DNA of 64,000 nt, taken from assembly GCF_020911945.1 (NCBI RefSeq), contig NZ_CP087135.1, positions 2,158,001 through 2,222,000 on the forward strand, in the 5' to 3' direction. The notes under the pieces were generated by a model. It was not told the DNA's origin and searched no databases. It worked only from the letters and a program-made list of their open reading frames with translations. The DNA comes from Flavobacterium galactosidilyticum. Lineage in GTDB: Bacteria; Bacteroidota; Bacteroidia; Flavobacteriales; Flavobacteriaceae. Positions 1 to 64,000 of this stretch are shown here, in pieces; position 1 is the first letter of the stretch; each line of letters begins with the position of its first letter. The position numbers were made by a program, and so were the translations under genes.

Positions 1-2806
1 TCAAGGTAAATATGGCATAACGGCCACGGCCACTGATATTCTTGTTTTTTCTTTCGTAGGGTATACCACCTTAAATATTCCTATAGCTGGACGCACTATA
101 GTTAGTGTACATCTACAAGAGGATGCCACCCAACTGCAGGAAGTGAAAATTAATGCTGGTTACTATTCCGTTAAAGAAAGCGAGCGCACCGGAAGTATTG
201 CGAAAATTACATCAAAAGATATTGAAATCCAGCCTGTAACGAATGTTCTTGCTGCGATGCAAGGGAGGATGGCAGGGGTGCATATTACACAACAGACCGG
301 AACTGGTGGAGGAGGGTTTAACATCCAGATTCGCGGACAGAACAGCGTAAGAAGAGGCGGCAACTCACCTTTGTACATTATTGACAATGTGCCGTATTCA
401 AGTGAGGAAATTGGGAACGGAATGTCGATGTCGGTGATGTCGATGAATACTAATCCGCTAAACAGCATAAATCCAACCGATATTGAAAGTTTGGAAGTTC
501 TTAAAGATGCGGATGCAACTGCCATCTATGGATCTCGTGGTGCGAACGGAGTGGTATTGATTACGACCAAAAAAGGAAAGAAAGGCAAGACCCGTTTTAG
601 TGCGTCGGTAGCACAAGGTAGGGGAAGCGTTCCACATTTTATGAAAATGATGAACACGGAACAATACCTTGCTATGCGTGCAGAAGCATTTGCGAACGAC
701 GGCATAGCGGAATATCCGGAAAGTGCCTATGACATTAATGGAACTTGGGACCAAACCCGATCTACCAACTGGCAGAAAGAATTAATGGGAGGCACTTCAA
801 AAATTACCAACATTAACGGCTCTATCTCCGGAGGTTCAGAGCAAACCCAATTTATGGTATCTGGAACTTATGGAAAGGAAACAACCGTGCTCCCTGGTGA
901 TTTTGGTTACAACCGTGTTAATGCGAGGACAAGCATTAATCACGCATCGGCTGACCATCGGTTTAAGATTGCTTTTACGGGTGGCTATGGTATACAAGAT
1001 AACAACCAACCCTCGACCGATCTTACCACGGAGGCTTGGCGACTAGCTCCAAACGCTCCGACGCTTTATGATGCGGAAGGGAATCTTAATTGGGAAAACA
1101 ACACTTTTGAAAATCCGCTGCGCTACTTAAAAGGGTTATCGAAATCTAACACCTACGACCTTGTTGCCAATACAACACTTTCCTATAATTTACTCGACAA
1201 CCTTGAAATAAAAAGCAGTTTTGGGTATACCGACCTAAACCATCATGAAAGCAGTACTTTTCCCTCGACAATGTATAACCCATCCTTTGGGATTGGTAGT
1301 GAAACTTCCCGTATTTTTTATACCGATACCAAAAGGAACTCGTGGATTATCGAACCACAACTGAACTGGAAACCTACCTTGGGGGCTGTGAAAACAGAGT
1401 TGCTGCTAGGAAGCGCTTTCCAACGTCAAAATAATAGATCTCTTTCAGTTCAGAGCAGTGGCTTTTCCAACAACAGCATGATTTATAATCCCGCTGCGGC
1501 CACAAATACTTCGATTCTTGGCTTTGACGAATCAGTATACAAGTATCAATCGTTTTTTGGCCGTGCTAATTTTAACCTAAAAGAACGCTATATCATTAAC
1601 CTCACGGGAAGGCGAGACGGTTCAAGCCGTTTTGGTGCTGGTAAACGTTTTGCATGGTTCGGAGCCGTAGGAGCAGCGTGGCTTTTTTCGCGTGAGAAAT
1701 TATTGCAGGACAATAATGTGCTGAGTTTTGGAAAGCTTCGTGCCAGTTATGGGACAACAGGAAATGACCAGATTGGGAATTACCAATTCCTGAATACGTA
1801 CACGCCATCAAATGCCAATTATGACGGAGTAATCGGTCTGCAACCCTCACGTTTGTATAATGCTAGTTTTGGGTGGGAAACCAACAAAAAACTTGAAGTA
1901 GCGTTAGAGACCGGATTTTTGAAAGAGCGAATCTTTCTGACCGCGGCATGGTACCGCAACAGATCTTCCGATCAATTGGTTGGAATACCGTTGCCGGGAA
2001 CTACGGGTTTTACTGAAATACAGTCGAATCTTAATGCTTTAGTTGAGAATCGCGGGGTAGAACTAACCTTGCATACTGTAAATGTGAAAACTACTGGTTT
2101 TAACTGGAGTACCACAATCAATTTTTCGGCTTCAAAAAACAAGCTGCTCTCGTTTCCAAACCTTGAAAGTTCTACCTATAGTAATTCGTATGTGATTGGG
2201 CAGCCATTGAATATTGTAAAAGTATATCATTATACCGGCATTGATCCTGCAACGGGTATTTACACTTTTGAGGATGTAAATGGAGATGGTATATTGACAG
2301 AGCCCGCAGACAAGCAGACCGTGAAAGACTTAAACCCGGCTTATTTTGGAGGAATTCAAAATACGTTGCGGTTTCAAAGATGGCAATTTGATTTCCTCTT
2401 CAATTTTGTAAAGCAACAGAATTATAATGTACCACGAACGATGGGAGTTGCCGGCACGATGAACAACCAAAGCATCGCTATAGTTGACCGCTGGCAATCT
2501 CCGGGAGATATAGCTTCTTCACAAATATATACTTCGGGCGCAAACGGCACAGCTGAAAATGCCCTTTACAATTATGCAGCCAGTGACGCAGGGATAACAG
2601 ATGCATCATTTATAAAACTCAAGAATGTTTCCATCAGTTATGAATTTCCAGAGCGGTGGCTTAAAAATGTTAACTGCAAGGCAACTGTTGAAGCGCAAAA
2701 CGTGTTCACTATTACTGGCTATAAAGGGGCTGATCCTGAATTTGCCGGTTATGGATTTTTGCCGCCATTGCGCATTATCACCGCGGGATTACAATTTAAC
2801 TTTTAA
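1..2806 (+). CDS. SusC/RagA-type TonB-dependent outer-membrane transporter (5' partial)
   Basis: This is the outer-membrane beta-barrel that imports a large nutrient with its SusD partner, powered by TonB. The reading frame is open back to base 2 and the first codons read GKYGITATATDILVFSFVGY, the end of the carboxypeptidase-regulatory-like N-terminal domain, so the true start is upstream of the window. Next come the plug (QIRGQNSVRRGGNSPLYIID, then DADATAIYGSRGANGVVLIT) and the barrel, ending in the terminal aromatic LQFNF typical of outer-membrane barrels. The GTG at 143 would cut into the regulatory domain and is not a credible start. SusD follows 17 bp later. The base composition looks richer in GC than the core genes at 45-64 kb (visual impression), which would fit transfer. 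Substrate unknown; the adjacent peptidase hints at peptides. Confidence 0.93.
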   Translation, partial: QGKYGITATATDILVFSFVGYTTLNIPIAGRTIVSVHLQEDATQLQEVKINAGYYSVKESERTGSIAKITSKDIEIQPVTNVLAAMQGRMAGVHITQQTGTGGGGFNIQIRGQNSVRRGGNSPLYIIDNVPYSSEEIGNGMSMSVMSMNTNPLNSINPTDIESLEVLKDADATAIYGSRGANGVVLITTKKGKKGKTRFSASVAQGRGSVPHFMKMMNTEQYLAMRAEAFANDGIAEYPESAYDINGTWDQTRSTNWQKELMGGTSKITNINGSISGGSEQTQFMVSGTYGKETTVLPGDFGYNRVNARTSINHASADHRFKIAFTGGYGIQDNNQPSTDLTTEAWRLAPNAPTLYDAEGNLNWENNTFENPLRYLKGLSKSNTYDLVANTTLSYNLLDNLEIKSSFGYTDLNHHESSTFPSTMYNPSFGIGSETSRIFYTDTKRNSWIIEPQLNWKPTLGAVKTELLLGSAFQRQNNRSLSVQSSGFSNNSMIYNPAAATNTSILGFDESVYKYQSFFGRANFNLKERYIINLTGRRDGSSRFGAGKRFAWFGAVGAAWLFSREKLLQDNNVLSFGKLRASYGTTGNDQIGNYQFLNTYTPSNANYDGVIGLQPSRLYNASFGWETNKKLEVALETGFLKERIFLTAAWYRNRSSDQLVGIPLPGTTGFTEIQSNLNALVENRGVELTLHTVNVKTTGFNWSTTINFSASKNKLLSFPNLESSTYSNSYVIGQPLNIVKVYHYTGIDPATGIYTFEDVNGDGILTEPADKQTVKDLNPAYFGGIQNTLRFQRWQFDFLFNFVKQQNYNVPRTMGVAGTMNNQSIAIVDRWQSPGDIASSQIYTSGANGTAENALYNYAASDAGITDASFIKLKNVSISYEFPERWLKNVNCKATVEAQNVFTITGYKGADPEFAGYGFLPPLRIITAGLQFNF

Positions 2807-2823
2807 CCTTTAAAGAAAGAGAT

Positions 2824-4251
2824 ATGAATACCAACAAATTTTTTAATCCGTATTGTACCAAAAAAGCAAGGGTTTATAGGATTCTTTCCGGCGTGACCCT
2901 TTTGTTTATTATGTTCTGGTTTACCAGTTGCGATGACTTTACAGCGATTGATACGCCAGTATCACAACTAAACACCGTTGCTGTTTTTGAAGAAAAAAAC
3001 ACCTCATATAGTGCGATGGCAAATGTTTTTGCGCAAATGCGCGACAATGGAATGCTAACCGGAAAAACTACTGGAATGCAGAAAGAAATGGGATTGTATG
3101 CCGATGAACTCACCTGGTATGGAAACAGTGCTCAGAGTTCGGCTAATTTCTTCACTAATACGCTCATTTCGACACATCCCACTTTAGCCATCTGGTGGAA
3201 TAACAGCTATAGCCAGATCTACGCGGCCAATGCTGTAATTGAGGGTGTAGCAGGATCGACAACACTCTTGCAAGTTGATAAGGATCAATTGACAGGAGAG
3301 GCAAAATTTGCCAGAGCATTTGTTCATTTTTATGTTTTACAACTTTGGGGCAGTGTGCCTTACGTTACCGGAACTGATTATATGTATAATAGTACCGTTA
3401 AACGTTTGCCCGCTGCTGAAGTATATGCAAAGATTATTGAAGATTTAGAATCTGCCATTACGTTGTTGCCGGAAGAATATACAAATCCGACACGAGTTCG
3501 ACCGAATTTGTACGCAGCGCAAGCCTTATTGGCAAGAGTCTATCTGTATGCCGGAATGTTGCCTGAGGCAGCCAACAGTGCGTCTACAGTACTGAATAAG
3601 ACTGATACCTATACATGGGTCACTGAACTCAATACTGTGTTTTTAAAAGGAAGTACAGCAACCATTTGGCAATATGCGCCAAGAACACCAACAAGAAATA
3701 CCGATGAAGGAACCACTTTTATATTTAATGCGGGTCCGCCCAATTCCGTGGCGTTGACTAACTCCTTAGTGAATACATTTGAGGCAGGCGATCAACGCAA
3801 GGCTAAATGGATTCGATCAATAAGTAAAGGCAGTACCACTTGGTATCATGCTTATAAGTACAAGAAAACAGGTAGTAATACCCCCCAACTTGAATTTTCT
3901 GTAGTGTTGCGTCTTGCTGAAATGTATCTTATTCGCGCTGAAGCCCGAGCAAGACAAGGTGAACTTACCAATGCTAAAGATGACCTAAATGTAATCAGGA
4001 ATACTGCTGGTCTTGGAAACACAACCGCTGTTACCCAAGATGAAATACTTGATGCTATACTGCATGAGCGACGAGTGGAATTGTTTAGTGAGTTTGGCCA
4101 CCGTTTCTTTGATTTGAGACGTTTTAATGCACTAGATCGGACACTATCGGGTGTTAAAGGGGATTGGAACAATACTGATAACTTGTTACCACTGCCACAG
4201 ACCGAGTTGAACCTGAACCCTAACATTGGGCCTCAAAATTCTGGTTATTAA
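2824..4251 (+). CDS. SusD/RagB-type surface lipoprotein
   Basis: This is the substrate-capturing lid of the SusC transporter, anchored as a surface lipoprotein. The 475-aa product starts with a long N-terminus and a hydrophobic segment ending in the lipobox FTSC (Cys at about residue 36) followed by DDF, as expected for outer-membrane export. The alpha-helical TPR-like body holds AQALLARVYLYAG and EMYLIRAEARARQGE, and the C-terminal HERRVELFSEFGHRFFDLRR is a hallmark of the RagB/SusD family. It begins 17 bp after susC and overlaps the peptidase gene by one base (TAATG), so the three are almost certainly one operon. Family assignment is secure; ligand unknown. Confidence 0.94.
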   Translation: MNTNKFFNPYCTKKARVYRILSGVTLLFIMFWFTSCDDFTAIDTPVSQLNTVAVFEEKNTSYSAMANVFAQMRDNGMLTGKTTGMQKEMGLYADELTWYGNSAQSSANFFTNTLISTHPTLAIWWNNSYSQIYAANAVIEGVAGSTTLLQVDKDQLTGEAKFARAFVHFYVLQLWGSVPYVTGTDYMYNSTVKRLPAAEVYAKIIEDLESAITLLPEEYTNPTRVRPNLYAAQALLARVYLYAGMLPEAANSASTVLNKTDTYTWVTELNTVFLKGSTATIWQYAPRTPTRNTDEGTTFIFNAGPPNSVALTNSLVNTFEAGDQRKAKWIRSISKGSTTWYHAYKYKKTGSNTPQLEFSVVLRLAEMYLIRAEARARQGELTNAKDDLNVIRNTAGLGNTTAVTQDEILDAILHERRVELFSEFGHRFFDLRRFNALDRTLSGVKGDWNNTDNLLPLPQTELNLNPNIGPQNSGY

Positions 4252-6863
4252 TGAAGGCTCTATTTTATAGTATTGGACGTACCTTTTTAGATAGATGTCG
4301 GCCTTCGTGTTTTTTGTTTCTTTTTTTTGCATTGGTTTCCTGCCCTTTGATGGGGCAGGGGTTACAAAAGAAAGCTGTAACAAGAGAAGATTATCCACTG
4401 TGGCATTATATGGATGCCGAAGCGATTTCTGATGATGGAAATTGGATTAGCTACCGTAACTATTATGATGTCACTGATTCGTTATTTGTTAAACACCGAA
4501 AGTCTGCCAAACTTTATAGTTTTGCAAAGGGAAAAGACGGGGCTTTTATAGCTAATCATTTCGTTTGCCAGACCCCTGACAGCATTGTTCATATTGTTTC
4601 GTTGCAGAATGGAGTTGAAAGGAAATTGAGAAATGTTAAAGCATTTACGGTTTCTAAGGCTTTTATCGTTACAACGGAGTACGGTGAAATCGGGGATTTG
4701 TTATCCGTTTATACTTTAGATGGTGTTTTGTTACGCACTGATACTGATGTAGAATCTTTTTCTGTAAGTCCTGACACTAAATTTATTGCAGTGGCGGTGA
4801 AAAGAGAAAATACCTATCAAGAACTTCTGGTAAATATGGAAGATATTAAAAAGCAAAAAATCATAGCTAAAAGTGAAAAAAGAGGACCTTTCCTAAACCC
4901 TAGCTGGTCAGAAGACAGTAAAGCAATTGCTTTTATGAATTACAATGAAAAGGAATCAAATCTTTTTTATTACAATTTAGCTGAGAAAAGACTTGTAACG
5001 TATTCTACCAATGCTATTGAATTCCCCAAAACCATGAATCTAATACCGTCAAGGAAATTAACGATATCGAAGAACAACAAGCGTGTTTTCTTTAAAATAA
5101 AGCAACGGAAGGAACTTGACATTGTGCGTAAAGAAAATGACGTACAGATATGGAATGCAGCGGACAAAAATATTTATCCCAGTCATATTGTTACAGAGGG
5201 GTATTCTAAAAACCCGAAGCAGGTTATGTGGGAACCCGATACCGGTCGCTTCTTACAGTTTACGGATTCAATACAGCCTTATGGCGCATCTGCTGGGGAC
5301 GAAAGCTTTGCTTTAACATTTAATCCAAAAGACTATGAACCACAGAGCAAGTCGGTACCTGACAAGGATGTGTATATTAAAAATCTTACTACCGGACAAA
5401 GTAAATTAATGCTTCGCAGGCATGTTGGTGGTGACTTCAATCTTCTAGTTTCGCGGAATGGAAAATATATCAGTTATTTTAGGGATGGGCATTGGTATGT
5501 TTATGATGTTGCACAAGGAACTCATACATCAATCAGCAGTAATTTACCGTATACCTTAAGCTTTCAAAGTCTTACTGAGAAAGAGGAAAATGGCTACGGT
5601 AATCCCGGATGGACGGTCGAAGGCGAATGTTTGTTGTATGATCAATTCGATATCTGGAAAGTTCAATCAGACGGATCTAATCCCGTAAGGTTAACACAGG
5701 GTCGTGAGCAGGGAATCATTTTTAGGATTGTAGCACAAAGTAAAGAGCAAACACCAACTATAGCCGACAGGATATTTACTAATGCAGAATTTGACCTTAA
5801 GAACTCACTGCTTTTAAGTGCGAGAGCTGTTGATTATTCCTTCAATGGGTTTTACTTATTGAAGCCAGGAAAGGGAATGACAAAAATATGCTATGTGAAT
5901 AAAAGTGTGACCGGAATAATGAAATCTGAACGAGGTGATTATGCATGGGTGGAAGAAGATGTAGACCAGCCCCGACGTATCATGGTTGGTAAAGTTGACG
6001 GTAAATTTACTGCTGTAGTTGACAGCAATAAACAGCACAAAGAATTTCACTGGACCAAATTGCAGGTAATACATTATAAAAATTTAAAGGGAGAATCACT
6101 ACAAGGACTTTTGTATTATCCATCAGGTTACGATAAAAATAAGCGCTATCCCATGATAGTACACCTTTATGAAAAGCAATCGTACCAAAGGCATTCCTAT
6201 GTTAATCCTACTATGACGAATGAAGATGGTTTCAACATCAGCAATCTGACTGCTAAAGGGTATTTCGTTTTGCTTCCAGATATTACCTATGAAGTTGGCA
6301 ATGTTGGATTTTCAGCATTAGAATGTGTAGAAGCCGCAGTAAAAGAGGTGAAAAATTTAGCTCTAATTGAGGATGCAAAAATCGGTTTAATTGGGCACTC
6401 TTTCGGAGGCTCTGAAACAGATTTCATTATCACCCAAAGCAATTTGTTTGCGTGTGCAGTAGCAGGATCCGCTACCACGAATTATTTAAGTTCCTACTTA
6501 TCCGTTTCCCAAATTTTACAGATTCCAAACTTTTTTAAAATGGAATATGGCCAGGCTAGGATGAAATCATCTCCGTACGAGAATATGGAATGGTATCTGA
6601 AGAATTCGCCGGTTATTCATGCTGCAAATGTTAAAACTCCACTATTATCCTGGACCGGGTTGAAAGATCCGCAGGTAGAACCGAGGCAAAGCTTTGAATT
6701 TTATATGGCGTTGCGACGATTGGGTAAAACTCATATCATGCTTGCTTACCCTAATGAGGGACATGGTATGGAAAAGAAAGAAAATGCAATAGACCTAACA
6801 ACAAAAATTGAGGAATGGTTCGATCATTACCTTAAGGGTAAGAAGGCTCCGATATGGAAATAG
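4251..6863 (+). CDS. secreted S9-family (prolyl oligopeptidase-like) serine peptidase
   Basis: The product (870 aa) has an N-terminal signal peptide (hydrophobic FLFLFFALVSC then PLMGQG). A long beta-propeller-like region follows, and the C-terminal alpha/beta-hydrolase domain carries the nucleophile elbow GHSFGG (Ser near residue 715), an Asp in GLKDPQVEP and the catalytic His in NEGHGM. S9 enzymes cut short peptides or oligopeptides. Its start codon overlaps the susD stop, so it belongs to the SusCD operon and probably trims the peptide handled by that transporter (inference). A strong hairpin terminator follows directly. It could be a dipeptidyl-peptidase-like or acylaminoacyl-type enzyme; specificity cannot be read from sequence. 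Confidence 0.9.
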   Translation: MKALFYSIGRTFLDRCRPSCFLFLFFALVSCPLMGQGLQKKAVTREDYPLWHYMDAEAISDDGNWISYRNYYDVTDSLFVKHRKSAKLYSFAKGKDGAFIANHFVCQTPDSIVHIVSLQNGVERKLRNVKAFTVSKAFIVTTEYGEIGDLLSVYTLDGVLLRTDTDVESFSVSPDTKFIAVAVKRENTYQELLVNMEDIKKQKIIAKSEKRGPFLNPSWSEDSKAIAFMNYNEKESNLFYYNLAEKRLVTYSTNAIEFPKTMNLIPSRKLTISKNNKRVFFKIKQRKELDIVRKENDVQIWNAADKNIYPSHIVTEGYSKNPKQVMWEPDTGRFLQFTDSIQPYGASAGDESFALTFNPKDYEPQSKSVPDKDVYIKNLTTGQSKLMLRRHVGGDFNLLVSRNGKYISYFRDGHWYVYDVAQGTHTSISSNLPYTLSFQSLTEKEENGYGNPGWTVEGECLLYDQFDIWKVQSDGSNPVRLTQGREQGIIFRIVAQSKEQTPTIADRIFTNAEFDLKNSLLLSARAVDYSFNGFYLLKPGKGMTKICYVNKSVTGIMKSERGDYAWVEEDVDQPRRIMVGKVDGKFTAVVDSNKQHKEFHWTKLQVIHYKNLKGESLQGLLYYPSGYDKNKRYPMIVHLYEKQSYQRHSYVNPTMTNEDGFNISNLTAKGYFVLLPDITYEVGNVGFSALECVEAAVKEVKNLALIEDAKIGLIGHSFGGSETDFIITQSNLFACAVAGSATTNYLSSYLSVSQILQIPNFFKMEYGQARMKSSPYENMEWYLKNSPVIHAANVKTPLLSWTGLKDPQVEPRQSFEFYMALRRLGKTHIMLAYPNEGHGMEKKENAIDLTTKIEEWFDHYLKGKKAPIWK

Positions 6864-6864
6864 T

Positions 6865-6900
6865 AACAAAGCAGTCCCAAGGGACTGCTTTGTTTTTTTT
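6865..6900. terminator. intrinsic terminator after the SusCD-peptidase operon
   Basis: A perfect 13-bp stem (6866-6878 with 6881-6893, 2-nt loop) is followed by a run of eight T on the + strand. It lies two bases after the peptidase stop. It also sits just past the 3' end of the convergent small gene at 6907-7170, so it may work in both directions. Confidence 0.88.
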
Positions 6901-6906
6901 AACTAC

Positions 6907-7170
6907 TTATGGTTTGTAACCGGTAAGTACACACTCGTCATTACCGTCCATAATTTTTAATTGTGCTCCGGTACTTACTTGCCCCACTCGACAAACAATA
7001 CCGTTGTTCACATTACTACAATCATTTTTTTGTTCACAATCCGTACCTTGAGCATTGTGAGGAATAAATCCCGGTACGAGACCTGAACTTCTTTTTGCTG
7101 ATGCATCCGTACTGAATGCACTGGTTGCTGCCGCAACAATTACCAGCATTGGTACAATTAATTTTTTCAT
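6907..7170 (-). CDS. small secreted four-cysteine protein, DUF6520-like
   Basis: An 87-aa product with an Sec signal peptide (MKKLIVPMLVIVAAATSAFS, cleavage near DASA). The mature part of about 60 residues has four cysteines (in TDCEQKNDCS, IVCRVG and NDECVLTGYKP). It resembles the Bacteroidota DUF6520 family, whose function is unknown to me. It is convergent with the SusCD operon and lies 88 bp downstream of the MauE-like gene, which encodes a redox-associated membrane protein; disulfide bonding of this small protein by that partner is an attractive inference. Alternatives are a secreted signalling peptide or a small cell-envelope protein. Confidence 0.75.
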   Translation of the reverse strand: MKKLIVPMLVIVAAATSAFSTDASAKRSSGLVPGFIPHNAQGTDCEQKNDCSNVNNGIVCRVGQVSTGAQLKIMDGNDECVLTGYKP

Positions 7171-7258
7171 GATATAAAAAATTTGTGGTTATGGCTTACT
7201 CTGTTTACAGGTTTTCAGCCTTTTCCCTGATACCGGCCGGGTATATTTTTAGTTATGT

Positions 7259-8788
7259 TCATTTTGATTTTTTATACGGTACTTCATAAGTATCAGTTAT
7301 CTTTTTGCTAATTCTATTTACAGAAAGGTACTTTCCGGAAAGTGCATATAATTTATTACCATTAACCCGAAAGCTTGTCATTTCGTAGTTGTCGATATTA
7401 TAAATGTATATGGTACCAACGTAGGTTCCATTTGTAAGGTTGTAAACATCTACAATTGAAGCTTCTTTTAAAATCCTGTTGTCCTCATATCTGCCAATAC
7501 GCTGAGATTTGATGAACAATAAATTATTATATACTGCTGAGGTTTTATTGATAATCAAAGGTGGTTTTGACATTTGCTTTTCGCCACTTGTCATTTGAGA
7601 AACCTGAATTTGTGCGACTTGTACTGTGTCAATCGTTTTTCCCTGAGCAGTCATTTTCATTGTCGGACTGATGGATAAATATTGATTTCTATAATAAAAG
7701 ATATAGGTTAACTTGCCAAGTTGGTTGTTGTAGTGCAGCATACCGTCGGTATCAAAAATACCGTCCACTTGTTTTTTAAGTACGTTTGTATTTTCCGCGA
7801 TTATTCTTTTTTCATTCAAGCCGTACGTCACCAACCTGTTGTTCTTTTTAATATAACTAGTAAGCCTTAATGCGACAGTTGAAGAATCTATTGGTTCAGC
7901 TATTGTAAAATACGGTATTTTTCCTAACTGGCTTGTGGCTTTCCAATCCTTCATTTTTCCTTTAAATATTGAACGTACTGTTCCATCTGTCACGAAAAAG
8001 TATGGAGAAACTATCTTTAACTTTATATCCCTAAAAGGAAGTTGAGGTTGATCAAGCTTCACTTTTACGCGATTTTTTGATTTTAATGCAGTATCAATTT
8101 TTGTAATATACAGCGGTGTACTATAATTCCCCAAGTAGATTGTGTCCTTATCAAAACCTGCAAAATAATACGAGTTTATCGCGAGGTCATATTTGTTATA
8201 TGCCGCTTCAGCGTGGGACGGAAAGCGGCGAATAAAATTATTTCGTTTGTGGATAATGTCTTCAGAAATTAGAAACAGCACTACTACTGAAGTTATACTT
8301 AAAGCAGCAGCAACAGTTACTGTTATTGAAAATTGTAGGGTTTTCATTTTTGTAAGCCAATATCTTTGGTCCGAAAAGGTGAGTATAAGCCCTAAAAGAG
8401 CTAATAAAATAAATATTATATTGAATATCAGGTGCTCATTCCAACCAAGATCCTGTAAAATTCCACCACAGGAACACGGGATATTTGAACTAAAATTTAA
8501 GATGATGAAAATATAAGCTGTAAAGGCAATCATTAGACAGAAAGAAGCAAATAACCCACTAATCCTCCATCGTGGAAAAATTAACATTAGAACTATTATC
8601 AACTCTAAAACGGGTACACCAATAGCGACATAACCTGCAAATGCGCTCAGTAATGGAGATTGACCAAGTTTAATTCTAAAATCATGGTAATCCAGAATTT
8701 TACTAATTGCAGCATATGTAAAAAGGAATGCGTACAAATAGCAAATTGCTAAAATAATATTATTCTTTAAATTTGTTGGTGATTTCAT
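7259..8788 (-). CDS. MauE/DoxX-type redox-associated membrane protein with C-terminal periplasmic domain
   Basis: The 509-aa product begins with four hydrophobic segments in about the first 145 residues, in the MauE layout (YAFLFTYAAISKILDYHDF, then a second helix pair with the cysteine pair in IPCSCGG). A fifth membrane segment lies near residues 152-172. The remaining 330 residues are beta-rich and look propeller-like; I do not recognise their family. MauE relatives support disulfide formation or maturation of cysteine-containing exported proteins. The downstream neighbour encodes a small secreted four-cysteine protein and the upstream neighbour an AraC regulator, so the three look like one unit tied to the facing SusCD operon. 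The MauE call is good; the role is inferred. Confidence 0.78.
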   Translation of the reverse strand: MKSPTNLKNNIILAICYLYAFLFTYAAISKILDYHDFRIKLGQSPLLSAFAGYVAIGVPVLELIIVLMLIFPRWRISGLFASFCLMIAFTAYIFIILNFSSNIPCSCGGILQDLGWNEHLIFNIIFILLALLGLILTFSDQRYWLTKMKTLQFSITVTVAAALSITSVVVLFLISEDIIHKRNNFIRRFPSHAEAAYNKYDLAINSYYFAGFDKDTIYLGNYSTPLYITKIDTALKSKNRVKVKLDQPQLPFRDIKLKIVSPYFFVTDGTVRSIFKGKMKDWKATSQLGKIPYFTIAEPIDSSTVALRLTSYIKKNNRLVTYGLNEKRIIAENTNVLKKQVDGIFDTDGMLHYNNQLGKLTYIFYYRNQYLSISPTMKMTAQGKTIDTVQVAQIQVSQMTSGEKQMSKPPLIINKTSAVYNNLLFIKSQRIGRYEDNRILKEASIVDVYNLTNGTYVGTIYIYNIDNYEMTSFRVNGNKLYALSGKYLSVNRISKKITDTYEVPYKKSK

Positions 8789-8878
8789 TTTGTGTTAGTT
8801 TGATACTGTAAAATTGTAAATAAAAAACTTATAACATTATGCAAATCAGGCATTTCGTTATTCAAAAATAAAATAACG

Positions 8879-8886
8879 CAAAAGTA
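8879..8886 (-). promoter_or_regulatory. possible -7 box for the MauE-like gene
   Basis: On the minus strand the bases read TACTTTTG, matching the Bacteroidota -7 consensus TAnnTTTG, about 90 bp before the MauE-like start. A short inverted repeat (CGTTATT/AATAACG) lies just downstream and could be an operator. No clear -33 TTG was found at the right distance. Confidence 0.4.
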
Positions 8887-9792
8887 TTAGGGTTGAAGAT
8901 CTTCTTCAGGTCTCGAAATGTCACTTGGTTTGTAGCCAAATCTTTTTTTGAAGGCTTTGTAGAAATTAAGATAGCCCTTAAAGCCATTCAGATATGCAAT
9001 TTCTTTTAAAGAAACGGAGGTTTGCCGGATCATTACATGTGCTCTTTTCAAGCGTTCTTCTTGATAAAAGTTATAGACACTGGTTTTAAAAAAGGTTCTA
9101 AAACCATTTTTTAATATGTGTTCTTCAATAGCAAACATTTGTGCCAAGTGATGTAATGTGGGTAAAGGTTCATCCAGATGGCTTAAAATATATTCATGTA
9201 AATTATGTACTGCAGTCACTTCATTGTGTTTGCGAATTTTTGAACCAGATAGACGGTCGTTAATGTCAAGCATCTCTTGAAGTATGGTTGATACTGAACT
9301 TACAATTATTTCATCGCTATATAGTAATCGAGATACTGTGCAAAATGACGGTAGCAGGTGATTATCACCAGTAATTAAAATTAATTGCAAAGTAGTGTTG
9401 TAATGGGGGTTTTTATCTAATTCAACAAGAATGCCGTTCCAAAGATCTTTCGATTGCTGAGCGATCAATTTTCCAAAATCGGTATTGACAATTGTATCCG
9501 GTTTATATTTAAGAGTGAGTGGTACCTCATTATTAAAACTCAGTAAAATAAAATCATTATTCAATACAAATGTTAATTGAATTAGATTTTGGTACAGATA
9601 GTAAGCACTGATATAGCCTGATGCCAGATTTATTTTTTGGAGATCTTCCGCAATTTTATTTAATGTGACAGCAATACTTTTTAATTCATCATTGCTATTA
9701 TCCTGGATGCGGATGGTCATATTTCCACTTGCCATTTCAAACAGCATTTGGTAAATACGTTTAATCCGGACCTGATTAAATTGGTCTGACAT
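8887..9792 (-). CDS. AraC-family transcriptional regulator with HAMP-like N-terminus
   Basis: The C-terminal 100 residues form the two helix-turn-helix motifs of AraC/XylS regulators (SVSLKEIAYLNGFKGYLNFY, then KAFKKRFGYKPSD). The N-terminus (YQMLFEMASGNMTIRIQDNS, DELKSIAVTLNKIAEDL) resembles the membrane-distal half of a HAMP linker and is followed by a PAS-like stretch, yet there is no membrane segment. I chose the ATG at 9792 over an upstream one at 9846, because a TAnnTTTG box at 9844-9851 would put transcription initiation between them. It lies upstream of the MauE-like and DUF6520-like genes on the same strand and probably controls this locus and the facing SusCD operon (inference). Confidence 0.85.
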   Translation of the reverse strand: MSDQFNQVRIKRIYQMLFEMASGNMTIRIQDNSNDELKSIAVTLNKIAEDLQKINLASGYISAYYLYQNLIQLTFVLNNDFILLSFNNEVPLTLKYKPDTIVNTDFGKLIAQQSKDLWNGILVELDKNPHYNTTLQLILITGDNHLLPSFCTVSRLLYSDEIIVSSVSTILQEMLDINDRLSGSKIRKHNEVTAVHNLHEYILSHLDEPLPTLHHLAQMFAIEEHILKNGFRTFFKTSVYNFYQEERLKRAHVMIRQTSVSLKEIAYLNGFKGYLNFYKAFKKRFGYKPSDISRPEEDLQP

Positions 9793-9843
9793 AATTATAT
9801 TATTTGAAGTGATTTGCTGGAGGAAGAAAAGGAAAAACCTTTG

Positions 9844-9851
9844 CAAACCTA
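9844..9851 (-). promoter_or_regulatory. possible -7 box of the AraC-type regulator
   Basis: The minus strand reads TAGGTTTG (TAnnTTTG) about 50 bp ahead of the preferred start at 9792. No convincing -33 TTG partner was seen, so this is tentative. Confidence 0.4.
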
Positions 9852-10295
9852 TCTAAATAAATTATACGAAGCTAAAAGTATGGTGTGCAATTCGGGAATT
9901 GAATAGGTGTTTTTTAGTTAAAAGTGAGTGGTAAATCGTTTTTTAATTCCATAATCAAAGAGTAATTCTCGATGCGTTTTAAAGTTGGGGTATGGAGTAA
10001 TTGTTATGTGGCTTTTACTTCTTTTCCAGAGATGGAAGGTTTATGAGTTTAGGAGGGATTATAATAAAAATGATAGTTGGAAGAGTAGGAGGAAGGAATA
10101 GAAAGATGCTAGGAGGTGTCATTTTTTGTTTTATGCCGATGTGGGATACATATCAGTTGGGTATCCAAATAAATAGTTCTTTTGATTATTTGTAATAAAA
10201 ACTTTATATCTATATTTGTTCAAAACGGACAATCAATAGCGACAATCAACCCAATTTTGAGTGTATAGTCGCTACTTTATAGCGAGTATAAGCAA
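9852..10295. other. gene-free stretch ending in a half recombination site
   Basis: No credible coding sequence: the only open frame (10001-10195) is Gly/Met/Arg-rich and lacks family features. The last 70 bases contain a hairpin (TAGCGAC near 10235 with GTCGCTA near 10269) and end in AGCGAGTATAAGCAAGTTAT, which looks like the right half of a cassette recombination site. It marks the left edge of the cassette region. Confidence 0.5.
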
Positions 10296-10305
10296 GTTAT
10301 GGGCA
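10296..10305 (+). repeat. cassette 1 start core (inverted partner of 11371-11380)
   Basis: GTTATGGGCA here is the exact reverse complement of TGCCCATAAC at 11371-11380. In integrons the first bases of each cassette pair with the start of that cassette's own attC site, and that is the relation seen here. The two genes between lie on + as in integron cassettes. Confidence 0.7.
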
Positions 10306-10356
10306 AGTTGACCGGAACGCAATAAAATCACTATAAAAACCAAAACGTCTGAACCA

Positions 10357-11124
10357 ATGGAATATCCAGAAATTTTTGTAAAAAAAGCAAAAGAATGTAA
10401 AAAAACAGAAACCTATATTGGAACAGGTAATCCAAATGGCAAAATTTTAATTGTTGGTAAAGAAACAGCAACAGACACTGAAAACAAAGCAAATGGAAAC
10501 GAACTGTACGTAAGATTTCAAAATGAAATGCTTCAAGATTTCAAGGAGAATGCTATTAAATGGAATTTAAATATAGAAAATCTAGTTAATGTAGATTCTT
10601 TACCAAATTGGATTGGAGGAAAAAATTCTCCTTTGACTTCAAATCCATTGTTCCCTTTTAAAAGTTTACATCCTAAGGAATTGAGAGAAGGTCAAACTTG
10701 GAGTAAATATCAAAAGCTACACGATTTAATATTTTTAAACGATTTATCATTAATAAAAGAAAAACAGATTGATTTTCACAATAATTTCTTTTTGACAGAG
10801 ATGAATAGTTCACCCGCAAAATTCACAAAAGATGCTGACAAGAGCGGAATTCCAAATAGAAAACAATTTTTCAAAGAAAGTGATTTTTTTCAAAATTTTC
10901 CTGTTGTCATATTAGCTTGTAGCAATTATATCAATGGTAATGAAATCGAAGAGATTTTCAATGTGAGTTTTGATAAACAATGTGGAGTTGAAAAGCAATT
11001 ATTTTGGACACATTATAATTCTGATAAAACAAAATTGGTAATTCATACAAGACAATTAAGCACAAATGTTTCAGACAATTTGTTGATAGAAATTGCTAAT
11101 GAAGTTCGCAATTTCTTAAAATAA
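10357..11124 (+). CDS. hypothetical protein, possibly uracil-DNA-glycosylase-like
   Basis: A 255-aa soluble protein, first gene of cassette 1. The N-terminal GNPNGKILIVGKETATDTEN recalls the first conserved strand and loop of the uracil-DNA-glycosylase superfamily (hydrophobic strand, then VGxE/D-P). The C-terminal IHTRQLSTNVSDNLLIEIAN could be the matching His-containing loop and helix. These similarities are weak and no full set of catalytic residues can be assigned, so the function stays open. A 63-aa gene follows 40 bp downstream inside the same cassette. It starts about 50 bp after the cassette core site, as is usual for cassette genes. Confidence 0.7.
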   Translation: MEYPEIFVKKAKECKKTETYIGTGNPNGKILIVGKETATDTENKANGNELYVRFQNEMLQDFKENAIKWNLNIENLVNVDSLPNWIGGKNSPLTSNPLFPFKSLHPKELREGQTWSKYQKLHDLIFLNDLSLIKEKQIDFHNNFFLTEMNSSPAKFTKDADKSGIPNRKQFFKESDFFQNFPVVILACSNYINGNEIEEIFNVSFDKQCGVEKQLFWTHYNSDKTKLVIHTRQLSTNVSDNLLIEIANEVRNFLK

Positions 11125-11164
11125 AAATTAATTAAAACCGATTAAACAAATAAAACACATTATT

Positions 11165-11356
11165 ATGGCAGTTTATAAATTAAAAGCAAAGGGAAGTTAC
11201 GGGAACATGTCTAAAGGATATGAATTTCAAGTTATTTCTTCAACAATTCCGACTCCAAATGCAACTGACATCGAAAAAGAAATTGAACGATTAGGTTTTA
11301 ATTCACAAGCAAAATCATATAAAAGTGCTGGGAATTTTGAAGTAACAAAACTGTAA
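11165..11356 (+). CDS. small hypothetical protein (63 aa)
   Basis: A compact alpha/beta protein (MAVYKLKAKGSYGNMSKGYE at its start, then a helix DATDIEKEIERLGF-like and a final strand NFEVTKL). It has no membrane segment. It is the second gene of cassette 1, 40 bp after the previous gene and ending 14 bp before the cassette's closing core. Small proteins of this kind are often partners or immunity factors of the preceding gene, but that is a guess. I do not recognise the family. Confidence 0.6.
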   Translation: MAVYKLKAKGSYGNMSKGYEFQVISSTIPTPNATDIEKEIERLGFNSQAKSYKSAGNFEVTKL

Positions 11357-11370
11357 CTAAAAACACAACC

Positions 11371-11380
11371 TGCCCATAAC
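11371..11380 (+). repeat. attC-like site 1, left core (R''-like), interrupted by the IS
   Basis: TGCCCATAAC closes cassette 1 and pairs with its opening core at 10296-10305. The IS begins at the next base. The rest of the palindrome resumes at 13707 on the other side of the IS. Confidence 0.65.
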
Positions 11381-11585
11381 AGCTAGGGATTCGTTGGGTG
11401 CGAAGCACCAACAATGAAGCACGTGTTGAACGGAACCGGTCACTGGCAGGAACTATGGAATTATCGCAAAATTAATTGAGGAATATTTAGAGGATTTAGT
11501 ATCCTCTTTTTTTTTGGAGTATTTTTTCAGTTGGTTTTAATCTGTTTTACGTCACAATAGAACATAAGTTCCCTTACCCATAAAA

Positions 11586-12701
11586 TTAACTTTCACAGGA
11601 AGTAGCACTTTGGCTACCGCCAAGATACCAAGCAGGCGGACCACGCTGGTCAAAAACCGCTATTCGGTGTAAATTCCCAGTTTTACAACACGGACATTTG
11701 GGTAAAAAGGGCTTTTTTTCTACTTTTTCCAATGTTTTAACCTTGAGTTTCTCCTGCAAAAGTTTCAACTTTTGGCGCTTCCAGCTGCTACTCAAAAAGC
11801 CATAATGACGGATTTTTACAAAACGTTTGGGCAAAACATGCAATGAAAACCGCCTGATAAATTCCCCGTGAGTGAGCGTCATTTGCTTCTTTGCTCCCGC
11901 TACCCGATAATCCTTGTAATCAAAAGTGACGTTTTGATTGTCGATATTTTTTATTCGATGGTTGCTAATGGCGATTTTATGGGTGTATCTTCCTAAATAT
12001 TCTACCACAGTCTTTGGACTTCCAAAAGGCTTCTTTGCAAAAACTACCCAAGGTTTTCTCCATAATTCTTGACGTATTTGTTCGTATTTAATCGGCTCTT
12101 TTGCTTTGAGTTTTTCGCAATATTTCGCCTTAAAAACTTTTGATAAAGCTTTTACTGGAAACAAGAATTTACCATCCATTCTGCTATTTTGCCATTTCCC
12201 TTCTTTATTCACTCCTCCACCAGGAACAATACAATGCAAGTGCGGATGCAAACTCAATTGCTGTCCCCAAGTGTGCAAAACGGCTATCATTCCAGTCTGT
12301 ATATCCTTGGTTTTACCAAATTGTCCTAGCGTTTCCCAAGTCGCTTCAAACAAAATGTCATAAACCATTTTGGGCTGATGAATTGCTAAAGAATTAATAC
12401 TATCTGGCAAGGTAAAAACCACATGAAAATAAGGTACTGGCAAAAGCTCAGTGGCTCTTGCCTGAATCCAATCTTCTCGCTTGTTACCCTGACACTTTGG
12501 GCAATGCCGATTGCGGCAACTGTTGTAACTGATCCTGATTTTTCCGCAACCATCACAGGCATCAATATGGCCACCTAGTTCTGATGTTCTACAGCGTTTT
12601 AGGGCAGATAAAGTTCGGAGTTGCCAAGTGTTTAATCCTAAAGTTTCAATTCTTGTTCCAAGCTTTCTCAGCACATCGGCTACTTCAAACCTGGGCTGCA
12701 T
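11586..12701 (-). CDS. IS91-family HUH transposase
   Basis: The 371-aa transposase nicks and re-joins single strands during rolling-circle-like transposition. It has an N-terminal zinc-binding domain (DACDGCGK, then CRNRHCPKCQGNKRE), the HUH metal motif in SLHPHLHCIVPGGG, and a double tyrosine in VVEYLGRYTHKIAIS (YxxxY, the IS91 type rather than the single-Tyr ISCR type). A further cysteine cluster, PKCPCC, lies near the C-terminus. Its start overlaps the end of the recombinase gene by 22 bp, suggesting coupled translation. Copy 2 at 16196-17311 is nearly identical. Confidence 0.93.
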   Translation of the reverse strand: MQPRFEVADVLRKLGTRIETLGLNTWQLRTLSALKRCRTSELGGHIDACDGCGKIRISYNSCRNRHCPKCQGNKREDWIQARATELLPVPYFHVVFTLPDSINSLAIHQPKMVYDILFEATWETLGQFGKTKDIQTGMIAVLHTWGQQLSLHPHLHCIVPGGGVNKEGKWQNSRMDGKFLFPVKALSKVFKAKYCEKLKAKEPIKYEQIRQELWRKPWVVFAKKPFGSPKTVVEYLGRYTHKIAISNHRIKNIDNQNVTFDYKDYRVAGAKKQMTLTHGEFIRRFSLHVLPKRFVKIRHYGFLSSSWKRQKLKLLQEKLKVKTLEKVEKKPFLPKCPCCKTGNLHRIAVFDQRGPPAWYLGGSQSATSCES

Positions 12702-13459
12702 TGAGCAAAAAGAGTATCAAGCGGACTAAATTTTTGTTGGCTCTCTAATTGAGCAATCTGCAAATATTCTATGGTTGTTTCTATATTTTGATGTCCCAAA
12801 AGGTCTTTGAGCGTTATGATATCCATACCGTCTTCAAGCAAATGTGTGGCGTAGGAATGGCGTAGTGTGTGTACATGAACTTCTTTGATAATCCCAACGG
12901 CTTTGGCGACTTGTTTTACCGCCCATTGTACGCCGCGCTGGCTGTATCGATTGTCAAAATCGCCTCCAGATCGCTCTATCGGCTGACCATTAAAAAGATA
13001 CTCTTTGGGTTTTTCGGCTTCAATATATTTCTTTAATCCTCGGATTAAATGAACCGAAAGGGGTACATAACGGTCTTTCTTTCCCTTGCCCTGTACCACT
13101 TTGAGTTGTTTTCTATCAAAATCTAAATCTTGTAAACGCACCGAACGTGCTTCCATACAACGAAGTCCACAGCCGTAAAGCAAACCGATAAGGACTTTGT
13201 GCTTGAGCAATTTAGCCCCTTGGAGCATCGCCCAAACTTCAGCTTTACTGAGTACTACAGGAAGTTTTTTCTCGTGTTTTATAGAAGGTAAACGTAAGTA
13301 TTCATAAGCTAACCCCTCCGATTTTAGCAAAAATCGAAGACCGTAAACAGTGTGTTTAAAATAGGTTTGTGAAGGGGTTTTCGACTTTTTTTGTAGATAA
13401 AAAAGGTAGTCATGTATTTGCTCAGGGTCCAATTCGGTGGGAATCTTCCCAAAATACAA
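12680..13459 (-). CDS. IS-borne tyrosine recombinase
   Basis: The product is XerC/D-like. It has a SAM-like core-binding region, then the catalytic domain with Arg in GLLYGCGLRCMEARSVRL, Lys after VVQGKGKKDR, the HTLRHSYATHLLEDG box and GHQNIETTIEYLQI with the nucleophile Tyr. The coordinates use a TTG at 13459, but the frame stays open and looks coding to about 13650 (see the entry at 13460-13635), so the N-terminus is longer in reality. Several IS91-family elements are known to carry such an accessory recombinase gene. Its role in transposition is unknown; it could resolve intermediates or guide target choice. Confidence 0.88.
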   Translation of the reverse strand: MYFGKIPTELDPEQIHDYLFYLQKKSKTPSQTYFKHTVYGLRFLLKSEGLAYEYLRLPSIKHEKKLPVVLSKAEVWAMLQGAKLLKHKVLIGLLYGCGLRCMEARSVRLQDLDFDRKQLKVVQGKGKKDRYVPLSVHLIRGLKKYIEAEKPKEYLFNGQPIERSGGDFDNRYSQRGVQWAVKQVAKAVGIIKEVHVHTLRHSYATHLLEDGMDIITLKDLLGHQNIETTIEYLQIAQLESQQKFSPLDTLFAQCSPGLK

Positions 13460-13635
13460 AGCAAGAGAAGCTACATGGAGCGAATAATTTCTAAAAGTAC
13501 TTGGGCTTCGTCCTAAAACCGAAATGGTGCGCTCAAATCGATCTATTAGTTCCTCAAAACCCGGAACTTCTCGCCTGGCTTGGTTGAGAATATTGTTTTC
13601 TCTTAAGGCATCAGGATGCTTTTTTTTGTAGTCAT
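13460..13635 (-). other. in-frame N-terminal extension of the IS recombinase with an A8 slippery run
   Basis: Upstream of the TTG, the same frame encodes FERTISVLGRSPSTFRNYSL and RENNILNQARREVPGFEEL, which look like the missing first helices of the core-binding domain. This frame has no ATG, GTG or in-frame TTG before a TAG further up. An ATG at 13635 lies in another frame and meets eight A residues after two codons; a -1 slip there enters the recombinase frame. The run is identical in copy 2. Confidence 0.55.
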
Positions 13636-13706
13636 AATAATAGATTTTAGTTATCTTTGAAAAGTACTACTTTTTCGGTTTCGCGCTACCGAAGGTTTAG
13701 TTCAAC

Positions 13707-13838
13707 ACTCGTTTGGCAATAGAGCAAACTTTAGTGGTAGCATCGTGTTTACGTTTATAATTTAATTTTGTAGTTTCCGAAAAATCTCGGTTTTAATTTT
13801 TGCTCCATCGCCAAGCGAGATAACGTTGTGTGTAATGC
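13707..13838 (+). repeat. attC-like site 1, main palindrome, and cassette 2 start core
   Basis: The left arm at 13708-13728 (CTCGTTTGGCAATAGAGCAA and one more base) is complementary to the right arm in 13798-13819 (TTGCTCCATCGCCAAGCGAG) with about three mismatches, separated by an AT-rich loop of roughly 70 nt. The right arm is followed by GTTGTGTGTAATGC (13825-13838), the opening core of cassette 2. With the core at 11371-11380 this rebuilds a site of about 140 bp laid out like an integron attC: core, arm, loop, arm, core. Confidence 0.68.
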
Positions 13839-13963
13839 TAAAAAACTTTGTGGTAAATTCACTAAATCATTACATTATAATTCTTAACAATTTAGTTGAA
13901 AACTCATAAGTAATAGACTTTTTATCTTCTTATTTTTTAACTAAATTTGACAAAAATCATTTA

Positions 13964-14980
13964 ATGAATTATATAGACCACATAAACACTATACTTAAGC
14001 CACAAATAACTGAAAAAGAAGTTGTACTTGACTTATTTGCAGGTTGTGGAGGTTTATCATTAGGTTTTGAAGCTGCTGGTTACAAAACTATAGGTTTTGA
14101 AATGGAAATTGCTGCCTCTGAAACTTATAAAAAAAATCTTGTGGGAGAATGTCATGCAATAAAACTTGACCTATCATTTGAATATCCTAAAGCTGACATT
14201 ATAATAGGCGGACCACCTTGTCAACCATTTAGTGTTGGAGGAAATCAAAAAGGGATTGAAGATGCAAGAGATGGATTTCCGTTGTTTATTGACGCTGTTC
14301 AAAAATTGAAACCAAAAGTTTTCATGTTTGAAAATGTACGTGGGCTTTTATACTCTAATAAATGGTACTTTGAAATAGTTATAAAAGAACTTCAAAAGTT
14401 AGGTTACTTTATTGATTATAAACTATTAAATGCTGTTAACTTTGGCGTTCCACAAAATCGTGAAAGACTTTTTGTTATTGGACATCGAAGTAGGTTTGAT
14501 TTTCCAAAACACAACCCAAACAAAGTTACTGTCGGTGAAGCTATTGGAGATACAATGCATACAACTCCACCTGAAAGTAAATTTTTCACGGCTTCAATGG
14601 ATACTTATGTTGCAAAATATGAAAAAGCTTCTTCGTGTGTAAATCCAAGAGATTTATATCCTACTAAACCTGCAAGAACATTAACATGTAGAAATCTTGC
14701 TGGTGCAACTGGTGATATGCAACGTGTAAGACTTGAAGACGGAAGACGTAGAAGATTATTACATAACGAAGCTGCAAGGCTTCAAAGTTTTCCAGATTGG
14801 TTCGAGTTTGTCGGTAATGAAACTCAACGATTTAATCAAATTGGTAATGCAGTTCCTCCGCTTTTGGCTTATCAAATAGCATTAGCTTTAAAGGAATGTT
14901 ACCAAAGGGAAGATCAATTTTCACCAGAAGAAATTTTAGAAAAAAAAATACAAGCTAACAATATGCTTACTCTATTTTAA
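13964..14980 (+). CDS. DNA (cytosine-5-)-methyltransferase of a type II R-M system
   Basis: The 338-aa enzyme methylates C5 of cytosine to protect DNA from the neighbouring endonuclease. It shows the ordered motifs of the family: I LFAGCGGLSLGFEAAGY, IV GGPPCQPFSVGG with the catalytic Cys, VI ENVRGL, VIII GVPQNRERLF, IX NEAARLQSFPDWF and X QIGNAVPPLLA. The target-recognition region between VIII and IX is short. It starts 126 bp after the opening core of cassette 2 and is followed 2 bp later by the endonuclease gene. The recognition sequence cannot be read from the protein. Confidence 0.95.
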   Translation: MNYIDHINTILKPQITEKEVVLDLFAGCGGLSLGFEAAGYKTIGFEMEIAASETYKKNLVGECHAIKLDLSFEYPKADIIIGGPPCQPFSVGGNQKGIEDARDGFPLFIDAVQKLKPKVFMFENVRGLLYSNKWYFEIVIKELQKLGYFIDYKLLNAVNFGVPQNRERLFVIGHRSRFDFPKHNPNKVTVGEAIGDTMHTTPPESKFFTASMDTYVAKYEKASSCVNPRDLYPTKPARTLTCRNLAGATGDMQRVRLEDGRRRRLLHNEAARLQSFPDWFEFVGNETQRFNQIGNAVPPLLAYQIALALKECYQREDQFSPEEILEKKIQANNMLTLF

Positions 14981-14982
14981 AT

Positions 14983-15966
14983 ATGAAAAACTACATCACC
15001 AAAAGCAAGAAATCTAGATCGGTTAAAAAAATTATTGACGAAGCTCTTGATATTTTAGAAAGTGTTGGAATTCCTCTAAATACGAAAACTGAAAGAGGGA
15101 TGGAAAAAATGGCAGTTTGCTTTTTAGCTGTTGCAGGTGTAAAAAAAGATTGGAGTAAAGCGATAGAAAATGCTAATCTTAAATCACGTGACATTATAAA
15201 TATTGTCAATGAGAACTTTGAAGAAAACATCTCTCCAGGTTCTTATGACGACATTAGAAGAAAAGATTTAAAACTTCTTGTTTTAGCTGATATTATCATT
15301 AATAGTGGTGTAAATAAAGGTTCAGCAACAAATGATCCAACTAGAGGCTATGCTTTACATCCTGACTTCAAAAATCTAATTACAACATATAAAACAACTG
15401 ATTGGAAAAACTCCTTAAAAATTTTTAATGAAAATAAACCTAGTTTAGCAGAAATACTTTCAAGAAAAAGAAATCTTGAGCAAATTCCTGTAAAACTTCC
15501 TGACGGTAAGCCTCTTGAACTATCACTTGGAGAACATAATGTTTTACAAAAAGAGATTATTGAGCAATTTTTACCACGTTTTGGTAGCGATTGTTCCGTT
15601 CTTTATATTGGTGATACTTCTAATAAATCTTTACACATGGAAATAGAAGAATTGAAGAAACTTAATTTCTTCGAACTATCGCATGATGAACTTCCAGATA
15701 TCATTGCATATAGCAAGAAAAATAATTGGCTTTATCTTATTGAAGCTGTTCACAGTTCTGGACCAATGAGCGAAATTCGGGTTCACCAATTGAAAAAACT
15801 TTTAAAAGACTCTAAAGCGGAATTAATTTTTGTAACGGCTTTTCTTGACAGAGCTCAATTTAGAAAATGGGTAATGGATGTTGCTTGGGAAACCGAAGTT
15901 TGGATTGCTGACAATCCAGATCATATGATTCATTTTAATGGACATAAATTTTTAGGAGCATATTAA
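14983..15966 (+). CDS. BsuBI/PstI-type type II restriction endonuclease
   Basis: The 327-aa protein matches the BsuBI/PstI endonuclease family. Its C-terminal half holds HDELPDIIAYSKKNNWLYLI, then EAVHSSGP and the very typical WETEVWIADNPDHMIHFNGH before a final KFLGAY. The D...E-V/A pattern in PDII...LIEAV is the likely metal site. An N-terminal helical part (about 150 residues) would bind DNA. The known members BsuBI and PstI cut CTGCAG and are paired with N6-adenine methylases; here the partner is a C5-cytosine enzyme, which is unusual. The gene is two bases after the methylase gene in one operon and one cassette. Confidence 0.9.
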   Translation: MKNYITKSKKSRSVKKIIDEALDILESVGIPLNTKTERGMEKMAVCFLAVAGVKKDWSKAIENANLKSRDIINIVNENFEENISPGSYDDIRRKDLKLLVLADIIINSGVNKGSATNDPTRGYALHPDFKNLITTYKTTDWKNSLKIFNENKPSLAEILSRKRNLEQIPVKLPDGKPLELSLGEHNVLQKEIIEQFLPRFGSDCSVLYIGDTSNKSLHMEIEELKKLNFFELSHDELPDIIAYSKKNNWLYLIEAVHSSGPMSEIRVHQLKKLLKDSKAELIFVTAFLDRAQFRKWVMDVAWETEVWIADNPDHMIHFNGHKFLGAY

Positions 15967-15976
15967 TCAAACAGAA

Positions 15977-15990
15977 GCACTACACACAAC
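15977..15990 (+). repeat. attC-like site 2, left core, interrupted by the IS
   Basis: GCACTACACACAAC matches the reverse complement of the cassette 2 opening core (13825-13838) at 13 of 14 bases. The second IS copy begins at the next base, the same place as in site 1. Confidence 0.65.
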
Positions 15991-16195
15991 AGCTAGGGAT
16001 TCGTTGGGTGCGAAGCACCAACAATGAAGCACGTGTTGAACGGAACCGGTCACTGGCAGGAACTATGGAATTATCGCAAAATTAATTGAGGAATATTTAG
16101 AGGATTTAGTATCCTCTTTTTTTTTGGAGTAGTTTTTCAGTTGGTTTTAATCTGTTTTACGTCACAATAGAACATAAGTTCCCTTACCCATAAAA

Positions 16196-17311
16196 TTAAC
16201 TTTCACAGGAAGTAGCACTTTGGCTACCGCCAAGATACCAAGCAGGCGGACCACGCTGGTCAAAAACCGCTATTCGGTGTAAATTCCCAGTTTTACAACA
16301 CGGACATTTGGGTAAAAAGGGCTTTTTTTCTACTTTTTCCAATGTTTTAACCTTGAGTTTCTCCTGCAAAAGTTTCAACTTTTGGCGCTTCCAGCTGCTA
16401 CTCAAAAAGCCATAATGACGGATTTTTACAAAACGTTTGGGCAAAACATGCAATGAAAACCGCCTGATAAATTCCCCGTGAGTGAGCGTCATTTGCTTCT
16501 TTGCTCCCGCTACCCGATAATCCTTGTAATCAAAAGTGACGTTTTGATTGTCGATATTTTTTATTCGATGGTTGCTAATGGCGATTTTATGGGTGTATCT
16601 TCCTAAATATTCTACCACAGTCTTTGGACTTCCAAAAGGCTTCTTTGCAAAAACTACCCAAGGTTTTCTCCATAATTCTTGACGTATTTGTTCGTATTTA
16701 ATCGGCTCTTTTGCTTTGAGTTTTTCGCAATATTTCGCCTTAAAAACTTTTGATAAAGCTTTTACTGGAAACAAGAATTTACCATCCATTCTGCTATTTT
16801 GCCATTTCCCTTCTTTATTCACTCCTCCACCAGGAACAATACAATGCAAGTGCGGATGCAAACTCAATTGCTGTCCCCAAGTGTGCAAAACGGCTATCAT
16901 TCCAGTCTGTATATCCTTGGTTTTACCAAATTGTCCTAGCGTTTCCCAAGTCGCTTCAAACAAAATGTCATAAACCATTTTGGGCTGATGAATTGCTAAA
17001 GAATTAATACTATCTGGCAAGGTAAAAACCACATGAAAATAAGGTACTGGCAAAAGCTCAGTGGCTCTTGCCCGAATCCAATCTTCTCGCTTGTTACCCT
17101 GACACTTTGGGCAATGCCGATTGCGGCAACTGTTGTAACTGATCCTGATTTTTCCGCAACCATCACAGGCATCAATATGGCCACCTAGTTCTGATGTTCT
17201 ACAGCGTTTTAGGGCAGATAAAGTTCGGAGTTGCCAAGTGTTTAATCCTAAAATTTCAATTCTTGTTCCAAGCTTTCTCAGCACATCGGCTACTTCAAAC
17301 CTGGGCTGCAT
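16196..17311 (-). CDS. IS91-family HUH transposase (copy 2)
   Basis: This is a second copy of the transposase at 11586-12701, of the same 371-aa length. The zinc-binding cysteines, the HPHLH metal motif and the YLGRY tyrosines are all intact, so it should be active. Amino-acid changes relative to copy 1 are few (for example Thr/Ile near residue 19 and Gln/Arg in the DWIxARATELL segment). It overlaps the upstream recombinase gene by 22 bp. Confidence 0.93.
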   Translation of the reverse strand: MQPRFEVADVLRKLGTRIEILGLNTWQLRTLSALKRCRTSELGGHIDACDGCGKIRISYNSCRNRHCPKCQGNKREDWIRARATELLPVPYFHVVFTLPDSINSLAIHQPKMVYDILFEATWETLGQFGKTKDIQTGMIAVLHTWGQQLSLHPHLHCIVPGGGVNKEGKWQNSRMDGKFLFPVKALSKVFKAKYCEKLKAKEPIKYEQIRQELWRKPWVVFAKKPFGSPKTVVEYLGRYTHKIAISNHRIKNIDNQNVTFDYKDYRVAGAKKQMTLTHGEFIRRFSLHVLPKRFVKIRHYGFLSSSWKRQKLKLLQEKLKVKTLEKVEKKPFLPKCPCCKTGNLHRIAVFDQRGPPAWYLGGSQSATSCES

Positions 17312-18069
17312 TGAGCAAAAAGAGTATCAAGCGGACTAAATTTTTGTTGGCTCTCTAATTGAGCAATCTGCAAATATTCTATGGTTGTTTCTATATTTTG
17401 ATGTCCCAAAAGATCTTTGAGCGTCATAATATCCATACCGTCTTCAAGCAAATGTGTGGCGTAGGAATGGCGTAGTGTGTGTACATGAACTTCTTTGATA
17501 ATCCCAACGGCTTTGGCGACTTGTTTTACCGCCCATTGTACGCCGCGCTGGCTGTATCGATTGTCAAAATCGCCTCCAGATCGTTCTATCGGCTGACCAT
17601 TAAAAAGATACTCTTTGGGTTTTTCGGCTTCAATATATTTCTTCAATCCTCGTATCAAATGAACCGAAAGGGGTACATAACGGTCTTTCTTTCCCTTACC
17701 TTGTACTACTTTGAGTTGTTTTCTATCAAAATCTAAATCTTGTAAACGCACCGAACGTGCTTCCATACAACGAAGTCCACAGCCGTAAAGCAAACCAATC
17801 AGGATTTTATGTTTCAGTAGTTTGGCACCTTGAAGCATCGCCCAAACTTCAGCTTTACTGAGTACTACAGGAAGTTTTTTCTCGTGTTTTATAGAAGGTA
17901 AACGTAAGTATTCATAAGCTAACCCCTCCGATTTTAGCAAAAATCGAAGACCGTAAATAGTGTGTTTAAAATAGGTTTGTGAAGGGGTTTTCGACTTTTT
18001 TTGTAGATAAAAAAGGTAGTCATGTATTTGCTCAGGGTCCAATTCGGTGGGAATCTTCCCAAAATACAA
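17290..18069 (-). CDS. IS-borne tyrosine recombinase (copy 2)
   Basis: This is the second copy of the IS recombinase, with all catalytic motifs intact (CGLRCMEARSV, HTLRHSYATHLL, GHQNIETTIEY). Nearly all differences from copy 1 are silent third-position changes clustered between about 17640 and 17830, a pattern suggesting recombination with a diverged relative. The TTG start and the in-frame upstream extension are as in copy 1. Confidence 0.88.
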   Translation of the reverse strand: MYFGKIPTELDPEQIHDYLFYLQKKSKTPSQTYFKHTIYGLRFLLKSEGLAYEYLRLPSIKHEKKLPVVLSKAEVWAMLQGAKLLKHKILIGLLYGCGLRCMEARSVRLQDLDFDRKQLKVVQGKGKKDRYVPLSVHLIRGLKKYIEAEKPKEYLFNGQPIERSGGDFDNRYSQRGVQWAVKQVAKAVGIIKEVHVHTLRHSYATHLLEDGMDIMTLKDLLGHQNIETTIEYLQIAQLESQQKFSPLDTLFAQCSPGLK

Positions 18070-18245
18070 AGCAAGAGAAGCTACATGGAGCGAATAATTT
18101 CTAAAAGTACTTGGGCTTCGTCCTAAAACCGAAATGGTGCGCTCAAATCGATCTATTAGTTCCTCAAAACCCGGAACTTCTCGCCTGGCTTGGTTGAGAA
18201 TATTGTTTTCTCTTAAGGCATCAGGATGCTTTTTTTTGTAGTCAT
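18070..18245 (-). other. in-frame N-terminal extension and A8 run (copy 2)
   Basis: Same arrangement as 13460-13635: open recombinase frame without a normal start codon, an out-of-frame ATG at 18245 and eight A residues that would allow a -1 slip. Conservation in both copies argues against a random mutation or sequencing error. Confidence 0.5.
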
Positions 18246-18316
18246 AATAATAGATTTTAGTTATCTTTGAAAAGTACTACTTTTTCGGTTTCGCGCTACC
18301 GAAGGTTTAGTTCAAC

Positions 18317-18450
18317 AGTGGTTTTGCTCAATGGCTTGGGCTTGGTTTTTTCCTGCGGAAAAAACGCTGTCCGCCAAAATTGGGTTTGTGTTTGGAGAGT
18401 TCGGTCTTGAATCACAAGCCACTGCGCAAATCCACGGGACGTTATGCCTC
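18317..18450 (+). repeat. attC-like site 2, main palindrome, and cassette 3 start core
   Basis: The left arm at 18317-18336 (AGTGGTTTTGCTCAATGGCT) pairs with the right arm at 18417-18436 (AGCCACTGCGCAAATCCACG) at about 16 of 20 positions, around an 80-nt loop that itself contains a TTTTTTCC/GGAAAAAA hairpin. The site ends with GTTATGCCTC (18441-18450), the opening core of cassette 3. The arms differ in sequence from site 1 but the architecture is the same, as with integron attC sites, which conserve structure more than sequence. Confidence 0.68.
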
Positions 18451-18604
18451 ATTCTAAAAAGACGACAGTGCAACAAAAGAACGACAGAAATATGACGGAA
18501 AGAAAAGCCAATGCTTCCGCAAAATCAAAAGAGGTGCAACCCAACGCACAAGCCGACTCACGGTTGCACTACATTTGTTTTTTCCAAAACGTACAAATAA
18601 CAAT

Positions 18605-20749
18605 ATGAATCTTAAGGAAACTTTTGCTGAATACGAGCTAACTCCAGGACAAACAAATCTTATTGCCGAATTGGAAGAATTTCTTGCCGACAAATCAACA
18701 TGCTTTTTGCTTAAAGGTTATGCAGGAACTGGAAAAACTTTTATGATGAAAGGGCTCACAGACTTTCTTTCTACAAATAAAAGAAGTTTTAGAATTTCTG
18801 CACCGACAGGGCGAGCAGCTAAAGTAATTTCACAAAAGACAAAACACAAGGCATATACAATTCACAAATCAATTTATTCAAGCAAAGACTTGAAAGAATT
18901 TAAAGTAAAAGAAGAAGACGGAACAGAAACTTACAAATTCTATTACGACTTAAAGAACAATGTAGACCCTGCAAACACAGTTTACATAATTGATGAATCG
19001 TCAATGCTCTCAAATGTTTACTCCGAAGGAGAATTCTTTAGGTTTGGTTCAGGTTACTTATTAAAAGATTTAATTAATTATATCAATTTTGATAACAATG
19101 ACCACAATAAAAAAATAATTTTCATTGGTGACAATGCACAGTTACCTCCAGTCAATATGAATTTTTCGCCAGCATTGGACTGCAAATATTTAAAAGAAAA
19201 TTGTAACATTGAATCAAAAGAGTTTGAGCTCACAGAAGTAGTAAGACAAAAAGCGGACAGCGGAATACTTCATAACGCAACCAAAATACGTGAATCATTA
19301 AAAGCTAATCTTTTCAACCAACTTGATATTGAAATAAATTTCAAAGACATAAATAAAACGAAACACGAAGAACTTCTTTCAAAATATTTACAAGCTTGTA
19401 ACAATAGCATTGATGACGAAACTATAATTGTGGCTCATTCCAACTCATCAGTAAAAGAGTATAACGACTTTGTTAGAAACCACTTTTTTCCAAATCAACA
19501 ATTTCTTACGGTTGGAGACAAAGTGATTTTAGTTAGCAATAATTACAATCATCAAAAAATGGAATTGCTTAATGGCGATTTTGGCTTTGTAAAACAAGTA
19601 TCGCCAGTAAATGAAAGCAGAGTAATTAAATTGAAACGAAAAAATAGAGTTGGAAAATTAGTCGAAATTGATGTTCGTTTGACTTTTCGCAACGTAATGA
19701 TTGCTTTTACGGACGAAGAACAAAACAAACAAGACATCGAATGCAAGATAATTGAGAATCTACTCTATTCTCACAATCGTGATTTAAGTTCAGACGAGCT
19801 GAAAGCTATTTATATTGATTTCAAAATTCGTAACGGCTCATTAAAAGCAGGAACTAAAGAATTTAAAGATGCTTTGAGAGCAGACCCTTACTTCAATGCT
19901 TTAAGAATAAAATTTGGTTATGCAGTAACTTGTCATAAGGCACAAGGTGGAGAATGGAAAAATACTTTTCTAAATTGCAAAACGTCAATGGGTTATTTCA
20001 ATTCAAGTTATTTTCGTTGGCTTTACACAGGAATCACAAGAGCAAAAGAAAATCTATTTGCAATTGACGAACCACATTTTAAAATTGGAAGTAACCTTCA
20101 ACCACCAAGGATTGAAAATATCGCGCCCCGACAAGACATACTTGTTTTAAGTGATGAAATATTAGAAATGGAAATACCTTTTGACCTTCCAAACGAAACA
20201 CCATTTTTAAGAAACATATTTCTTGCAATAAATGATGTTCTGAAAGATGCGAACTTGAAGATTAATTCAGTCAAACATACAAGTTATTTGGAACATTACA
20301 CTTTCTCACAAGGAAACGAAAATGTAGTTTTCAAAATCCATTTCAACAATAAAAATAAAATCACAAGAATTGAAAAACCAACAAACAGAACAGAACTTGT
20401 TGAGTCAATTTATTCTGTGTTAACTCAACTTGAAAATAAAGCAATCATTTTAACAGAAGAAAAAACGACCGAATCAAAAAGCGAGAGCCTATTTGAATTT
20501 GAAAAACCATTTTTAAAAGAGTTTTATGACAGCATAAAACTGAAAATAGAACCCACCAATATTTACATCAATAGTATTGAACACAACTCTTATTGCGAAG
20601 TATATGAGTTTAAGAAAAACGGACTCATTGCAACTTACAAGTTTTGGTATGACGGTAAAAGCATCTTTAAGAAAACGGAAATTATTCCAGCAAGAACAAC
20701 AGGTTTGACGGATGAAATTAATGAACTTCTAAAACACACTAATAATTAA
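18605..20749 (+). CDS. RecD-like superfamily 1 DNA helicase with duplicated C-terminal domain
   Basis: The ATPase has Walker A GYAGTGKTFMMK, an SF1 motif Ia APTGRAAKVIS, Walker B VYIIDESSMLS, motif III FIGDNAQLPPV, and the late motifs VTCHKAQGGEW and YTGITRAKENL, close to RecD/TraA-type helicases. After about residue 515 come two related segments, each with a helix, a strand with an I-N-S-(V/I)-(K/E)-H-x-S-Y motif and a final helix, so a small domain is duplicated. I chose the ATG at 18605 (MNLKETFAEY); an upstream frame to 18575 has no family features. The next gene overlaps by one base, so the two proteins are translationally coupled and probably act as a pair, plausibly in phage defence (inference). 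Confidence 0.85.
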   Translation: MNLKETFAEYELTPGQTNLIAELEEFLADKSTCFLLKGYAGTGKTFMMKGLTDFLSTNKRSFRISAPTGRAAKVISQKTKHKAYTIHKSIYSSKDLKEFKVKEEDGTETYKFYYDLKNNVDPANTVYIIDESSMLSNVYSEGEFFRFGSGYLLKDLINYINFDNNDHNKKIIFIGDNAQLPPVNMNFSPALDCKYLKENCNIESKEFELTEVVRQKADSGILHNATKIRESLKANLFNQLDIEINFKDINKTKHEELLSKYLQACNNSIDDETIIVAHSNSSVKEYNDFVRNHFFPNQQFLTVGDKVILVSNNYNHQKMELLNGDFGFVKQVSPVNESRVIKLKRKNRVGKLVEIDVRLTFRNVMIAFTDEEQNKQDIECKIIENLLYSHNRDLSSDELKAIYIDFKIRNGSLKAGTKEFKDALRADPYFNALRIKFGYAVTCHKAQGGEWKNTFLNCKTSMGYFNSSYFRWLYTGITRAKENLFAIDEPHFKIGSNLQPPRIENIAPRQDILVLSDEILEMEIPFDLPNETPFLRNIFLAINDVLKDANLKINSVKHTSYLEHYTFSQGNENVVFKIHFNNKNKITRIEKPTNRTELVESIYSVLTQLENKAIILTEEKTTESKSESLFEFEKPFLKEFYDSIKLKIEPTNIYINSIEHNSYCEVYEFKKNGLIATYKFWYDGKSIFKKTEIIPARTTGLTDEINELLKHTNN

Positions 20750-23415
20750 TGGATTCTAAAACTGTTTTTGAACTTAGAAATGAAGCCAAAAATTTAGAAG
20801 GTATCTCAAAACTCAATAAATTAACTGAGGCATTAAATCTTGCACAAAGATTATTTTCTGTCGAACCTTATGATGAGTGGATTCAAAAGGCATTTGCTTA
20901 CACTCTAATTGATTTAAGTAAATACTATATTTTCAATAAAAACATCAATCAAGCTGGAGTTTATTATAATCAGCTACTTTTAATAAACTTTCAAGAAGTT
21001 GACGATATTATAGAAAGCCAAAAGAATTTTCTTCGTCCGAAAATTGATGTCAATTATACAGAAGTTCAAAAAGCAGAGGAACTAAGTAAAAATGGAAATC
21101 ATCGAGATGCTTTAAATATTTTCAAAAAACTGATTACTGAAAATCGTCTAACTGAGCTTCACCACGAAGCTTATGGTTGGGTAATATACAGATACATAAA
21201 AGATAAAGAAAATGAATTAACCTCAATTCAAGTTAGAACCTTTCTAAGAGATTATATAGATTTAAAGAATGAAAGACCATCAATGCTTCATTCTATGATT
21301 TTGAATTTCGCACTGCATTATTCAAAAGACCATTCTGATTTCAATCTTTATAATTTCTTTAAATTATGGAATCCTTTAAACTTAAGGAATGAAGATAAAA
21401 AGAAGCAGCATTTTAATGATAAGGAAATCCCATCATTAATTTCAAGAATATTTAGAGAATTCAACGAAAAAGATTTATCAATAGATATTGACTTTCTAAT
21501 TGAAAATACTGATTTAAATATCGGGGAGGATTTGAATACTTGGGAGTGTTTTTTAGATTGGGATGATTTGAATACTTCGGTTAAAATATACACTTCTACT
21601 CAAAAGGTATTAGATTTATTAAGAGAGCCTTATTTCTGGAGATTATTCAATGCCTACAAAGAAAATAAGAAGTCTGAACTATGGAATGTCTTCAATAAAT
21701 ACAATCAGACTTTTTCAAAATATGAAAGGTCAAAATGGCATTCTGAAATTTTGAGTATTGCCGAACGATATATGCAAGAAACCGAAGAATGGAGATTTTT
21801 AGATTTTTTCAAAATTTGGAATCCTGAAAACCTACTTGACGAAGACTGGAAAGAAGTTAAGAAAGATAACAAAGTTTATAAACCACTCGCTATTAAATGC
21901 ATAAAAAAGACTTTTGAAATTATAAAGACCCAAAACAAAGAGTTTAGTGAAAATTGGTTGATACCTATTTATTCAAAAGCCGTTCAACTTTATCCAAATG
22001 ATGAATGGCTTTTAAGGGAGAACGCTTTATTACTCATTAAAAACAATGAATTTGAATCAGCAATTAATATTTACAGAAAACTAGTTTTAGAGTTAGGCGA
22101 CAAATCGTATATCTGGAATGAGTTTTCTTCTTGTTTCAAGAACAAAAAAGACTTAAAAATCGGAATGCTTTCAAAAGCTATTCAGCTTGAAAAAAATGAA
22201 GATTTTCTTGGCGATATTCATCTAGAACTAGCTAAGACACTTTTTGATAATGGCTTAATCGAAAATTGTATTGTTGAACTTAATTCTTATAAAATACATA
22301 GAGAATTGAAGGGTTGGAGATTATCAGAATCATTTATTGAAATTTCGAACAAAACAAAAAATCAGAACACTAACCTAAAAGACAACAAAAGTCTCTATGA
22401 CAAATATATTCCTATTGCTGAGCTATATGCTTACGAAGAAATTGACTGGACAGAAGTAATATTGGTAGATAAATGGAAAAATGAAGGCAAAGAAAGAATT
22501 GCTTTTACAAATGGAAAAACAATTGATTTTTCAATTGGTAGCAGACGATTTGGTTTATTAAAACAATCATCAATAGGTAAAGTCTATAAATTTAAGTTGC
22601 ACAAGCAAGAAATCAAAAAAGAGGTTGAAGCCAAATTTGCTTGGATGGGAAAAACAACTATCACAGATTATAAATACATTCCATTAATTGTTGATAAATC
22701 AGAAAAACCAGACTGGTCAATTCTTGATGATATTTATGCTACAATTGATTACATCAATACTGAAAAAAATATAATTCACGCTATTACCACGGATAACAAA
22801 GAAGTATTTTTCCCAAAAGGCAAAATTCAATTACAGATTGGCGACTTTATTAAAGCTAAATATTACAGCAAGAAAGTAAAGGATGAAATCAGAATTGAAT
22901 TAAAAGACATTGCCAAGATTGACAAAGAAAATGCAGTTGTTCATTTTTCAAAAATAATTGCAGTTATTGATGGAGTAAACAAAGAAAAGAATCTTTTTCA
23001 TTACGTTGGAAGCGCAACTGTTCAAGGTATTATTCGATTCACAGAAACCGATATAATTCCAGAAGAAGGGAAGTTTTTAGAAATATTTTACACTTCAAAA
23101 AAGCATAGAACCGAAAATAGAACAATTATTAAACCAATTCAGATTAATGAAACCGAAGAAATAAATCCTAAATTAATAAAGTCTATAAATGGTATTTTGG
23201 TATTGAAATATAAAACTAGTGGAGGTACTGTTGATTTTTATGACTTGGATGAGGATGATATGAGCTACACATCACCTGACTTTGGTTTTGTTGGAGATTT
23301 TTATGTTCCAAAAAATGTTTTATGTGAAAATAAAATAACGACGAATTGCAATATTACAGCAACAGCAATTTTTTCGGGAGACAAATGGAAAATCATAAAA
23401 TTAGAAAAAGTATAA
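20749..23415 (+). CDS. large helical-repeat protein with C-terminal beta/OB-like repeats, helicase partner
   Basis: An 888-aa soluble protein. Roughly residues 1-540 are helical with TPR-like pairs (for example EELSKNGNHRDALNIFKKLI and NEFESAINIYRKLVLELGD), a scaffold type. From about residue 560 the protein turns beta-rich with three or four related units, such as ATIDYINTEKNIIHAITT followed by GDFIKAKYY, and AVIDGVNKEKNLFHYVG followed by GKFLEIFYT, which look like small OB-fold or cold-shock-like modules that could bind nucleic acid. The start codon overlaps the helicase stop (TAATG). The whole gene pair forms cassette 3. No enzyme motif is visible. I do not recognise a named family with certainty. 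Confidence 0.8.
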   Translation: MDSKTVFELRNEAKNLEGISKLNKLTEALNLAQRLFSVEPYDEWIQKAFAYTLIDLSKYYIFNKNINQAGVYYNQLLLINFQEVDDIIESQKNFLRPKIDVNYTEVQKAEELSKNGNHRDALNIFKKLITENRLTELHHEAYGWVIYRYIKDKENELTSIQVRTFLRDYIDLKNERPSMLHSMILNFALHYSKDHSDFNLYNFFKLWNPLNLRNEDKKKQHFNDKEIPSLISRIFREFNEKDLSIDIDFLIENTDLNIGEDLNTWECFLDWDDLNTSVKIYTSTQKVLDLLREPYFWRLFNAYKENKKSELWNVFNKYNQTFSKYERSKWHSEILSIAERYMQETEEWRFLDFFKIWNPENLLDEDWKEVKKDNKVYKPLAIKCIKKTFEIIKTQNKEFSENWLIPIYSKAVQLYPNDEWLLRENALLLIKNNEFESAINIYRKLVLELGDKSYIWNEFSSCFKNKKDLKIGMLSKAIQLEKNEDFLGDIHLELAKTLFDNGLIENCIVELNSYKIHRELKGWRLSESFIEISNKTKNQNTNLKDNKSLYDKYIPIAELYAYEEIDWTEVILVDKWKNEGKERIAFTNGKTIDFSIGSRRFGLLKQSSIGKVYKFKLHKQEIKKEVEAKFAWMGKTTITDYKYIPLIVDKSEKPDWSILDDIYATIDYINTEKNIIHAITTDNKEVFFPKGKIQLQIGDFIKAKYYSKKVKDEIRIELKDIAKIDKENAVVHFSKIIAVIDGVNKEKNLFHYVGSATVQGIIRFTETDIIPEEGKFLEIFYTSKKHRTENRTIIKPIQINETEEINPKLIKSINGILVLKYKTSGGTVDFYDLDEDDMSYTSPDFGFVGDFYVPKNVLCENKITTNCNITATAIFSGDKWKIIKLEKV

Positions 23416-23506
23416 GCCACCGCATTTGGTAGCACATTTGCAGTTTTTTCCAAACGCAAAACGACACGAAAATGAACAAGTAAACAACGACTGAAGAAAT
23501 AAGAAC

Positions 23507-23535
23507 GAGGCATAACTGCCGTTTGGCAATATGTC
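23507..23535 (+). repeat. attC-like site 3, left half only
   Basis: GAGGCATAAC (23507-23516) is the exact reverse complement of the cassette 3 opening core at 18441-18450. It is followed by TGCCGTTTGGCAATATG, which shares CGTTTGGCAATA with the left arm of site 1. No matching right arm is found before the integrase gene, so the site seems cut off by the arrival of the next element. Confidence 0.62.
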
Positions 23536-23590
23536 GGGTTTTAGGCTTAATTTGAAGTTGGTTTTGTATTTGTGAGAATTTAAAAAAGTG

Positions 23591-24838
23591 TTAATTGGTA
23601 TTTTTGATAATTTTATCATTGTTGCTGTTTGACATTTTGTTTCTTAAAACCATCATATCCTCACTCACTTTTTTATCCAATATTTTAGCATAGTGTTGTG
23701 TGGTTCTTATGTTTTTATGGCCCAACATTTTACTCACACTTTCTATTGGAACACCATTTGTGAGCGTTACAGTTGTCGCAAAAGTGTGTCGGGCAATGTG
23801 GAAGGTTAAATCTTTTTTAATGCCACAAACATCCGCTATTTCCTTTAAATAGCTATTCATTTTCTGATTGCTTAAAATGGGTAGCAGTTTATCTTCATTT
23901 ATGCATTGTGGATGATTGGCATATTTCAGAATTAATTCTTCCGGTATAGGGAGGAGGGGAATACGAGAAGCGGTTTCTGTTTTTTGACGATGGGTGAATA
24001 TCCATTTTCCACCATCAATACCCATACTGATGTTTGATACCGTTAAGTTTTTGACATCGATGTAAGCCAGACCGGTAAAGCAGCTGAAAACGAAAATATC
24101 TTTGACTAGGTTTAGTCTTTCAGTTATGAATACTTTGGAATAGATATCCTGAACTTCTTCTTGCGTTAGATAATCTCTTTCGACTTCCCTAATTTTTGAT
24201 TTATAGTTTGCAAATGGATCTTTATCTAGCCATCCATTTGAAATACAGATTTTGATTATCTTTTTGAAGTTCTTAATGTATTTGACTGCTGTGTTGTTAG
24301 CGCATTTGCGGACACTTCTTAGATAGAATTCATATTCTGTTATGAAAGGATGGTCTATTTTATTGATTTCAATATCGGATATGTTGTATTTCCACTCCAA
24401 AAAGTCTTTGGTGTGCTTGAGTGAGGTTTTGTATCGCTCTAGTGTTCCAGGTGCGTATTCGAGCCCTATTAACTCTTCTACTTTCCGGTTGTGCTCTTCG
24501 AAAATAGGGATGAGCATACGTTCACGCTCATTGATGCCGAGAAGTCTATTTTTGAAAACTTCAATTGTGAGGGGTTCATTGCGGTGAATTAATTCCATTT
24601 GGATATCGAATATTTTTGATTTCAGTAAATCAAGGTATTCATTTAATGAACGAGCATTCTCTGTGTTGCCTTTCATTTTTGACATCTCAGGAGACCATTT
24701 AGCGGAATCTATGAATTTTTTGGTACTGAACTCTATTCGATTTCCATCTACAGTTAATCTTACATAGATAGGAAGTAGACCAGCAGCATTAGCTTTTGTG
24801 CTTTTGGCATAAAAGTGCAATGTGATTTTAGTTTTCAT
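23591..24838 (-). CDS. tyrosine integrase of a Bacteroidota mobile element
   Basis: The 415-aa integrase has the common Bacteroidota layout: an N-terminal arm-binding domain (TLHFYAKSTKANAAGLLPIY-like start), a core-binding domain and a catalytic domain. Visible catalytic boxes are FSCFTGLAYIDVKNL (the usual Arg of box I appears replaced: TGLAYID instead of TGLRxxE, as is common in this group), HIARHTFATTVTLTNG and GHKNIRTTQHYAKI with the Tyr. It faces left, away from the 15-bp repeat at 25111, as expected for an element whose attachment site was at its right end. It probably belongs to a different island from the integrase at 25318. It is unlikely to be an IntI: no IntI-specific insert is seen. 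Confidence 0.9.
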   Translation of the reverse strand: MKTKITLHFYAKSTKANAAGLLPIYVRLTVDGNRIEFSTKKFIDSAKWSPEMSKMKGNTENARSLNEYLDLLKSKIFDIQMELIHRNEPLTIEVFKNRLLGINERERMLIPIFEEHNRKVEELIGLEYAPGTLERYKTSLKHTKDFLEWKYNISDIEINKIDHPFITEYEFYLRSVRKCANNTAVKYIKNFKKIIKICISNGWLDKDPFANYKSKIREVERDYLTQEEVQDIYSKVFITERLNLVKDIFVFSCFTGLAYIDVKNLTVSNISMGIDGGKWIFTHRQKTETASRIPLLPIPEELILKYANHPQCINEDKLLPILSNQKMNSYLKEIADVCGIKKDLTFHIARHTFATTVTLTNGVPIESVSKMLGHKNIRTTQHYAKILDKKVSEDMMVLRNKMSNSNNDKIIKNTN

Positions 24839-24963
24839 AGTGGTAACCTTTTAATTATTATTCAATTTAGATTTCTAAAGGATATCAAACAAGATGTTTA
24901 AATAGTGGACTAGTGTTAAATTAGCCATTGAACAGGTTGTTTGAAATGCTTAAGTTGATTCAG

Positions 24964-24998
24964 CGAGACCCTGATTTTTGAAAAATTCTAGGGTCTCG
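24964..24998. terminator. long hairpin, possible terminator
   Basis: A 9-bp perfect stem (24964-24972 with 24990-24998, CGAGACCCT/AGGGTCTCG) encloses a further AT palindrome and is followed by ATTTTAT. It could be a terminator or a structural element of the attachment region. Confidence 0.5.
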
Positions 24999-25054
24999 AT
25001 TTTATCTCGTTAAGGATGAGATTAGATGAATAATTTGAATATGTCATAAAAGCA

Positions 25055-25088
25055 AAAACCCCGTAAATCATAAGATTTACGGGGTTTT
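25055..25088. terminator. intrinsic terminator at the island's left junction
   Basis: A perfect 15-bp stem (AAAACCCCGTAAATC/GATTTACGGGGTTTT) with a 4-nt loop lies 22 bp before the 15-bp att repeat. A comparable hairpin lies at the same place next to the true tRNA-Ser (44733-44770), suggesting that each element brings or restores a terminator for the tRNA. Confidence 0.7.
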
Positions 25089-25110
25089 GATACCATTTGT
25101 TTTTCTACTG

Positions 25111-25125
25111 GCGGAGAAAGAGGGA
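25111..25125. repeat. island attachment site, left (attL)
   Basis: Direct copy of the tRNA-Ser 3' end (GCGGAGAAAGAGGGA). The match continues as C/T-TC on both sides and then diverges. It is a fragment only; the rest of a tRNA gene is absent here. Confidence 0.75.
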
Positions 25126-25260
25126 CTCAATTTTTAAAAACTTCCAAAAAATGAATAATCCTATCTATATGTATAAAGTCAATAAATCCAAAGCCTTACA
25201 GAGGTTTTTAATTTTATTATCTCTATATGTCTGGGATTAATTTGGATAGTTTTTGATAAA

Positions 25261-25282
25261 TGTGGGCTAGATGTGGACTAGA
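25261..25282 (+). repeat. tandem 11-bp repeats at the island's left end
   Basis: TGTGGGCTAGA directly followed by TGTGGACTAGA. The same motif, twice in tandem, occurs at the right end (44700-44721). The location just before the integrase gene and beside attR suggests integrase arm-binding sites. Confidence 0.6.
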
Positions 25283-25317
25283 TTTTGTATCTTTATGTAA
25301 TATAAAAAGGCAAAATT

Positions 25318-26550
25318 ATGGCTTCAATCAATCTACTTTTACAAAGTAAAAATAGTCCAGCAGTAATATATGTTCGATTACGTGATGGAAGAACTCTTGA
25401 CATCAAAGCTAAGACAAATTATCATATTGACATTGATAATTGGGAGGAAGCGGAACAAAGACCAACAAAGAAAGCTATGAAGTTAATTGACTTCGCCAAT
25501 CTGGACACAGATTTAGCAACTTTAAAAAATGACCTCCTCAAAGCGTACAACAAAAGTAAAGGTGTTAAAACTGTTGACGCACAATGGTTAAAAGATTTTG
25601 TAAACCCACCCCAAGTAGGCGAAAAGCATACGGATAAACTTGTAGATTACATTGATACTTTTATAGAGTTTAAAAAACGTGATGTAAAAAGTAGCACTAT
25701 AACAAAATGCAATGTTATTAAACATCTATTGGAGCGTTATCAGAACCATACTAAGTCAACTTTATATATTCGTGACATTGACACTAAATTCAAAATGGAT
25801 TTTGAAAAATATTGCATTAGTGTTGGTTATGCTCCAAATACAACCTCCAGGAACATTCGTTTTGTTAAAACTTTCTGCAGGCACGCTAAATCAAACGGTG
25901 TAGAAACACATCATCAACTTGATAGCATCAAAGCAAAATATTACAAAGTTGAAAGTATCTATTTATCCCTAAAAGAGATAGAAAGCATCGAGAAAATTAA
26001 AGCTAAAAAATTAACCGATGGTTTAGAAAATGCTCGTGATTGGTTATTAATAAGCTGCTATTGTGGCCAGAGGGTTTCTGATTTCTTACGTTTTGATAAA
26101 TCGATGATTAGATATGAAAAAAACAAAGCCGGAGAACTAAAGCCTTTAATCGAATTTACACAGGTTAAAACCGAAAAAATAATGACAATTCCATTACATT
26201 CAAAAATAATGGAAATACTCAAAAAATACAATGGTGACTTTCCTAGAAAGATTTCAGACCAAAAATACAATGAGCATATCAAGAAAGTTTGTGAAAAAGC
26301 AAAAATAAATGAACCGATTCACGGTATTTTGTTTGACCAGGAAACAAAAGAAAAAGTTGAAAAAGACTATCCAAAATGGAAATATGTTTCTTCTCACATT
26401 GGAAGACGTTCTTTTGCTTCAAATAATTACGGTATTATACCAACCTCTTTTTTAATGTACATTACTGGTCATACTACAGAAGGGATGTTTTTAACTTACA
26501 TCGGTAAAAGCAATAAGGATATTGCAATGGAGTTAACTAATTATTTTTAA
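25318..26550 (+). CDS. tyrosine integrase of the tRNA-Ser island
   Basis: The 410-aa recombinase catalyses integration into and excision from tRNA-Ser(UGA). It has the arm-binding domain at the N-terminus (SINLLLQSKNSPAVIYVRLR), a core-binding domain (residues about 100-200), and a catalytic domain with Arg in SCYCGQRVSDFLRF, the HIGRRSFASNNYG box and GHTTEGMFLTYIGK with the nucleophile Tyr. It lies next to attL and points into the island. Only about 40% similar by eye to the integrase at 23591, so the two belong to different elements. Confidence 0.92.
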   Translation: MASINLLLQSKNSPAVIYVRLRDGRTLDIKAKTNYHIDIDNWEEAEQRPTKKAMKLIDFANLDTDLATLKNDLLKAYNKSKGVKTVDAQWLKDFVNPPQVGEKHTDKLVDYIDTFIEFKKRDVKSSTITKCNVIKHLLERYQNHTKSTLYIRDIDTKFKMDFEKYCISVGYAPNTTSRNIRFVKTFCRHAKSNGVETHHQLDSIKAKYYKVESIYLSLKEIESIEKIKAKKLTDGLENARDWLLISCYCGQRVSDFLRFDKSMIRYEKNKAGELKPLIEFTQVKTEKIMTIPLHSKIMEILKKYNGDFPRKISDQKYNEHIKKVCEKAKINEPIHGILFDQETKEKVEKDYPKWKYVSSHIGRRSFASNNYGIIPTSFLMYITGHTTEGMFLTYIGKSNKDIAMELTNYF

Positions 26551-26563
26551 TAAATACTTGAAG

Positions 26564-27712
26564 ATGGAAGTTAAAAAAGCAATTGAAAAGTTATATAAAC
26601 TTGATAAATTATCAGAAAAACTGGAATATTACAGAAGCTGTTTTTGGCCTCCAATCCAAGTGGGATTTTATTCTGAACCTACAGGTTATAATATTAATGG
26701 AATACAACACCAACTTTTTTGTTTATGTGATCAATGTAAAGTCAAAAGCCCTTTTATGGATTTTGAAACGTATAGAGATATTCGTAACCAAGAAACCCAA
26801 AGAATTGCAGATTTTTTTGAATCAAAACTAGACTATGAAACTAAGGTTGAATATTTTTTCAAGATAAGCCAAGATTGTGGCACTACAAGTTTTACTTTGA
26901 CTTTTGTCCCGGATAAATTAGAAGAATTGGATATTAAAGTACTTCCATATAAAAATATATATACAATCGACATCTCTCCAAAAGATAATGCCGAAATATC
27001 TATATTAAAAAGCCATCTTAAACAAAGACTATTAATTGGCAAGTACTCATTTTTTATGGCTCAATTTACTTTTGAAAAAAGAGTTGAAGATCTTGAGAAA
27101 CTTTTAAATATTAATAGAGTAAAGGATAATCGTGACGATTTGTATTATGAGGAACTTGATAAAATTAGGAAATCTAAAATAAATAGGGATTCTAAAAAAC
27201 AAAAGGATATTACTTTATTTAAAATATTAGCTATTGCCGATGATATTATTAAAGGCAATCATATAGAATCATATAATGATTTTTCAAAACTAGAAATGAC
27301 AATTCTTGCAGAAGATAATAATAAATACAAGGAACATTTAACTCGTTTATTAGAGGGCAATAATATTCCATTTGTAAATCAAAAAGAAAATTCTAGTATT
27401 CAATCAGAAGATAAATATTTAAATTGTATTTGGTTTCAAATAGGATTGGTTTTCGTTAATGGCAAAGCACAAGAATTGTATGAAAAATACAAATTAGAAA
27501 AAGGACATTTTTTAAAAATTACTTTAGAATTAGGTTTCAAGAAAACAGATAGACCTTATTTTTCTGAAACTTTAAATAATTCTACAATCAATTCTAAAAA
27601 TATTTATAGAAGTGCTAATAAAATGAAGACTATTTACAAATACTGTTTGGAAAACCAAATTTCATTAAATGATAGTTTTATGAGCATTTACAATGCCTTA
27701 CAAATTAAATAA
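26564..27712 (+). CDS. hypothetical island protein (382 aa)
   Basis: A lysine-rich soluble protein starting MEVKKAIEKLYKLDKLSEKL; the ATG at 26564 is preferred to a TTG two codons earlier. The first 100 residues contain two close cysteines (FCLCDQCKVKSPF), possibly a metal site, and the C-terminal half is helical (NSKNIYRSANKMKTIYKYCL). It starts 13 bp after the integrase gene and may be co-transcribed with it. I do not recognise the family. The position suggests a role in mobility or regulation, but nothing in the protein proves it. Confidence 0.7.
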   Translation: MEVKKAIEKLYKLDKLSEKLEYYRSCFWPPIQVGFYSEPTGYNINGIQHQLFCLCDQCKVKSPFMDFETYRDIRNQETQRIADFFESKLDYETKVEYFFKISQDCGTTSFTLTFVPDKLEELDIKVLPYKNIYTIDISPKDNAEISILKSHLKQRLLIGKYSFFMAQFTFEKRVEDLEKLLNINRVKDNRDDLYYEELDKIRKSKINRDSKKQKDITLFKILAIADDIIKGNHIESYNDFSKLEMTILAEDNNKYKEHLTRLLEGNNIPFVNQKENSSIQSEDKYLNCIWFQIGLVFVNGKAQELYEKYKLEKGHFLKITLELGFKKTDRPYFSETLNNSTINSKNIYRSANKMKTIYKYCLENQISLNDSFMSIYNALQIK

Positions 27713-27724
27713 AACTAAAACAAC

Positions 27725-27777
27725 TTTGGTACTAAAAACAGTACTAAAACAGTACGGTACCGCAATGTAGTACCAAA
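27725..27777. promoter_or_regulatory. GTAC-rich palindromic control region
   Basis: TTTGGTACTA (27725-27734) and TAGTACCAAA (27768-27777) form a perfect 10-bp inverted repeat. Between and within them GTAC occurs five times in about 50 bp. The region lies between two island genes, 50 bp before the first HTH gene, and looks like an operator for that HTH protein. Confidence 0.5.
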
Positions 27778-27829
27778 CGTATATACTCAATTTTGCCTTG
27801 TTAATAATTTTAAAACAGGCAAAATTTAT

Positions 27830-28117
27830 ATGATCACAAACTCAATCCTACTCGAATGCTTATCTGTTGAACAACTCCAACAAATGATAGGCACATCCGT
27901 TAAAAACGGAATTCAAGAATTTCAAAATGAAATTAAAACAAAAGACAATTCCGAGGAATTGCTTTCTAGGGACGAAACTTGTCAATTTCTTAAAATCGAT
28001 TCGTCAACGTTGTGGGCCTGGACCAATGCAGGTAAAGTTAAAGCCTATGGTATTGGTGCTCGCCGTTATTATAAAAGGAGTGAATTATTAGAAAACCTCA
28101 TCTTACTCAAAAAGTAG
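27830..28117 (+). CDS. helix-turn-helix (excisionase/MerR-like) DNA-binding protein
   Basis: A 95-aa protein with a winged helix-turn-helix of the excisionase type at its C-terminus (LLSRDETCQFLKIDSSTLWA, then WTNAGKVKAYGIGARRYYKR) and a short helical N-terminus. In Bacteroidota elements such proteins act as excision factors or regulators of mobility genes. It follows the GTAC-rich palindrome and is closed by a hairpin terminator overlapping its last codons. Confidence 0.82.
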   Translation: MITNSILLECLSVEQLQQMIGTSVKNGIQEFQNEIKTKDNSEELLSRDETCQFLKIDSSTLWAWTNAGKVKAYGIGARRYYKRSELLENLILLKK

Positions 28118-28138
28118 GAAAGAGGTTTTCTTTTTTTT
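28091..28138 (+). terminator. intrinsic terminator after the HTH gene
   Basis: GAAAACCTC (28091-28099) pairs with GAGGTTTTC (28122-28130), followed by eight T. It overlaps the end of the coding sequence. Confidence 0.7.
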
Positions 28139-28212
28139 AAGCGGGCTAAAAAATACTACAGCCCGCCTGATCTTCAAAATTCACAAAAATTAATAACATC
28201 AAAACTATAATT

Positions 28213-28488
28213 ATGGTTCATTCACGTGCGGAAAGACTGCAAAACATAGAAAAACGGTTAGAGGATTTAACAAAAATAGTTATTCAAAGACAAACCCAAA
28301 ATAAAAAGGATTTGTTTATTGATGACGAAGAATTTCAATACATAATGGCATTCTGTTCCGGAACAGCAAGATACTGGAGGGATTTAAATATAATTGAATA
28401 CAGTCAAATTAATGGCAAAATAGTCTATACAATTGATGCTGTAATTAAGATGCTTGAGGAACAATTTAGAGCATTAAAAAAAAAATAG
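28213..28488 (+). CDS. small excisionase-like helix-turn-helix protein
   Basis: 91 aa with an N-terminal amphipathic helix (ERLQNIEKRLEDLTKIVIQR) likely to form a coiled coil, followed by an HTH-like segment (FQYIMAFCSGTARYWRDLNI) and a winged strand (YSQINGKIVYTIDAVIKML). It is the second such protein in the island; pairs like this are frequent in Bacteroidota mobile elements. Probable role in excision or control of the following gene. The family match is by pattern only. Confidence 0.68.
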   Translation: MVHSRAERLQNIEKRLEDLTKIVIQRQTQNKKDLFIDDEEFQYIMAFCSGTARYWRDLNIIEYSQINGKIVYTIDAVIKMLEEQFRALKKK

Positions 28489-28520
28489 AGACCAACAATC
28501 ACATTTCGGTTCCTATTGAA

Positions 28521-29240
28521 ATGTTGATCGATTCCCAGAAATTTGCTTATCAAAAAGACTTATGTTTTTTTCTTTTTTTAAAACTTACTTTCAAAGAGGG
28601 TAAGGTAAAATTAGATTCAAAGGGGTTATTGATTATTGAATTTATGCTTCAAATAAAATGCAGAAAAACATCACTCAGATACATTCAACTCTTACTGGAA
28701 TTAAACTTTATAACTTACAATGAGAGAACAAGCTATTACACAATTAATTCATTTGACAAAATAAGACAATTTCACGATTGGAAAGTAAGACTAGCTTTTC
28801 CGATAGATTATTCAACATATCACAAAATACAAGCAGTTACAGGGGCAGTTATTTATGGTTATCTCCACAAGGATTTTTGGAGAAAAGTGAAGAGAAAGAA
28901 AAGCGTACAAATAAAAGGGTGTACCTATAATTTTCCATCTCCAACTTTCAACTATAAAAAACAAATGGCTCCTGTTTCTGTTATTGGTGTAAGCAAGCTT
29001 TTTAAAATATCAATTGCGACAGCTTCAAGATTAAAAACCGCTGCTTACAAAGAAGGATTTATCAAACTTAAAAAGAACTACGAAGATATTCATATGGATA
29101 TTCCATTATTGGTATTAATCCATAAATATGTTGATTTGAATGATAATATTGTTTATCACAAGGATGATTATCGAATGCAGTTAATTGACACCGTTTATCC
29201 TCTTTTTTATTTTATAAAGAGAACTAACCTGAAAACATAA
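28521..29240 (+). CDS. hypothetical island protein with HTH-like region
   Basis: A 239-aa basic protein starting 32 bp after the preceding HTH gene, likely the same transcript. Residues about 150-185 (VSVIGVSKLFKISIATASRL, KTAAYKEGFIKLKKNY) look like a winged-helix DNA-binding unit; an N-terminal helical segment resembles a replication-initiator or primase-associated fold only loosely. There is no enzyme motif. It could be a replication or transfer-regulation protein of the element. Confidence 0.6.
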   Translation: MLIDSQKFAYQKDLCFFLFLKLTFKEGKVKLDSKGLLIIEFMLQIKCRKTSLRYIQLLLELNFITYNERTSYYTINSFDKIRQFHDWKVRLAFPIDYSTYHKIQAVTGAVIYGYLHKDFWRKVKRKKSVQIKGCTYNFPSPTFNYKKQMAPVSVIGVSKLFKISIATASRLKTAAYKEGFIKLKKNYEDIHMDIPLLVLIHKYVDLNDNIVYHKDDYRMQLIDTVYPLFYFIKRTNLKT

Positions 29241-29329
29241 AGAAAAGGGATTATAAGGGAAAGCCGAAAGGGATTAAAATCTTTTCAAATTTGATTACAT
29301 TTACTATCCATTTCATCAAAATATAAATA

Positions 29330-29887
29330 ATGAAGAAACCAACATACAAACATCAGGAATTCATTATAAACAAAGACTACGAAAGAACAGAACAAAAAAG
29401 ATACTGGCTAGAATTGACAATCAATAAAGATTGTACTGAAAACATAATTGTAATAATGAAAAACCCAAGCAGAGCAACTTTGGAAGTTTCAGACAAAACA
29501 GTTTTCAACCTTTGCAATTACATCTTTCTAAACAAAAACGATAGGGCAGAATTAAAAAACATTGGAAAAATAATAATCCTAAACCTGATTCCTTTTTATG
29601 AAACATATTCAAAAGAATTAATTGCACTCAAAGGCGATTATAGACTCTGCAAATTTGGAACTAATTAAAAAGTACACATCTAAAGACAGCAGGGTTATAA
29701 TTGCTTGGGGAATCATCCCAGCAAACTTTATAAGGAGTATGAAATCCTAAAACAAGAAGTATTTCGAATTTTGAAAGACAATAATAACGAAGTGTACTAT
29801 GTAGATAAATTTTCTGATGCAGGAAATCCAAAACACGCTCAAATTTGGGGATATAAAAATGAACTAAAAAAAATTGATATAGAATAA
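29330..29887 (+). pseudogene. DUF1643-type protein, broken by two frameshifts
   Basis: Three pieces in different frames together make one DUF1643-like protein. The first (29330 to about 29640) has IIVIMKNPSRATLEVSDKTV and IGKIIILNLIPFYETYS. The middle piece reads NLELIKKYTSKDSRVIIAWG. The last (from about 29705) reads NHPSKLYKEYEILKQEVFRI and later HAQIWGYKNELKKID. The frame changes near 29640 and again at the GGGG run around 29705. Each shift is a single base, so the gene is either recently inactivated or the sequence has two small indel errors. Function of the family is unknown. Confidence 0.72.
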
Positions 29888-30020
29888 TCATCATTATCAT
29901 TGTTTTCATTTTTTCTAAGTTTTGAAACTATGAGGCTGATTATATTTTATAATTTATTTGAAAAATATTCAGCTATTACGGAAAACCACATTTTTAAACC
30001 ATTACAATAAATTACATTTG

Positions 30021-30044
30021 ATTATTATTATTATTATTATTATT
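30021..30044 (+). repeat. (ATT)8 microsatellite upstream of the defence operon
   Basis: Eight perfect ATT units about 30 bp upstream of the putative -7 box. Copy-number change here would alter spacing of upstream promoter elements and could tune expression, but no such variation is shown by one sequence. Confidence 0.8.
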
Positions 30045-30074
30045 AATCTGATATATTCATTTGTATTAAAATTG

Positions 30075-30082
30075 TACATTTG
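30075..30082 (+). promoter_or_regulatory. possible -7 box of the defence operon
   Basis: TACATTTG matches TAnnTTTG. A TTTG lies only 11 bp upstream, which is too close for a standard -33 element, so the -33 element is unclear. Confidence 0.45.
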
Positions 30083-30137
30083 AAAAAGACACTAATAACA
30101 TACAATTGACAGCACAAGAATACATAAACAAAAATAA

Positions 30138-31397
30138 ATGAAGTACAATTTCATAGACTTATTTGCTGGTGCAGGTGGGCTTTCGGAGGGATTTATCCAG
30201 GCAGGGTTTGAGCCTATTGCCCACGTTGAAATTGAAAAATCCGCTTGCAACACTTTAAAAACAAGAGCTGCCTATCATTACTTAAAATCAAACAATAAGT
30301 ACAAAACTTATGTGTCTTATTTAAAAGGCGAAATATCAAGAGAGGAATTGTATAGCTGTATCCCAAAAGAAATATTAGATTCAGTAATAAATTTACCCAT
30401 TGGAGAAGAAAATAATCAATTAATCCAGAATCAAATTGATAAAAGTTTGGGTAAAGAAATGGTAGATTTAATAATTGGAGGTCCTCCTTGTCAGGCATAT
30501 TCATTAGTAGGAAGATCGAGATCCAAAAACAATATGGAAGGTGACCCCAGAAATCATCTGTTTGTCCAGTATGCTGAATATTTGGAAAAGTACCAACCTA
30601 AAATGTTTGTTTTTGAAAATGTAATTGGACTTAAATCGGCTAAGAAAGGACATTATCTAGCTGAGATGGAAAAGCTATTCAATAAAAAAGGTTATCAAAT
30701 CAAGTTGTTTACACTTGAGGCAATTAATTTTGGTGTATTACAAAACAGAAAAAGGGTCATTATTTTAGGATGGAAACCAAATAAAAAATTGATAGTTCCA
30801 AATCTTGAAGAAATTAAAATTGATAGTACTTTTTTAGTCAATGATTTACTGAAAGACTTACCGATAATAATGGCAGGAGAAGGAAAAGATAAATTTTTAA
30901 AATATAAATCTTCTACTACAGACTATTTAAAAAAACACTCATTAAGAAATGGCATTGATGTTTTAACACAGCATATTGCCAGACCACACCGTGAACAAGA
31001 TAAGGAAATTTATAAAATTGCCGTAGAAAGTTGGAACACTAACAAGGAACGATTAAATTACAACAACTTACCGGAACGACTCAAAACGCATCAAAATAGG
31101 ACATCATTTTTTGATAGATTCAAAGTAGTTGCGGCAGATGTTCCCTACTCCCAAACTGTAGTTGCCCACATTGCTAAAGACGGTCATTATTATATTCATC
31201 CAGACATCAAACAGAATAGGTCTATTAGTGTTCGTGAAGCTGCCAGATTGCAATCTTTCCCTGATGATTATTACTTTGAAGGTGAAAAAGAAGGAGCCAA
31301 TAGAACAGCTGCATTCAAACAAATTGGAAATGCTGTACCACCGTTAATGGCAAAATTCATAGGAGAAGAAATTTTAAATGTACTAAAAGGCATATGA
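30138..31397 (+). CDS. DNA (cytosine-5-)-methyltransferase of the defence operon
   Basis: A 419-aa C5-methyltransferase with motifs I LFAGAGGLSEGFIQAGF, IV IGGPPCQAYSLVGRSR (catalytic Cys), VI ENVIGL, VIII NFGVLQNRKRVIILGW, IX REAARLQSFPDDYYF and X FKQIGNAVPPLMA. About 70 extra residues lie between motifs I and IV, and the target-recognition region after motif VIII is longer than in the methylase at 13964. It is the first gene of a tight five-gene operon and its stop overlaps the next start (ATGA). It probably marks self DNA for the downstream nuclease and ATPases. Confidence 0.94.
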   Translation: MKYNFIDLFAGAGGLSEGFIQAGFEPIAHVEIEKSACNTLKTRAAYHYLKSNNKYKTYVSYLKGEISREELYSCIPKEILDSVINLPIGEENNQLIQNQIDKSLGKEMVDLIIGGPPCQAYSLVGRSRSKNNMEGDPRNHLFVQYAEYLEKYQPKMFVFENVIGLKSAKKGHYLAEMEKLFNKKGYQIKLFTLEAINFGVLQNRKRVIILGWKPNKKLIVPNLEEIKIDSTFLVNDLLKDLPIIMAGEGKDKFLKYKSSTTDYLKKHSLRNGIDVLTQHIARPHREQDKEIYKIAVESWNTNKERLNYNNLPERLKTHQNRTSFFDRFKVVAADVPYSQTVVAHIAKDGHYYIHPDIKQNRSISVREAARLQSFPDDYYFEGEKEGANRTAAFKQIGNAVPPLMAKFIGEEILNVLKGI

Positions 31398-32875
31398 TTG
31401 ATTACTCTAACCTACAATCTACATCAGCAGAACCGGAAGCGAGTTCTATGATTGAAACCTTTCGAGCCATCGGTTATTCCATTGAAACCGCAATTGCTGA
31501 TATTATTGATAATTCAATAACTGCTGGTGCAAAAAACATATGGATTGATTATGATTGGAAAGGTCCAAAAACAACTCTATCAATTTTGGATGATGGTAAT
31601 GGTATGAACAACGAACAGCTCATTCACGCAATGAGACCTGGAAGCAAAAATCCTTTGGTCGTTAGAAATGCTGATGATTTAGGACGTTTTGGATTAGGAT
31701 TAAAAACAGCATCATTTTCTCAATCAAGAAAATTTACAGTTGTATCTAAAAGCACTGATTACAAAGCTGTTTTATGGAGTTGGGATTTAGACTATGTGAA
31801 TAAAGTAAAGTCTTGGAAACTTATTCGTTACGTACCCTACGAAGAAAGATGGATTGAAAAAATAGAATCCGTAAACTCAGGAACTTGCGTAATTTGGTGG
31901 GATTTAGATAGATTAACCAAAGACACATCCGAGGACAGTGAAGAATCCAAAAGTAAGTTTTTGGGAACTATGGATAGCGTAAAATCCCATCTATCAATGG
32001 TATTTCATAGATATATGGATGATGGATTGAAAATATTTTTTAGAGAAAGAGCTATCACCCCTTGGGATCCTTTTATGATTGGTATAGATGGGTTACAAAC
32101 AAAACCAGAAACTCGACTAGAGGCTGGTCAAATTAAAATAAAAGGGTTTGTGTTGCCTCATCGGTCAAAACTTACGGTAGAACAATATAATTATGGTAAA
32201 GGTCCAAAAGATAGTTGGACTGCACATCAAGGGTTTTATGTTTACCGAAACAGGCGACTTTTAGTTGCTGGAGATTGGTTAGATCTTTTCAAAAAAGAGG
32301 TGCATTATGATTTATGTAGAATTCAAGTTGATTTACCTAATAATTTTGACGACGATTGGCAAATTGATATTAAGAAATCAATTGCAAGACCGCCATCCAA
32401 ATATATTGAATCTATTATTGCTTTAGCAAAAGAAGTTCGAAATCAAGCTGTAGAAGTATATAGACATAAAGGTAAAGTACTTAAAAGAAAACTCGCATCT
32501 GATGAATATTTTCCGTTTTGGGAAGAACGTGCAAGACACGGAAAAAGATTTTATAAGATTAATCGAAATCATCCCTTATTGAGCGAGTTATATTCAAAAT
32601 CCGGTGATTTAAAAAGAGAAATTGAAAAAATAATCCAATTTATTGAAGAGACAATTCCTATTCCTTTAATCACGCTTCAAGAGAGTGAAAACGATAAACC
32701 ACACGGACAACCTTTTGAAGGAATTGAACACAGCGCTATAAAAGAGACAATGCAAAAGTTATTCAACAGTTTTATAGCAAACGGTTTGACTATCGAAAAA
32801 GCTAAATCACGAATCATAAATACAGAACCATATAATTTCTATCCTGAATATATTGAATTTTTAACCAATGAGTAA
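31394..32875 (+). CDS. MORC/MutL-like GHKL ATPase
   Basis: A 493-aa protein with a GHKL-type ATP-binding fold at its N-terminus: N-box AIADIIDNSITAGAKNIW, G1 ILDDGNGM and G2 LGRFGLGLKTASFSQ. The following region (HQGFYVYRNRRLLVAGDW) is the S5-like domain shared by MORC and MutL proteins. Such ATPases close around DNA upon ATP binding. It overlaps the methylase gene by 4 bp and the Z1 gene by 8 bp. In the published Mza-type layout this is the MutL-like component. The family call is strong. Confidence 0.9.
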   Translation: MIDYSNLQSTSAEPEASSMIETFRAIGYSIETAIADIIDNSITAGAKNIWIDYDWKGPKTTLSILDDGNGMNNEQLIHAMRPGSKNPLVVRNADDLGRFGLGLKTASFSQSRKFTVVSKSTDYKAVLWSWDLDYVNKVKSWKLIRYVPYEERWIEKIESVNSGTCVIWWDLDRLTKDTSEDSEESKSKFLGTMDSVKSHLSMVFHRYMDDGLKIFFRERAITPWDPFMIGIDGLQTKPETRLEAGQIKIKGFVLPHRSKLTVEQYNYGKGPKDSWTAHQGFYVYRNRRLLVAGDWLDLFKKEVHYDLCRIQVDLPNNFDDDWQIDIKKSIARPPSKYIESIIALAKEVRNQAVEVYRHKGKVLKRKLASDEYFPFWEERARHGKRFYKINRNHPLLSELYSKSGDLKREIEKIIQFIEETIPIPLITLQESENDKPHGQPFEGIEHSAIKETMQKLFNSFIANGLTIEKAKSRIINTEPYNFYPEYIEFLTNE

Positions 32876-35645
32876 AAAAGACCCAATAAAAAATATAAGG
32901 CAATTATTATCAGATAGCACTTCTTATACACGTGTTGAAATTGAAGATGCAGTCGATGAAGTACTTAAAATGAAGTATTTTGTTAATGAGAATCGTGAAA
33001 TGCTTATAAGAAGAATTGAAGAGCTTTACACGATTAGACAAGATGAATTTAAGTCTATCGAAAAGGCTGACGAAAACTTACCTTGGTTAAGCGAAAAAAG
33101 AGTTGAATTAGATTTCACAAATGGATTTTGGGGTAGATATAGAGAGTATTTAGAAATAGAGAAGAATTTTGCTCCTGATGTTATAAATAAGTTGGACAGG
33201 CTTACAGATAGCATACTTGACAATCTTTTTGACCCATCACTTAAAATCACCATTAATAAAAAGGGATTAGTTGTTGGGCAAGTCCAATCTGGTAAAACTG
33301 CCAATTACACCGGTCTTGTTTGTAAAGCAGCCGATTCTGGATTCAAGCTAATAATTATTATGGCTGGAATTCACAATAACCTGAGAAGCCAAACACAATT
33401 AAGAATAGACGAAAGTTTTCTTGGATTTGATACACAACACACTAGGGCTTTTGACCAAAGAAGTATTCAAATTGGAGTAGGAGATCCATATTTTGGCTCT
33501 CCAATCGTTGCTCATTCTTTGACTTCAAGTATTGAAAAAGGAGATTTTACACAAGGAGCTGCAAATGCTTTAGGATTAAATTTCAACACATCAGAACCCA
33601 TAGTAGCAGTTATTAAGAAAAACCCGCACGTTCTAAGGAGAATTCATCAATGGTTAGCAGCGCAAGCCAGTGAAGATAATGAGTTAGGTAGGGTTATTAG
33701 AAATAAATCACTTTTATTAATTGATGATGAAGCCGATAATGCTTCAATAAATATCTCAAACGACCCTGAAAAACAAAGTTCCATTAATAGTTGGATTACT
33801 CAAATTTTGAATCTTTTTGGTAAAAATGCTTATGTTGGATATACAGCAACACCATTTGCTAATATTTTCATTCCACTAGATGATCAAAATTTGTTTCCTC
33901 GAAATTTCATTAAAAATATACCAGCACCCTCAAATTATATTGGTCCAGAAAAAGTATTTGGTTTCAGTCCTCTTGAAGAGGATGAAGAATCAAATACTGT
34001 ATTACCTATTGTAAACAGAATAAATGATTATCGTGATTTCGTACCGGATAGACATAAGAAAGACGACCAACTTCCATCTACACTCCCTGAATCATTAAAA
34101 AGAGCAATTCGTTGCTTTATAATAACCTGTTCAATTAGACGATTGAGGGGGCAAACAACAGTTCATAATTCAATGCTGGTTCACGTTTCACGTTTTCAAC
34201 GCTGGCAAGATCATATTTCTGAATTGGTTTCTAATCAATTTTATTATTATCGTGTAGGGATTGATCAAAATGATGCTGAAATAATTAATGAATTTAGAAA
34301 GACCTATGAAGAGGATGAAAATGGCTATAAATCTTTTATAACTGTTTCTAATAGTATACTAAATTCGGAATTAACAAATCTGGATTCTCAAACACAGATT
34401 CACTCGTGGGATGATGTTGTACTACATTTGAATGATGCTGTTTCAAGAATTAAAGTAAAATCTATTCACGGTGGTTCTGGAGAAGCATTAGACTATTTTG
34501 ACCACAAAAATGGTTTGTCAGTTATTGCAGTCGGCGGCAATAAACTCTCTCGAGGGCTTACTCTTGAAGGACTTTCCATTAGCTATTATTTACGTGCTTC
34601 CAGAATGTACGATACTTTGATGCAAATGGGAAGATGGTTCGGTTATAAAGGAGGTTATGTTGATTTATGCCGTCTTTTTACAAGTAGAGAATTAAACGAA
34701 TGGTTTTGCCATATTACCTTAGCCTCAGAAGAACTAAGAGAAGAGTTTGATTATATGTCAGATATTGCAGGCTCAACACCTGAACAATATGCTTTAAAAA
34801 TTAGAACATCTCCAGATGGATTGATGATATCTGCAATAAACAAAATGCGCAATGCAACTACCGTTCAAATCTCTTGGGCTGGCAGATTAGTTGAATCATA
34901 TGAATTCAGAAAAGATATTTCAGTAATTAACAATAACTTCCAGAATACTAAAAGATTCATTTCAACTTTACAAGCATATAATATCCCAAGACCAAATAAT
35001 GCCTATTTGTGGTATGATGTTTCGGCACACAATATTATTTCATTTTTTGAAGGAATTCAATCGGTTGAAAATTTAAAAAAAGCTGAACCAAGAAAATTAA
35101 TTCAATTTATTACAACCCAAATACGAAATGGTGAATTGACAGATTGGAGGGTTGCATTAATGTCAAAACCTAATGCAATTAATAATTCGGATTTTACCAT
35201 AAACAATATCACCACGCCAGTTGGTCATTGGAAAAGAACGGAAGATGACAAAAACTCAAGTGAACAATTGTATTACCTAAGAAAATCACATATCATAAGT
35301 CCATCGGACGAATTTATAGATTTTACTGAGCCTGAAAAGGTAAGAGCAATGGAGCTTACTAACCTTCATAGAAAAAAAGAGGGTGAGGCTACGTATCCAA
35401 ACGGACAAGTTGTTAGAAATGAATTGAGAGACCCAAAGCAACCGTTGTTATTAATTTATTTACTTAATCCAAAAGAAAGTCAGACAAATTTACCTGATGG
35501 AACTAATCCATTTGTTGGTTATGCTGTAAGTTTTCCAAAAAGTAACTTCAATGCCCCAGTTTCTTATGCTGTTAATGAGGAGTTAATTGATAAATTTGAT
35601 TTTGTTGAAGAAGATTTTGAAGACTATGGAGATGATGAAAACTGA
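32868..35645 (+). CDS. Z1-domain superfamily 2 helicase-like ATPase
   Basis: A 925-aa protein. It has Walker A VVGQVQSGKTANYTGL, Walker B LLIDDEADNASIN, a motif-III-like GYTATPFANIF, and the Z1 core AVGGNKLSRGLTLEGLSISY with MQMGRWFGYKGGYVDLCRLF. Z1 proteins are predicted ATP-driven DNA remodellers found in defence operons next to MORC ATPases and nucleases. The C-terminal 250 residues have no motif I recognise. The gene overlaps both neighbours, which implies a complex made in fixed ratio. Confidence 0.92.
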   Translation: MSKKDPIKNIRQLLSDSTSYTRVEIEDAVDEVLKMKYFVNENREMLIRRIEELYTIRQDEFKSIEKADENLPWLSEKRVELDFTNGFWGRYREYLEIEKNFAPDVINKLDRLTDSILDNLFDPSLKITINKKGLVVGQVQSGKTANYTGLVCKAADSGFKLIIIMAGIHNNLRSQTQLRIDESFLGFDTQHTRAFDQRSIQIGVGDPYFGSPIVAHSLTSSIEKGDFTQGAANALGLNFNTSEPIVAVIKKNPHVLRRIHQWLAAQASEDNELGRVIRNKSLLLIDDEADNASINISNDPEKQSSINSWITQILNLFGKNAYVGYTATPFANIFIPLDDQNLFPRNFIKNIPAPSNYIGPEKVFGFSPLEEDEESNTVLPIVNRINDYRDFVPDRHKKDDQLPSTLPESLKRAIRCFIITCSIRRLRGQTTVHNSMLVHVSRFQRWQDHISELVSNQFYYYRVGIDQNDAEIINEFRKTYEEDENGYKSFITVSNSILNSELTNLDSQTQIHSWDDVVLHLNDAVSRIKVKSIHGGSGEALDYFDHKNGLSVIAVGGNKLSRGLTLEGLSISYYLRASRMYDTLMQMGRWFGYKGGYVDLCRLFTSRELNEWFCHITLASEELREEFDYMSDIAGSTPEQYALKIRTSPDGLMISAINKMRNATTVQISWAGRLVESYEFRKDISVINNNFQNTKRFISTLQAYNIPRPNNAYLWYDVSAHNIISFFEGIQSVENLKKAEPRKLIQFITTQIRNGELTDWRVALMSKPNAINNSDFTINNITTPVGHWKRTEDDKNSSEQLYYLRKSHIISPSDEFIDFTEPEKVRAMELTNLHRKKEGEATYPNGQVVRNELRDPKQPLLLIYLLNPKESQTNLPDGTNPFVGYAVSFPKSNFNAPVSYAVNEELIDKFDFVEEDFEDYGDDEN

Positions 35646-36633
35646 AAATATTTGGATGAGTTTAGAAAGTGACACTTCTACTCACACTGGATTACTTTAT
35701 AAAAGGTATGATGCCACAGTAATACCAGATGTTTTTATTGCAATAAAAGCACCTGAAAAACTTAGGTGCATTGCTTTTAGGATAAGTACTTCATTTTCAT
35801 TTGATGAAAATCAATGGAACAAACTCAAAGACATCAAGATTGAAACATTGCCTGATGAACGAGATAAATCAAAAAAGTTTTTACTTATTCTGTTGCTTAA
35901 TAAACAACATAAGGACATATTCTCAACTCTATGCGAAGATTTAATTTTTGGTGTGTCAGAAGTCACATCTGAAAAGTCTTTAGTGGAAAAATTGCTTGAA
36001 AGATTAGCCAAGTGGCAATCATTATTTGAAAAAGTTGGCAATCAAGGATTATCAGATGAAGCACAACGAGGTCTTTATGGTGAAGTTTTTTTCTTGCGAG
36101 AGTTTTTAAAAAATTCGTTAGACATAAATTACTGTCTTAAATCTTGGCTTGGACCAGAAAGGTCAATTCAGGATTTTCAATATTCAAATTGGGCGGTAGA
36201 AGTAAAAACAACCCACGGAAACAATCATCAAAAAATACACATCACAAGTGAAAGACAATTGGATGATTCAATAATAGAAAAAATATTTCTTTACCACCTC
36301 TCTCTTGATGTTCGTATTGGAAATGGTGAATCATTAAACAGTTTGATTGATAATGTTTTGGAATCATTATCTAACAACACAATGGCAGGTAATTTATTTC
36401 GATTTAAATTATTGGAATCAGGCTATTATGAGGTTCATAGACAACTTTATGAGGAATGTGGGTATACTATTAGACAAGAAAATCTTTATAGGGTTACAGA
36501 AAATTTTCCTAGAATAACAGAGTCTCAAATTCCTATAGGTGTTGGTGATGTTAAATACTCCATTGTACTATCTGAATCAGAAGAATGGAGAATTAATCAA
36601 GATTCGCTTTTCAACGAAATAAATTCAAAATAA
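35626..36633 (+). CDS. PD-(D/E)XK-motif nuclease (DUF4420-like)
   Basis: The likely nuclease of the operon. Residues around 140-210 hold GLYGEVFFLREFLK, WLGPERSIQDFQYSN and WAVEVKTTHGNNHQKI, giving the E...D...E-x-K pattern of PD-(D/E)XK enzymes. I chose the ATG at 35626 (MEMMKTENIW, 20-bp overlap with the Z1 gene); a longer frame from 35587 would begin with a TTG inside the Z1 sequence. Another ATG at 35635 is possible. The AIPR gene follows 3 bp later. Confidence 0.85.
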   Translation: MEMMKTENIWMSLESDTSTHTGLLYKRYDATVIPDVFIAIKAPEKLRCIAFRISTSFSFDENQWNKLKDIKIETLPDERDKSKKFLLILLLNKQHKDIFSTLCEDLIFGVSEVTSEKSLVEKLLERLAKWQSLFEKVGNQGLSDEAQRGLYGEVFFLREFLKNSLDINYCLKSWLGPERSIQDFQYSNWAVEVKTTHGNNHQKIHITSERQLDDSIIEKIFLYHLSLDVRIGNGESLNSLIDNVLESLSNNTMAGNLFRFKLLESGYYEVHRQLYEECGYTIRQENLYRVTENFPRITESQIPIGVGDVKYSIVLSESEEWRINQDSLFNEINSK

Positions 36634-36636
36634 AAA

Positions 36637-38961
36637 ATGAATAATAAAGAACTAAATAAGTTTTATATAGATATTCAGGAAGAAATAAATTCCAACCTAA
36701 TATCAGAAGAAGAAGGAACAAATCCTGAACAAATTTTCACTGAAATTGTATTGTCTTTTCTTGCTGATGCTGGTGAAACCGAAAATTATCGTGTTTGCTA
36801 TGATGAGAAAATTAGTAAAAGAGGTGTTGAGCATAAAATCAATGGATATTCTCTTTATGAAAATTATGAGACCCTTGATTTATTCGTAACAATATACAAT
36901 AGTGACGAAACCGTTCAATCGGTTACAAAGGGAGATGCCGAAAAAACCATTGATAGAGCAGCTAAATTTTTCAGAAATTCTATTTATAAGGATTATGTAA
37001 ATGAAATTGAAGAAAGTTCAGAAATTTTTGACCTTGCTCAAACATTAGCAAATGTGCCTGAAGTAAAAGAATTCCTTACAAGGGTTAATATTTTCTTGAT
37101 TTCCAATGGAGATATAAAAGCAGATTTAAAAACTTCAGACAAAATTGCTGGCTATACTGTTTTTTATAGAGCAATAGATATAAATTACTTATTCAATCTT
37201 TCTGTAAAATCTCGAATGCCTATTGAAATTGATTTTGAAAAATCAGGATACAAAGTACCCTGTATCGTCAATGAAACTGAAAATTCCGATTATCAATCTT
37301 GGTTAGCTATAATCCCTGGCATCGCCTTAGCAGATATCTATGAAGAATATGGAGCACGTTTACTAGAACAAAATGTACGTTCTTTTCTCCAATTTACTGG
37401 AAAAATAAATAACGGGATTAGGAAAACCATTCTAGGTGAACAGCATATGTTTATGGCTTACAATAATGGTATTGCAGTTACTGCCGAAGAGATTACAATT
37501 TGTATTTTACCAAACAACCAAGGTAAAGCAATTGCACAAGTTAAAGATTTTCAAATTGTAAATGGTGGACAAACAACTGCCTCAATTTACCACACTTGGA
37601 AAAAAGATAAAGTAGATATTTCAAAAGTATTTGTTCCCGTTAAACTAACCATTGTAAAAGACCGGAAAAATTTCTCAGAAATTGTTGGACGAATTGCCGA
37701 ATATGCCAATACTCAAAACAAGGTGTCAGCTTCTGATTTGAGTTCAAATAAAGAAAATCACGTTCTACTCGAAAAATTATCAAGAACAATTTGGGCTCCA
37801 CCCTTAACAGGTGAAACATACCAAACTCGCTGGTTTTTTGAGAGATCACGAGGTCAATACAAAAATGAACGCATACGTTTTGGTTTAAATCCTACCAAAA
37901 GAAAACAGTTTGACAAACAAAATCCTAGAAATCAAATGTTTACTAAGGAGTCACTGGCAAAATTCATCAATGCTTACGAAGAAGTTTATAATGGAAAAAA
38001 ACTCGTTATAGGACCACATATAGTTGTGAGAGGAAGTCAAAAAAATTATGCTCAATTTCTTAATTACAATTTCAACAAAAAACCAGATAATATATGGTTT
38101 GAAGATGCAATTGCTAATGCAATTTTGTTCTCTTCTGCAGAAAAAGTTTATGGTGTAAAACCAAATGCAATTGGAGATATGCGTTACATCACAGTTCCTT
38201 ATTCTATTGCTTGGCTTGGATTTAAGTTAAACTACAAACTTGATTTGTATAAAATCTGGAAAGAGCAAAGCCTTAGTGATATTTTGAAATCTAAGTTGCA
38301 CGAGATTATGTCAAAGATGGAGGAATTAATTAAAACCAAAGCCCCTGGCTCTTTATATGGTGAATGGGCAAAGAAAGAAGAGTGCTGGAATTTCATTAAG
38401 GAACAAAATTTTCACATTGACCTTGATGTTTTAAAAAGTGGTTTAGAAAACAAAACCCCTGAAAAAAGAAAAAAACTTTCAGAAGACGAAACCCAACAGG
38501 CAGAAACCGAAGCCTCATTGAATAGACTGAAATCGATTCATTTTAAGACTTGGAAAAAAATTGAAAACTGGGGTCGAGAAACAAGTAATTTAAGTCAATA
38601 TCAATTCGATATGGCTTATACTCTTGGAAATAAAATCAAGTCAAACCGTGCAATAACAGATATAGAAAGAAATCAAGGAGAAATAATATTAAATATTGTA
38701 GCTGACCAAAATGCGGAACTGTTCTATGATATGGACGAATTCTTTAACGAAGAACAGAAAGTAGAGATAAACGAAGTTGAAATTACATTAGATCTTATCG
38801 AAAAAATTGTACAATGGGACAAAAAAAACAAGAGACTCGATGCATACAAATACGGGTTTATGGCAGATTTGTTAAACGGTAAAAAGACATTAACCGAAAG
38901 GAACAAATTTCTAGCTAAATTAAACCTCAAAACAATTGAAAAATTCGGGTTCAGAAACTAA
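36637..38961 (+). CDS. AIPR (abortive-infection phage-resistance) family protein
   Basis: A 774-aa protein with the AIPR core (MFMAYNNGIAVTAEEI, then DFQIVNGGQTTASIYHTWKK and VPVKLTIVKDRKNFSEIVGR). The long C-terminal third is helical and charged. AIPR proteins accompany Z1, MORC and DUF4420 genes in anti-phage operons. It is the last gene of the five-gene set; a 40-bp AT-rich gap follows. The biochemical role of AIPR is not known to me; a nuclease-associated or RNA-binding function has been suggested. Confidence 0.9.
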   Translation: MNNKELNKFYIDIQEEINSNLISEEEGTNPEQIFTEIVLSFLADAGETENYRVCYDEKISKRGVEHKINGYSLYENYETLDLFVTIYNSDETVQSVTKGDAEKTIDRAAKFFRNSIYKDYVNEIEESSEIFDLAQTLANVPEVKEFLTRVNIFLISNGDIKADLKTSDKIAGYTVFYRAIDINYLFNLSVKSRMPIEIDFEKSGYKVPCIVNETENSDYQSWLAIIPGIALADIYEEYGARLLEQNVRSFLQFTGKINNGIRKTILGEQHMFMAYNNGIAVTAEEITICILPNNQGKAIAQVKDFQIVNGGQTTASIYHTWKKDKVDISKVFVPVKLTIVKDRKNFSEIVGRIAEYANTQNKVSASDLSSNKENHVLLEKLSRTIWAPPLTGETYQTRWFFERSRGQYKNERIRFGLNPTKRKQFDKQNPRNQMFTKESLAKFINAYEEVYNGKKLVIGPHIVVRGSQKNYAQFLNYNFNKKPDNIWFEDAIANAILFSSAEKVYGVKPNAIGDMRYITVPYSIAWLGFKLNYKLDLYKIWKEQSLSDILKSKLHEIMSKMEELIKTKAPGSLYGEWAKKEECWNFIKEQNFHIDLDVLKSGLENKTPEKRKKLSEDETQQAETEASLNRLKSIHFKTWKKIENWGRETSNLSQYQFDMAYTLGNKIKSNRAITDIERNQGEIILNIVADQNAELFYDMDEFFNEEQKVEINEVEITLDLIEKIVQWDKKNKRLDAYKYGFMADLLNGKKTLTERNKFLAKLNLKTIEKFGFRN

Positions 38962-39001
38962 CCTAAAAGCAATATTTTATTATGTTTTTTTTAAATAATT
39001 A

Positions 39002-39439
39002 ATGAGAGTAGAAATCTTTATCAACGGATACAAATACTTACGGCCTTCAAAAAATTTCAGTCAATCATTTTTAAAAATCATTGATTTAGCTTCCTTAATG
39101 AAGGAGTATTTCGATTTATATAAGACAAAAGCGGATGAAATTAAAATACTAAAAGAGGTTTGCCTTAATGACGATCTTGTGTTTATAATTCACAAACATT
39201 TGACCTTAGAGATAGATTTTGCAATGAATTTATGCCCGTACGATATTGTTTATTGTTCTTGTCTGCAACCATTGACAGAAAGAGGTGAGGTTATTAAAGA
39301 ATTAATGATCGACAATTATCAATTAATCTTAACCAATAGAAATTGGCTAGAAACTAATTTTTTGAAACTATACTTCGAATTGGTAGATTATGGCGAAGCA
39401 GATGAACGTCTAATAAATGCCCTAAGACGAAAAACTTAA
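39002..39439 (+). CDS. hypothetical island protein (145 aa)
   Basis: A soluble, mostly helical protein (MRVEIFINGYKYLRPSKNFS at its start; YGEADERLINALRRK at its end). It starts 40 bp after the defence operon and may be read through from it. No motif is recognised. It could be an accessory or immunity-type protein, but this is only based on position. Confidence 0.55.
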   Translation: MRVEIFINGYKYLRPSKNFSQSFLKIIDLASLMKEYFDLYKTKADEIKILKEVCLNDDLVFIIHKHLTLEIDFAMNLCPYDIVYCSCLQPLTERGEVIKELMIDNYQLILTNRNWLETNFLKLYFELVDYGEADERLINALRRKT

Positions 39440-39496
39440 GTATTATATAACAATTTCCATTAGGTGAAACGGTCATTCAATTTAATTTATATAATT

Positions 39497-40051
39497 ATGA
39501 GTACTTTTTTAATAATATTTCTAGTTCTTTCATTAATTGGGGGATTGATGTCAAGGTCAAGTGGTCGGGTTGAAGTCAAAGAATTTAAAAAACCTGTTTT
39601 TGCTAATGAGGTTGAACCTGCTTTAAATAAACAAGAATTAAAAGCTATGATTCTTGACAAAGCTAATGACACATTATATGCATATAATAATGGTAATCTA
39701 ATGATAAAACTTTGTCAAGATTATTTCCATCGTTTTGGCTGGGATGTAGTTATTCTAGAAATTATTATTACAGCTTTAGCTTCGTATAAAAGATTTGACG
39801 AAGCATATAAATATGCTAATATACTGTGTAATGATGAATTAAGTTATATGTGGGGATTTTTCTTTAAAGCTGAAATGTGTTGGTATAAGGGTCAAATATT
39901 TGAAGGCAATAGATTTTTTAGAATTTCTGTTGAAGAATGGGGTATGGATCAAGAATATGTTAATACTAGAAAAAAAGAACTATTGTGGGAGGTCAAACCA
40001 TTTGAGCTTAGAGATAAAAATGCTCTCGACGATGAAAAAAAGTATTTATAA
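39497..40051 (+). CDS. hypothetical membrane-anchored protein with TPR-like region
   Basis: The product (184 aa from the preferred ATG at 39497; the frame extends to a GTG at 39464) begins with a hydrophobic anchor (STFLIIFLVLSLIGGLM) and then a soluble part with helix pairs like TPR (YKRFDEAYKYANILCNDEL, KAEMCWYKGQIFEGNRFF). One membrane segment with the rest probably in the cytoplasm or periplasm. Function unknown. Confidence 0.6.
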   Translation: MSTFLIIFLVLSLIGGLMSRSSGRVEVKEFKKPVFANEVEPALNKQELKAMILDKANDTLYAYNNGNLMIKLCQDYFHRFGWDVVILEIIITALASYKRFDEAYKYANILCNDELSYMWGFFFKAEMCWYKGQIFEGNRFFRISVEEWGMDQEYVNTRKKELLWEVKPFELRDKNALDDEKKYL

Positions 40052-40921
40052 AACAATCATTTTATCACAAAATTTTCTAGTCAATATTTTTCTTTACAAT
40101 AAATAATGTACTTGAAATCAAGGGCAATCAAGCGGTCTCTCTTCGGTCGTTCTCATTGTTCCGTTCGGCTGTTCCAGTCAGTCGTGCCTCCTTCCGTTCC
40201 ACAGCCACTTCACAGCACTAAAAAAAACAGCAGCTTGAAAATAAGCAGCTATTTTTTTTGCGCTGTTCGTTCCTCATCTTCACACGCTCTCTTCCTTCGT
40301 TCGGTCGGGCTTATGCATCCACAATACAGCTTCATTCCGTTACAGTCATTCGTTCGCTTAACGCTCCATTTCATTCCACTGCAAGCTCTCTCTTTCTCTT
40401 CACTTCATTCCAGCCGTATTATGTCTGCCGCCCTCAGTTTTTTCAGCGGTTGCTCCTTCGCACAGCCATCGGGGTTGGCTCCGTTCAGTAAAAACTTCAC
40501 TTTACCCTAAATCAAGGTACGCCTTCGGCTGACTTATATTTTTTCCCCGCCGTTTCACGCTGCTATCCCTTCTCTCCACTTCGTAAAAACTACGTTCTGT
40601 TTTCGGTCTAGCGTGGCTGTTCGATTGCCGCAACACCGCCAACTGCGCTCCTCATTCATTCCGCTATAATTCCGCTATCGCTACATTTTAGCTCCATTCC
40701 TTGCGGTGCTTGGGGGTGTTAAAAATCTTCAACGACTACCACTATGCATTTTCTTGAAAAGAAAGAGAAAAAAATCCAGCAAATTTAGCATCCATTCCTC
40801 ACTTCCAGTCGGTCGTTCCTTCCTCCGTTCCCGTTCGTCATTTCTGCTGATTATATGGCTTTCTTTTTTTCTCTTTTTTCTTTCAAAAAAATAAGGTCGA
40901 ATATTTTAAACCAACAGCACT
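40052..40921. other. pyrimidine-rich stretch without a convincing gene
   Basis: For about 800 bases the + strand is strongly biased to C and T, with recurring CGTTC, TTCCG and CTTC words, unlike the AT-rich purine-leaning genes around it. Frames such as 40106-40510 and 40258-40491 are open but give Ser/Phe/Leu-rich low-complexity products expected from this composition. Near its right end, purine-rich 40755-40778 and pyrimidine-rich 40860-40887 are roughly complementary and could fold together. Candidates are an origin of transfer, a structured RNA or a degenerate region of a conjugative element. Confidence 0.55.
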
Positions 40922-41332
40922 ATGCCAAATTTCATCATCAAGACCCACCAAAAAGACACCATTTACAAGGGAAACCAAATCTTTATTCTCAACAAAGGAA
41001 TGAACTCTGGAAAACCCCAAAAAGAACCTTTTACCAATAGCTTTGTAATTATATTCACGGACGAAAAAGATGCCGAAACAATCTACTGGTTAGCGTATAG
41101 TCTATGGAAATCTAAATTCTGGCACCAATTTTTAATTGGGTCCGTAATTACATTCTTGCGGATAAAAGATTTCAAAAAAGATTTTGACTCAAAAGTCAGT
41201 ACAATGATGCAGGAACAGGAACTCCACAATAAGCAAGTCCAAGCGTTGCGGTTGCTAGAACAAAAAGAGGATCAATTGCATCAAAACATTTTGCTTATAA
41301 ATGAAATGCGCAGAGCGATTTTAAAATCGTAA
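40922..41332 (+). CDS. DUF6943-like small protein
   Basis: A 136-aa protein starting MPNFIIKTHQKDTIYKGNQI, with the segment ILNKGMNSGKPQKEPFTNSF and a C-terminal coiled-coil-like helix (QALRLLEQKEDQLHQNILLI). I recall this as the Bacteroidota DUF6943 family, found on mobile elements; function unknown. It lies just after the pyrimidine-rich stretch, an association worth noting. Confidence 0.7.
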   Translation: MPNFIIKTHQKDTIYKGNQIFILNKGMNSGKPQKEPFTNSFVIIFTDEKDAETIYWLAYSLWKSKFWHQFLIGSVITFLRIKDFKKDFDSKVSTMMQEQELHNKQVQALRLLEQKEDQLHQNILLINEMRRAILKS

Positions 41333-41410
41333 CTGTAAGAAAAAAAAATATTGAATAAAAGATATATATTTGATATAATTCACAATTTGGAACAATTACA
41401 TAAACATTCA

Positions 41411-42448
41411 ATGAAAAGCAATTTTACAATATTTTACTCTTGGCAATCTGATTTAAAGAATAATTCAATACAAACTTGTATTGAAAAAGCTATTAGGGAA
41501 GTAAAAAGAAAATTTGAAAAAGAAATTAAATTAGAAATTAATGTTGATCGCGACACTAGAAACAAAAGTGGTAGCCCAGCTATATCATCAACTATATTAA
41601 ATAAAATAGATTTATCTGACATATTCATTTGCGATGTAACAATAGTTAATAAAAAATGGATTAATAAAATTTTTAATTACAGAATAACTCCAAATCCAAA
41701 CGTTTTAATTGAATTAGGTTATGCTATTAATCAAGTTGGTTGGGAAAGAGTTATTTGTATAAATGATTTAAATTTTTCGAAATTAGAAGAATTACCATTT
41801 GACATACGAGGTCATCGAATTACTTCATTTAATAGTTCTAGAGAAAATTTTAAAGAAGAATTAAAAAGTCAATTGATTATAGCTATTAAATCAATAATTG
41901 AAAACTATGATAAAATTATAGAAGAGCAGAATAAAAAAAACAATAAATCTCACGATTTAAAATTATATCACAAATTCACCGAATTATGTAGTGAAGCAAT
42001 TTTGTTAGACAGTATTTCGCTATCTGTGGATAGTTTGCATATAACTAAATACTATTTTGAAAAATGGGATTTGTTACAAGAATTCTACAAAATATCTGAA
42101 AATATTTTCATTGATGAGTCACTAAATGAAACCGTTTTGAAATTTCTAAAAGAATTAGATAAATTTCACTCTTTGGTCGTAACAGCTTTTCATTTAGATA
42201 ATGATAATAGTCAATACAAAGAATATTTGTCATTAAGAATGAGCGATATTGATCTAACTGAAGAACAAGAATATGAGTATAAGCAAGTTCAAATTTATAA
42301 GCCTATAAAAGAACCATTTAGAGAGGAAACTTGGACGGATTCCGATAAAAGAATCCTTACTCTTCAAGATAAATTATATGTGCAGGGAGAAATTGTTAAA
42401 TCCTCATATAGAGATTTTGTTATTACTATTAAAAAGAAATTATTATAA
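41411..42448 (+). CDS. TIR-like nucleotide-binding domain protein
   Basis: A 345-aa protein whose first 150 residues follow a TIR/flavodoxin-like pattern: FTIFYSWQSDLKNNSIQTCI, then INVDRDTRNKSGSPAISSTI, IDLSDIFICDVTIVNK and RITPNPNVLIELGYAINQ. In the related family, the Glu in VLIELGYA is the likely catalytic residue of an NADase. The remaining 190 residues are helical and unknown. I start at the ATG at 41411; the earlier TTG adds no conserved residues. A standalone effector of anti-phage immunity is the best guess. A bidirectional terminator follows. Confidence 0.75.
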   Translation: MKSNFTIFYSWQSDLKNNSIQTCIEKAIREVKRKFEKEIKLEINVDRDTRNKSGSPAISSTILNKIDLSDIFICDVTIVNKKWINKIFNYRITPNPNVLIELGYAINQVGWERVICINDLNFSKLEELPFDIRGHRITSFNSSRENFKEELKSQLIIAIKSIIENYDKIIEEQNKKNNKSHDLKLYHKFTELCSEAILLDSISLSVDSLHITKYYFEKWDLLQEFYKISENIFIDESLNETVLKFLKELDKFHSLVVTAFHLDNDNSQYKEYLSLRMSDIDLTEEQEYEYKQVQIYKPIKEPFREETWTDSDKRILTLQDKLYVQGEIVKSSYRDFVITIKKKLL

Positions 42449-42456
42449 CAGTCGCT

Positions 42457-42490
42457 AAAAAAAAAGCCAGGTCTCACGACTTGGCTTTCT
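42457..42490. terminator. bidirectional intrinsic terminator
   Basis: AAAGCCAGGTC (42463-42473) pairs with GACTTGGCTTT (42478-42488) with a 4-nt loop and one G:T pair, with A-run before and T-rich sequence after. It separates the convergent TIR-like gene and the minus-strand operon at 42527-44115. Confidence 0.8.
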
Positions 42491-42526
42491 TAGTTAGTCC
42501 GGAAAAGGTTACCAATAATAACCGGA

Positions 42527-42703
42527 CTATTTTTTTTTGATTTTTGTCAACCATTTCAATAGGAGGGAAACCATATAACTGACAGTTGCCCCAATGACCG
42601 CTAGGATAATTGTTTTAGCAATATCTTCTGAAAGGATATTAGGCAAAACACTCAAAAAAGTTCCAGATACGGTTCCGGTTCGGAGTGAAATGTTAGTCTC
42701 CAT
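42527..42703 (-). CDS. small one-span membrane protein (58 aa)
   Basis: A short gene with start ATG at 42703 and TAG at 42527. The product begins METNISLRTG, has one strong hydrophobic segment (TIILAVIGATVSYMVSLLL) and ends in a basic tail WLTKIKKK. Its start overlaps the end of the previous minus-strand gene by 11 bp, which supports it as real and coupled. The topology with a positive tail is holin-like, but so are many small membrane proteins. Confidence 0.7.
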   Translation of the reverse strand: METNISLRTGTVSGTFLSVLPNILSEDIAKTIILAVIGATVSYMVSLLLKWLTKIKKK

Positions 42704-42926
42704 CTCTAGGTTTATTTAGGTTCTCTTCAACTACAGTCATTTGGCTAACTGCGGATAAAACACCTCCTGCAACTGCCATATAGCCAGCAACACTGACAAC
42801 GACTACGGGTAAAACCACAGGGGCGGCGATCACACTGCTACTGATGGCCAACAATACCAGACCAATACTTCTCAAAATCCTAAAAAACTTCGGAGTGGGA
42901 GCTTGCGCTCTTTTTATAATATTCAT
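42693..42926 (-). CDS. small two-span membrane protein (77 aa)
   Basis: It has a basic N-terminus (MNIIKRAQAPTPKFFRILRS), then two hydrophobic stretches (GLVLLAISSSVIAAPVVLPV and VVVSVAGYMAVAGGVLSAV) and a short polar tail. Size and topology resemble class II holins. It is the third gene of a four-gene minus operon with the DUF5675 gene 36 bp upstream. I recall similar proteins in Flavobacteriia but no function. Confidence 0.72.
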   Translation of the reverse strand: MNIIKRAQAPTPKFFRILRSIGLVLLAISSSVIAAPVVLPVVVVSVAGYMAVAGGVLSAVSQMTVVEENLNKPRDGD

Positions 42927-42962
42927 ATTTTCTCGTTTTTGTCATTTCCGTCAAAACGGAAA

Positions 42963-43358
42963 TTAAGATTGAACAATTACCGAAACATTTTCTTTGCTGT
43001 CCAAAGCCTTATATACCAAGTCTTTTAATTTGGAATAAGCTTTTCTAGACATTAGACCTAAACCAGGTCCGGAAACTTTCGTTACTGGAGCAATACAACC
43101 ATTCAATTCTTTCTGTGCATTATTGGCAGGATGAAACAAAATAAAGCTTCTGTTTTTCACGTCAACCACTTCTAAATGCCATTGAAATCTGCTACTGTAC
43201 CGCTTTTTTAATAAATATTTCCCTTCCGGAATGCAGGAAACCCTTTTCTGGTTTTCCATCCAAGGTAACTCAATTGTATAGCAAATGAATTTACCTTCAC
43301 ATTCGAGTTTTCCGTTCGTTCCGTCAGGGAAATAAGTTCTTTGTAGTACGATGACCAT
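42963..43358 (-). CDS. DUF5675 family protein
   Basis: A 131-aa protein with the pattern I associate with DUF5675: YTIELPWMENQKRVSCIPEG, then KYLLKKRYSSRFQWHLEV and FILFHPANNAQKELNGCIAP. The conserved His and Cys (FHPANN, GCIAP) could form an active site, as in peptidoglycan-active L,D-transpeptidase-like enzymes; this is speculation. It starts one base after the stop of the 251-aa gene, so they are one operon. The two small membrane proteins follow downstream. Confidence 0.78.
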   Translation of the reverse strand: MVIVLQRTYFPDGTNGKLECEGKFICYTIELPWMENQKRVSCIPEGKYLLKKRYSSRFQWHLEVVDVKNRSFILFHPANNAQKELNGCIAPVTKVSGPGLGLMSRKAYSKLKDLVYKALDSKENVSVIVQS

Positions 43359-43359
43359 T

Positions 43360-44115
43360 CTACAATCCGCTCACCTGAACCAATGCCAATGGGTTATATG
43401 CGCCATTTTTCAAGGCGTACATTTGTCCATTTACCTCTTGGTAAAACTCAACTCCCAAAGCCAAAAACAAGGGTTTGGTACTTCCCGGACTAACTGTATT
43501 CACTTGGTTGATGGCTACCGTAGCAACAGCATCCCAAGGTAAAATCGCAGTTTCGGAATGTGCTTCAACAAATGTTTCGGTTTCAAAATCAATTTCGGCA
43601 CCAGCAGAAATGATTTTGAAATGAGTGGTTCCAGTTGGTGCAGCAATCATATTGGCTGGAATAAATTCCGCCAAATCAACAGTGATTTCTCCCGAAACGC
43701 GGTCAATTGCTCCCACAAATGGGGCAAATAAACTGGTTCCCAGTTTTCCTCTAATGTTGAATTCAAATCCTGAAAGTAATTCCGCTTCTCCATCAATCAC
43801 GTTTCGTTGCCCTCTCAAACTGGTAACATCCGCCTGGATCACTTTTACCATTGCTTGAGTAAGTCGGCTTACCATTCTGCCATCGCCAGTATTGATGAGC
43901 AAAGCTCTCAAGGAAGTTCTCAAAATCTTGCCGGCCTTGCCAGCTCTTCCAAATTCAGAACCGTTCTCACGTGTTCTCTGGAATGCAGGGTCGCTCGCAA
44001 TTCTGCTCGCATCGATTCCACCTTTTTCACGAGCCAAATGCCCGTCCTGGGTTTTGTAAAAAGTAATATCTCCGATAGTACCTTTCAACTTAATTATGCC
44101 TTTTTGCCTTGCCAT
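43360..44115 (-). CDS. hypothetical 251-aa protein heading the DUF5675 operon
   Basis: The N-terminus is basic and Gly-rich (MARQKGIIKLKGTIGDITFY, REKGGIDASRIASDPAFQRT), with RENGSEFGRAGKAGKILRTS after it. The rest is beta-rich with an Ala/Thr/Val composition, like secreted or virion structural proteins. No signal peptide and no membrane segment are seen. It is the first gene of four, the others encoding DUF5675 and two small membrane proteins. A phage-tail-like or released payload protein is possible, but no homologue of known function comes to mind. Confidence 0.72.
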   Translation of the reverse strand: MARQKGIIKLKGTIGDITFYKTQDGHLAREKGGIDASRIASDPAFQRTRENGSEFGRAGKAGKILRTSLRALLINTGDGRMVSRLTQAMVKVIQADVTSLRGQRNVIDGEAELLSGFEFNIRGKLGTSLFAPFVGAIDRVSGEITVDLAEFIPANMIAAPTGTTHFKIISAGAEIDFETETFVEAHSETAILPWDAVATVAINQVNTVSPGSTKPLFLALGVEFYQEVNGQMYALKNGAYNPLALVQVSGL

Positions 44116-44391
44116 AATTCCTAAAATTTAATTAATAATTTGTCTAAAATTCCATCAATCATCATCCTGTTGCAACATCATTCGATTGAATTGGTAACAA
44201 ATATGTCATTTAAAGTTTTAATATAAAAGAAACGTTTCATTACTTTGTACCATAATGATATAGATGTCAAAAATAAGCATAAATGTCACTTGAAAATAAA
44301 AGAATATATTCACTAATTTTATAATCTGTAATGAATAATTTAGGTAGTAGTCAAAAGCTACTCAAAGCCTAGTCAAAGCTATAGATAGTGT
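44116..44391. other. intergenic region with TCAAAGC repeats
   Basis: No gene. Its right end has three near-repeats (AGTCAAAAGCTA, CTCAAAGCCTA, AGTCAAAGCTA at 44349-44381) just before a small gene. Read on the minus strand they contain TAGCTTTG, which fits TAnnTTTG, so the repeats could be promoter or operator sites for either direction. Confidence 0.5.
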
Positions 44392-44595
44392 ATGAAAATC
44401 GAAAATAGGAGGTTGTGTATCTACCCGAAGGATATACAACGCATTACAGGAAAAAGTTATCGTCAAAGCATTAGATTGCTGCATAAAATCAAAAAGGAGC
44501 TAAATAAGCTCCAAAATGAGTTTGTAAGCATAGAAGAGTTCTGTCAATACACCAGTCTAAAACAGGACCAGGTGGAATTATTGATAATTGGGTAA
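44392..44595 (+). CDS. small HTH-like protein at the island's right end
   Basis: A 67-aa protein, MKIENRRLCIYPKDIQRITG followed by a helix KSYRQSIRLLHKIKKEL and SIEEFCQYTSLKQDQVELLI. It has two short helical segments typical of a DNA-binding or excisionase-like fold. It is preceded by tandem TCAAAGC repeats and followed by a terminator, 105 bp before the att-proximal repeats, a usual place for an excision or regulatory protein of the island. Confidence 0.65.
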   Translation: MKIENRRLCIYPKDIQRITGKSYRQSIRLLHKIKKELNKLQNEFVSIEEFCQYTSLKQDQVELLIIG

Positions 44596-44659
44596 TATTA
44601 ACTTTAAGTTGTTTGTGATTTGTTCGAACCCTTAACATAGAAACCAAATTTGTTATTAA

Positions 44660-44683
44660 TAACCACCGGTATTTGGTGGTTAT
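44660..44683 (+). terminator. intrinsic terminator after the small HTH-like gene
   Basis: TAACCACC (44660-44667) and GGTGGTTA (44676-44683... stem ends), followed by TTTTTTAT. It closes the last island gene. Confidence 0.75.
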
Positions 44684-44699
44684 TTTTTATTCAATTGAT

Positions 44700-44721
44700 T
44701 GTGGGCTAAATGTGGGCTAAA
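44700..44721 (+). repeat. tandem 11-bp repeats at the island's right end
   Basis: TGTGGGCTAAA twice in tandem, matching the pair at 25261-25282 (TGTGGGCTAGA, TGTGGACTAGA) in the same orientation. They lie 56 bp inside attR and are probable integrase arm-binding sites. Confidence 0.6.
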
Positions 44722-44732
44722 ACTAAAAATAA

Positions 44733-44770
44733 AAAACCCTAACGCCTTTGTTTACAAGGGTTAGGGTTTT
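44733..44770. terminator. hairpin terminator downstream of tRNA-Ser
   Basis: AAAACCCTAACGCC is paired with the complementary AGGGTTAGGGTTTT-like arm around a short loop, with a run of A on the plus side, so it terminates minus-strand transcription 8 bp past the tRNA 3' end. Confidence 0.65.
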
Positions 44771-44776
44771 AATTTC

Positions 44777-44791
44777 GCGGAGAAAGAGGGA
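44777..44791. repeat. island attachment site, right (attR)
   Basis: GCGGAGAAAGAGGGA is the 3' end of the intact tRNA-Ser gene and the direct copy of 25111-25125. Since the tRNA gene is complete here, integration left tRNA-Ser functional. Confidence 0.75.
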
Positions 44792-44862
44792 TTCGAACCC
44801 CCGGACCTGTTACAGTCAACAGTTTTCAAGACTGCCGCATTCGACCGCTCTGCCATTTCTCC
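44778..44862 (-). tRNA. tRNA-Ser (anticodon UGA)
   Basis: An 85-nt class II tRNA on the minus strand: 5' GGAGAAA pairs with 3' TTTCTCC, discriminator G, no encoded CCA. The anticodon loop CTTGAAA puts TGA at 34-36 (plus positions 44826-44828), and the T-arm reads GGGTTCGAATCCC. A long variable arm (TTGACTGTAACAG region) is as expected for serine. It reads UCN codons. It is the integration target of the island on its 3' side. Confidence 0.96.
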
Positions 44863-44894
44863 AGTGAGCGACAATCATTACCTGATTGCGAGTG

Positions 44895-44923
44895 CAAATA
44901 TAAGCACCTTTTTCGATTATCAA
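44895..44923 (-). promoter_or_regulatory. promoter of tRNA-Ser
   Basis: On the minus strand, TTG (44923-44921) is followed after 18 bp by TATATTTG (44902-44895), a full match to the Bacteroidota promoter TTG-N17-23-TAnnTTTG. The tRNA starts about 32 bp downstream. Confidence 0.7.
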
Positions 44924-45029
44924 AAATAATTTGAAGAAAAATTTCAACAGTTTTTCGAACTATTTTTTAATTGTTTCATTTCCTTTGCGTTACCACAAAA
45001 TTATTTTTTACAAATAAAATTAAATAGTG

Positions 45030-46163
45030 CTAATAACGTACGTATTCTGTTATTTCAAGTCCATAACCAATCATTCCTACACGTTTTCCTTGCTCGGTAT
45101 TAGAGACCAATCTAATTTTAGAAATATCAATATCATGTAGAATTTGCGCCCCAATACCAAAATCTTTATTATCGATTTTAATTTTTGGTGCTTTCAATTC
45201 ACCAGCTGCTTGCAATTCTTTCAATTCTGTAATACGATTTAGTAAATTTACCGATTGCATATCTTGGTTAATGAAGATAACAGCGCCTTTTCCTTGCTCA
45301 TTGATTGTTTTAAACATATCGTCAAGTTGCTGATCTGCATTGTTAGTTAAGGTGCCTAAGATGTCATTATTTACCTGCGAAGAATTAATTCTTGTCAAAA
45401 TAGCCTCTCCTAAGTTCCAAGTCCCTTTAGTCAACGCAATATGAATTTGCTTATTTGTCGTTTGTTGATAAGCTCTTAAACGAAAAGTTCCAAAACGAGT
45501 TTGGATATCAAAATCTTCTTTCTTGATAATAAGGCTGTCGTGCTGCATACGATAGGCAACAAGGGCTTCGATAGAAACTAATTTTAAGTCAAACTTTTTA
45601 GCTACTTCTACTAATTGCGGTAGGCGAGCCATAGTTCCATCTTCATTCATGATTTCTACAATAACACCTGCTGATTTAAATCCAGCTAAACGCGCAAAGT
45701 CAATTGCTGCTTCTGTATGCCCAGTTCGTCGTAAAACACCACCCTGTTTAGCAATAAGCGGAAAGATATGTCCTGGCCTTGCTAAATCGTGTGGTTTAGT
45801 ATCTGAATTTACTAATGACAATACCGTTTTAGCTCTATCGGCTGCTGATATTCCAGTAGTTACTCCGTTTCCTCTTAAATCTACTGAAACTGTAAAAGCA
45901 GTTTCCATTGGATCCGTATTATTGGTAACCATAACATGCAAACCTAGTTCTTTGCAACGGCTTTCCGTCAAAGGAGCACAGATTAATCCTCGTCCGTGCG
46001 TAGCCATAAAATTTATCATTTCGGGAGTTACTTTTTCGGCTGCTGCCAAAAAATCACCTTCATTTTCACGATCTTCATCATCAACAACAATTATAATTTT
46101 TCCTTGACGAATATCTTCAATTGCTTCTTCAATTGTGTTGAGGTGTATTTTATTTAAATCCAT
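45030..46163 (-). CDS. ribB: 3,4-dihydroxy-2-butanone-4-phosphate synthase with degenerate GTP cyclohydrolase II domain
   Basis: The N-terminal 200 residues form RibB, which converts ribulose 5-phosphate to the four-carbon precursor of riboflavin: VVDDEDRENEGDFLAAAEKV, ATHGRGLICAPL and RRTGHTEAAIDFARLAG are intact. The C-terminal domain has the RibA fold in outline, but its zinc-binding cysteines are gone: the place of the CxxGDxxGSxxCDC motif reads INSSQVNNDILGTLTNNADQ. So cyclohydrolase activity is not expected, and a separate RibA should exist elsewhere. It lies 8 bp after the LptF/G gene in one minus-strand run. Confidence 0.92.
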   Translation of the reverse strand: MDLNKIHLNTIEEAIEDIRQGKIIIVVDDEDRENEGDFLAAAEKVTPEMINFMATHGRGLICAPLTESRCKELGLHVMVTNNTDPMETAFTVSVDLRGNGVTTGISAADRAKTVLSLVNSDTKPHDLARPGHIFPLIAKQGGVLRRTGHTEAAIDFARLAGFKSAGVIVEIMNEDGTMARLPQLVEVAKKFDLKLVSIEALVAYRMQHDSLIIKKEDFDIQTRFGTFRLRAYQQTTNKQIHIALTKGTWNLGEAILTRINSSQVNNDILGTLTNNADQQLDDMFKTINEQGKGAVIFINQDMQSVNLLNRITELKELQAAGELKAPKIKIDNKDFGIGAQILHDIDISKIRLVSNTEQGKRVGMIGYGLEITEYVRY

Positions 46164-46171
46164 TTAGGGTA

Positions 46172-47605
46172 TTAGTTTTGTGATGGTAATATTTTTTTTA
46201 TTAATTTTTGGAATGGCGCTAAAATGACATCCATATTTACTAAACCAATATCATTTGTAGCTCTATAAGTTAACAAAATGGCTAATGGAGTCAAAATAAA
46301 TGAAGATAACCAAGCTCCCATAAATGGAGTCATTCCGTTTTCTTGAGCTAATCTCTTTCCAAAAGTATTTACAAAGTGAAAAGTTATAAATATTAAAATA
46401 GCAAATACAATAGGCAAACCTAGACCACCTTTTCTAATAATTGCGCCAAGAGGAGCGCCAATGAAAAACATTAGAAAGCAGGCAAATACAATTACAAATT
46501 TGTCGTAAACGGCAAGTAAATGGTTGTTGATGTTTTTTTGCTTGTTAAGAAATTCAGTATTTGACGATTCTATCGAATACATAGTGTTTGACAAGTTACT
46601 GCTAGCTGAGTTTAAAATTCCAGATTTCTCAACATTATTATATAGTGACAAAATATCGTTTGGGAGCGGTTTTTTTTTCGAACTTACCACTAATTTATTT
46701 TTAGTTGGGAAAATCACTTTAGCATTACTGTTATCTGAAAAAGCAATAAGATCCGCTTTCATGTTCGTTTTTAATGAATCTATGGTGTAATTTAGTTCAT
46801 TGACATTAAGCATCGTATTGGTGTTTGCAACTGATTCCTGATTGATGTCGACTTTGTTAAGTTCTGATAAATCAATATTTATAATTTGCTTTTTGAAAGA
46901 GCTTTTCGCGAAAGGCATTTTTTCACGGTCTACGTAGCTCTTAGGGGTTATGTCTTCATAATAATAACCTTCATTGAGCACTAATTGTAAAATGTTAGAT
47001 TTTTCGCTGCTTACTAGTTCTCCATTTTTAGCTTTAATAACGGTTTTGTTTCCATCTCCATTTTGTGATTTTTTATGAATGGTAATTCCGGTAAGTGTAT
47101 TTCCTTCTGGACCACTTTTTTTATTGACTTTGATATTATAAAACCCAACATCATTAAATTGTCCTTCGGCTATAGCCAAAGCAGGCTTGAGTTGTGCAAT
47201 GTTTTTTCTAAAATTGATGAACTTGTATTCTGCAAATGGGATTACATTATTAGCAAAGAAAAAAGCAACTATACTTAATAATAAAATAAATATAGTTAAA
47301 CTTCTCATTGCTCTTTGTAGTGAAATCCCTGAAGACTTCATCGCTGCAAATTCATAGTTTTCAGCTAAATTTCCAAAAGTCATTATGGAAGACAATAATA
47401 TCGAAAGCGGCAATACTAATGGAACAATTCTAGGCATAGAAAAGCCAAGAAATTTAAAAACCATGATCAGGTCTAAATCTTTCCCGGCTAATTCCGATAT
47501 GAATAACCAAACGGTTTGAAGTATAAATATGAAAAATAGGATTACAAATACAGTAGTAAATGTAGTCAGGAAGGTTTTTAATAAGTATTTGTCGAGAATT
47601 TTCAC
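46172..47605 (-). CDS. LptF/LptG-family permease (YjgP/YjgQ)
   Basis: The 477-aa inner-membrane protein has three N-terminal membrane segments (TFTTVFVILFFIFILQTVWL and others) with MPRIVPLVLPLSILLSSIMT, a large beta-jellyroll periplasmic domain of about 200 residues, then three more segments (FACFLMFFIGAPLGAIIRKG, LPIVFAILIFITFHFVNTFG). LptF/G extract lipopolysaccharide from the inner membrane with LptB. Bacteroidota often have two such genes in different places. Neighbouring lolA upstream fits an outer-membrane biogenesis run. Confidence 0.92.
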   Translation of the reverse strand: MKILDKYLLKTFLTTFTTVFVILFFIFILQTVWLFISELAGKDLDLIMVFKFLGFSMPRIVPLVLPLSILLSSIMTFGNLAENYEFAAMKSSGISLQRAMRSLTIFILLLSIVAFFFANNVIPFAEYKFINFRKNIAQLKPALAIAEGQFNDVGFYNIKVNKKSGPEGNTLTGITIHKKSQNGDGNKTVIKAKNGELVSSEKSNILQLVLNEGYYYEDITPKSYVDREKMPFAKSSFKKQIINIDLSELNKVDINQESVANTNTMLNVNELNYTIDSLKTNMKADLIAFSDNSNAKVIFPTKNKLVVSSKKKPLPNDILSLYNNVEKSGILNSASSNLSNTMYSIESSNTEFLNKQKNINNHLLAVYDKFVIVFACFLMFFIGAPLGAIIRKGGLGLPIVFAILIFITFHFVNTFGKRLAQENGMTPFMGAWLSSFILTPLAILLTYRATNDIGLVNMDVILAPFQKLIKKILPSQN

Positions 47606-47613
47606 CTAGTGCA

Positions 47614-48258
47614 TTAATCTAATTTGTTGATGTAGTAATTTGGATATTTACTCGCCGCAAATGTAAATTGATTTTTTGACAAAGGTTGGTTGGTTTTGAA
47701 AGAATTAACCGTTAATGTTGTTTTTGTACCTTTTTTACCTACTTCTATCAAATTGTAAATGTGTTTTGTTTGCACATCGATTCCCAAAAGGACTTCTTTT
47801 CTTTGGTCCTTAGGATTTGTAGAAACCAATTTGATATACTGAATCTTTCTTCCTTTTACATTTTGCAATATATCCATATTATACTTGTATCCAGTATTGA
47901 AAAAAGTAAGCATTTTTGAAGGTGTAATCGCTGAATCGTCTTTTTCATTAACAGTAGAAACAGTTATTTCCTCGTCTTCAGGTACGATAGTATATGTTTT
48001 TTTACCATCAAAAACCTTTGTAACTCCCATGAAATTCAATACATATTGATTTCCTTTCATAGTAACATTTCCTTTACTATCCTGATTAATGTTCTCTTTA
48101 GTGTTATTCAACGAATATTTAAAGTCAATTGTAATGTTGTCGTAACTTCTAACTTTAGCGGTAACTTGGTCTAAGAGGTCTTTTGCTTTTTTGTCTTGTG
48201 CTTGAATTGAAAATCCAAAAAGGAATAAAGTTGTTAATAAGAGGATTCTTTTACCCAT
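47614..48258 (-). CDS. LolA-like outer-membrane lipoprotein carrier protein
   Basis: Periplasmic carrier protein. I start at the ATG at 48258 (MGKRILLLTTLFLFGFSIQA, a good signal peptide with cleavage after QAQ) rather than at an ATG 28 codons upstream that would overlap ftsK. The mature part has the LolA pattern VTAKVRSYDNITIDFKYSL, NVTMKGNQYVLNFMGVTKVF and NPKDQRKEVLLGID. It shuttles lipoproteins from the inner to the outer membrane. It lies between ftsK and the LptF/G gene on the same strand. Confidence 0.88.
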   Translation of the reverse strand: MGKRILLLTTLFLFGFSIQAQDKKAKDLLDQVTAKVRSYDNITIDFKYSLNNTKENINQDSKGNVTMKGNQYVLNFMGVTKVFDGKKTYTIVPEDEEITVSTVNEKDDSAITPSKMLTFFNTGYKYNMDILQNVKGRKIQYIKLVSTNPKDQRKEVLLGIDVQTKHIYNLIEVGKKGTKTTLTVNSFKTNQPLSKNQFTFAASKYPNYYINKLD

Positions 48259-48307
48259 GATTTGTATGTTGTTTTTCTTAGAATCTTGATTTTTTGATTG
48301 CATCATA

Positions 48308-50755
48308 TTATTTATTTTGTTCATTATTGAAAAATTGATCAAGAGAACTCATATCTAGAATATTTACACTTCGTGCTTTACTACCTTCAAAAGGACCAAC
48401 AATTCCAGCAGCTTCCAGTTGATCTATCAATCTACCAGCTCTATTGTATCCTAATTTTAGTTTTCGTTGTAGCAGTGAAGCTGATCCTTGTTGTGCATTT
48501 ACAATAATTTCAGCTGCTTCTCTAAATAAAGTGTCTCTGTCCGATATATCCATATCAAGATTAATGCCACTATCTTCTCCAATGAATTCTGGAAGTAAAT
48601 AAGCAGTTGTATATGCTTTTTGAGAACCAATAAATTCTGTTATTTTTTCAACCTCTGGTGTATCAATGAATGCGCACTGTACACGTACCACATCGTTTCC
48701 ATTAGTGTAAAGCATGTCTCCACGACCAATTAATTGATCCGCCCCTTGTGTGTCAAGAATAGTGCGAGAGTCGATTTTTGAAGTAACTCTAAAAGCTATT
48801 CTAGCAGGGAAGTTGGCTTTTATCAAACCTGTAATTACATTTACCGATGGTCTTTGTGTTGCAATAATTAAGTGAATTCCAATTGCTCGGGCTAGTTGTG
48901 CTAATCGTGCAATAGGAACTTCTACCTCTTTTCCTGCAGTCATAATCAAATCGGCAAACTCATCAACGACTAACACGATATAAGGAAGAAAACGGTGTCC
49001 ATTTTCAGGATTCAATTTTCTAGCCTTAAATTTGTCATTGTATTCTTTGATGTTACGCACCATCGCATCTTTCAATAAGGAATAGCGGTTGTCCATTTCA
49101 ACACAAAGTGAATTTAATGTATTTACTACTTTTGCATTATCAGTGATAATAGCATCATCCATATCTGGAAGTTTCGCTAAATAATGTCTTTCGATTTTAT
49201 TAAAAAGTGTCAATTCTACTTTTTTAGGATCGACCAATACGAATTTAACTTCAGCTGGATGTTTCTTGTATAAAAGCGAAGTTAGGACAGCATTCAAACC
49301 AACAGATTTTCCTTGACCTGTTGCTCCAGCCATTAGTAAGTGAGGCATTTTAGCTAAATCAACTACAAAAGTTTCGTTAGAAATTGTTTTTCCAAGAGCA
49401 ATTGGCAACTCCATTTCTGCTTCTTGAAATTTGGCTGAGCCAATAACACTTTTCATTGAAACCATCGTAGGATTCTTATTGGGAACCTCGATTCCTATCG
49501 TTCCTTTTCCAGGAATAGGAGCGATGATACGAATTCCTAATGCCGACAGTGATAAAGCGATATCATCCTCTAAACTCTTGATTTTTGAAATACGAATTCC
49601 TGCCTCAGGGACAATTTCATATAAAGTAACCGATGGTCCAACTGTTGCTTTTATCTGCGCAATTTCAATTTTGTAATTGCGAAGTGTATCTACAATTCGG
49701 TTTTTATTTTCTTCTAACTCTTCTTGATTGATTGTAATTCCACCAGTCGAATATTCTTTTAATAAATCAATTGTCGGGAATTTATAATTGGATAAATCCA
49801 ATGTTGGATCGAATAATCCAAAGTCAGCAACTAGACGAGAGGCCAGATTTTCTTCGACAATATCTTCTTCAGGTGCTGTTTCTATTACAAAAGAGTCGTC
49901 GACAGTTGACATTACTGTTGGTAATGGCGGCGGAGTGATTTCCATTGCAATTGGTTTTACAACAGGATCTCTATTAATATCTGATGAATTACTTATTGTT
50001 GGTTTCAAAGCCTCTTTGTTGATTTCAAATTGAGAACCATTAGTTTTCAAATGTATGTCATCAAGTTCTTCTTCAACAACCGCAAATTCTTCAAGATTAT
50101 AATCTCCTTTTTTATTGTTTAAAGGATTTGTAATGGAAACAGATTTAATCTCGTTTTTAGTATCATTGAAAAAGGACTGAATGTTTTCCGGAGAAAGTTT
50201 CATTTTGAAAATGATATATATAATTAATCCAAATATCAAAATCAATAATGTCCCTGTTTTTCCTAAATAATCTTGGAAAAATAAATTCAGTTCATATCCA
50301 ATTGTTCCTCCTAATTCTGGTGCAGAAGTGGCAAAAAAACCAAACAATACGGATATAATAATGATTACAAATAAATCCCAAAACCAGATGTTTTTCAATT
50401 TTCGAACACTAATATCCAATACCATATAAATTCCAGAAAGGAAAAATAAACGCACAAATATAAATGCGGCAAGTCCAAAACCGCGGTAAATTAGTAAATC
50501 AGCCAAGTAAGCGCCAAATTTACCCAGCCAGTTTTCAACCACTTCTGAACGGTTGGTTAATTCATGAACAGCACTCTGATCCTGTTTTCCGTATATGAAA
50601 AACGAGATAAAAGCAAATAATAAAGCAATAGAAAATAATACCACTAATGAACCAATAACAAATTTATGTTGTTTCGTTAGTTTAAAGGGAGTTTTTACTA
50701 CGGATTTAGAATCTGTTTTTTTATTTAAAGGGGCTGTTTTTGTTGTCTTTGCCAT
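48308..50755 (-). CDS. ftsK: FtsK/SpoIIIE-type DNA translocase
   Basis: The 815-aa septal DNA pump that helps resolve and segregate chromosome ends during division. It has about five membrane segments in the first 200 residues, a linker of 150 residues, then the motor: Walker A AGATGQGKSVGLNAVL, Walker B YIVLVVDEFADLIM and the RAIGIHLIIATQRPSVNVIT segment. The C-terminal gamma winged helix (SASLLQRKLKLGYNRAGRLI) reads DNA polarity sequences. The following gene (lolA) starts 49 bp after its stop. Confidence 0.96.
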   Translation of the reverse strand: MAKTTKTAPLNKKTDSKSVVKTPFKLTKQHKFVIGSLVVLFSIALLFAFISFFIYGKQDQSAVHELTNRSEVVENWLGKFGAYLADLLIYRGFGLAAFIFVRLFFLSGIYMVLDISVRKLKNIWFWDLFVIIIISVLFGFFATSAPELGGTIGYELNLFFQDYLGKTGTLLILIFGLIIYIIFKMKLSPENIQSFFNDTKNEIKSVSITNPLNNKKGDYNLEEFAVVEEELDDIHLKTNGSQFEINKEALKPTISNSSDINRDPVVKPIAMEITPPPLPTVMSTVDDSFVIETAPEEDIVEENLASRLVADFGLFDPTLDLSNYKFPTIDLLKEYSTGGITINQEELEENKNRIVDTLRNYKIEIAQIKATVGPSVTLYEIVPEAGIRISKIKSLEDDIALSLSALGIRIIAPIPGKGTIGIEVPNKNPTMVSMKSVIGSAKFQEAEMELPIALGKTISNETFVVDLAKMPHLLMAGATGQGKSVGLNAVLTSLLYKKHPAEVKFVLVDPKKVELTLFNKIERHYLAKLPDMDDAIITDNAKVVNTLNSLCVEMDNRYSLLKDAMVRNIKEYNDKFKARKLNPENGHRFLPYIVLVVDEFADLIMTAGKEVEVPIARLAQLARAIGIHLIIATQRPSVNVITGLIKANFPARIAFRVTSKIDSRTILDTQGADQLIGRGDMLYTNGNDVVRVQCAFIDTPEVEKITEFIGSQKAYTTAYLLPEFIGEDSGINLDMDISDRDTLFREAAEIIVNAQQGSASLLQRKLKLGYNRAGRLIDQLEAAGIVGPFEGSKARSVNILDMSSLDQFFNNEQNK

Positions 50756-50773
50756 TCTTGCTTGTAAAAATAC

Positions 50774-51148
50774 CTATAAAAAATATGGTACGTATATTAT
50801 TAAACCAACTGCTATTGCTGTCATTGCTGCAAAAAATACTGCTCCTGCAGCAATGTCTTTTATGAATCCAATTTTTTCGTGATAATTAGGATGTATGAAA
50901 TCAGCTATTTTCTCAACGGCAGTATTTAAACCTTCCACACTCATAACCAAACCAATGGCAAAAGTCTGAAAAATCCATTCTGCTTTAGTAATTCCAATAT
51001 AGAAACCAGCAATAGTCATCAAAATTCCTAACGAAAATTGAACCATTATACTGTGTTCAGTTGTAATTAATTTTTTAGCTCCCTGAACGGCATAAGTCAT
51101 GCTTTTCATTCGTCCGGAAACGAAGGTATTGTCTTTCTGAAATTCCAT
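50774..51148 (-). CDS. diacylglycerol kinase family membrane protein
   Basis: The 124-aa product has the DgkA-type layout with three membrane helices, and the active-site pattern VEGLNTAVEKIADF. It phosphorylates diacylglycerol or undecaprenol in the inner membrane to recycle lipid carriers. Undecaprenol kinase activity is possible, as in many Gram-positive and Bacteroidota relatives. It ends 19 bp before ftsK starts and begins 10 bp after the tpx gene, so the genes may be co-transcribed. Confidence 0.88.
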   Translation of the reverse strand: MEFQKDNTFVSGRMKSMTYAVQGAKKLITTEHSIMVQFSLGILMTIAGFYIGITKAEWIFQTFAIGLVMSVEGLNTAVEKIADFIHPNYHEKIGFIKDIAAGAVFFAAMTAIAVGLIIYVPYFL

Positions 51149-51158
51149 TAAAGAGAGG

Positions 51159-51656
51159 TTATAGTACAGCTAAAGCAGCTTCATAATTAGGTTCATTAGC
51201 AATTTCGCCCACTTGCTCTGTGTGCGTAACTGTTCCGTTTTCGTCAAGAACTATAATCGCTCTAGAGTGTAATCCAGCCAAAGGTCCTTCAGTAATTTCT
51301 AAACCATTAGTTTTACCAAAAGCACCCGTTTGAAAATCAGATAAATTAATTACATTTTCTAATCCTTCAGCGCCACAAAAACGTTTTTGAGCAAAAGGTA
51401 AATCTCTTGAAATGCACAATACTTTTGTATTAGCTAAGTTAGCAGCAGTTTCATTGAATTTTCTAACTGAAGTTGCACAAGTTCCTGTGTCAATACTTGG
51501 GAAAATATTCAAAACTAATTTCTTACCAGCAAAATCACTTAGTGAAACTACTGAAAGATCATTGTTGATTAATTTAAAATCAGCCATTTTAGTACCTACT
51601 GTTGGTAATTCTCCTGAAGTATGAATTGGATTTCCTCCTAATGTAATTGAAGCCAT
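51159..51656 (-). CDS. tpx: thiol peroxidase, atypical 2-Cys peroxiredoxin
   Basis: A 165-aa peroxidase of the Tpx subfamily. Peroxidatic Cys lies in [15 protein letters not shown], resolving Cys in [13 protein letters not shown], and the typical start [20 protein letters not shown] is present. It reduces alkyl hydroperoxides and H2O2 with electrons from thioredoxin, in the cytoplasm or periplasm; no signal peptide is visible. A TACTTTTG box lies 24 bp before the start codon. Confidence 0.95.
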
Positions 51657-51679
51657 GATGTTTGTTTTTTTGTGAGGTT

Positions 51680-51687
51680 CAAAAGTA
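51680..51687 (-). promoter_or_regulatory. possible -7 box of tpx
   Basis: On the minus strand TACTTTTG matches TAnnTTTG, at about 24-31 bp from the tpx start. No -33 TTG with good spacing was found. The same octamer precedes the peroxiredoxin gene at 52567-53205. Confidence 0.45.
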
Positions 51688-51795
51688 TGAAAATTATTTA
51701 AGAAAATCTTATGAAATGGGGGTTTAAAGTTTGCGTTTTTAAGTCAAACGATAAACATTATAAACTGCAAACTCTTTTATTTATTGCAAAAAAAA

Positions 51796-51819
51796 AACGC
51801 GCTCGTTTAAGAGTGCGTT
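51796..51819 (-). terminator. intrinsic terminator of the thioredoxin/DUF6952 run
   Basis: A stem AACGCGCTC/GAGTGCGTT with one mismatch and a six-base loop, followed on the minus strand by a run of about ten T (plus-strand A-run at 51788-51797). It lies about 27 bp after the DUF6952-like stop. Confidence 0.8.
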
Positions 51820-51846
51820 CCTATTTATATTGTATTCTGAATTGTT

Positions 51847-52104
51847 TTATTTGTCTATCGAACCTAAAACTCGTTTCATGAAAGTATTTAAAGCTTCTTT
51901 TTTATCGGTTCCAGATTTTACTAATTTATTTACTTCTAATGCGCCGTACATGTTTGAAATTAATTCACCAATTACATCTAATTCTTCATCTTTCAATGAT
52001 GAAATTTCAGTCATTGCTTCCAGAACCTCTATAGTTTCGATGATGTAATCTTCATCATTTTCTTCTATAAATTGTGTCAAATGCTTAATTACAGGTAATT
52101 TCAT
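51847..52104 (-). CDS. small DUF6952-like protein
   Basis: An 85-aa acidic helical protein (MKLPVIKHLTQFIEENDEDY, then IIETIEVLEAMTEISSLKDE and GSIDK at the end). I recall this as a Flavobacteriia family (DUF6952) often next to the thioredoxin/peroxiredoxin genes, which is also the case here. No membrane segment or Cys. Function unknown; a redox accessory role is a guess from the neighbourhood. Confidence 0.78.
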   Translation of the reverse strand: MKLPVIKHLTQFIEENDEDYIIETIEVLEAMTEISSLKDEELDVIGELISNMYGALEVNKLVKSGTDKKEALNTFMKRVLGSIDK

Positions 52105-52162
52105 AGGTCAGTTTTTTTGTTTATTTTAGAGTATTCGTTAGTTGTAAAAACTACCGTATAAC

Positions 52163-52471
52163 TTATATAATTTCTTGTACTAAATCAATAAGTACTTCTT
52201 GCTTATTAGTTTGTGTTTCGTTTACCAGTTTACCATTTACAAAAGTGGCAAAAGTTGGTAAATTACTAACATTAGCTAATTTTCTTGATTCAGGAAAATT
52301 CTCAGCGTCAACTAATGCAAAAGTTATTGCTTCGTTTTCACTCGCTAATTTTTTGAACTTTGGCTTCATAATTCTACAGTTTCCGCACCACGATGCTGAA
52401 AATTGAACAACTACTTTCTCGTTTTTTGAGATTAAATCTTGTAACGTATCTTCGGTTAATTCGATTAACAT
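52163..52471 (-). CDS. thioredoxin-family protein
   Basis: A 102-aa thioredoxin fold with the active site FSASWCGNCRIMKPKFKKLA, i.e. CGNC instead of the usual CGPC, and the cis-proline loop NVSNLPTFATFVNGKL. It probably reduces the neighbouring peroxiredoxins. The central Gly-Asn dipeptide suggests a redox potential different from classical thioredoxin. It lies 58 bp upstream of the DUF6952-like gene on the same strand. Confidence 0.92.
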   Translation of the reverse strand: MLIELTEDTLQDLISKNEKVVVQFSASWCGNCRIMKPKFKKLASENEAITFALVDAENFPESRKLANVSNLPTFATFVNGKLVNETQTNKQEVLIDLVQEII

Positions 52472-52504
52472 ATTTTTATTTTTTAAAATTCAATTTCAAT
52501 TTCA

Positions 52505-52555
52505 AAAATCAATGGCAAAATTCAATAGTTGAAATTGATTTTTGCCATTGAAATT
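52505..52555 (-). terminator. hairpin between peroxiredoxin and thioredoxin genes
   Basis: CAATGGCAAAA (52510-52520) pairs with TTTTGCCATTG (52540-52550) across a 19-nt loop that is itself partly palindromic. It lies directly after the peroxiredoxin stop on the minus strand and likely ends or attenuates that transcript. Confidence 0.6.
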
Positions 52556-52566
52556 GATTTCTTGTT

Positions 52567-53205
52567 TTAGTTTAAGCTTAAATATTCAGCAGTACTTTGT
52601 CTGTCAGCGCTCATTGCATCTTTTCCTGCTTCCCAGTTTGCAGGACAAACTTCACCTTTCTCTTGAATATGAGTGTAAGCATCAACCATACGTAAGTATT
52701 CGTTTACGTTACGACCAAGTGGCATATCGTTTACACTTTCGTGGAAAATTTTACCAGTTTCATCAATTAAGTAGGTAGCTCTAAAAGTAACATTAGAACC
52801 TTCAATAATTACTGAATCCGTTTCTTCAGAATATTCAGTTGAATCAATATCAAGAATACCTAAAATGTTAGATAAGTTTCTGTTTGTATCAGCAAGAATT
52901 GGGTACGTTACACCTTCAATTCCACCGTTGTTTTTTGGAGTGTTTAACCAAGCAAAGTGTACTTCATTTGTATCGCAAGAAGCTCCAATTACTATTGTAT
53001 TTCTTTTATTAAATTCTGGTAAAGCAGCTTGAAAAGCATGTAGTTCAGTTGGGCAAACAAATGTAAAATCTTTTGGATACCAAAACAAAAGTACTTTTTT
53101 GTTGTTTTTTGTAGCTTCTTCAAAGATGTTTATTTTTAAATTATCACCCATTTCTGAAATGGCATCAACTGCAATACTTGGGAATTTTTTTCCTACTAAA
53201 GACAT
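52567..53205 (-). CDS. AhpC/Prx1-type peroxiredoxin
   Basis: A 212-aa typical 2-Cys peroxiredoxin. Peroxidatic Cys is in FWYPKDFTFVCPTELHAFQA, the resolving Cys in KGEVCPANWEAGKDAM, and the dimer signature is GIEGVTYPILADTNR. It removes H2O2 and organic peroxides using thioredoxin. It sits upstream of a thioredoxin-family gene and downstream of katG (separate transcripts, judged from the terminators). A TACTTTTG box is 38-45 bp before the start. Confidence 0.94.
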   Translation of the reverse strand: MSLVGKKFPSIAVDAISEMGDNLKINIFEEATKNNKKVLLFWYPKDFTFVCPTELHAFQAALPEFNKRNTIVIGASCDTNEVHFAWLNTPKNNGGIEGVTYPILADTNRNLSNILGILDIDSTEYSEETDSVIIEGSNVTFRATYLIDETGKIFHESVNDMPLGRNVNEYLRMVDAYTHIQEKGEVCPANWEAGKDAMSADRQSTAEYLSLN

Positions 53206-53242
53206 ATTATTTTATTTTAAATGTTATTGTTTTTTGTTGGTG

Positions 53243-53250
53243 CAAAAGTA
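53243..53250 (-). promoter_or_regulatory. possible -7 box of the peroxiredoxin gene
   Basis: Minus-strand TACTTTTG, the same octamer as before tpx. No -33 match with good spacing was seen. Confidence 0.45.
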
Positions 53251-53390
53251 CTCAAAAATCACTGAGTTTCGCACTAATTTTATCCTATTTACTTATGAAA
53301 TTATAAAGAAAAGCTATAATGCATAAAATGTTGTATTTGTAGATTTACAAGCCTTTTATTTTATTGTAAATCAGTATTTTATATAAAATT

Positions 53391-53418
53391 AAAATCCACC
53401 GTTTAACTGGTGGATTTT
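53391..53418 (-). terminator. intrinsic terminator of katG
   Basis: A perfect 10-bp stem (53391-53400 with 53409-53418, AAAATCCACC/GGTGGATTTT) with an 8-nt loop, followed on the minus strand by T-rich sequence. It lies 30 bp after the katG stop. Confidence 0.82.
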
Positions 53419-53448
53419 AAAATTAATTATATACTAATTTGATGTTTT

Positions 53449-55638
<2,190 letters not shown>

Positions 55639-55665
55639 TTAGGTTTGTGTTAATACTAAGTTCTA

Positions 55666-55673
55666 CAAATTTA
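55666..55673 (-). promoter_or_regulatory. possible -7 box of katG
   Basis: Minus-strand TAAATTTG (TAnnTTTG) 37-44 bp before the katG start. A -33 TTG with the right spacing was not found. Confidence 0.45.
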
Positions 55674-56001
55674 CAACAGAGATGTAGTTTTATAATTGAT
55701 TTTGATTATAATTTTTTATAAAATCATAATAATTAATGATAGTTGTGCTTTTTGTATTTTTTAATTTCGTTTAATGAACTGAATAAACATTAATTGTTCT
55801 TGTTTGAACAGAAATTAGCATCATTCTGCGCTTTGAATAGTTATAACAATCAATAGTAAATATAAGAGAATAGATGATAAAAAACAAAACCTATGAGCTT
55901 TTAAAAAACTCATAGGTTTACTAGATATTGTATTTTATTATAGCTTTGAAATTTTACTACAAGTGATACTTTATTAATCAATAGTTTAATTGAAAAAAAT
56001 A
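55674..56001. other. AT-rich intergenic region between katG and the recycling operon
   Basis: No gene is seen. It holds one terminator hairpin (55887-55919). The left half is very AT-rich and may include upstream control sites of katG. Confidence 0.6.
55887..55919 (-). terminator. intrinsic terminator of the cell-wall recycling operon
   Basis: A perfect 11-bp stem (AAACCTATGAG at 55887-55897 with CTCATAGGTTT at 55909-55919), with T-rich sequence downstream on the minus strand. It lies about 80 bp after the GH3 gene stop. Confidence 0.82.
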
Positions 56002-57600
56002 TTATAAACCATTGATGAACACTGGAAGAGATCCTTCGCATTCCAAGTTATGTATCAATTGCTGCGCAGCAATTTCTTGAAACTCTGTAAAATCTTGATA
56101 AACTTGAATAATTCCGAAAGTAGATTCCAGATTTGGAATTACTTGTAACGAATACGGGTTTCCAAAAACATATAAAACACATTTTTTACTACTAAATATG
56201 TTTTTTAAGAATTCTAAAACTGCTTCGTCAATATCAAATTTATTCAATGGTTTTGCTTTTGGAACAAATAACGATAGTATTAAGGTGTCGTATTCAGCAA
56301 GATTTTTTTCTAAGGCTTCAATTTCATGTATAGATCCCATTTCAATTGAAAATTCTGGGGAAGAAATTGTTTTGTTTAAAGTTTGAAAAAAAGTGTTTTC
56401 AGTACTTTTGTATAAACTTATCTTTGCGACTTTTCCTTTTTTGGATCCATCCAAAAAAACAGAAGTATTGTTGTTATCTTTAATTTTAGTGATAGAATTC
56501 TGAGCTATTTTTGTATTAAGTTGAGCTGTTTTTTCAAAATCTAAATCACCAGAAATAAAACTATTTGAGTCAATAATTCCTACTTTTTGTTTGCATTTCA
56601 TCAAGCGGTTATAACTAGCTTCTATGCGTTCAGGTGAAGCGTTTTTTAGGATTTCTTGAATTCCTTCAACAACATTTTCTGCAAAACATAACACATCATT
56701 TCCAGCATTGAAAGCTTCCCATTCCAGTTGGCCTTTTTTATCATACAAACTCGAAACACTATGCATGTTCAGCGCATCAGAAATGACTAAACCATCATAA
56801 CCCAATTGCTTTCGCAAAAGCGTTTCTATAATGGATTTCGATAAAGTTGCCGAGGTGTTTTTACCTTCATTTAAAGCGGGAACGGCCAAATGGCCAACCA
56901 TAATAGAATCGACATTATTTTCAATTCCTTTTATAAATGGAACCAATTCGTTTTCTAATAATTGCTCTAAATTTTCTTCTAAAATAGGCAATCCTAAATG
57001 AGAATCGACGCTTGTGTTTCCATGACCCGGAAAATGTTTAAGACATCCTAAAACGCCTACATCATTCATTCCTTTGAGATATTCTAAAGCAAAATTGCTG
57101 ACTTTTTCTTTATTTTCACCAAAAGAACGATAGCCAATTACAGGATTATTTGGATTGTTATTAATATCAGCTAAAGGAGCCAAATTGTAATGAACTCCTG
57201 CAGATTTTAAATCCAGACCTATTTGTTTTCCTACTTCATAAACTAAATGTGATTCGGACTCTGGTAAGGCGCCCAAAGTAATTGCATAAGGATACTGAGG
57301 CGTTTTTTCGACACGCATGGCTAATCCCCATTCGGCATCAATACTCATTAATAATGGAGTAGAAGCACATTTTTGATAACGTATAACAAGATCTTTTAAA
57401 CGTTGATAACTATCATCATTGAAAACTACCTTTTTTTTAGTTTCATAATTGGTTGCGGCACTCGCTCTACTATGAAAAAATGTGAGTCCACCTATGTTAT
57501 GCTGCTTGATTAATCGCTCCATTTCCTGAATATTTTCTTCTGTATCATTGATGAAAACTGCTGGAAAGAAAAATTGTCCTATTTTTTGTTCTAATGTCAT
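56002..57600 (-). CDS. glycoside hydrolase family 3, NagZ-like beta-N-acetylhexosaminidase
   Basis: The 532-aa enzyme removes N-acetylglucosamine from peptidoglycan fragments. The NagZ His/Asp dyad motif is in CLKHFPGHGNTSVDSHLGLP, the nucleophile Asp in DGLVISDALNMHSVS, and the first conserved segment reads TLEQKIGQFFFPAV. About 180 extra C-terminal residues after the barrel form a second domain. No signal peptide is seen with this start, so it probably acts in the cytoplasm on sugars brought in by the AmpG-like transporter encoded next upstream (125-bp gap). Substrate specificity is inferred from family and context. Confidence 0.9.
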   Translation of the reverse strand: MTLEQKIGQFFFPAVFINDTEENIQEMERLIKQHNIGGLTFFHSRASAATNYETKKKVVFNDDSYQRLKDLVIRYQKCASTPLLMSIDAEWGLAMRVEKTPQYPYAITLGALPESESHLVYEVGKQIGLDLKSAGVHYNLAPLADINNNPNNPVIGYRSFGENKEKVSNFALEYLKGMNDVGVLGCLKHFPGHGNTSVDSHLGLPILEENLEQLLENELVPFIKGIENNVDSIMVGHLAVPALNEGKNTSATLSKSIIETLLRKQLGYDGLVISDALNMHSVSSLYDKKGQLEWEAFNAGNDVLCFAENVVEGIQEILKNASPERIEASYNRLMKCKQKVGIIDSNSFISGDLDFEKTAQLNTKIAQNSITKIKDNNNTSVFLDGSKKGKVAKISLYKSTENTFFQTLNKTISSPEFSIEMGSIHEIEALEKNLAEYDTLILSLFVPKAKPLNKFDIDEAVLEFLKNIFSSKKCVLYVFGNPYSLQVIPNLESTFGIIQVYQDFTEFQEIAAQQLIHNLECEGSLPVFINGL

Positions 57601-57724
57601 CGTTTTAATTTTTGAGTAACAAATGAAGATTTAAATGTTTTCTAAAAGTAAATTTGGAGATTTATAATAATAAAATAACCTGCATATCTGTGTAAAATTT
57701 TTGTACCAATTCTTAATAATACTA

Positions 57725-58987
57725 TTACTCTTGTTTCTTGCCAAACTCTTTTGGAAATATCAAAAATCTTGAAAGTATCAATCCTGGAATTGTGGCTATA
57801 AATACCCAAATAAAGAAATTACCATATCCTAAATAATCTTGAATATAGCCACTCACCATTCCTGGAAGCATCATTCCAAGTGCCATAAATCCAGTTGCAA
57901 TAGAGTAGTGGGAGGTTTTTGATTCGCCTTCAGCTACGTAAATCAAATACATCATAAAAGCAGCAAAACCAAAACCGTAACCGAATTGTTCTGCTATTAC
58001 GGTCAGATAAATGTAAATAACCGAACTAGGATGGAAATGTGATAACAAAACAAATCCTATTATTGGTAAGTGCATTGCTAAAATCATAGGTAACATCCAT
58101 TTTCCTAAACCATGTCTCGAAATAGCAATTCCGCCTAAAATTCCACCAATTGTTAACGCAATTAGTCCAAAAGTTCCATAAATAATACCCACATCTTCAG
58201 TTTGTAATCCCATTCCGCCATCAGAGATCGGATCAACTAAAAATGGAGTTAGCATTTTTAATAATTGTGATTCTCCCAAACGAAATAAAAGAATGAAAGC
58301 CAGTATTAATCCAATTTGTTTTTTCTTGAAAAAGCTGCCAAAAACTTTACCGAAACTTTTCTCTTCATTTTCTCCAAATTTAATTGAAAGTTCCGCTTTT
58401 GGCGTAGCAAAATAATTATAAACAGTTAAAATTGACATAACAATTCCCACGAAAATCATAGTATAAGACCACGCTTGTACATTATTACCAAAACGATGCT
58501 CTAAATAACCTGCTAGCAAAATAATTAATCCATTTCCAGTAAGCATCGATGCTCTATAAAATGTACTTCTAATCCCTAAAAAGAAAGATTGTTGTTCTTT
58601 CTCTAGAGCTAGCATATAAAAACCGTCACTTGCCACATCATTTGACGCTGATGCAAAAGCAGCCACCCAAAAAACGGCTAAACTTAATATGAAAAATTGA
58701 TTAGCTGGAATAATGAGACCTACAATTAAAAAGGCAATTGAAATGAGCAATTGCATCGATAAAAACCATTTTCTTTTAGTCCCGTATAAATCTATAAATG
58801 GACTCCACAATGGTTTTATTACCCAAGGCAAATATAATAAACTGGTATATAAACCAATGTCTTCGTTGCTTATTCCCAAATTTTTGTACATTAATACCGA
58901 AACGGATATTATGATTACATACGGAAAACCGGAAGCAAAGTTTAAAACGGGAATCCAATACCAAGGTCTGTTATCTGTTTTCATCAA
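57725..58987 (-). CDS. AmpG-like MFS muropeptide transporter
   Basis: A 420-aa protein with about twelve hydrophobic segments. The start RPWYWIPVLNFASGFPYVII and the loop LPWVIKPLWSPFIDLYGTKR are close to AmpG, which imports GlcNAc-anhydroMurNAc peptides. ASASNDVASDGFYMLALEKE also fits that family. It lies between the GH3 gene and the GH10-like gene on one strand with anmK upstream, which supports a muropeptide substrate. Other sugar exporters or importers of the same superfamily remain possible. Confidence 0.9.
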   Translation of the reverse strand: MMKTDNRPWYWIPVLNFASGFPYVIIISVSVLMYKNLGISNEDIGLYTSLLYLPWVIKPLWSPFIDLYGTKRKWFLSMQLLISIAFLIVGLIIPANQFFILSLAVFWVAAFASASNDVASDGFYMLALEKEQQSFFLGIRSTFYRASMLTGNGLIILLAGYLEHRFGNNVQAWSYTMIFVGIVMSILTVYNYFATPKAELSIKFGENEEKSFGKVFGSFFKKKQIGLILAFILLFRLGESQLLKMLTPFLVDPISDGGMGLQTEDVGIIYGTFGLIALTIGGILGGIAISRHGLGKWMLPMILAMHLPIIGFVLLSHFHPSSVIYIYLTVIAEQFGYGFGFAAFMMYLIYVAEGESKTSHYSIATGFMALGMMLPGMVSGYIQDYLGYGNFFIWVFIATIPGLILSRFLIFPKEFGKKQE

Positions 58988-59009
58988 GGGAAATTAAAGT
59001 CGGTTAAAT

Positions 59010-60542
59010 TTATAGTGTGAAGTTTACTTCTGTAGCTTCACTTTCGTTACCATAATAATCAATAAAGGTCACGGCGTATTTTGTGTTTTTATCTATTTTA
59101 TAAGCAGGGATGGTAACTTCTACAGTATCATTATTTGTTTTATAGGGTATTTTATCCAGTATTTGAGTTGCATCGTTGCTATCGATTTTTGCATTAAATT
59201 CGGCACCATAAACCATAAGATATCGTACTTTACTGTACATTGGATATTGCACCGTAAAGCGAGAAGAAATAGGATCAGATAGTACGTTAGTTACTGTTGG
59301 CACAATAACCATGTTTCGAACAGAATTGGCAACTACAGGAGTAAGTGCTGGATATTGATATTGATTTTCCATCAATAATTTAGTGACACTTTGATTTTTG
59401 TTCAGGAATGATTTGGCACTAAAAAAAGCATTACCCTGAATGTTTTTAAAGCTTCTCGCATAATCAATTTGATTCGGAATTTCTTTTGGATTATTCCATC
59501 TTTTATCTGAATCAGCATTGACTTTATAACTTCCATTACCAATATAAACGTTTACATTAGTTGAGTTTTCAGACCACCAACGCAATAATTTTGAATAAGA
59601 AGCTGTAGGATGATCCATACTCCAATACAATTGTGGAATTAGGTAGTCAATCCATTTGTATTGCATCCATGCCATTGGATCAGCAAATAAATCATCATAA
59701 TTAGTTTGTCCAGATTTAGTGTCTGAACCTTTAGGATCCACCGATTTATTTCTCCAAACACCAAAAGGACTAATTCCAAATTGTACCCAAGGTTTGATGT
59801 TTTTTATCGAAATAGAAATACATTTTACAAATTCATTTACGTTTGATCTTCTCCAATCTTCCAATGTCATTCCGTTTCCATACTTTTGAAAAGATGCACT
59901 ATCATTGAATTTTTCTCCAGGAACTTTATATGGGTAAAAATAATCATCAAAATGAATCGCGTCAATATCGTAATTGGTAACAACCTCTTCAACCACTGCC
60001 GTTAAATGATTTTGAACCTCTGGAAGCGCTGGATCGTAGTAATATTTCCCAGCATATTTAATCATCCATTCTGGATATTTAAAGAAGTCATGATCTGGAC
60101 TTAACTCGTTAGTTTTTAAATTCATCGTGGCACGATAGGGATTTAACCATGCGTGAAATTCGAAACCTCTTTGATGTGCTTCGGTTATCATCCACTCTAA
60201 AGGATCAAAATATGGACTGGGTGCTTTTCCTTCTTTTCCAGTCAAATATTTAGACCATGGTGCTAGTTTTGAAGGATAAAAAGCATCTCCAACACTACGA
60301 ATCTGAACAATTACGGCATTGTAGTTTAATTTTTTGTACGTATCTAAAATCTCTAAATAATCTGCTTTTTGCTTCGCTACATTATCATTGCCACTTTTGG
60401 GCCAGTCAATATTAACTACAGTAGCAATCCATACGGCTCTAAATTCATTTTTTGGGTTGTTAGTTAATTCTTGTGCGTTGCTATTCGAAAAAGAGAGTAA
60501 TAAAATCCAAATAAATAAAATGGCGTCCTTGTAATTTGTCAT
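59010..60542 (-). CDS. GH10-like (DUF187/GHL10) glycoside hydrolase family protein
   Basis: The 510-aa product has a signal peptide (AILFIWILLLSFSNSNAQ) and begins with NEFRAVWIATVVNIDWPKSG, typical of the GHL10 family. DIDAIHFDDYFYPYKVPG (acidic cluster at the barrel) and VQFGISPFGVWRNKS are also diagnostic. A Fn3-like domain ends the protein. Members are thought to act on peptidoglycan glycan strands or other cell-wall sugars. It ends 22 bp before the AmpG-like gene starts, so the two are coupled. Confidence 0.9.
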   Translation of the reverse strand: MTNYKDAILFIWILLLSFSNSNAQELTNNPKNEFRAVWIATVVNIDWPKSGNDNVAKQKADYLEILDTYKKLNYNAVIVQIRSVGDAFYPSKLAPWSKYLTGKEGKAPSPYFDPLEWMITEAHQRGFEFHAWLNPYRATMNLKTNELSPDHDFFKYPEWMIKYAGKYYYDPALPEVQNHLTAVVEEVVTNYDIDAIHFDDYFYPYKVPGEKFNDSASFQKYGNGMTLEDWRRSNVNEFVKCISISIKNIKPWVQFGISPFGVWRNKSVDPKGSDTKSGQTNYDDLFADPMAWMQYKWIDYLIPQLYWSMDHPTASYSKLLRWWSENSTNVNVYIGNGSYKVNADSDKRWNNPKEIPNQIDYARSFKNIQGNAFFSAKSFLNKNQSVTKLLMENQYQYPALTPVVANSVRNMVIVPTVTNVLSDPISSRFTVQYPMYSKVRYLMVYGAEFNAKIDSNDATQILDKIPYKTNNDTVEVTIPAYKIDKNTKYAVTFIDYYGNESEATEVNFTL

Positions 60543-60698
60543 TAGAGTTTTGTTTATAAAGTATTCAAAAATAGTTTTTTTACTACTGTTTAACCAATTA
60601 AATCAGCTTTAAAAATTTGATTTTATTCACTAGCGCAATTTCTTTGCCAATTAATCACAGTTTTGCTCAAAAGGAAAATTTTGGTTCAACTTGAAAAC

Positions 60699-61970
60699 TT
60701 ATACTTTAAAAATTAATTTATATTTATAAAAAATCCATAAGATTACAGACCAAAAAACAGCGTACGATAACGCATAAAAGAGTGATGCATTTAACGGATT
60801 ACTAAAAATTGGAACAATATTAAAATCATAGATAAATTTCTGAAGATTGATTTCTTCAGATGGTATTTCTGGATTATTGATTTTAATTGCGCTCAAAGCT
60901 CTAGGGATTATTCCTGAAAAGAAAAACACAATCATCGGATTTACACCCCAAATTAAAAATAACTTGGTCCATTTTTTATAATTAGCCACATCGATAATAT
61001 AATATAAAAACGTTAGACATAGTGCAGCAATTCCAGCTGTATATAACACATAAGAGCTCGTCCAAAGTGATTTATTTATGGGAAAAACAGTGTTCCAAAT
61101 TAATCCTAGAACTACTAACACAATCCCTATAATTCCTATTTTTTTAACGATTTCAATTTTTGTGTTTTGTAAGTTCAGTATTTGGCCAATGAACATTCCT
61201 AAAATACCGGTAGCTATTGCAGGCAATGTACTTAAGATTCCTTCGGGATCCCAAGTTTTTGAGGAAGCCCATAAATGTCCGTTTAATAGTGAATTGTCAA
61301 TCCAAGCCGCTAAATTGGTGCCTTTTTCAAAATTAGGTGCTCCAAATTCTGGAACCGGAACTAAAGCCATTAAACCCCAGTACGCCAGTAAAATAACTGC
61401 GGCTACTAGAAGTTGTGTTTTCAGATTTGTCTTCAAATAAAGTAGAGAGCTAAAGAAATATACAATTCCTATTCGTTGCAAAACTCCAGGTAGTCTTACA
61501 TCTTGATAGGCTGAAATTCCGCTGTAGGCTAAGAATAGAAGCGCTGCTAGAATTAGAAAAACCAAGTAGGTTTTAATTTTTAAACTAAAGTTACCTAAAA
61601 GGGCATAAGCAACTGCAAAAGTAATGAGTAGTCGAAGTAGCAATAAAGGAACTCCTTCTAGACTTAAGATTTGAATTCGGCTAAAATAATTCAAGAACAA
61701 TCCAAGACAGAAAATACGTAACGAACGAACAACAATTTTATTAAAAACGGCTAAATCAAAATGTTTAGATGGCATTGCAAAAGGAACTGCCGTACCCATT
61801 ATAAAAATAAAAAACGGAAATACTAAGTCAGTAGGAGTGCAGCCATTCCACTCTGCGTGCTCTAAAGGAGGATATATGTGTGCCCAACTTCCGGGATTGT
61901 TAACAATAGTCATCAATAGAATTGTGAATCCTCTAAAGACATCAAGCGAAATTAAACGTTCTTTTTGCAT
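60699..61970 (-). CDS. NagX-like/DUF5009 membrane acyltransferase family protein
   Basis: An integral membrane protein of 423 aa with about ten or eleven hydrophobic segments. The start (RLISLDVFRGFTILLMTIVN, then WNGCTPTDLVFPFFIFIMG) is typical of the heparan-alpha-glucosaminide acetyltransferase-like family, including bacterial NagX. NagX-type proteins occur in N-acetylglucosamine-utilisation clusters. Here it is between anmK and a glycoside-hydrolase gene, so a role with amino sugars or muropeptides in the membrane is likely. Its reaction is unproven. Confidence 0.85.
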   Translation of the reverse strand: MQKERLISLDVFRGFTILLMTIVNNPGSWAHIYPPLEHAEWNGCTPTDLVFPFFIFIMGTAVPFAMPSKHFDLAVFNKIVVRSLRIFCLGLFLNYFSRIQILSLEGVPLLLLRLLITFAVAYALLGNFSLKIKTYLVFLILAALLFLAYSGISAYQDVRLPGVLQRIGIVYFFSSLLYLKTNLKTQLLVAAVILLAYWGLMALVPVPEFGAPNFEKGTNLAAWIDNSLLNGHLWASSKTWDPEGILSTLPAIATGILGMFIGQILNLQNTKIEIVKKIGIIGIVLVVLGLIWNTVFPINKSLWTSSYVLYTAGIAALCLTFLYYIIDVANYKKWTKLFLIWGVNPMIVFFFSGIIPRALSAIKINNPEIPSEEINLQKFIYDFNIVPIFSNPLNASLFYALSYAVFWSVILWIFYKYKLIFKV

Positions 61971-62000
61971 TTTATTTTGGTTAATTTTGGTTAGTGTTTA

Positions 62001-63209
62001 TTAGTTAGGAAATGAAATTTTCCCCATTGAAACAGATGGAATACCTTTTCGGATTCCGAAATCAGAGGTACCGCCGGAAACGGTTTCGTTTGCTAAAATT
62101 GCAAATAAAATCGCTTCTTTAGCATCACCTGAAATTCCTAAAGTATCAGTTGTGGAAAATTGACAAGGAAGTAATTCCTTCAGCCATTCTACTAGTAGCG
62201 GATTGTGCGCTCCGCCACCCGACATGTAAATGGTGAAATTTTCAACAGTATATATTGTGTTTGTTATTGCTGTATGTATAGCTTCTGCAATGGTTTCAGC
62301 ACTAAATCGTGTTAATGTTGCTAATAAATCGGGAATCGAAATGTTTTGTGTATTGCTTACTGCTCGTGCTTTTGTAACGTACTCGACACTAAAAAGTTCT
62401 GGTCCCGTAGTTTTTGGAAATGGCTTTGCAAAAAAAACATCTGATTTTAAAATTGTCAAAAGTGCTTTATTGACAGTACCTTTTTTAGCAATTTCTGCAT
62501 CTTTATCATATGATTTATCTGGAAAATAAAGTTTTGTAAAAGCATCGATTAAGGTATTTCCAGTTCCCGTATCAGTAACAAAAACTTCTTCGGGATTGCT
62601 ACTTGCTGGTAAATAAGTAAAATTTGAAATTCCTCCCATATTCAGCATAATTCGATTGTCTCCTTTTTTTGAAAACAGAAAATAATCACCATAAACTGCC
62701 AAAGGAGCACCTTCGCCACCTGCAGCAACATGTTTTTGCCTGAAATCAGAAAGTGTGATTATTCCTGTTTTTACCGCTATGTGATCGCCATCTCCAATTT
62801 GTAAAGTAGCATTTGGAAACTTTTCTTGCTGGTGTAAAATCTTGGGTGCATGAAAAACAGTTTGCCCGTGTGATGCTATTAAGTCGACTTTTTCTGGAGA
62901 AATATCCCAACGCGTGAGACATTCTAGAATCATATCAGCATGTAAAGCTCCAATCCATTCATTTAACAGAACTAGTTTTTGAAAATCGATGGTTTGTTTT
63001 GCAAAAACAGATCTAATTTCTAATTTTATATCATCTGAGTAGTCAACAGTATTAAATTGCATCAAATTCACTTTCGTTTCTTCGCCAGAACCTGATATTT
63101 CGCATAAAGCCACATCTAAGCCATCTAATGAAGTTCCAGACATCAAACCAATAATGGTTCGCGTTGGTTTTTGAGCAATTTTATAAAGAGATTCTAGATT
63201 TGAATTCAT
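62001..63209 (-). CDS. anmK: anhydro-N-acetylmuramic acid kinase
   Basis: The 402-aa kinase opens and phosphorylates 1,6-anhydroMurNAc to MurNAc-6-phosphate. Diagnostic segments are TIIGLMSGTSLDGLDVALCE, LIASHGQTVFHAP, QIGDGDHIAVKTG, DTGTGNTLIDAF and YMSGGGAHNPLLVEWL. It acts in the cytoplasm on anhydro sugars released from the wall after AmpG import and NagZ action, both encoded in the same cluster. It starts 171 bp downstream of the serine hydrolase gene and ends 30 bp before the NagX-like gene. Confidence 0.95.
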   Translation of the reverse strand: MNSNLESLYKIAQKPTRTIIGLMSGTSLDGLDVALCEISGSGEETKVNLMQFNTVDYSDDIKLEIRSVFAKQTIDFQKLVLLNEWIGALHADMILECLTRWDISPEKVDLIASHGQTVFHAPKILHQQEKFPNATLQIGDGDHIAVKTGIITLSDFRQKHVAAGGEGAPLAVYGDYFLFSKKGDNRIMLNMGGISNFTYLPASSNPEEVFVTDTGTGNTLIDAFTKLYFPDKSYDKDAEIAKKGTVNKALLTILKSDVFFAKPFPKTTGPELFSVEYVTKARAVSNTQNISIPDLLATLTRFSAETIAEAIHTAITNTIYTVENFTIYMSGGGAHNPLLVEWLKELLPCQFSTTDTLGISGDAKEAILFAILANETVSGGTSDFGIRKGIPSVSMGKISFPN

Positions 63210-63380
63210 GATTCCAGATGTAAGTAATGAAATTAAGGACTGTTTTTAACTATCTAAGAAATTTAAGAACATCTGCATTTTTGCTTTACCGTTTTCTTAA
63301 ATGATTAAATATGACAAGTCGTAAAGTTAAAAGTTTTAATTGTTTTAAATAAGATTATGTAATTTAACTCAGTTAGAATT

Positions 63381-64000
63381 CTATTTTATAATCGCATCTT
63401 GGATTATTTTCTGAATATCTTCTCTAATTTTCTCTTTGGCTAATTTATTTCCTGCCGTTGTAACTTCTGGATAGGTTCTGTTTGAGAGAAAAATATAGAC
63501 AATTTCAGTTTCAGGATCTACCCAAGCAATGTCACCCGTAAAACCGGTATGACCAAAACTAGACTCAGAGACACATCCACAAGTTGGACCATCTTTTCCT
63601 ACTCTTTTATCAAAACCTAAACCTCTTTGTACGCCTTCAGCGGCGTAGTACGAGGTATTAAAAGCATTGAATGTTTGTTCAGAAAAATAACGTTTGTTGC
63701 CGTAATTTCCTTTTTGCAAAAATAATTGCATCATTTTAGCCACATCCATCGCATTCGAAAAAATTCCGGCGTGTCCCGCAACTCCGCCTTCCATTGCTGC
63801 TGCCATATCATGTACATATCCTTGCACGACCTGGTGACGGAAATAATTATCCACTTCTGATGGTGCAATATTATTTTTATCAAACTTTGTTAATGGATTA
63901 TATAGCGTATTGTTCATCCCAAGCGAGCTATAAAAATTTTTCTGACTCAGAATTTCTAAAGGTTGTTTTGTCTTTCTTTCTAAGTATTCTTTTAGAATAA
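63381..64000 (-). CDS. beta-lactamase-family serine hydrolase, 5' partial (window edge)
   Basis: The reading frame is open to the last base of the window: upstream of the ATG at 63917 the codons still read LERKTKQPLEILSQKNFY, so that ATG is internal and the gene continues beyond 64000. Seen are VVQGYVHDMAAAMEGGVAGH, AGIFSNAMDVAKMMQLFLQ and FGHTGFTGDIAWVDPE (HTGxTG is the KTG-like box of class C serine hydrolases). The N-terminal part with SxxK is missing from the window. With nagZ and anmK nearby it may be an AmiE-like amidase removing peptides from MurNAc, or the C-terminal domain of a larger GH3-fused protein. Confidence 0.88.
   Translation of the reverse strand, partial: ILKEYLERKTKQPLEILSQKNFYSSLGMNNTLYNPLTKFDKNNIAPSEVDNYFRHQVVQGYVHDMAAAMEGGVAGHAGIFSNAMDVAKMMQLFLQKGNYGNKRYFSEQTFNAFNTSYYAAEGVQRGLGFDKRVGKDGPTCGCVSESSFGHTGFTGDIAWVDPETEIVYIFLSNRTYPEVTTAGNKLAKEKIREDIQKIIQDAIIK

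What the first reader, a model, noticed from the sequence alone, without database searches (positions are those of the whole stretch)
10296..23535. Integron-like cassette array with self-paired core sites and no visible intI
Three neighbouring gene blocks each open with GTT(A/G)TG and close with the reverse complement of their own opening: GTTATGGGCA (10296) with TGCCCATAAC (11371); GTTGTGTGTAATGC (13825) with GCACTACACACAAC (15977), 13/14; GTTATGCCTC (18441) with GAGGCATAAC (23507). Between blocks lie imperfect palindromes with arms of about 20 bp and loops of about 70-80 nt. In integrons a cassette's first bases pair with the start of its own attC, which is this exact relation. All cassette genes point the same way. 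The core does not fit the classical GTTRRRY at position 5, and one cassette is 5 kb, so this may be a divergent Bacteroidota type or a cluster of attC sites lacking an integrase.
Basis: partly seen in the sequence, partly recalled or inferred. Interest (0 to 1): 0.9.

Follow-up and report, generated by a model that had tools for sequence, protein, structure and literature searches.

The report
Hidden integron class of Bacteroidota
The region looks like the remnant of a gene-capture platform (integron) that has lost its own integrase; an intact relative with an integrase of an unrecognised type sits elsewhere in the same Flavobacterium genome and in other Bacteroidota, which would give this phylum an integron class of its own.

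Summary
Three cassettes each open and close with their own inverted 10-14 nt core. Two IS91-family elements split the palindromes exactly between closing core and left arm. The same genome holds an intact platform: tyrosine recombinase, attI-like site, then an array with 35 sites of ~139 nt in which 17 of 18 stem pairs show compensatory changes. A covariance model built only from that array finds the window's two full sites (82.6 and 45.4 bits). The window keeps the attI-like site and the last nine codons of the recombinase: its integrase gene was deleted. The recombinase ("BInt") lacks the domain that defines IntI and forms a clade apart from IntI. The sites occur in 182 of 395 sampled Bacteroidota genomes and associate with BInt (odds ratio 18.8), not with IntI (0.56). 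Near-identical cassettes recur in different neighbourhoods with homology ending at GTT, one copy at attI. Best reading: an unrecognised integron class with a non-IntI integrase, here in a decayed copy. Integrase activity is inferred, not shown. A 2026 paper reports homology-free uptake of a gene with a 140-bp attC-like tail in Riemerella; this system may explain it (inference, untested).

The parts
9994..10150 (+). Flank homologous to the DNA upstream of the integrase of the intact platform at C1:242 kb
   Evidence: blastn 71% over 157 columns, E 1e-16, to L022 10710-10561
10166..10195 (+). Remnant of the integrase gene: last nine codons and stop (QINSSFDYL*; the intact L022 gene ends QIKSPFDDL*)
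   Evidence: blastn segment window 10166-10298 to L022 9455-9321, 69.5%, E 1.4e-8, begins nine codons before the L022 stop; reading frame; SPFDDL invariant in the 18 BInt of A3
10196..10298 (+). attI-like site; inverted repeat CGCTACTTTATAGCG then GTATAAGCAA followed by GTT
   Evidence: Similar sequence after the integrase stop in L022 and relatives
10296..13824 (+). Cassette 1 (split by IS copy 1): 255-aa protein without Pfam or NCBIfam match (ORF 10357-11124) and a 63-aa ORF (11165-11356)
11371..11380 (+). Closing core (R'') of cassette 1, TGCCCATAAC
11381..13706 (-). IS91-family element copy 1: IS91 transposase (ORF 11586-12701) and a 328-aa tyrosine recombinase (12680-13666)
   Evidence: NF033538 E 6.4e-131; PF00589, PF13495; ends mapped by comparing copies
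13707..13834 (+). Rest of attC-like site 1 (left arm, loop, right arm, opening core of cassette 2)
   Evidence: R1 82.6 bits, E 1.3e-18
13825..18440 (+). Cassette 2 (split by IS copy 2): C5 cytosine methylase (13964-14980) and BsuBI/PstI-type restriction endonuclease (14983-15966)
   Evidence: PF00145 1.9e-66; PF06616 3.9e-64
15977..15990 (+). Closing core (R'') of cassette 2
15991..18316 (-). IS91-family element copy 2 (recombinase 99% identical to copy 1)
18317..18450 (+). Rest of attC-like site 2 and opening core of cassette 3
   Evidence: R1 45.4 bits, E 2.8e-9
18441..23572 (+). Cassette 3: TOTE-type conflict pair, helicase (ORF 18575-20749) and TPR/S1-domain protein (20749-23415)
   Evidence: PF22721, PF13604; PF22860, PF22708
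23507..23572 (+). Left half of attC-like site 3; right half missing at the border with a neighbouring tyrosine-recombinase gene (23591-24838, minus)
   Evidence: (partial match 23538-23572, E 0.63)

Best explanation
The window holds a decayed integron of a class found here in Bacteroidota. In the intact form a tyrosine recombinase (here BInt, about 347 aa) is followed, in the same direction and about 100 bp after its stop codon, by an attI-like site; cassettes of one or a few genes follow, each ending in a ~139-nt palindromic attC-like site. In the window BInt was lost by a deletion that left its last nine codons and attI; IS91-family elements entered two attC sites and the last attC lost its right half (order of these events unknown). 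Shown by sequence: the architecture, cassette boundaries, covariation, distribution, the scar. Inferred: that BInt is the recombinase, the folded bottom-strand mechanism, movement in trans.
For: Large array with integrase and attI in the same genome. Stem of 18 pairs, 17 with compensatory changes over 21 sites; with DNA parameters the bottom strand is the more stable in 19 of 21. Each cassette's closing core fits its own opening core: mean 9.91 of 12 against 6.00 for the next cassette, own better in 29 of 32, worse in 2; 2000 reshufflings reached at most 7.38. Eleven pairs of cassettes (five kinds) at least 99.7% identical with different neighbours, homology ending at GTT; one kind stands at attI and again inside the array. 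Among 17 tyrosine recombinases of the genome only the two BInt genes have a co-oriented site within 2 kb 3' (1.3-1.4 kb). 21 of 22 BInt loci and 42 of 49 named loci with at least 1.2 kb held 3' of BInt carry sites. Sites and BInt co-occur over 395 genomes (100/82/13/200, odds ratio 18.8), sites and IntI do not (38/144/68/145, 0.56). Window model hits and integrase scar.
Against: No recombination was observed. 82 of 182 site-bearing genomes had no BInt at E 1e-50, and 13 of 113 BInt genomes had no site; at most 8 site candidates and 5 protein candidates were scored per genome, and related genomes are not independent. 7 of 49 named loci with room for a site had none, nor had L038 or the C. oryzae plasmid locus; in L036 no GTT follows the attI-like repeat. 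With RNA instead of DNA parameters the bottom strand is favoured in only 13 of 21. In two more distant relatives the listed site lies 5' of BInt and points away (G038, G331). BInt lacks the IntI domain reported as needed for integron function (passages of PMC9668308 and PMC8138268).
Confidence: 0.85

Rival explanations
1. The sites are ordinary integron attC sites served by a canonical IntI acting in trans or lost from these genomes.
For: Canonical IntI occurs in 105 of 395 sampled genomes of the phylum; attC recognition is structure-based (recalled).
Against: No IntI over the cut-off in the own genome; 0 of 73 site-bearing genomes of the own class have one; of 20 IntI loci examined (of 106 genomes with IntI) only 1 (L137) has sites of this family, and that genome also has BInt.
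Confidence: 0.05
2. Cassettes are moved by the tyrosine recombinase of the IS91-family element that sits in the sites, or by XerC/D.
For: The IS recombinase is 33% identical to BInt and the IS sits in attC-like sites (4 of 5 mapped copies; by eye also in a Chryseobacterium plasmid).
Against: The four IS copies in arrays point against the cassettes, lie inside the arrays and not at their heads, and none of the five has a co-oriented site within 50 kb 3'. In the 22 loci the gene before the attI-like sequence is BInt. The IS has its own IS91 transposase.
Confidence: 0.04
3. The palindromes are only terminator- or REP-like repeats between independently acquired genes.
For: They lie 3' of genes and form strong hairpins.
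Against: Own-core pairing, GTT boundaries of repeated cassettes and the copy at attI, and one-sided orientation (174 of 178 matches) are not expected of terminators.
Confidence: 0.03

Closest known systems
Chromosomal (sedentary) integron with IntI, for example the Vibrio superintegron (features recalled)
   Same: Integrase, attI-like site, array of short cassettes in one direction with ~120-140 nt palindromic sites, repeated cassettes, cassette-type genes (Cass2, GNAT, restriction-modification, unknowns).
   Different: Integrase lacks the IntI-specific block (0 of 19 BInt have it, 14 of 14 IntI do) and has an extra ~60-aa N-terminal domain in the full-length members; core GTTRKSNGYMAK, GTTRRRY in 1 of 36 openings; integrase and cassettes point the same way and attI lies 3' of the gene.
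CALIN (cluster of attC sites lacking an integrase)
   Same: Window array has attC-like sites and no integrase.
   Different: It keeps attI and a piece of the integrase gene, so its origin by loss is visible.
Integron-like subgroup of simple tyrosine recombinases (PMC8138268, passages seen)
   Same: [quoted passage not shown] BInt may belong there (not tested).
   Different: The passages seen do not link members without the insertion to cassette arrays.
IS91 family (transposase NF033538)
   Same: The two IS copies are clear members by their transposase.
   Different: They carry a second gene, a tyrosine recombinase, and 4 of 5 mapped copies lie in attC-like sites.

Membership tests
Integron (classical definition) | Integrase of the IntI family with its additional domain (TIGR02249 over 265 bits) | tested here: not met
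   Own genome 0 over cut-off; IntI block absent in 19 of 19 BInt
Integron (classical definition) | attI next to the integrase, first cassette inserted there | tested here: met
   By sequence only. 21 of 22 loci by eye; strict pattern in 54 of 77 named loci, 3 of 80 not readable to the stop; one identical cassette at attI and in the array
Integron (classical definition) | Cassettes end in palindromic attC with conserved structure and variable sequence | tested here: met
   17 of 18 pairs with compensatory changes, 21 sites
Integron (classical definition) | Core GTTRRRY | tested here: not met
   1 of 36 openings, repeats counted; G-T-T in 36 of 36
Integron (classical definition) | Bottom strand of attC is the better-folding substrate | tested here: inconclusive
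   19 of 21 with DNA parameters, 13 of 21 with RNA parameters; use by the enzyme not testable
Integron (classical definition) | Cassette excision and integration by the integrase | not testable with these tools
   Indirect only: repeated cassettes with GTT boundaries
Integron (classical definition) | Promoter Pc driving the cassettes | not tested
   -
CALIN | Two or more attC sites, no integrase nearby | tested here: met
   Two full sites and half of a third; no BInt match in the window, no IntI over cut-off, but an integrase scar
IS91 family | Transposase of IS91 type | tested here: met
   NF033538 E 6.4e-131, cut-off passed

The most novel reading that the evidence does not exclude
Bacteroidota carry their own phylum-wide integron class: BInt, a tyrosine recombinase without the IntI domain, performs attC x attI recombination on folded single strands of a distinct attC family, on chromosomes and plasmids, and also drops single cassettes into other chromosomal sites; it would account for the homology-free, attC-like gene uptake reported in Riemerella, and would mean that cassette capture evolved, or works, without the domain held essential.
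Probability: 0.7. Interest if true: 0.93.

Novelty: new variant of a known kind. Interest (0 to 1): 0.9.

Why it matters
Published surveys report few integrons in Bacteroidetes: IntegronFinder 2.0 says that only In0 had been seen there before and adds one complete integron (Salinibacter ruber) besides those of Chlorobi and Ignavibacteriae (PMC9024848, passages), although reviews list Bacteroidota among integron-bearing phyla and I find canonical IntI in 105 of 395 sampled genomes, all but one outside the window's class. Here sites of one family turn up in 182 of 395 genomes, with one platform of 35 sites. Tools keyed to IntI and to GTTRRRY could miss them (not run here). If BInt works without the IntI domain, it becomes directly testable what that domain is for. 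The cassettes scanned include restriction-modification, TOTE, DndD-like and GmrSD genes, so the system may shuffle phage defences. It also offers an explanation for gene uptake without homology seen in a relative.

Tried and rejected
A hand-made palindrome scanner alone could not separate sites from chance in AT-rich DNA (real and shuffled counts alike in most stretches); in L010 long, regular, G+C-rich arms stood out by eye, and the covariance model then replaced it. Rfam gathering search of the window found only a tRNA. A local alignment across the deleted integrase was unusable because of the 1.1-kb gap; the blastn segments are used instead. The missing right half of site 3 was sought by pattern in the loci then held and not found. 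The fold search put BInt nearest to XerA-type and IntI4 structures, which says tyrosine recombinase and no more (pTM 0.55). A first tree script failed on an empty row; repeated. In the tree the IS recombinase and Xer rows have long branches, so the sister group of BInt is left open. That is a statement about those searches of open-licence papers only.
Full report
OBSERVATION. The genome is a single contig of 3.53 Mb. Its genus is Flavobacterium by inference: two genomes marked 'same genus' (G339, G154) have contigs of the same lengths as named Flavobacterium records (F. limicola 1,661,528; Flavobacterium sp. 7A 24,254).

WHAT SPLITS THE SITES. Two nearly identical 2,326-bp elements (11381-13706, 15991-18316) with an IS91 transposase and a tyrosine recombinase sit exactly between the closing core ..AAC and the left arm. 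Of five copies mapped in the fetched parts of the genome, four sit in such sites and one elsewhere, also after TAAC. A relative in a Chryseobacterium oryzae plasmid has, by eye, an attC-like left arm at its right end, but AAT instead of AAC at its left end, and R1 finds no site there. The palindromes outside the IS are therefore the rest of attC-like sites.

THE INTACT PLATFORM. On the minus strand of C1:195-243 kb lies an array of the same kind. Its head is a 347-aa tyrosine recombinase (BInt; C1:242425-243468; called IntB in my notes), followed after its stop by ..GCGCTACTTTGTAGCGCATATATACAA|GTTGGCGGAC.. = first cassette. 21 of its sites (left out: repeats, the two IS-split ones, a 197-nt candidate, low-G+C scanner hits, and sites the scanner had missed) gave alignments A1/A2; RNAalifold predicts one stem of 18 pairs, 17 with changes on both sides. 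The model R1 built from them finds 44 sites at E up to 1e-3 in the own genome (150 of 3812 first-look candidates scored): 35 in this array, 2 in the window, 1 beside a third platform (BInt at C1:3275999-3277039, 75% identical, with an in-frame stop near its end), and 6 isolated. The window sites were not in the model.

CASSETTES. For 33 of the 35 array sites the cassette ends could be scored; one cassette of 6.6 kb was dropped. Over the other 32 the closing core matches the cassette's own opening core at 9.91 of 12 positions and the next cassette's at 6.00; own is better in 29, worse in 2; 2000 reshufflings of openings gave at most 7.38 (one row is under-scored because the script took a later AAC). 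Eleven pairs of cassettes (five kinds; one pair is in tandem) are 99.7-100% identical with different neighbours, and their homology ends at the GTT on both sides, apart from 0-19 further matching bases, the longer runs being shared site or core letters; one kind stands at attI and again as the 23rd cassette. Thus attI and attC junctions exchange the same units. The majority opening is GTTRKSNGYMAK; GTTRRRY fits 1 of 36, the three of the window included and repeats counted. Of the six isolated sites two have a clear self-paired opening 1.0 and 0.9 kb upstream (10 of 12; next best 7 and 8), one a weaker one at 2.7 kb (9; next best 8), three none that stands out; the first three have no core after the site, so single cassettes seem to have landed elsewhere. 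Thirty scanned cassette proteins match 48 Pfam families; of the 25 shown each matches one protein, among them Cass2, GNAT, GmrSD, Mrr, BsuBI/PstI and TOTE domains. Padloc models matched (25 of 149 shown) are DndD, PbeC, MTase/REase, DruM and PDC-M16.

THE WINDOW PLATFORM LOST ITS INTEGRASE. Window 9994-10150 matches the DNA before BInt in L022, and window 10166-10298 matches L022 from nine codons before the BInt stop through attI to the first core. In frame the window reads QINSSFDYL* where the 18 BInt of A3 end SPFDDL. The 1.1 kb between is gone. So the gene was deleted and its end and attI remain.

DISTRIBUTION. R1 finds sites in 182 of 395 Bacteroidota genomes at E 1e-4 (8 candidates scored per genome). 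BInt homologues at E 1e-50 occur in 113 of 395, canonical IntI in 106 at E 1e-70, 105 over the curated cut-off. Sites and BInt: 100 both, 82 sites only, 13 BInt only, 200 neither (odds ratio 18.8, Fisher p 1.5e-28); sites and IntI: 38, 144, 68, 145 (0.56); p-values ignore kinship. In the own class 73 site-bearing genomes were listed: 49 with BInt, none with IntI. In 20 fetched BInt regions (from the best-scoring matches) plus the two own platforms, 21 of 22 have sites, on the strand that makes cassettes run with BInt and 3' of it, apart from weak antisense matches on the same palindromes; L038 has none. An attI-like sequence follows the BInt stop in 21 of 22 by eye: a variable inverted repeat and then TATA..AGTTR or close to it; L036 has the repeat but no GTT. 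42 of 49 loci with at least 1.2 kb held downstream have a site, 31 of 35 with at least 3 kb; 31 loci are too short to tell (6 of them still have one). A strict attI pattern fits 54 of 77 (3 not readable). Record titles include Flavobacterium, Kaistella, Pedobacter, Algoriphagus, Cyclobacterium, Galbibacter and many Bacteroidota MAGs. Controls: of 20 canonical IntI loci one has such sites, and its genome has BInt too; of 17 tyrosine recombinases in the own genome only the two BInt have a co-oriented site within 2 kb 3'. Plasmid-borne platforms exist in two Chryseobacterium plasmids; one has four full sites and a partial one, the other attI and the IS but no R1 match. Against: in G038 and G331, more distant relatives, the listed site lies 5' of BInt and points away.

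WHAT BInt IS. Model and fold search say tyrosine recombinase, and the residues that by my recollection are catalytic (R204, H294, R297, H320, Y329) are invariant in A3. It scores below the IntI cut-off and skips IntI model positions 181-238; in an alignment the IntI block (around LPxALxRKYPNA..W) is present in 14 of 14 canonical IntI of the phylum and absent in 19 of 19 BInt. In the tree BInt (98/96) and IntI (99/99) are separate clades. PMC8138268 (passages) says the insertion is not fully conserved in its integron-like subgroup but essential for integron function; PMC9668308 (passages) treats it as defining. So BInt fails the membership test of IntI while the whole platform looks like an integron by anatomy.

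LITERATURE. PMC8618304 and PMC9668308 (passages) list Bacteroidota among phyla with integrons; PMC2426708 (passages) found intI in the Bacteroidetes/Chlorobi group; PMC9024848 (passages) had only In0 in Bacteroidetes earlier and then Salinibacter ruber. PMC13148043 (section 11 read) reports that in Riemerella anatipestifer a resistance gene with 27 bp before and 140 bp after it enters the chromosome without homology, that the 140 bp fold like attC, that a site-specific mechanism is likely, and that the like has been seen for two other genes; 140 bp is about the length of these sites. Whether that tail matches R1 was not tested, so the link is inference.

VERDICT. Most likely a decayed member of an unrecognised, widespread integron class of Bacteroidota with a non-IntI integrase. 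Not shown: enzyme activity, strand choice, regulation.

Noticed in passing
window 11381-13706, 15991-18316; L149 about 10736-13156: IS91-family elements with a tyrosine recombinase gene sit exactly at the R''|left-arm junction of attC-like sites (4 of 5 mapped copies in this genome; a relative in a Chryseobacterium plasmid by eye), comparable to the IS1111-attC elements (recalled).
   Followed up: partly
L150, L151, L154 (C1:1151807, 2116030, 969348): Single cassettes with self-paired ends outside any array; L151's left border reads ATATATACAA|GTT, like attI.
   Followed up: partly
window 23591-24838 (-), 25318-26550 (+): Two tyrosine recombinase genes border the truncated third site, perhaps the end of an integrated element.
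   Followed up: no
G038 C33 and G331 C1: In some more distant BInt relatives the nearest listed site lies on the other side and in the opposite direction, as in classical integrons.
   Followed up: no
Relatives about 46-54% identical to BInt are frequent on plasmids of Acinetobacter, Klebsiella and other genera under the name tyrosine-type recombinase or TnpF; whether any has cassettes was not checked.
   Followed up: no
L098: A BInt gene with an attI-like site in a MAG labelled Azoarcus, either transfer or contamination.
   Followed up: no
Canonical IntI passes the cut-off in 105 of 395 sampled genomes of the phylum, all but one outside the window's class; more than the passages of published surveys that I saw suggest.
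   Followed up: no
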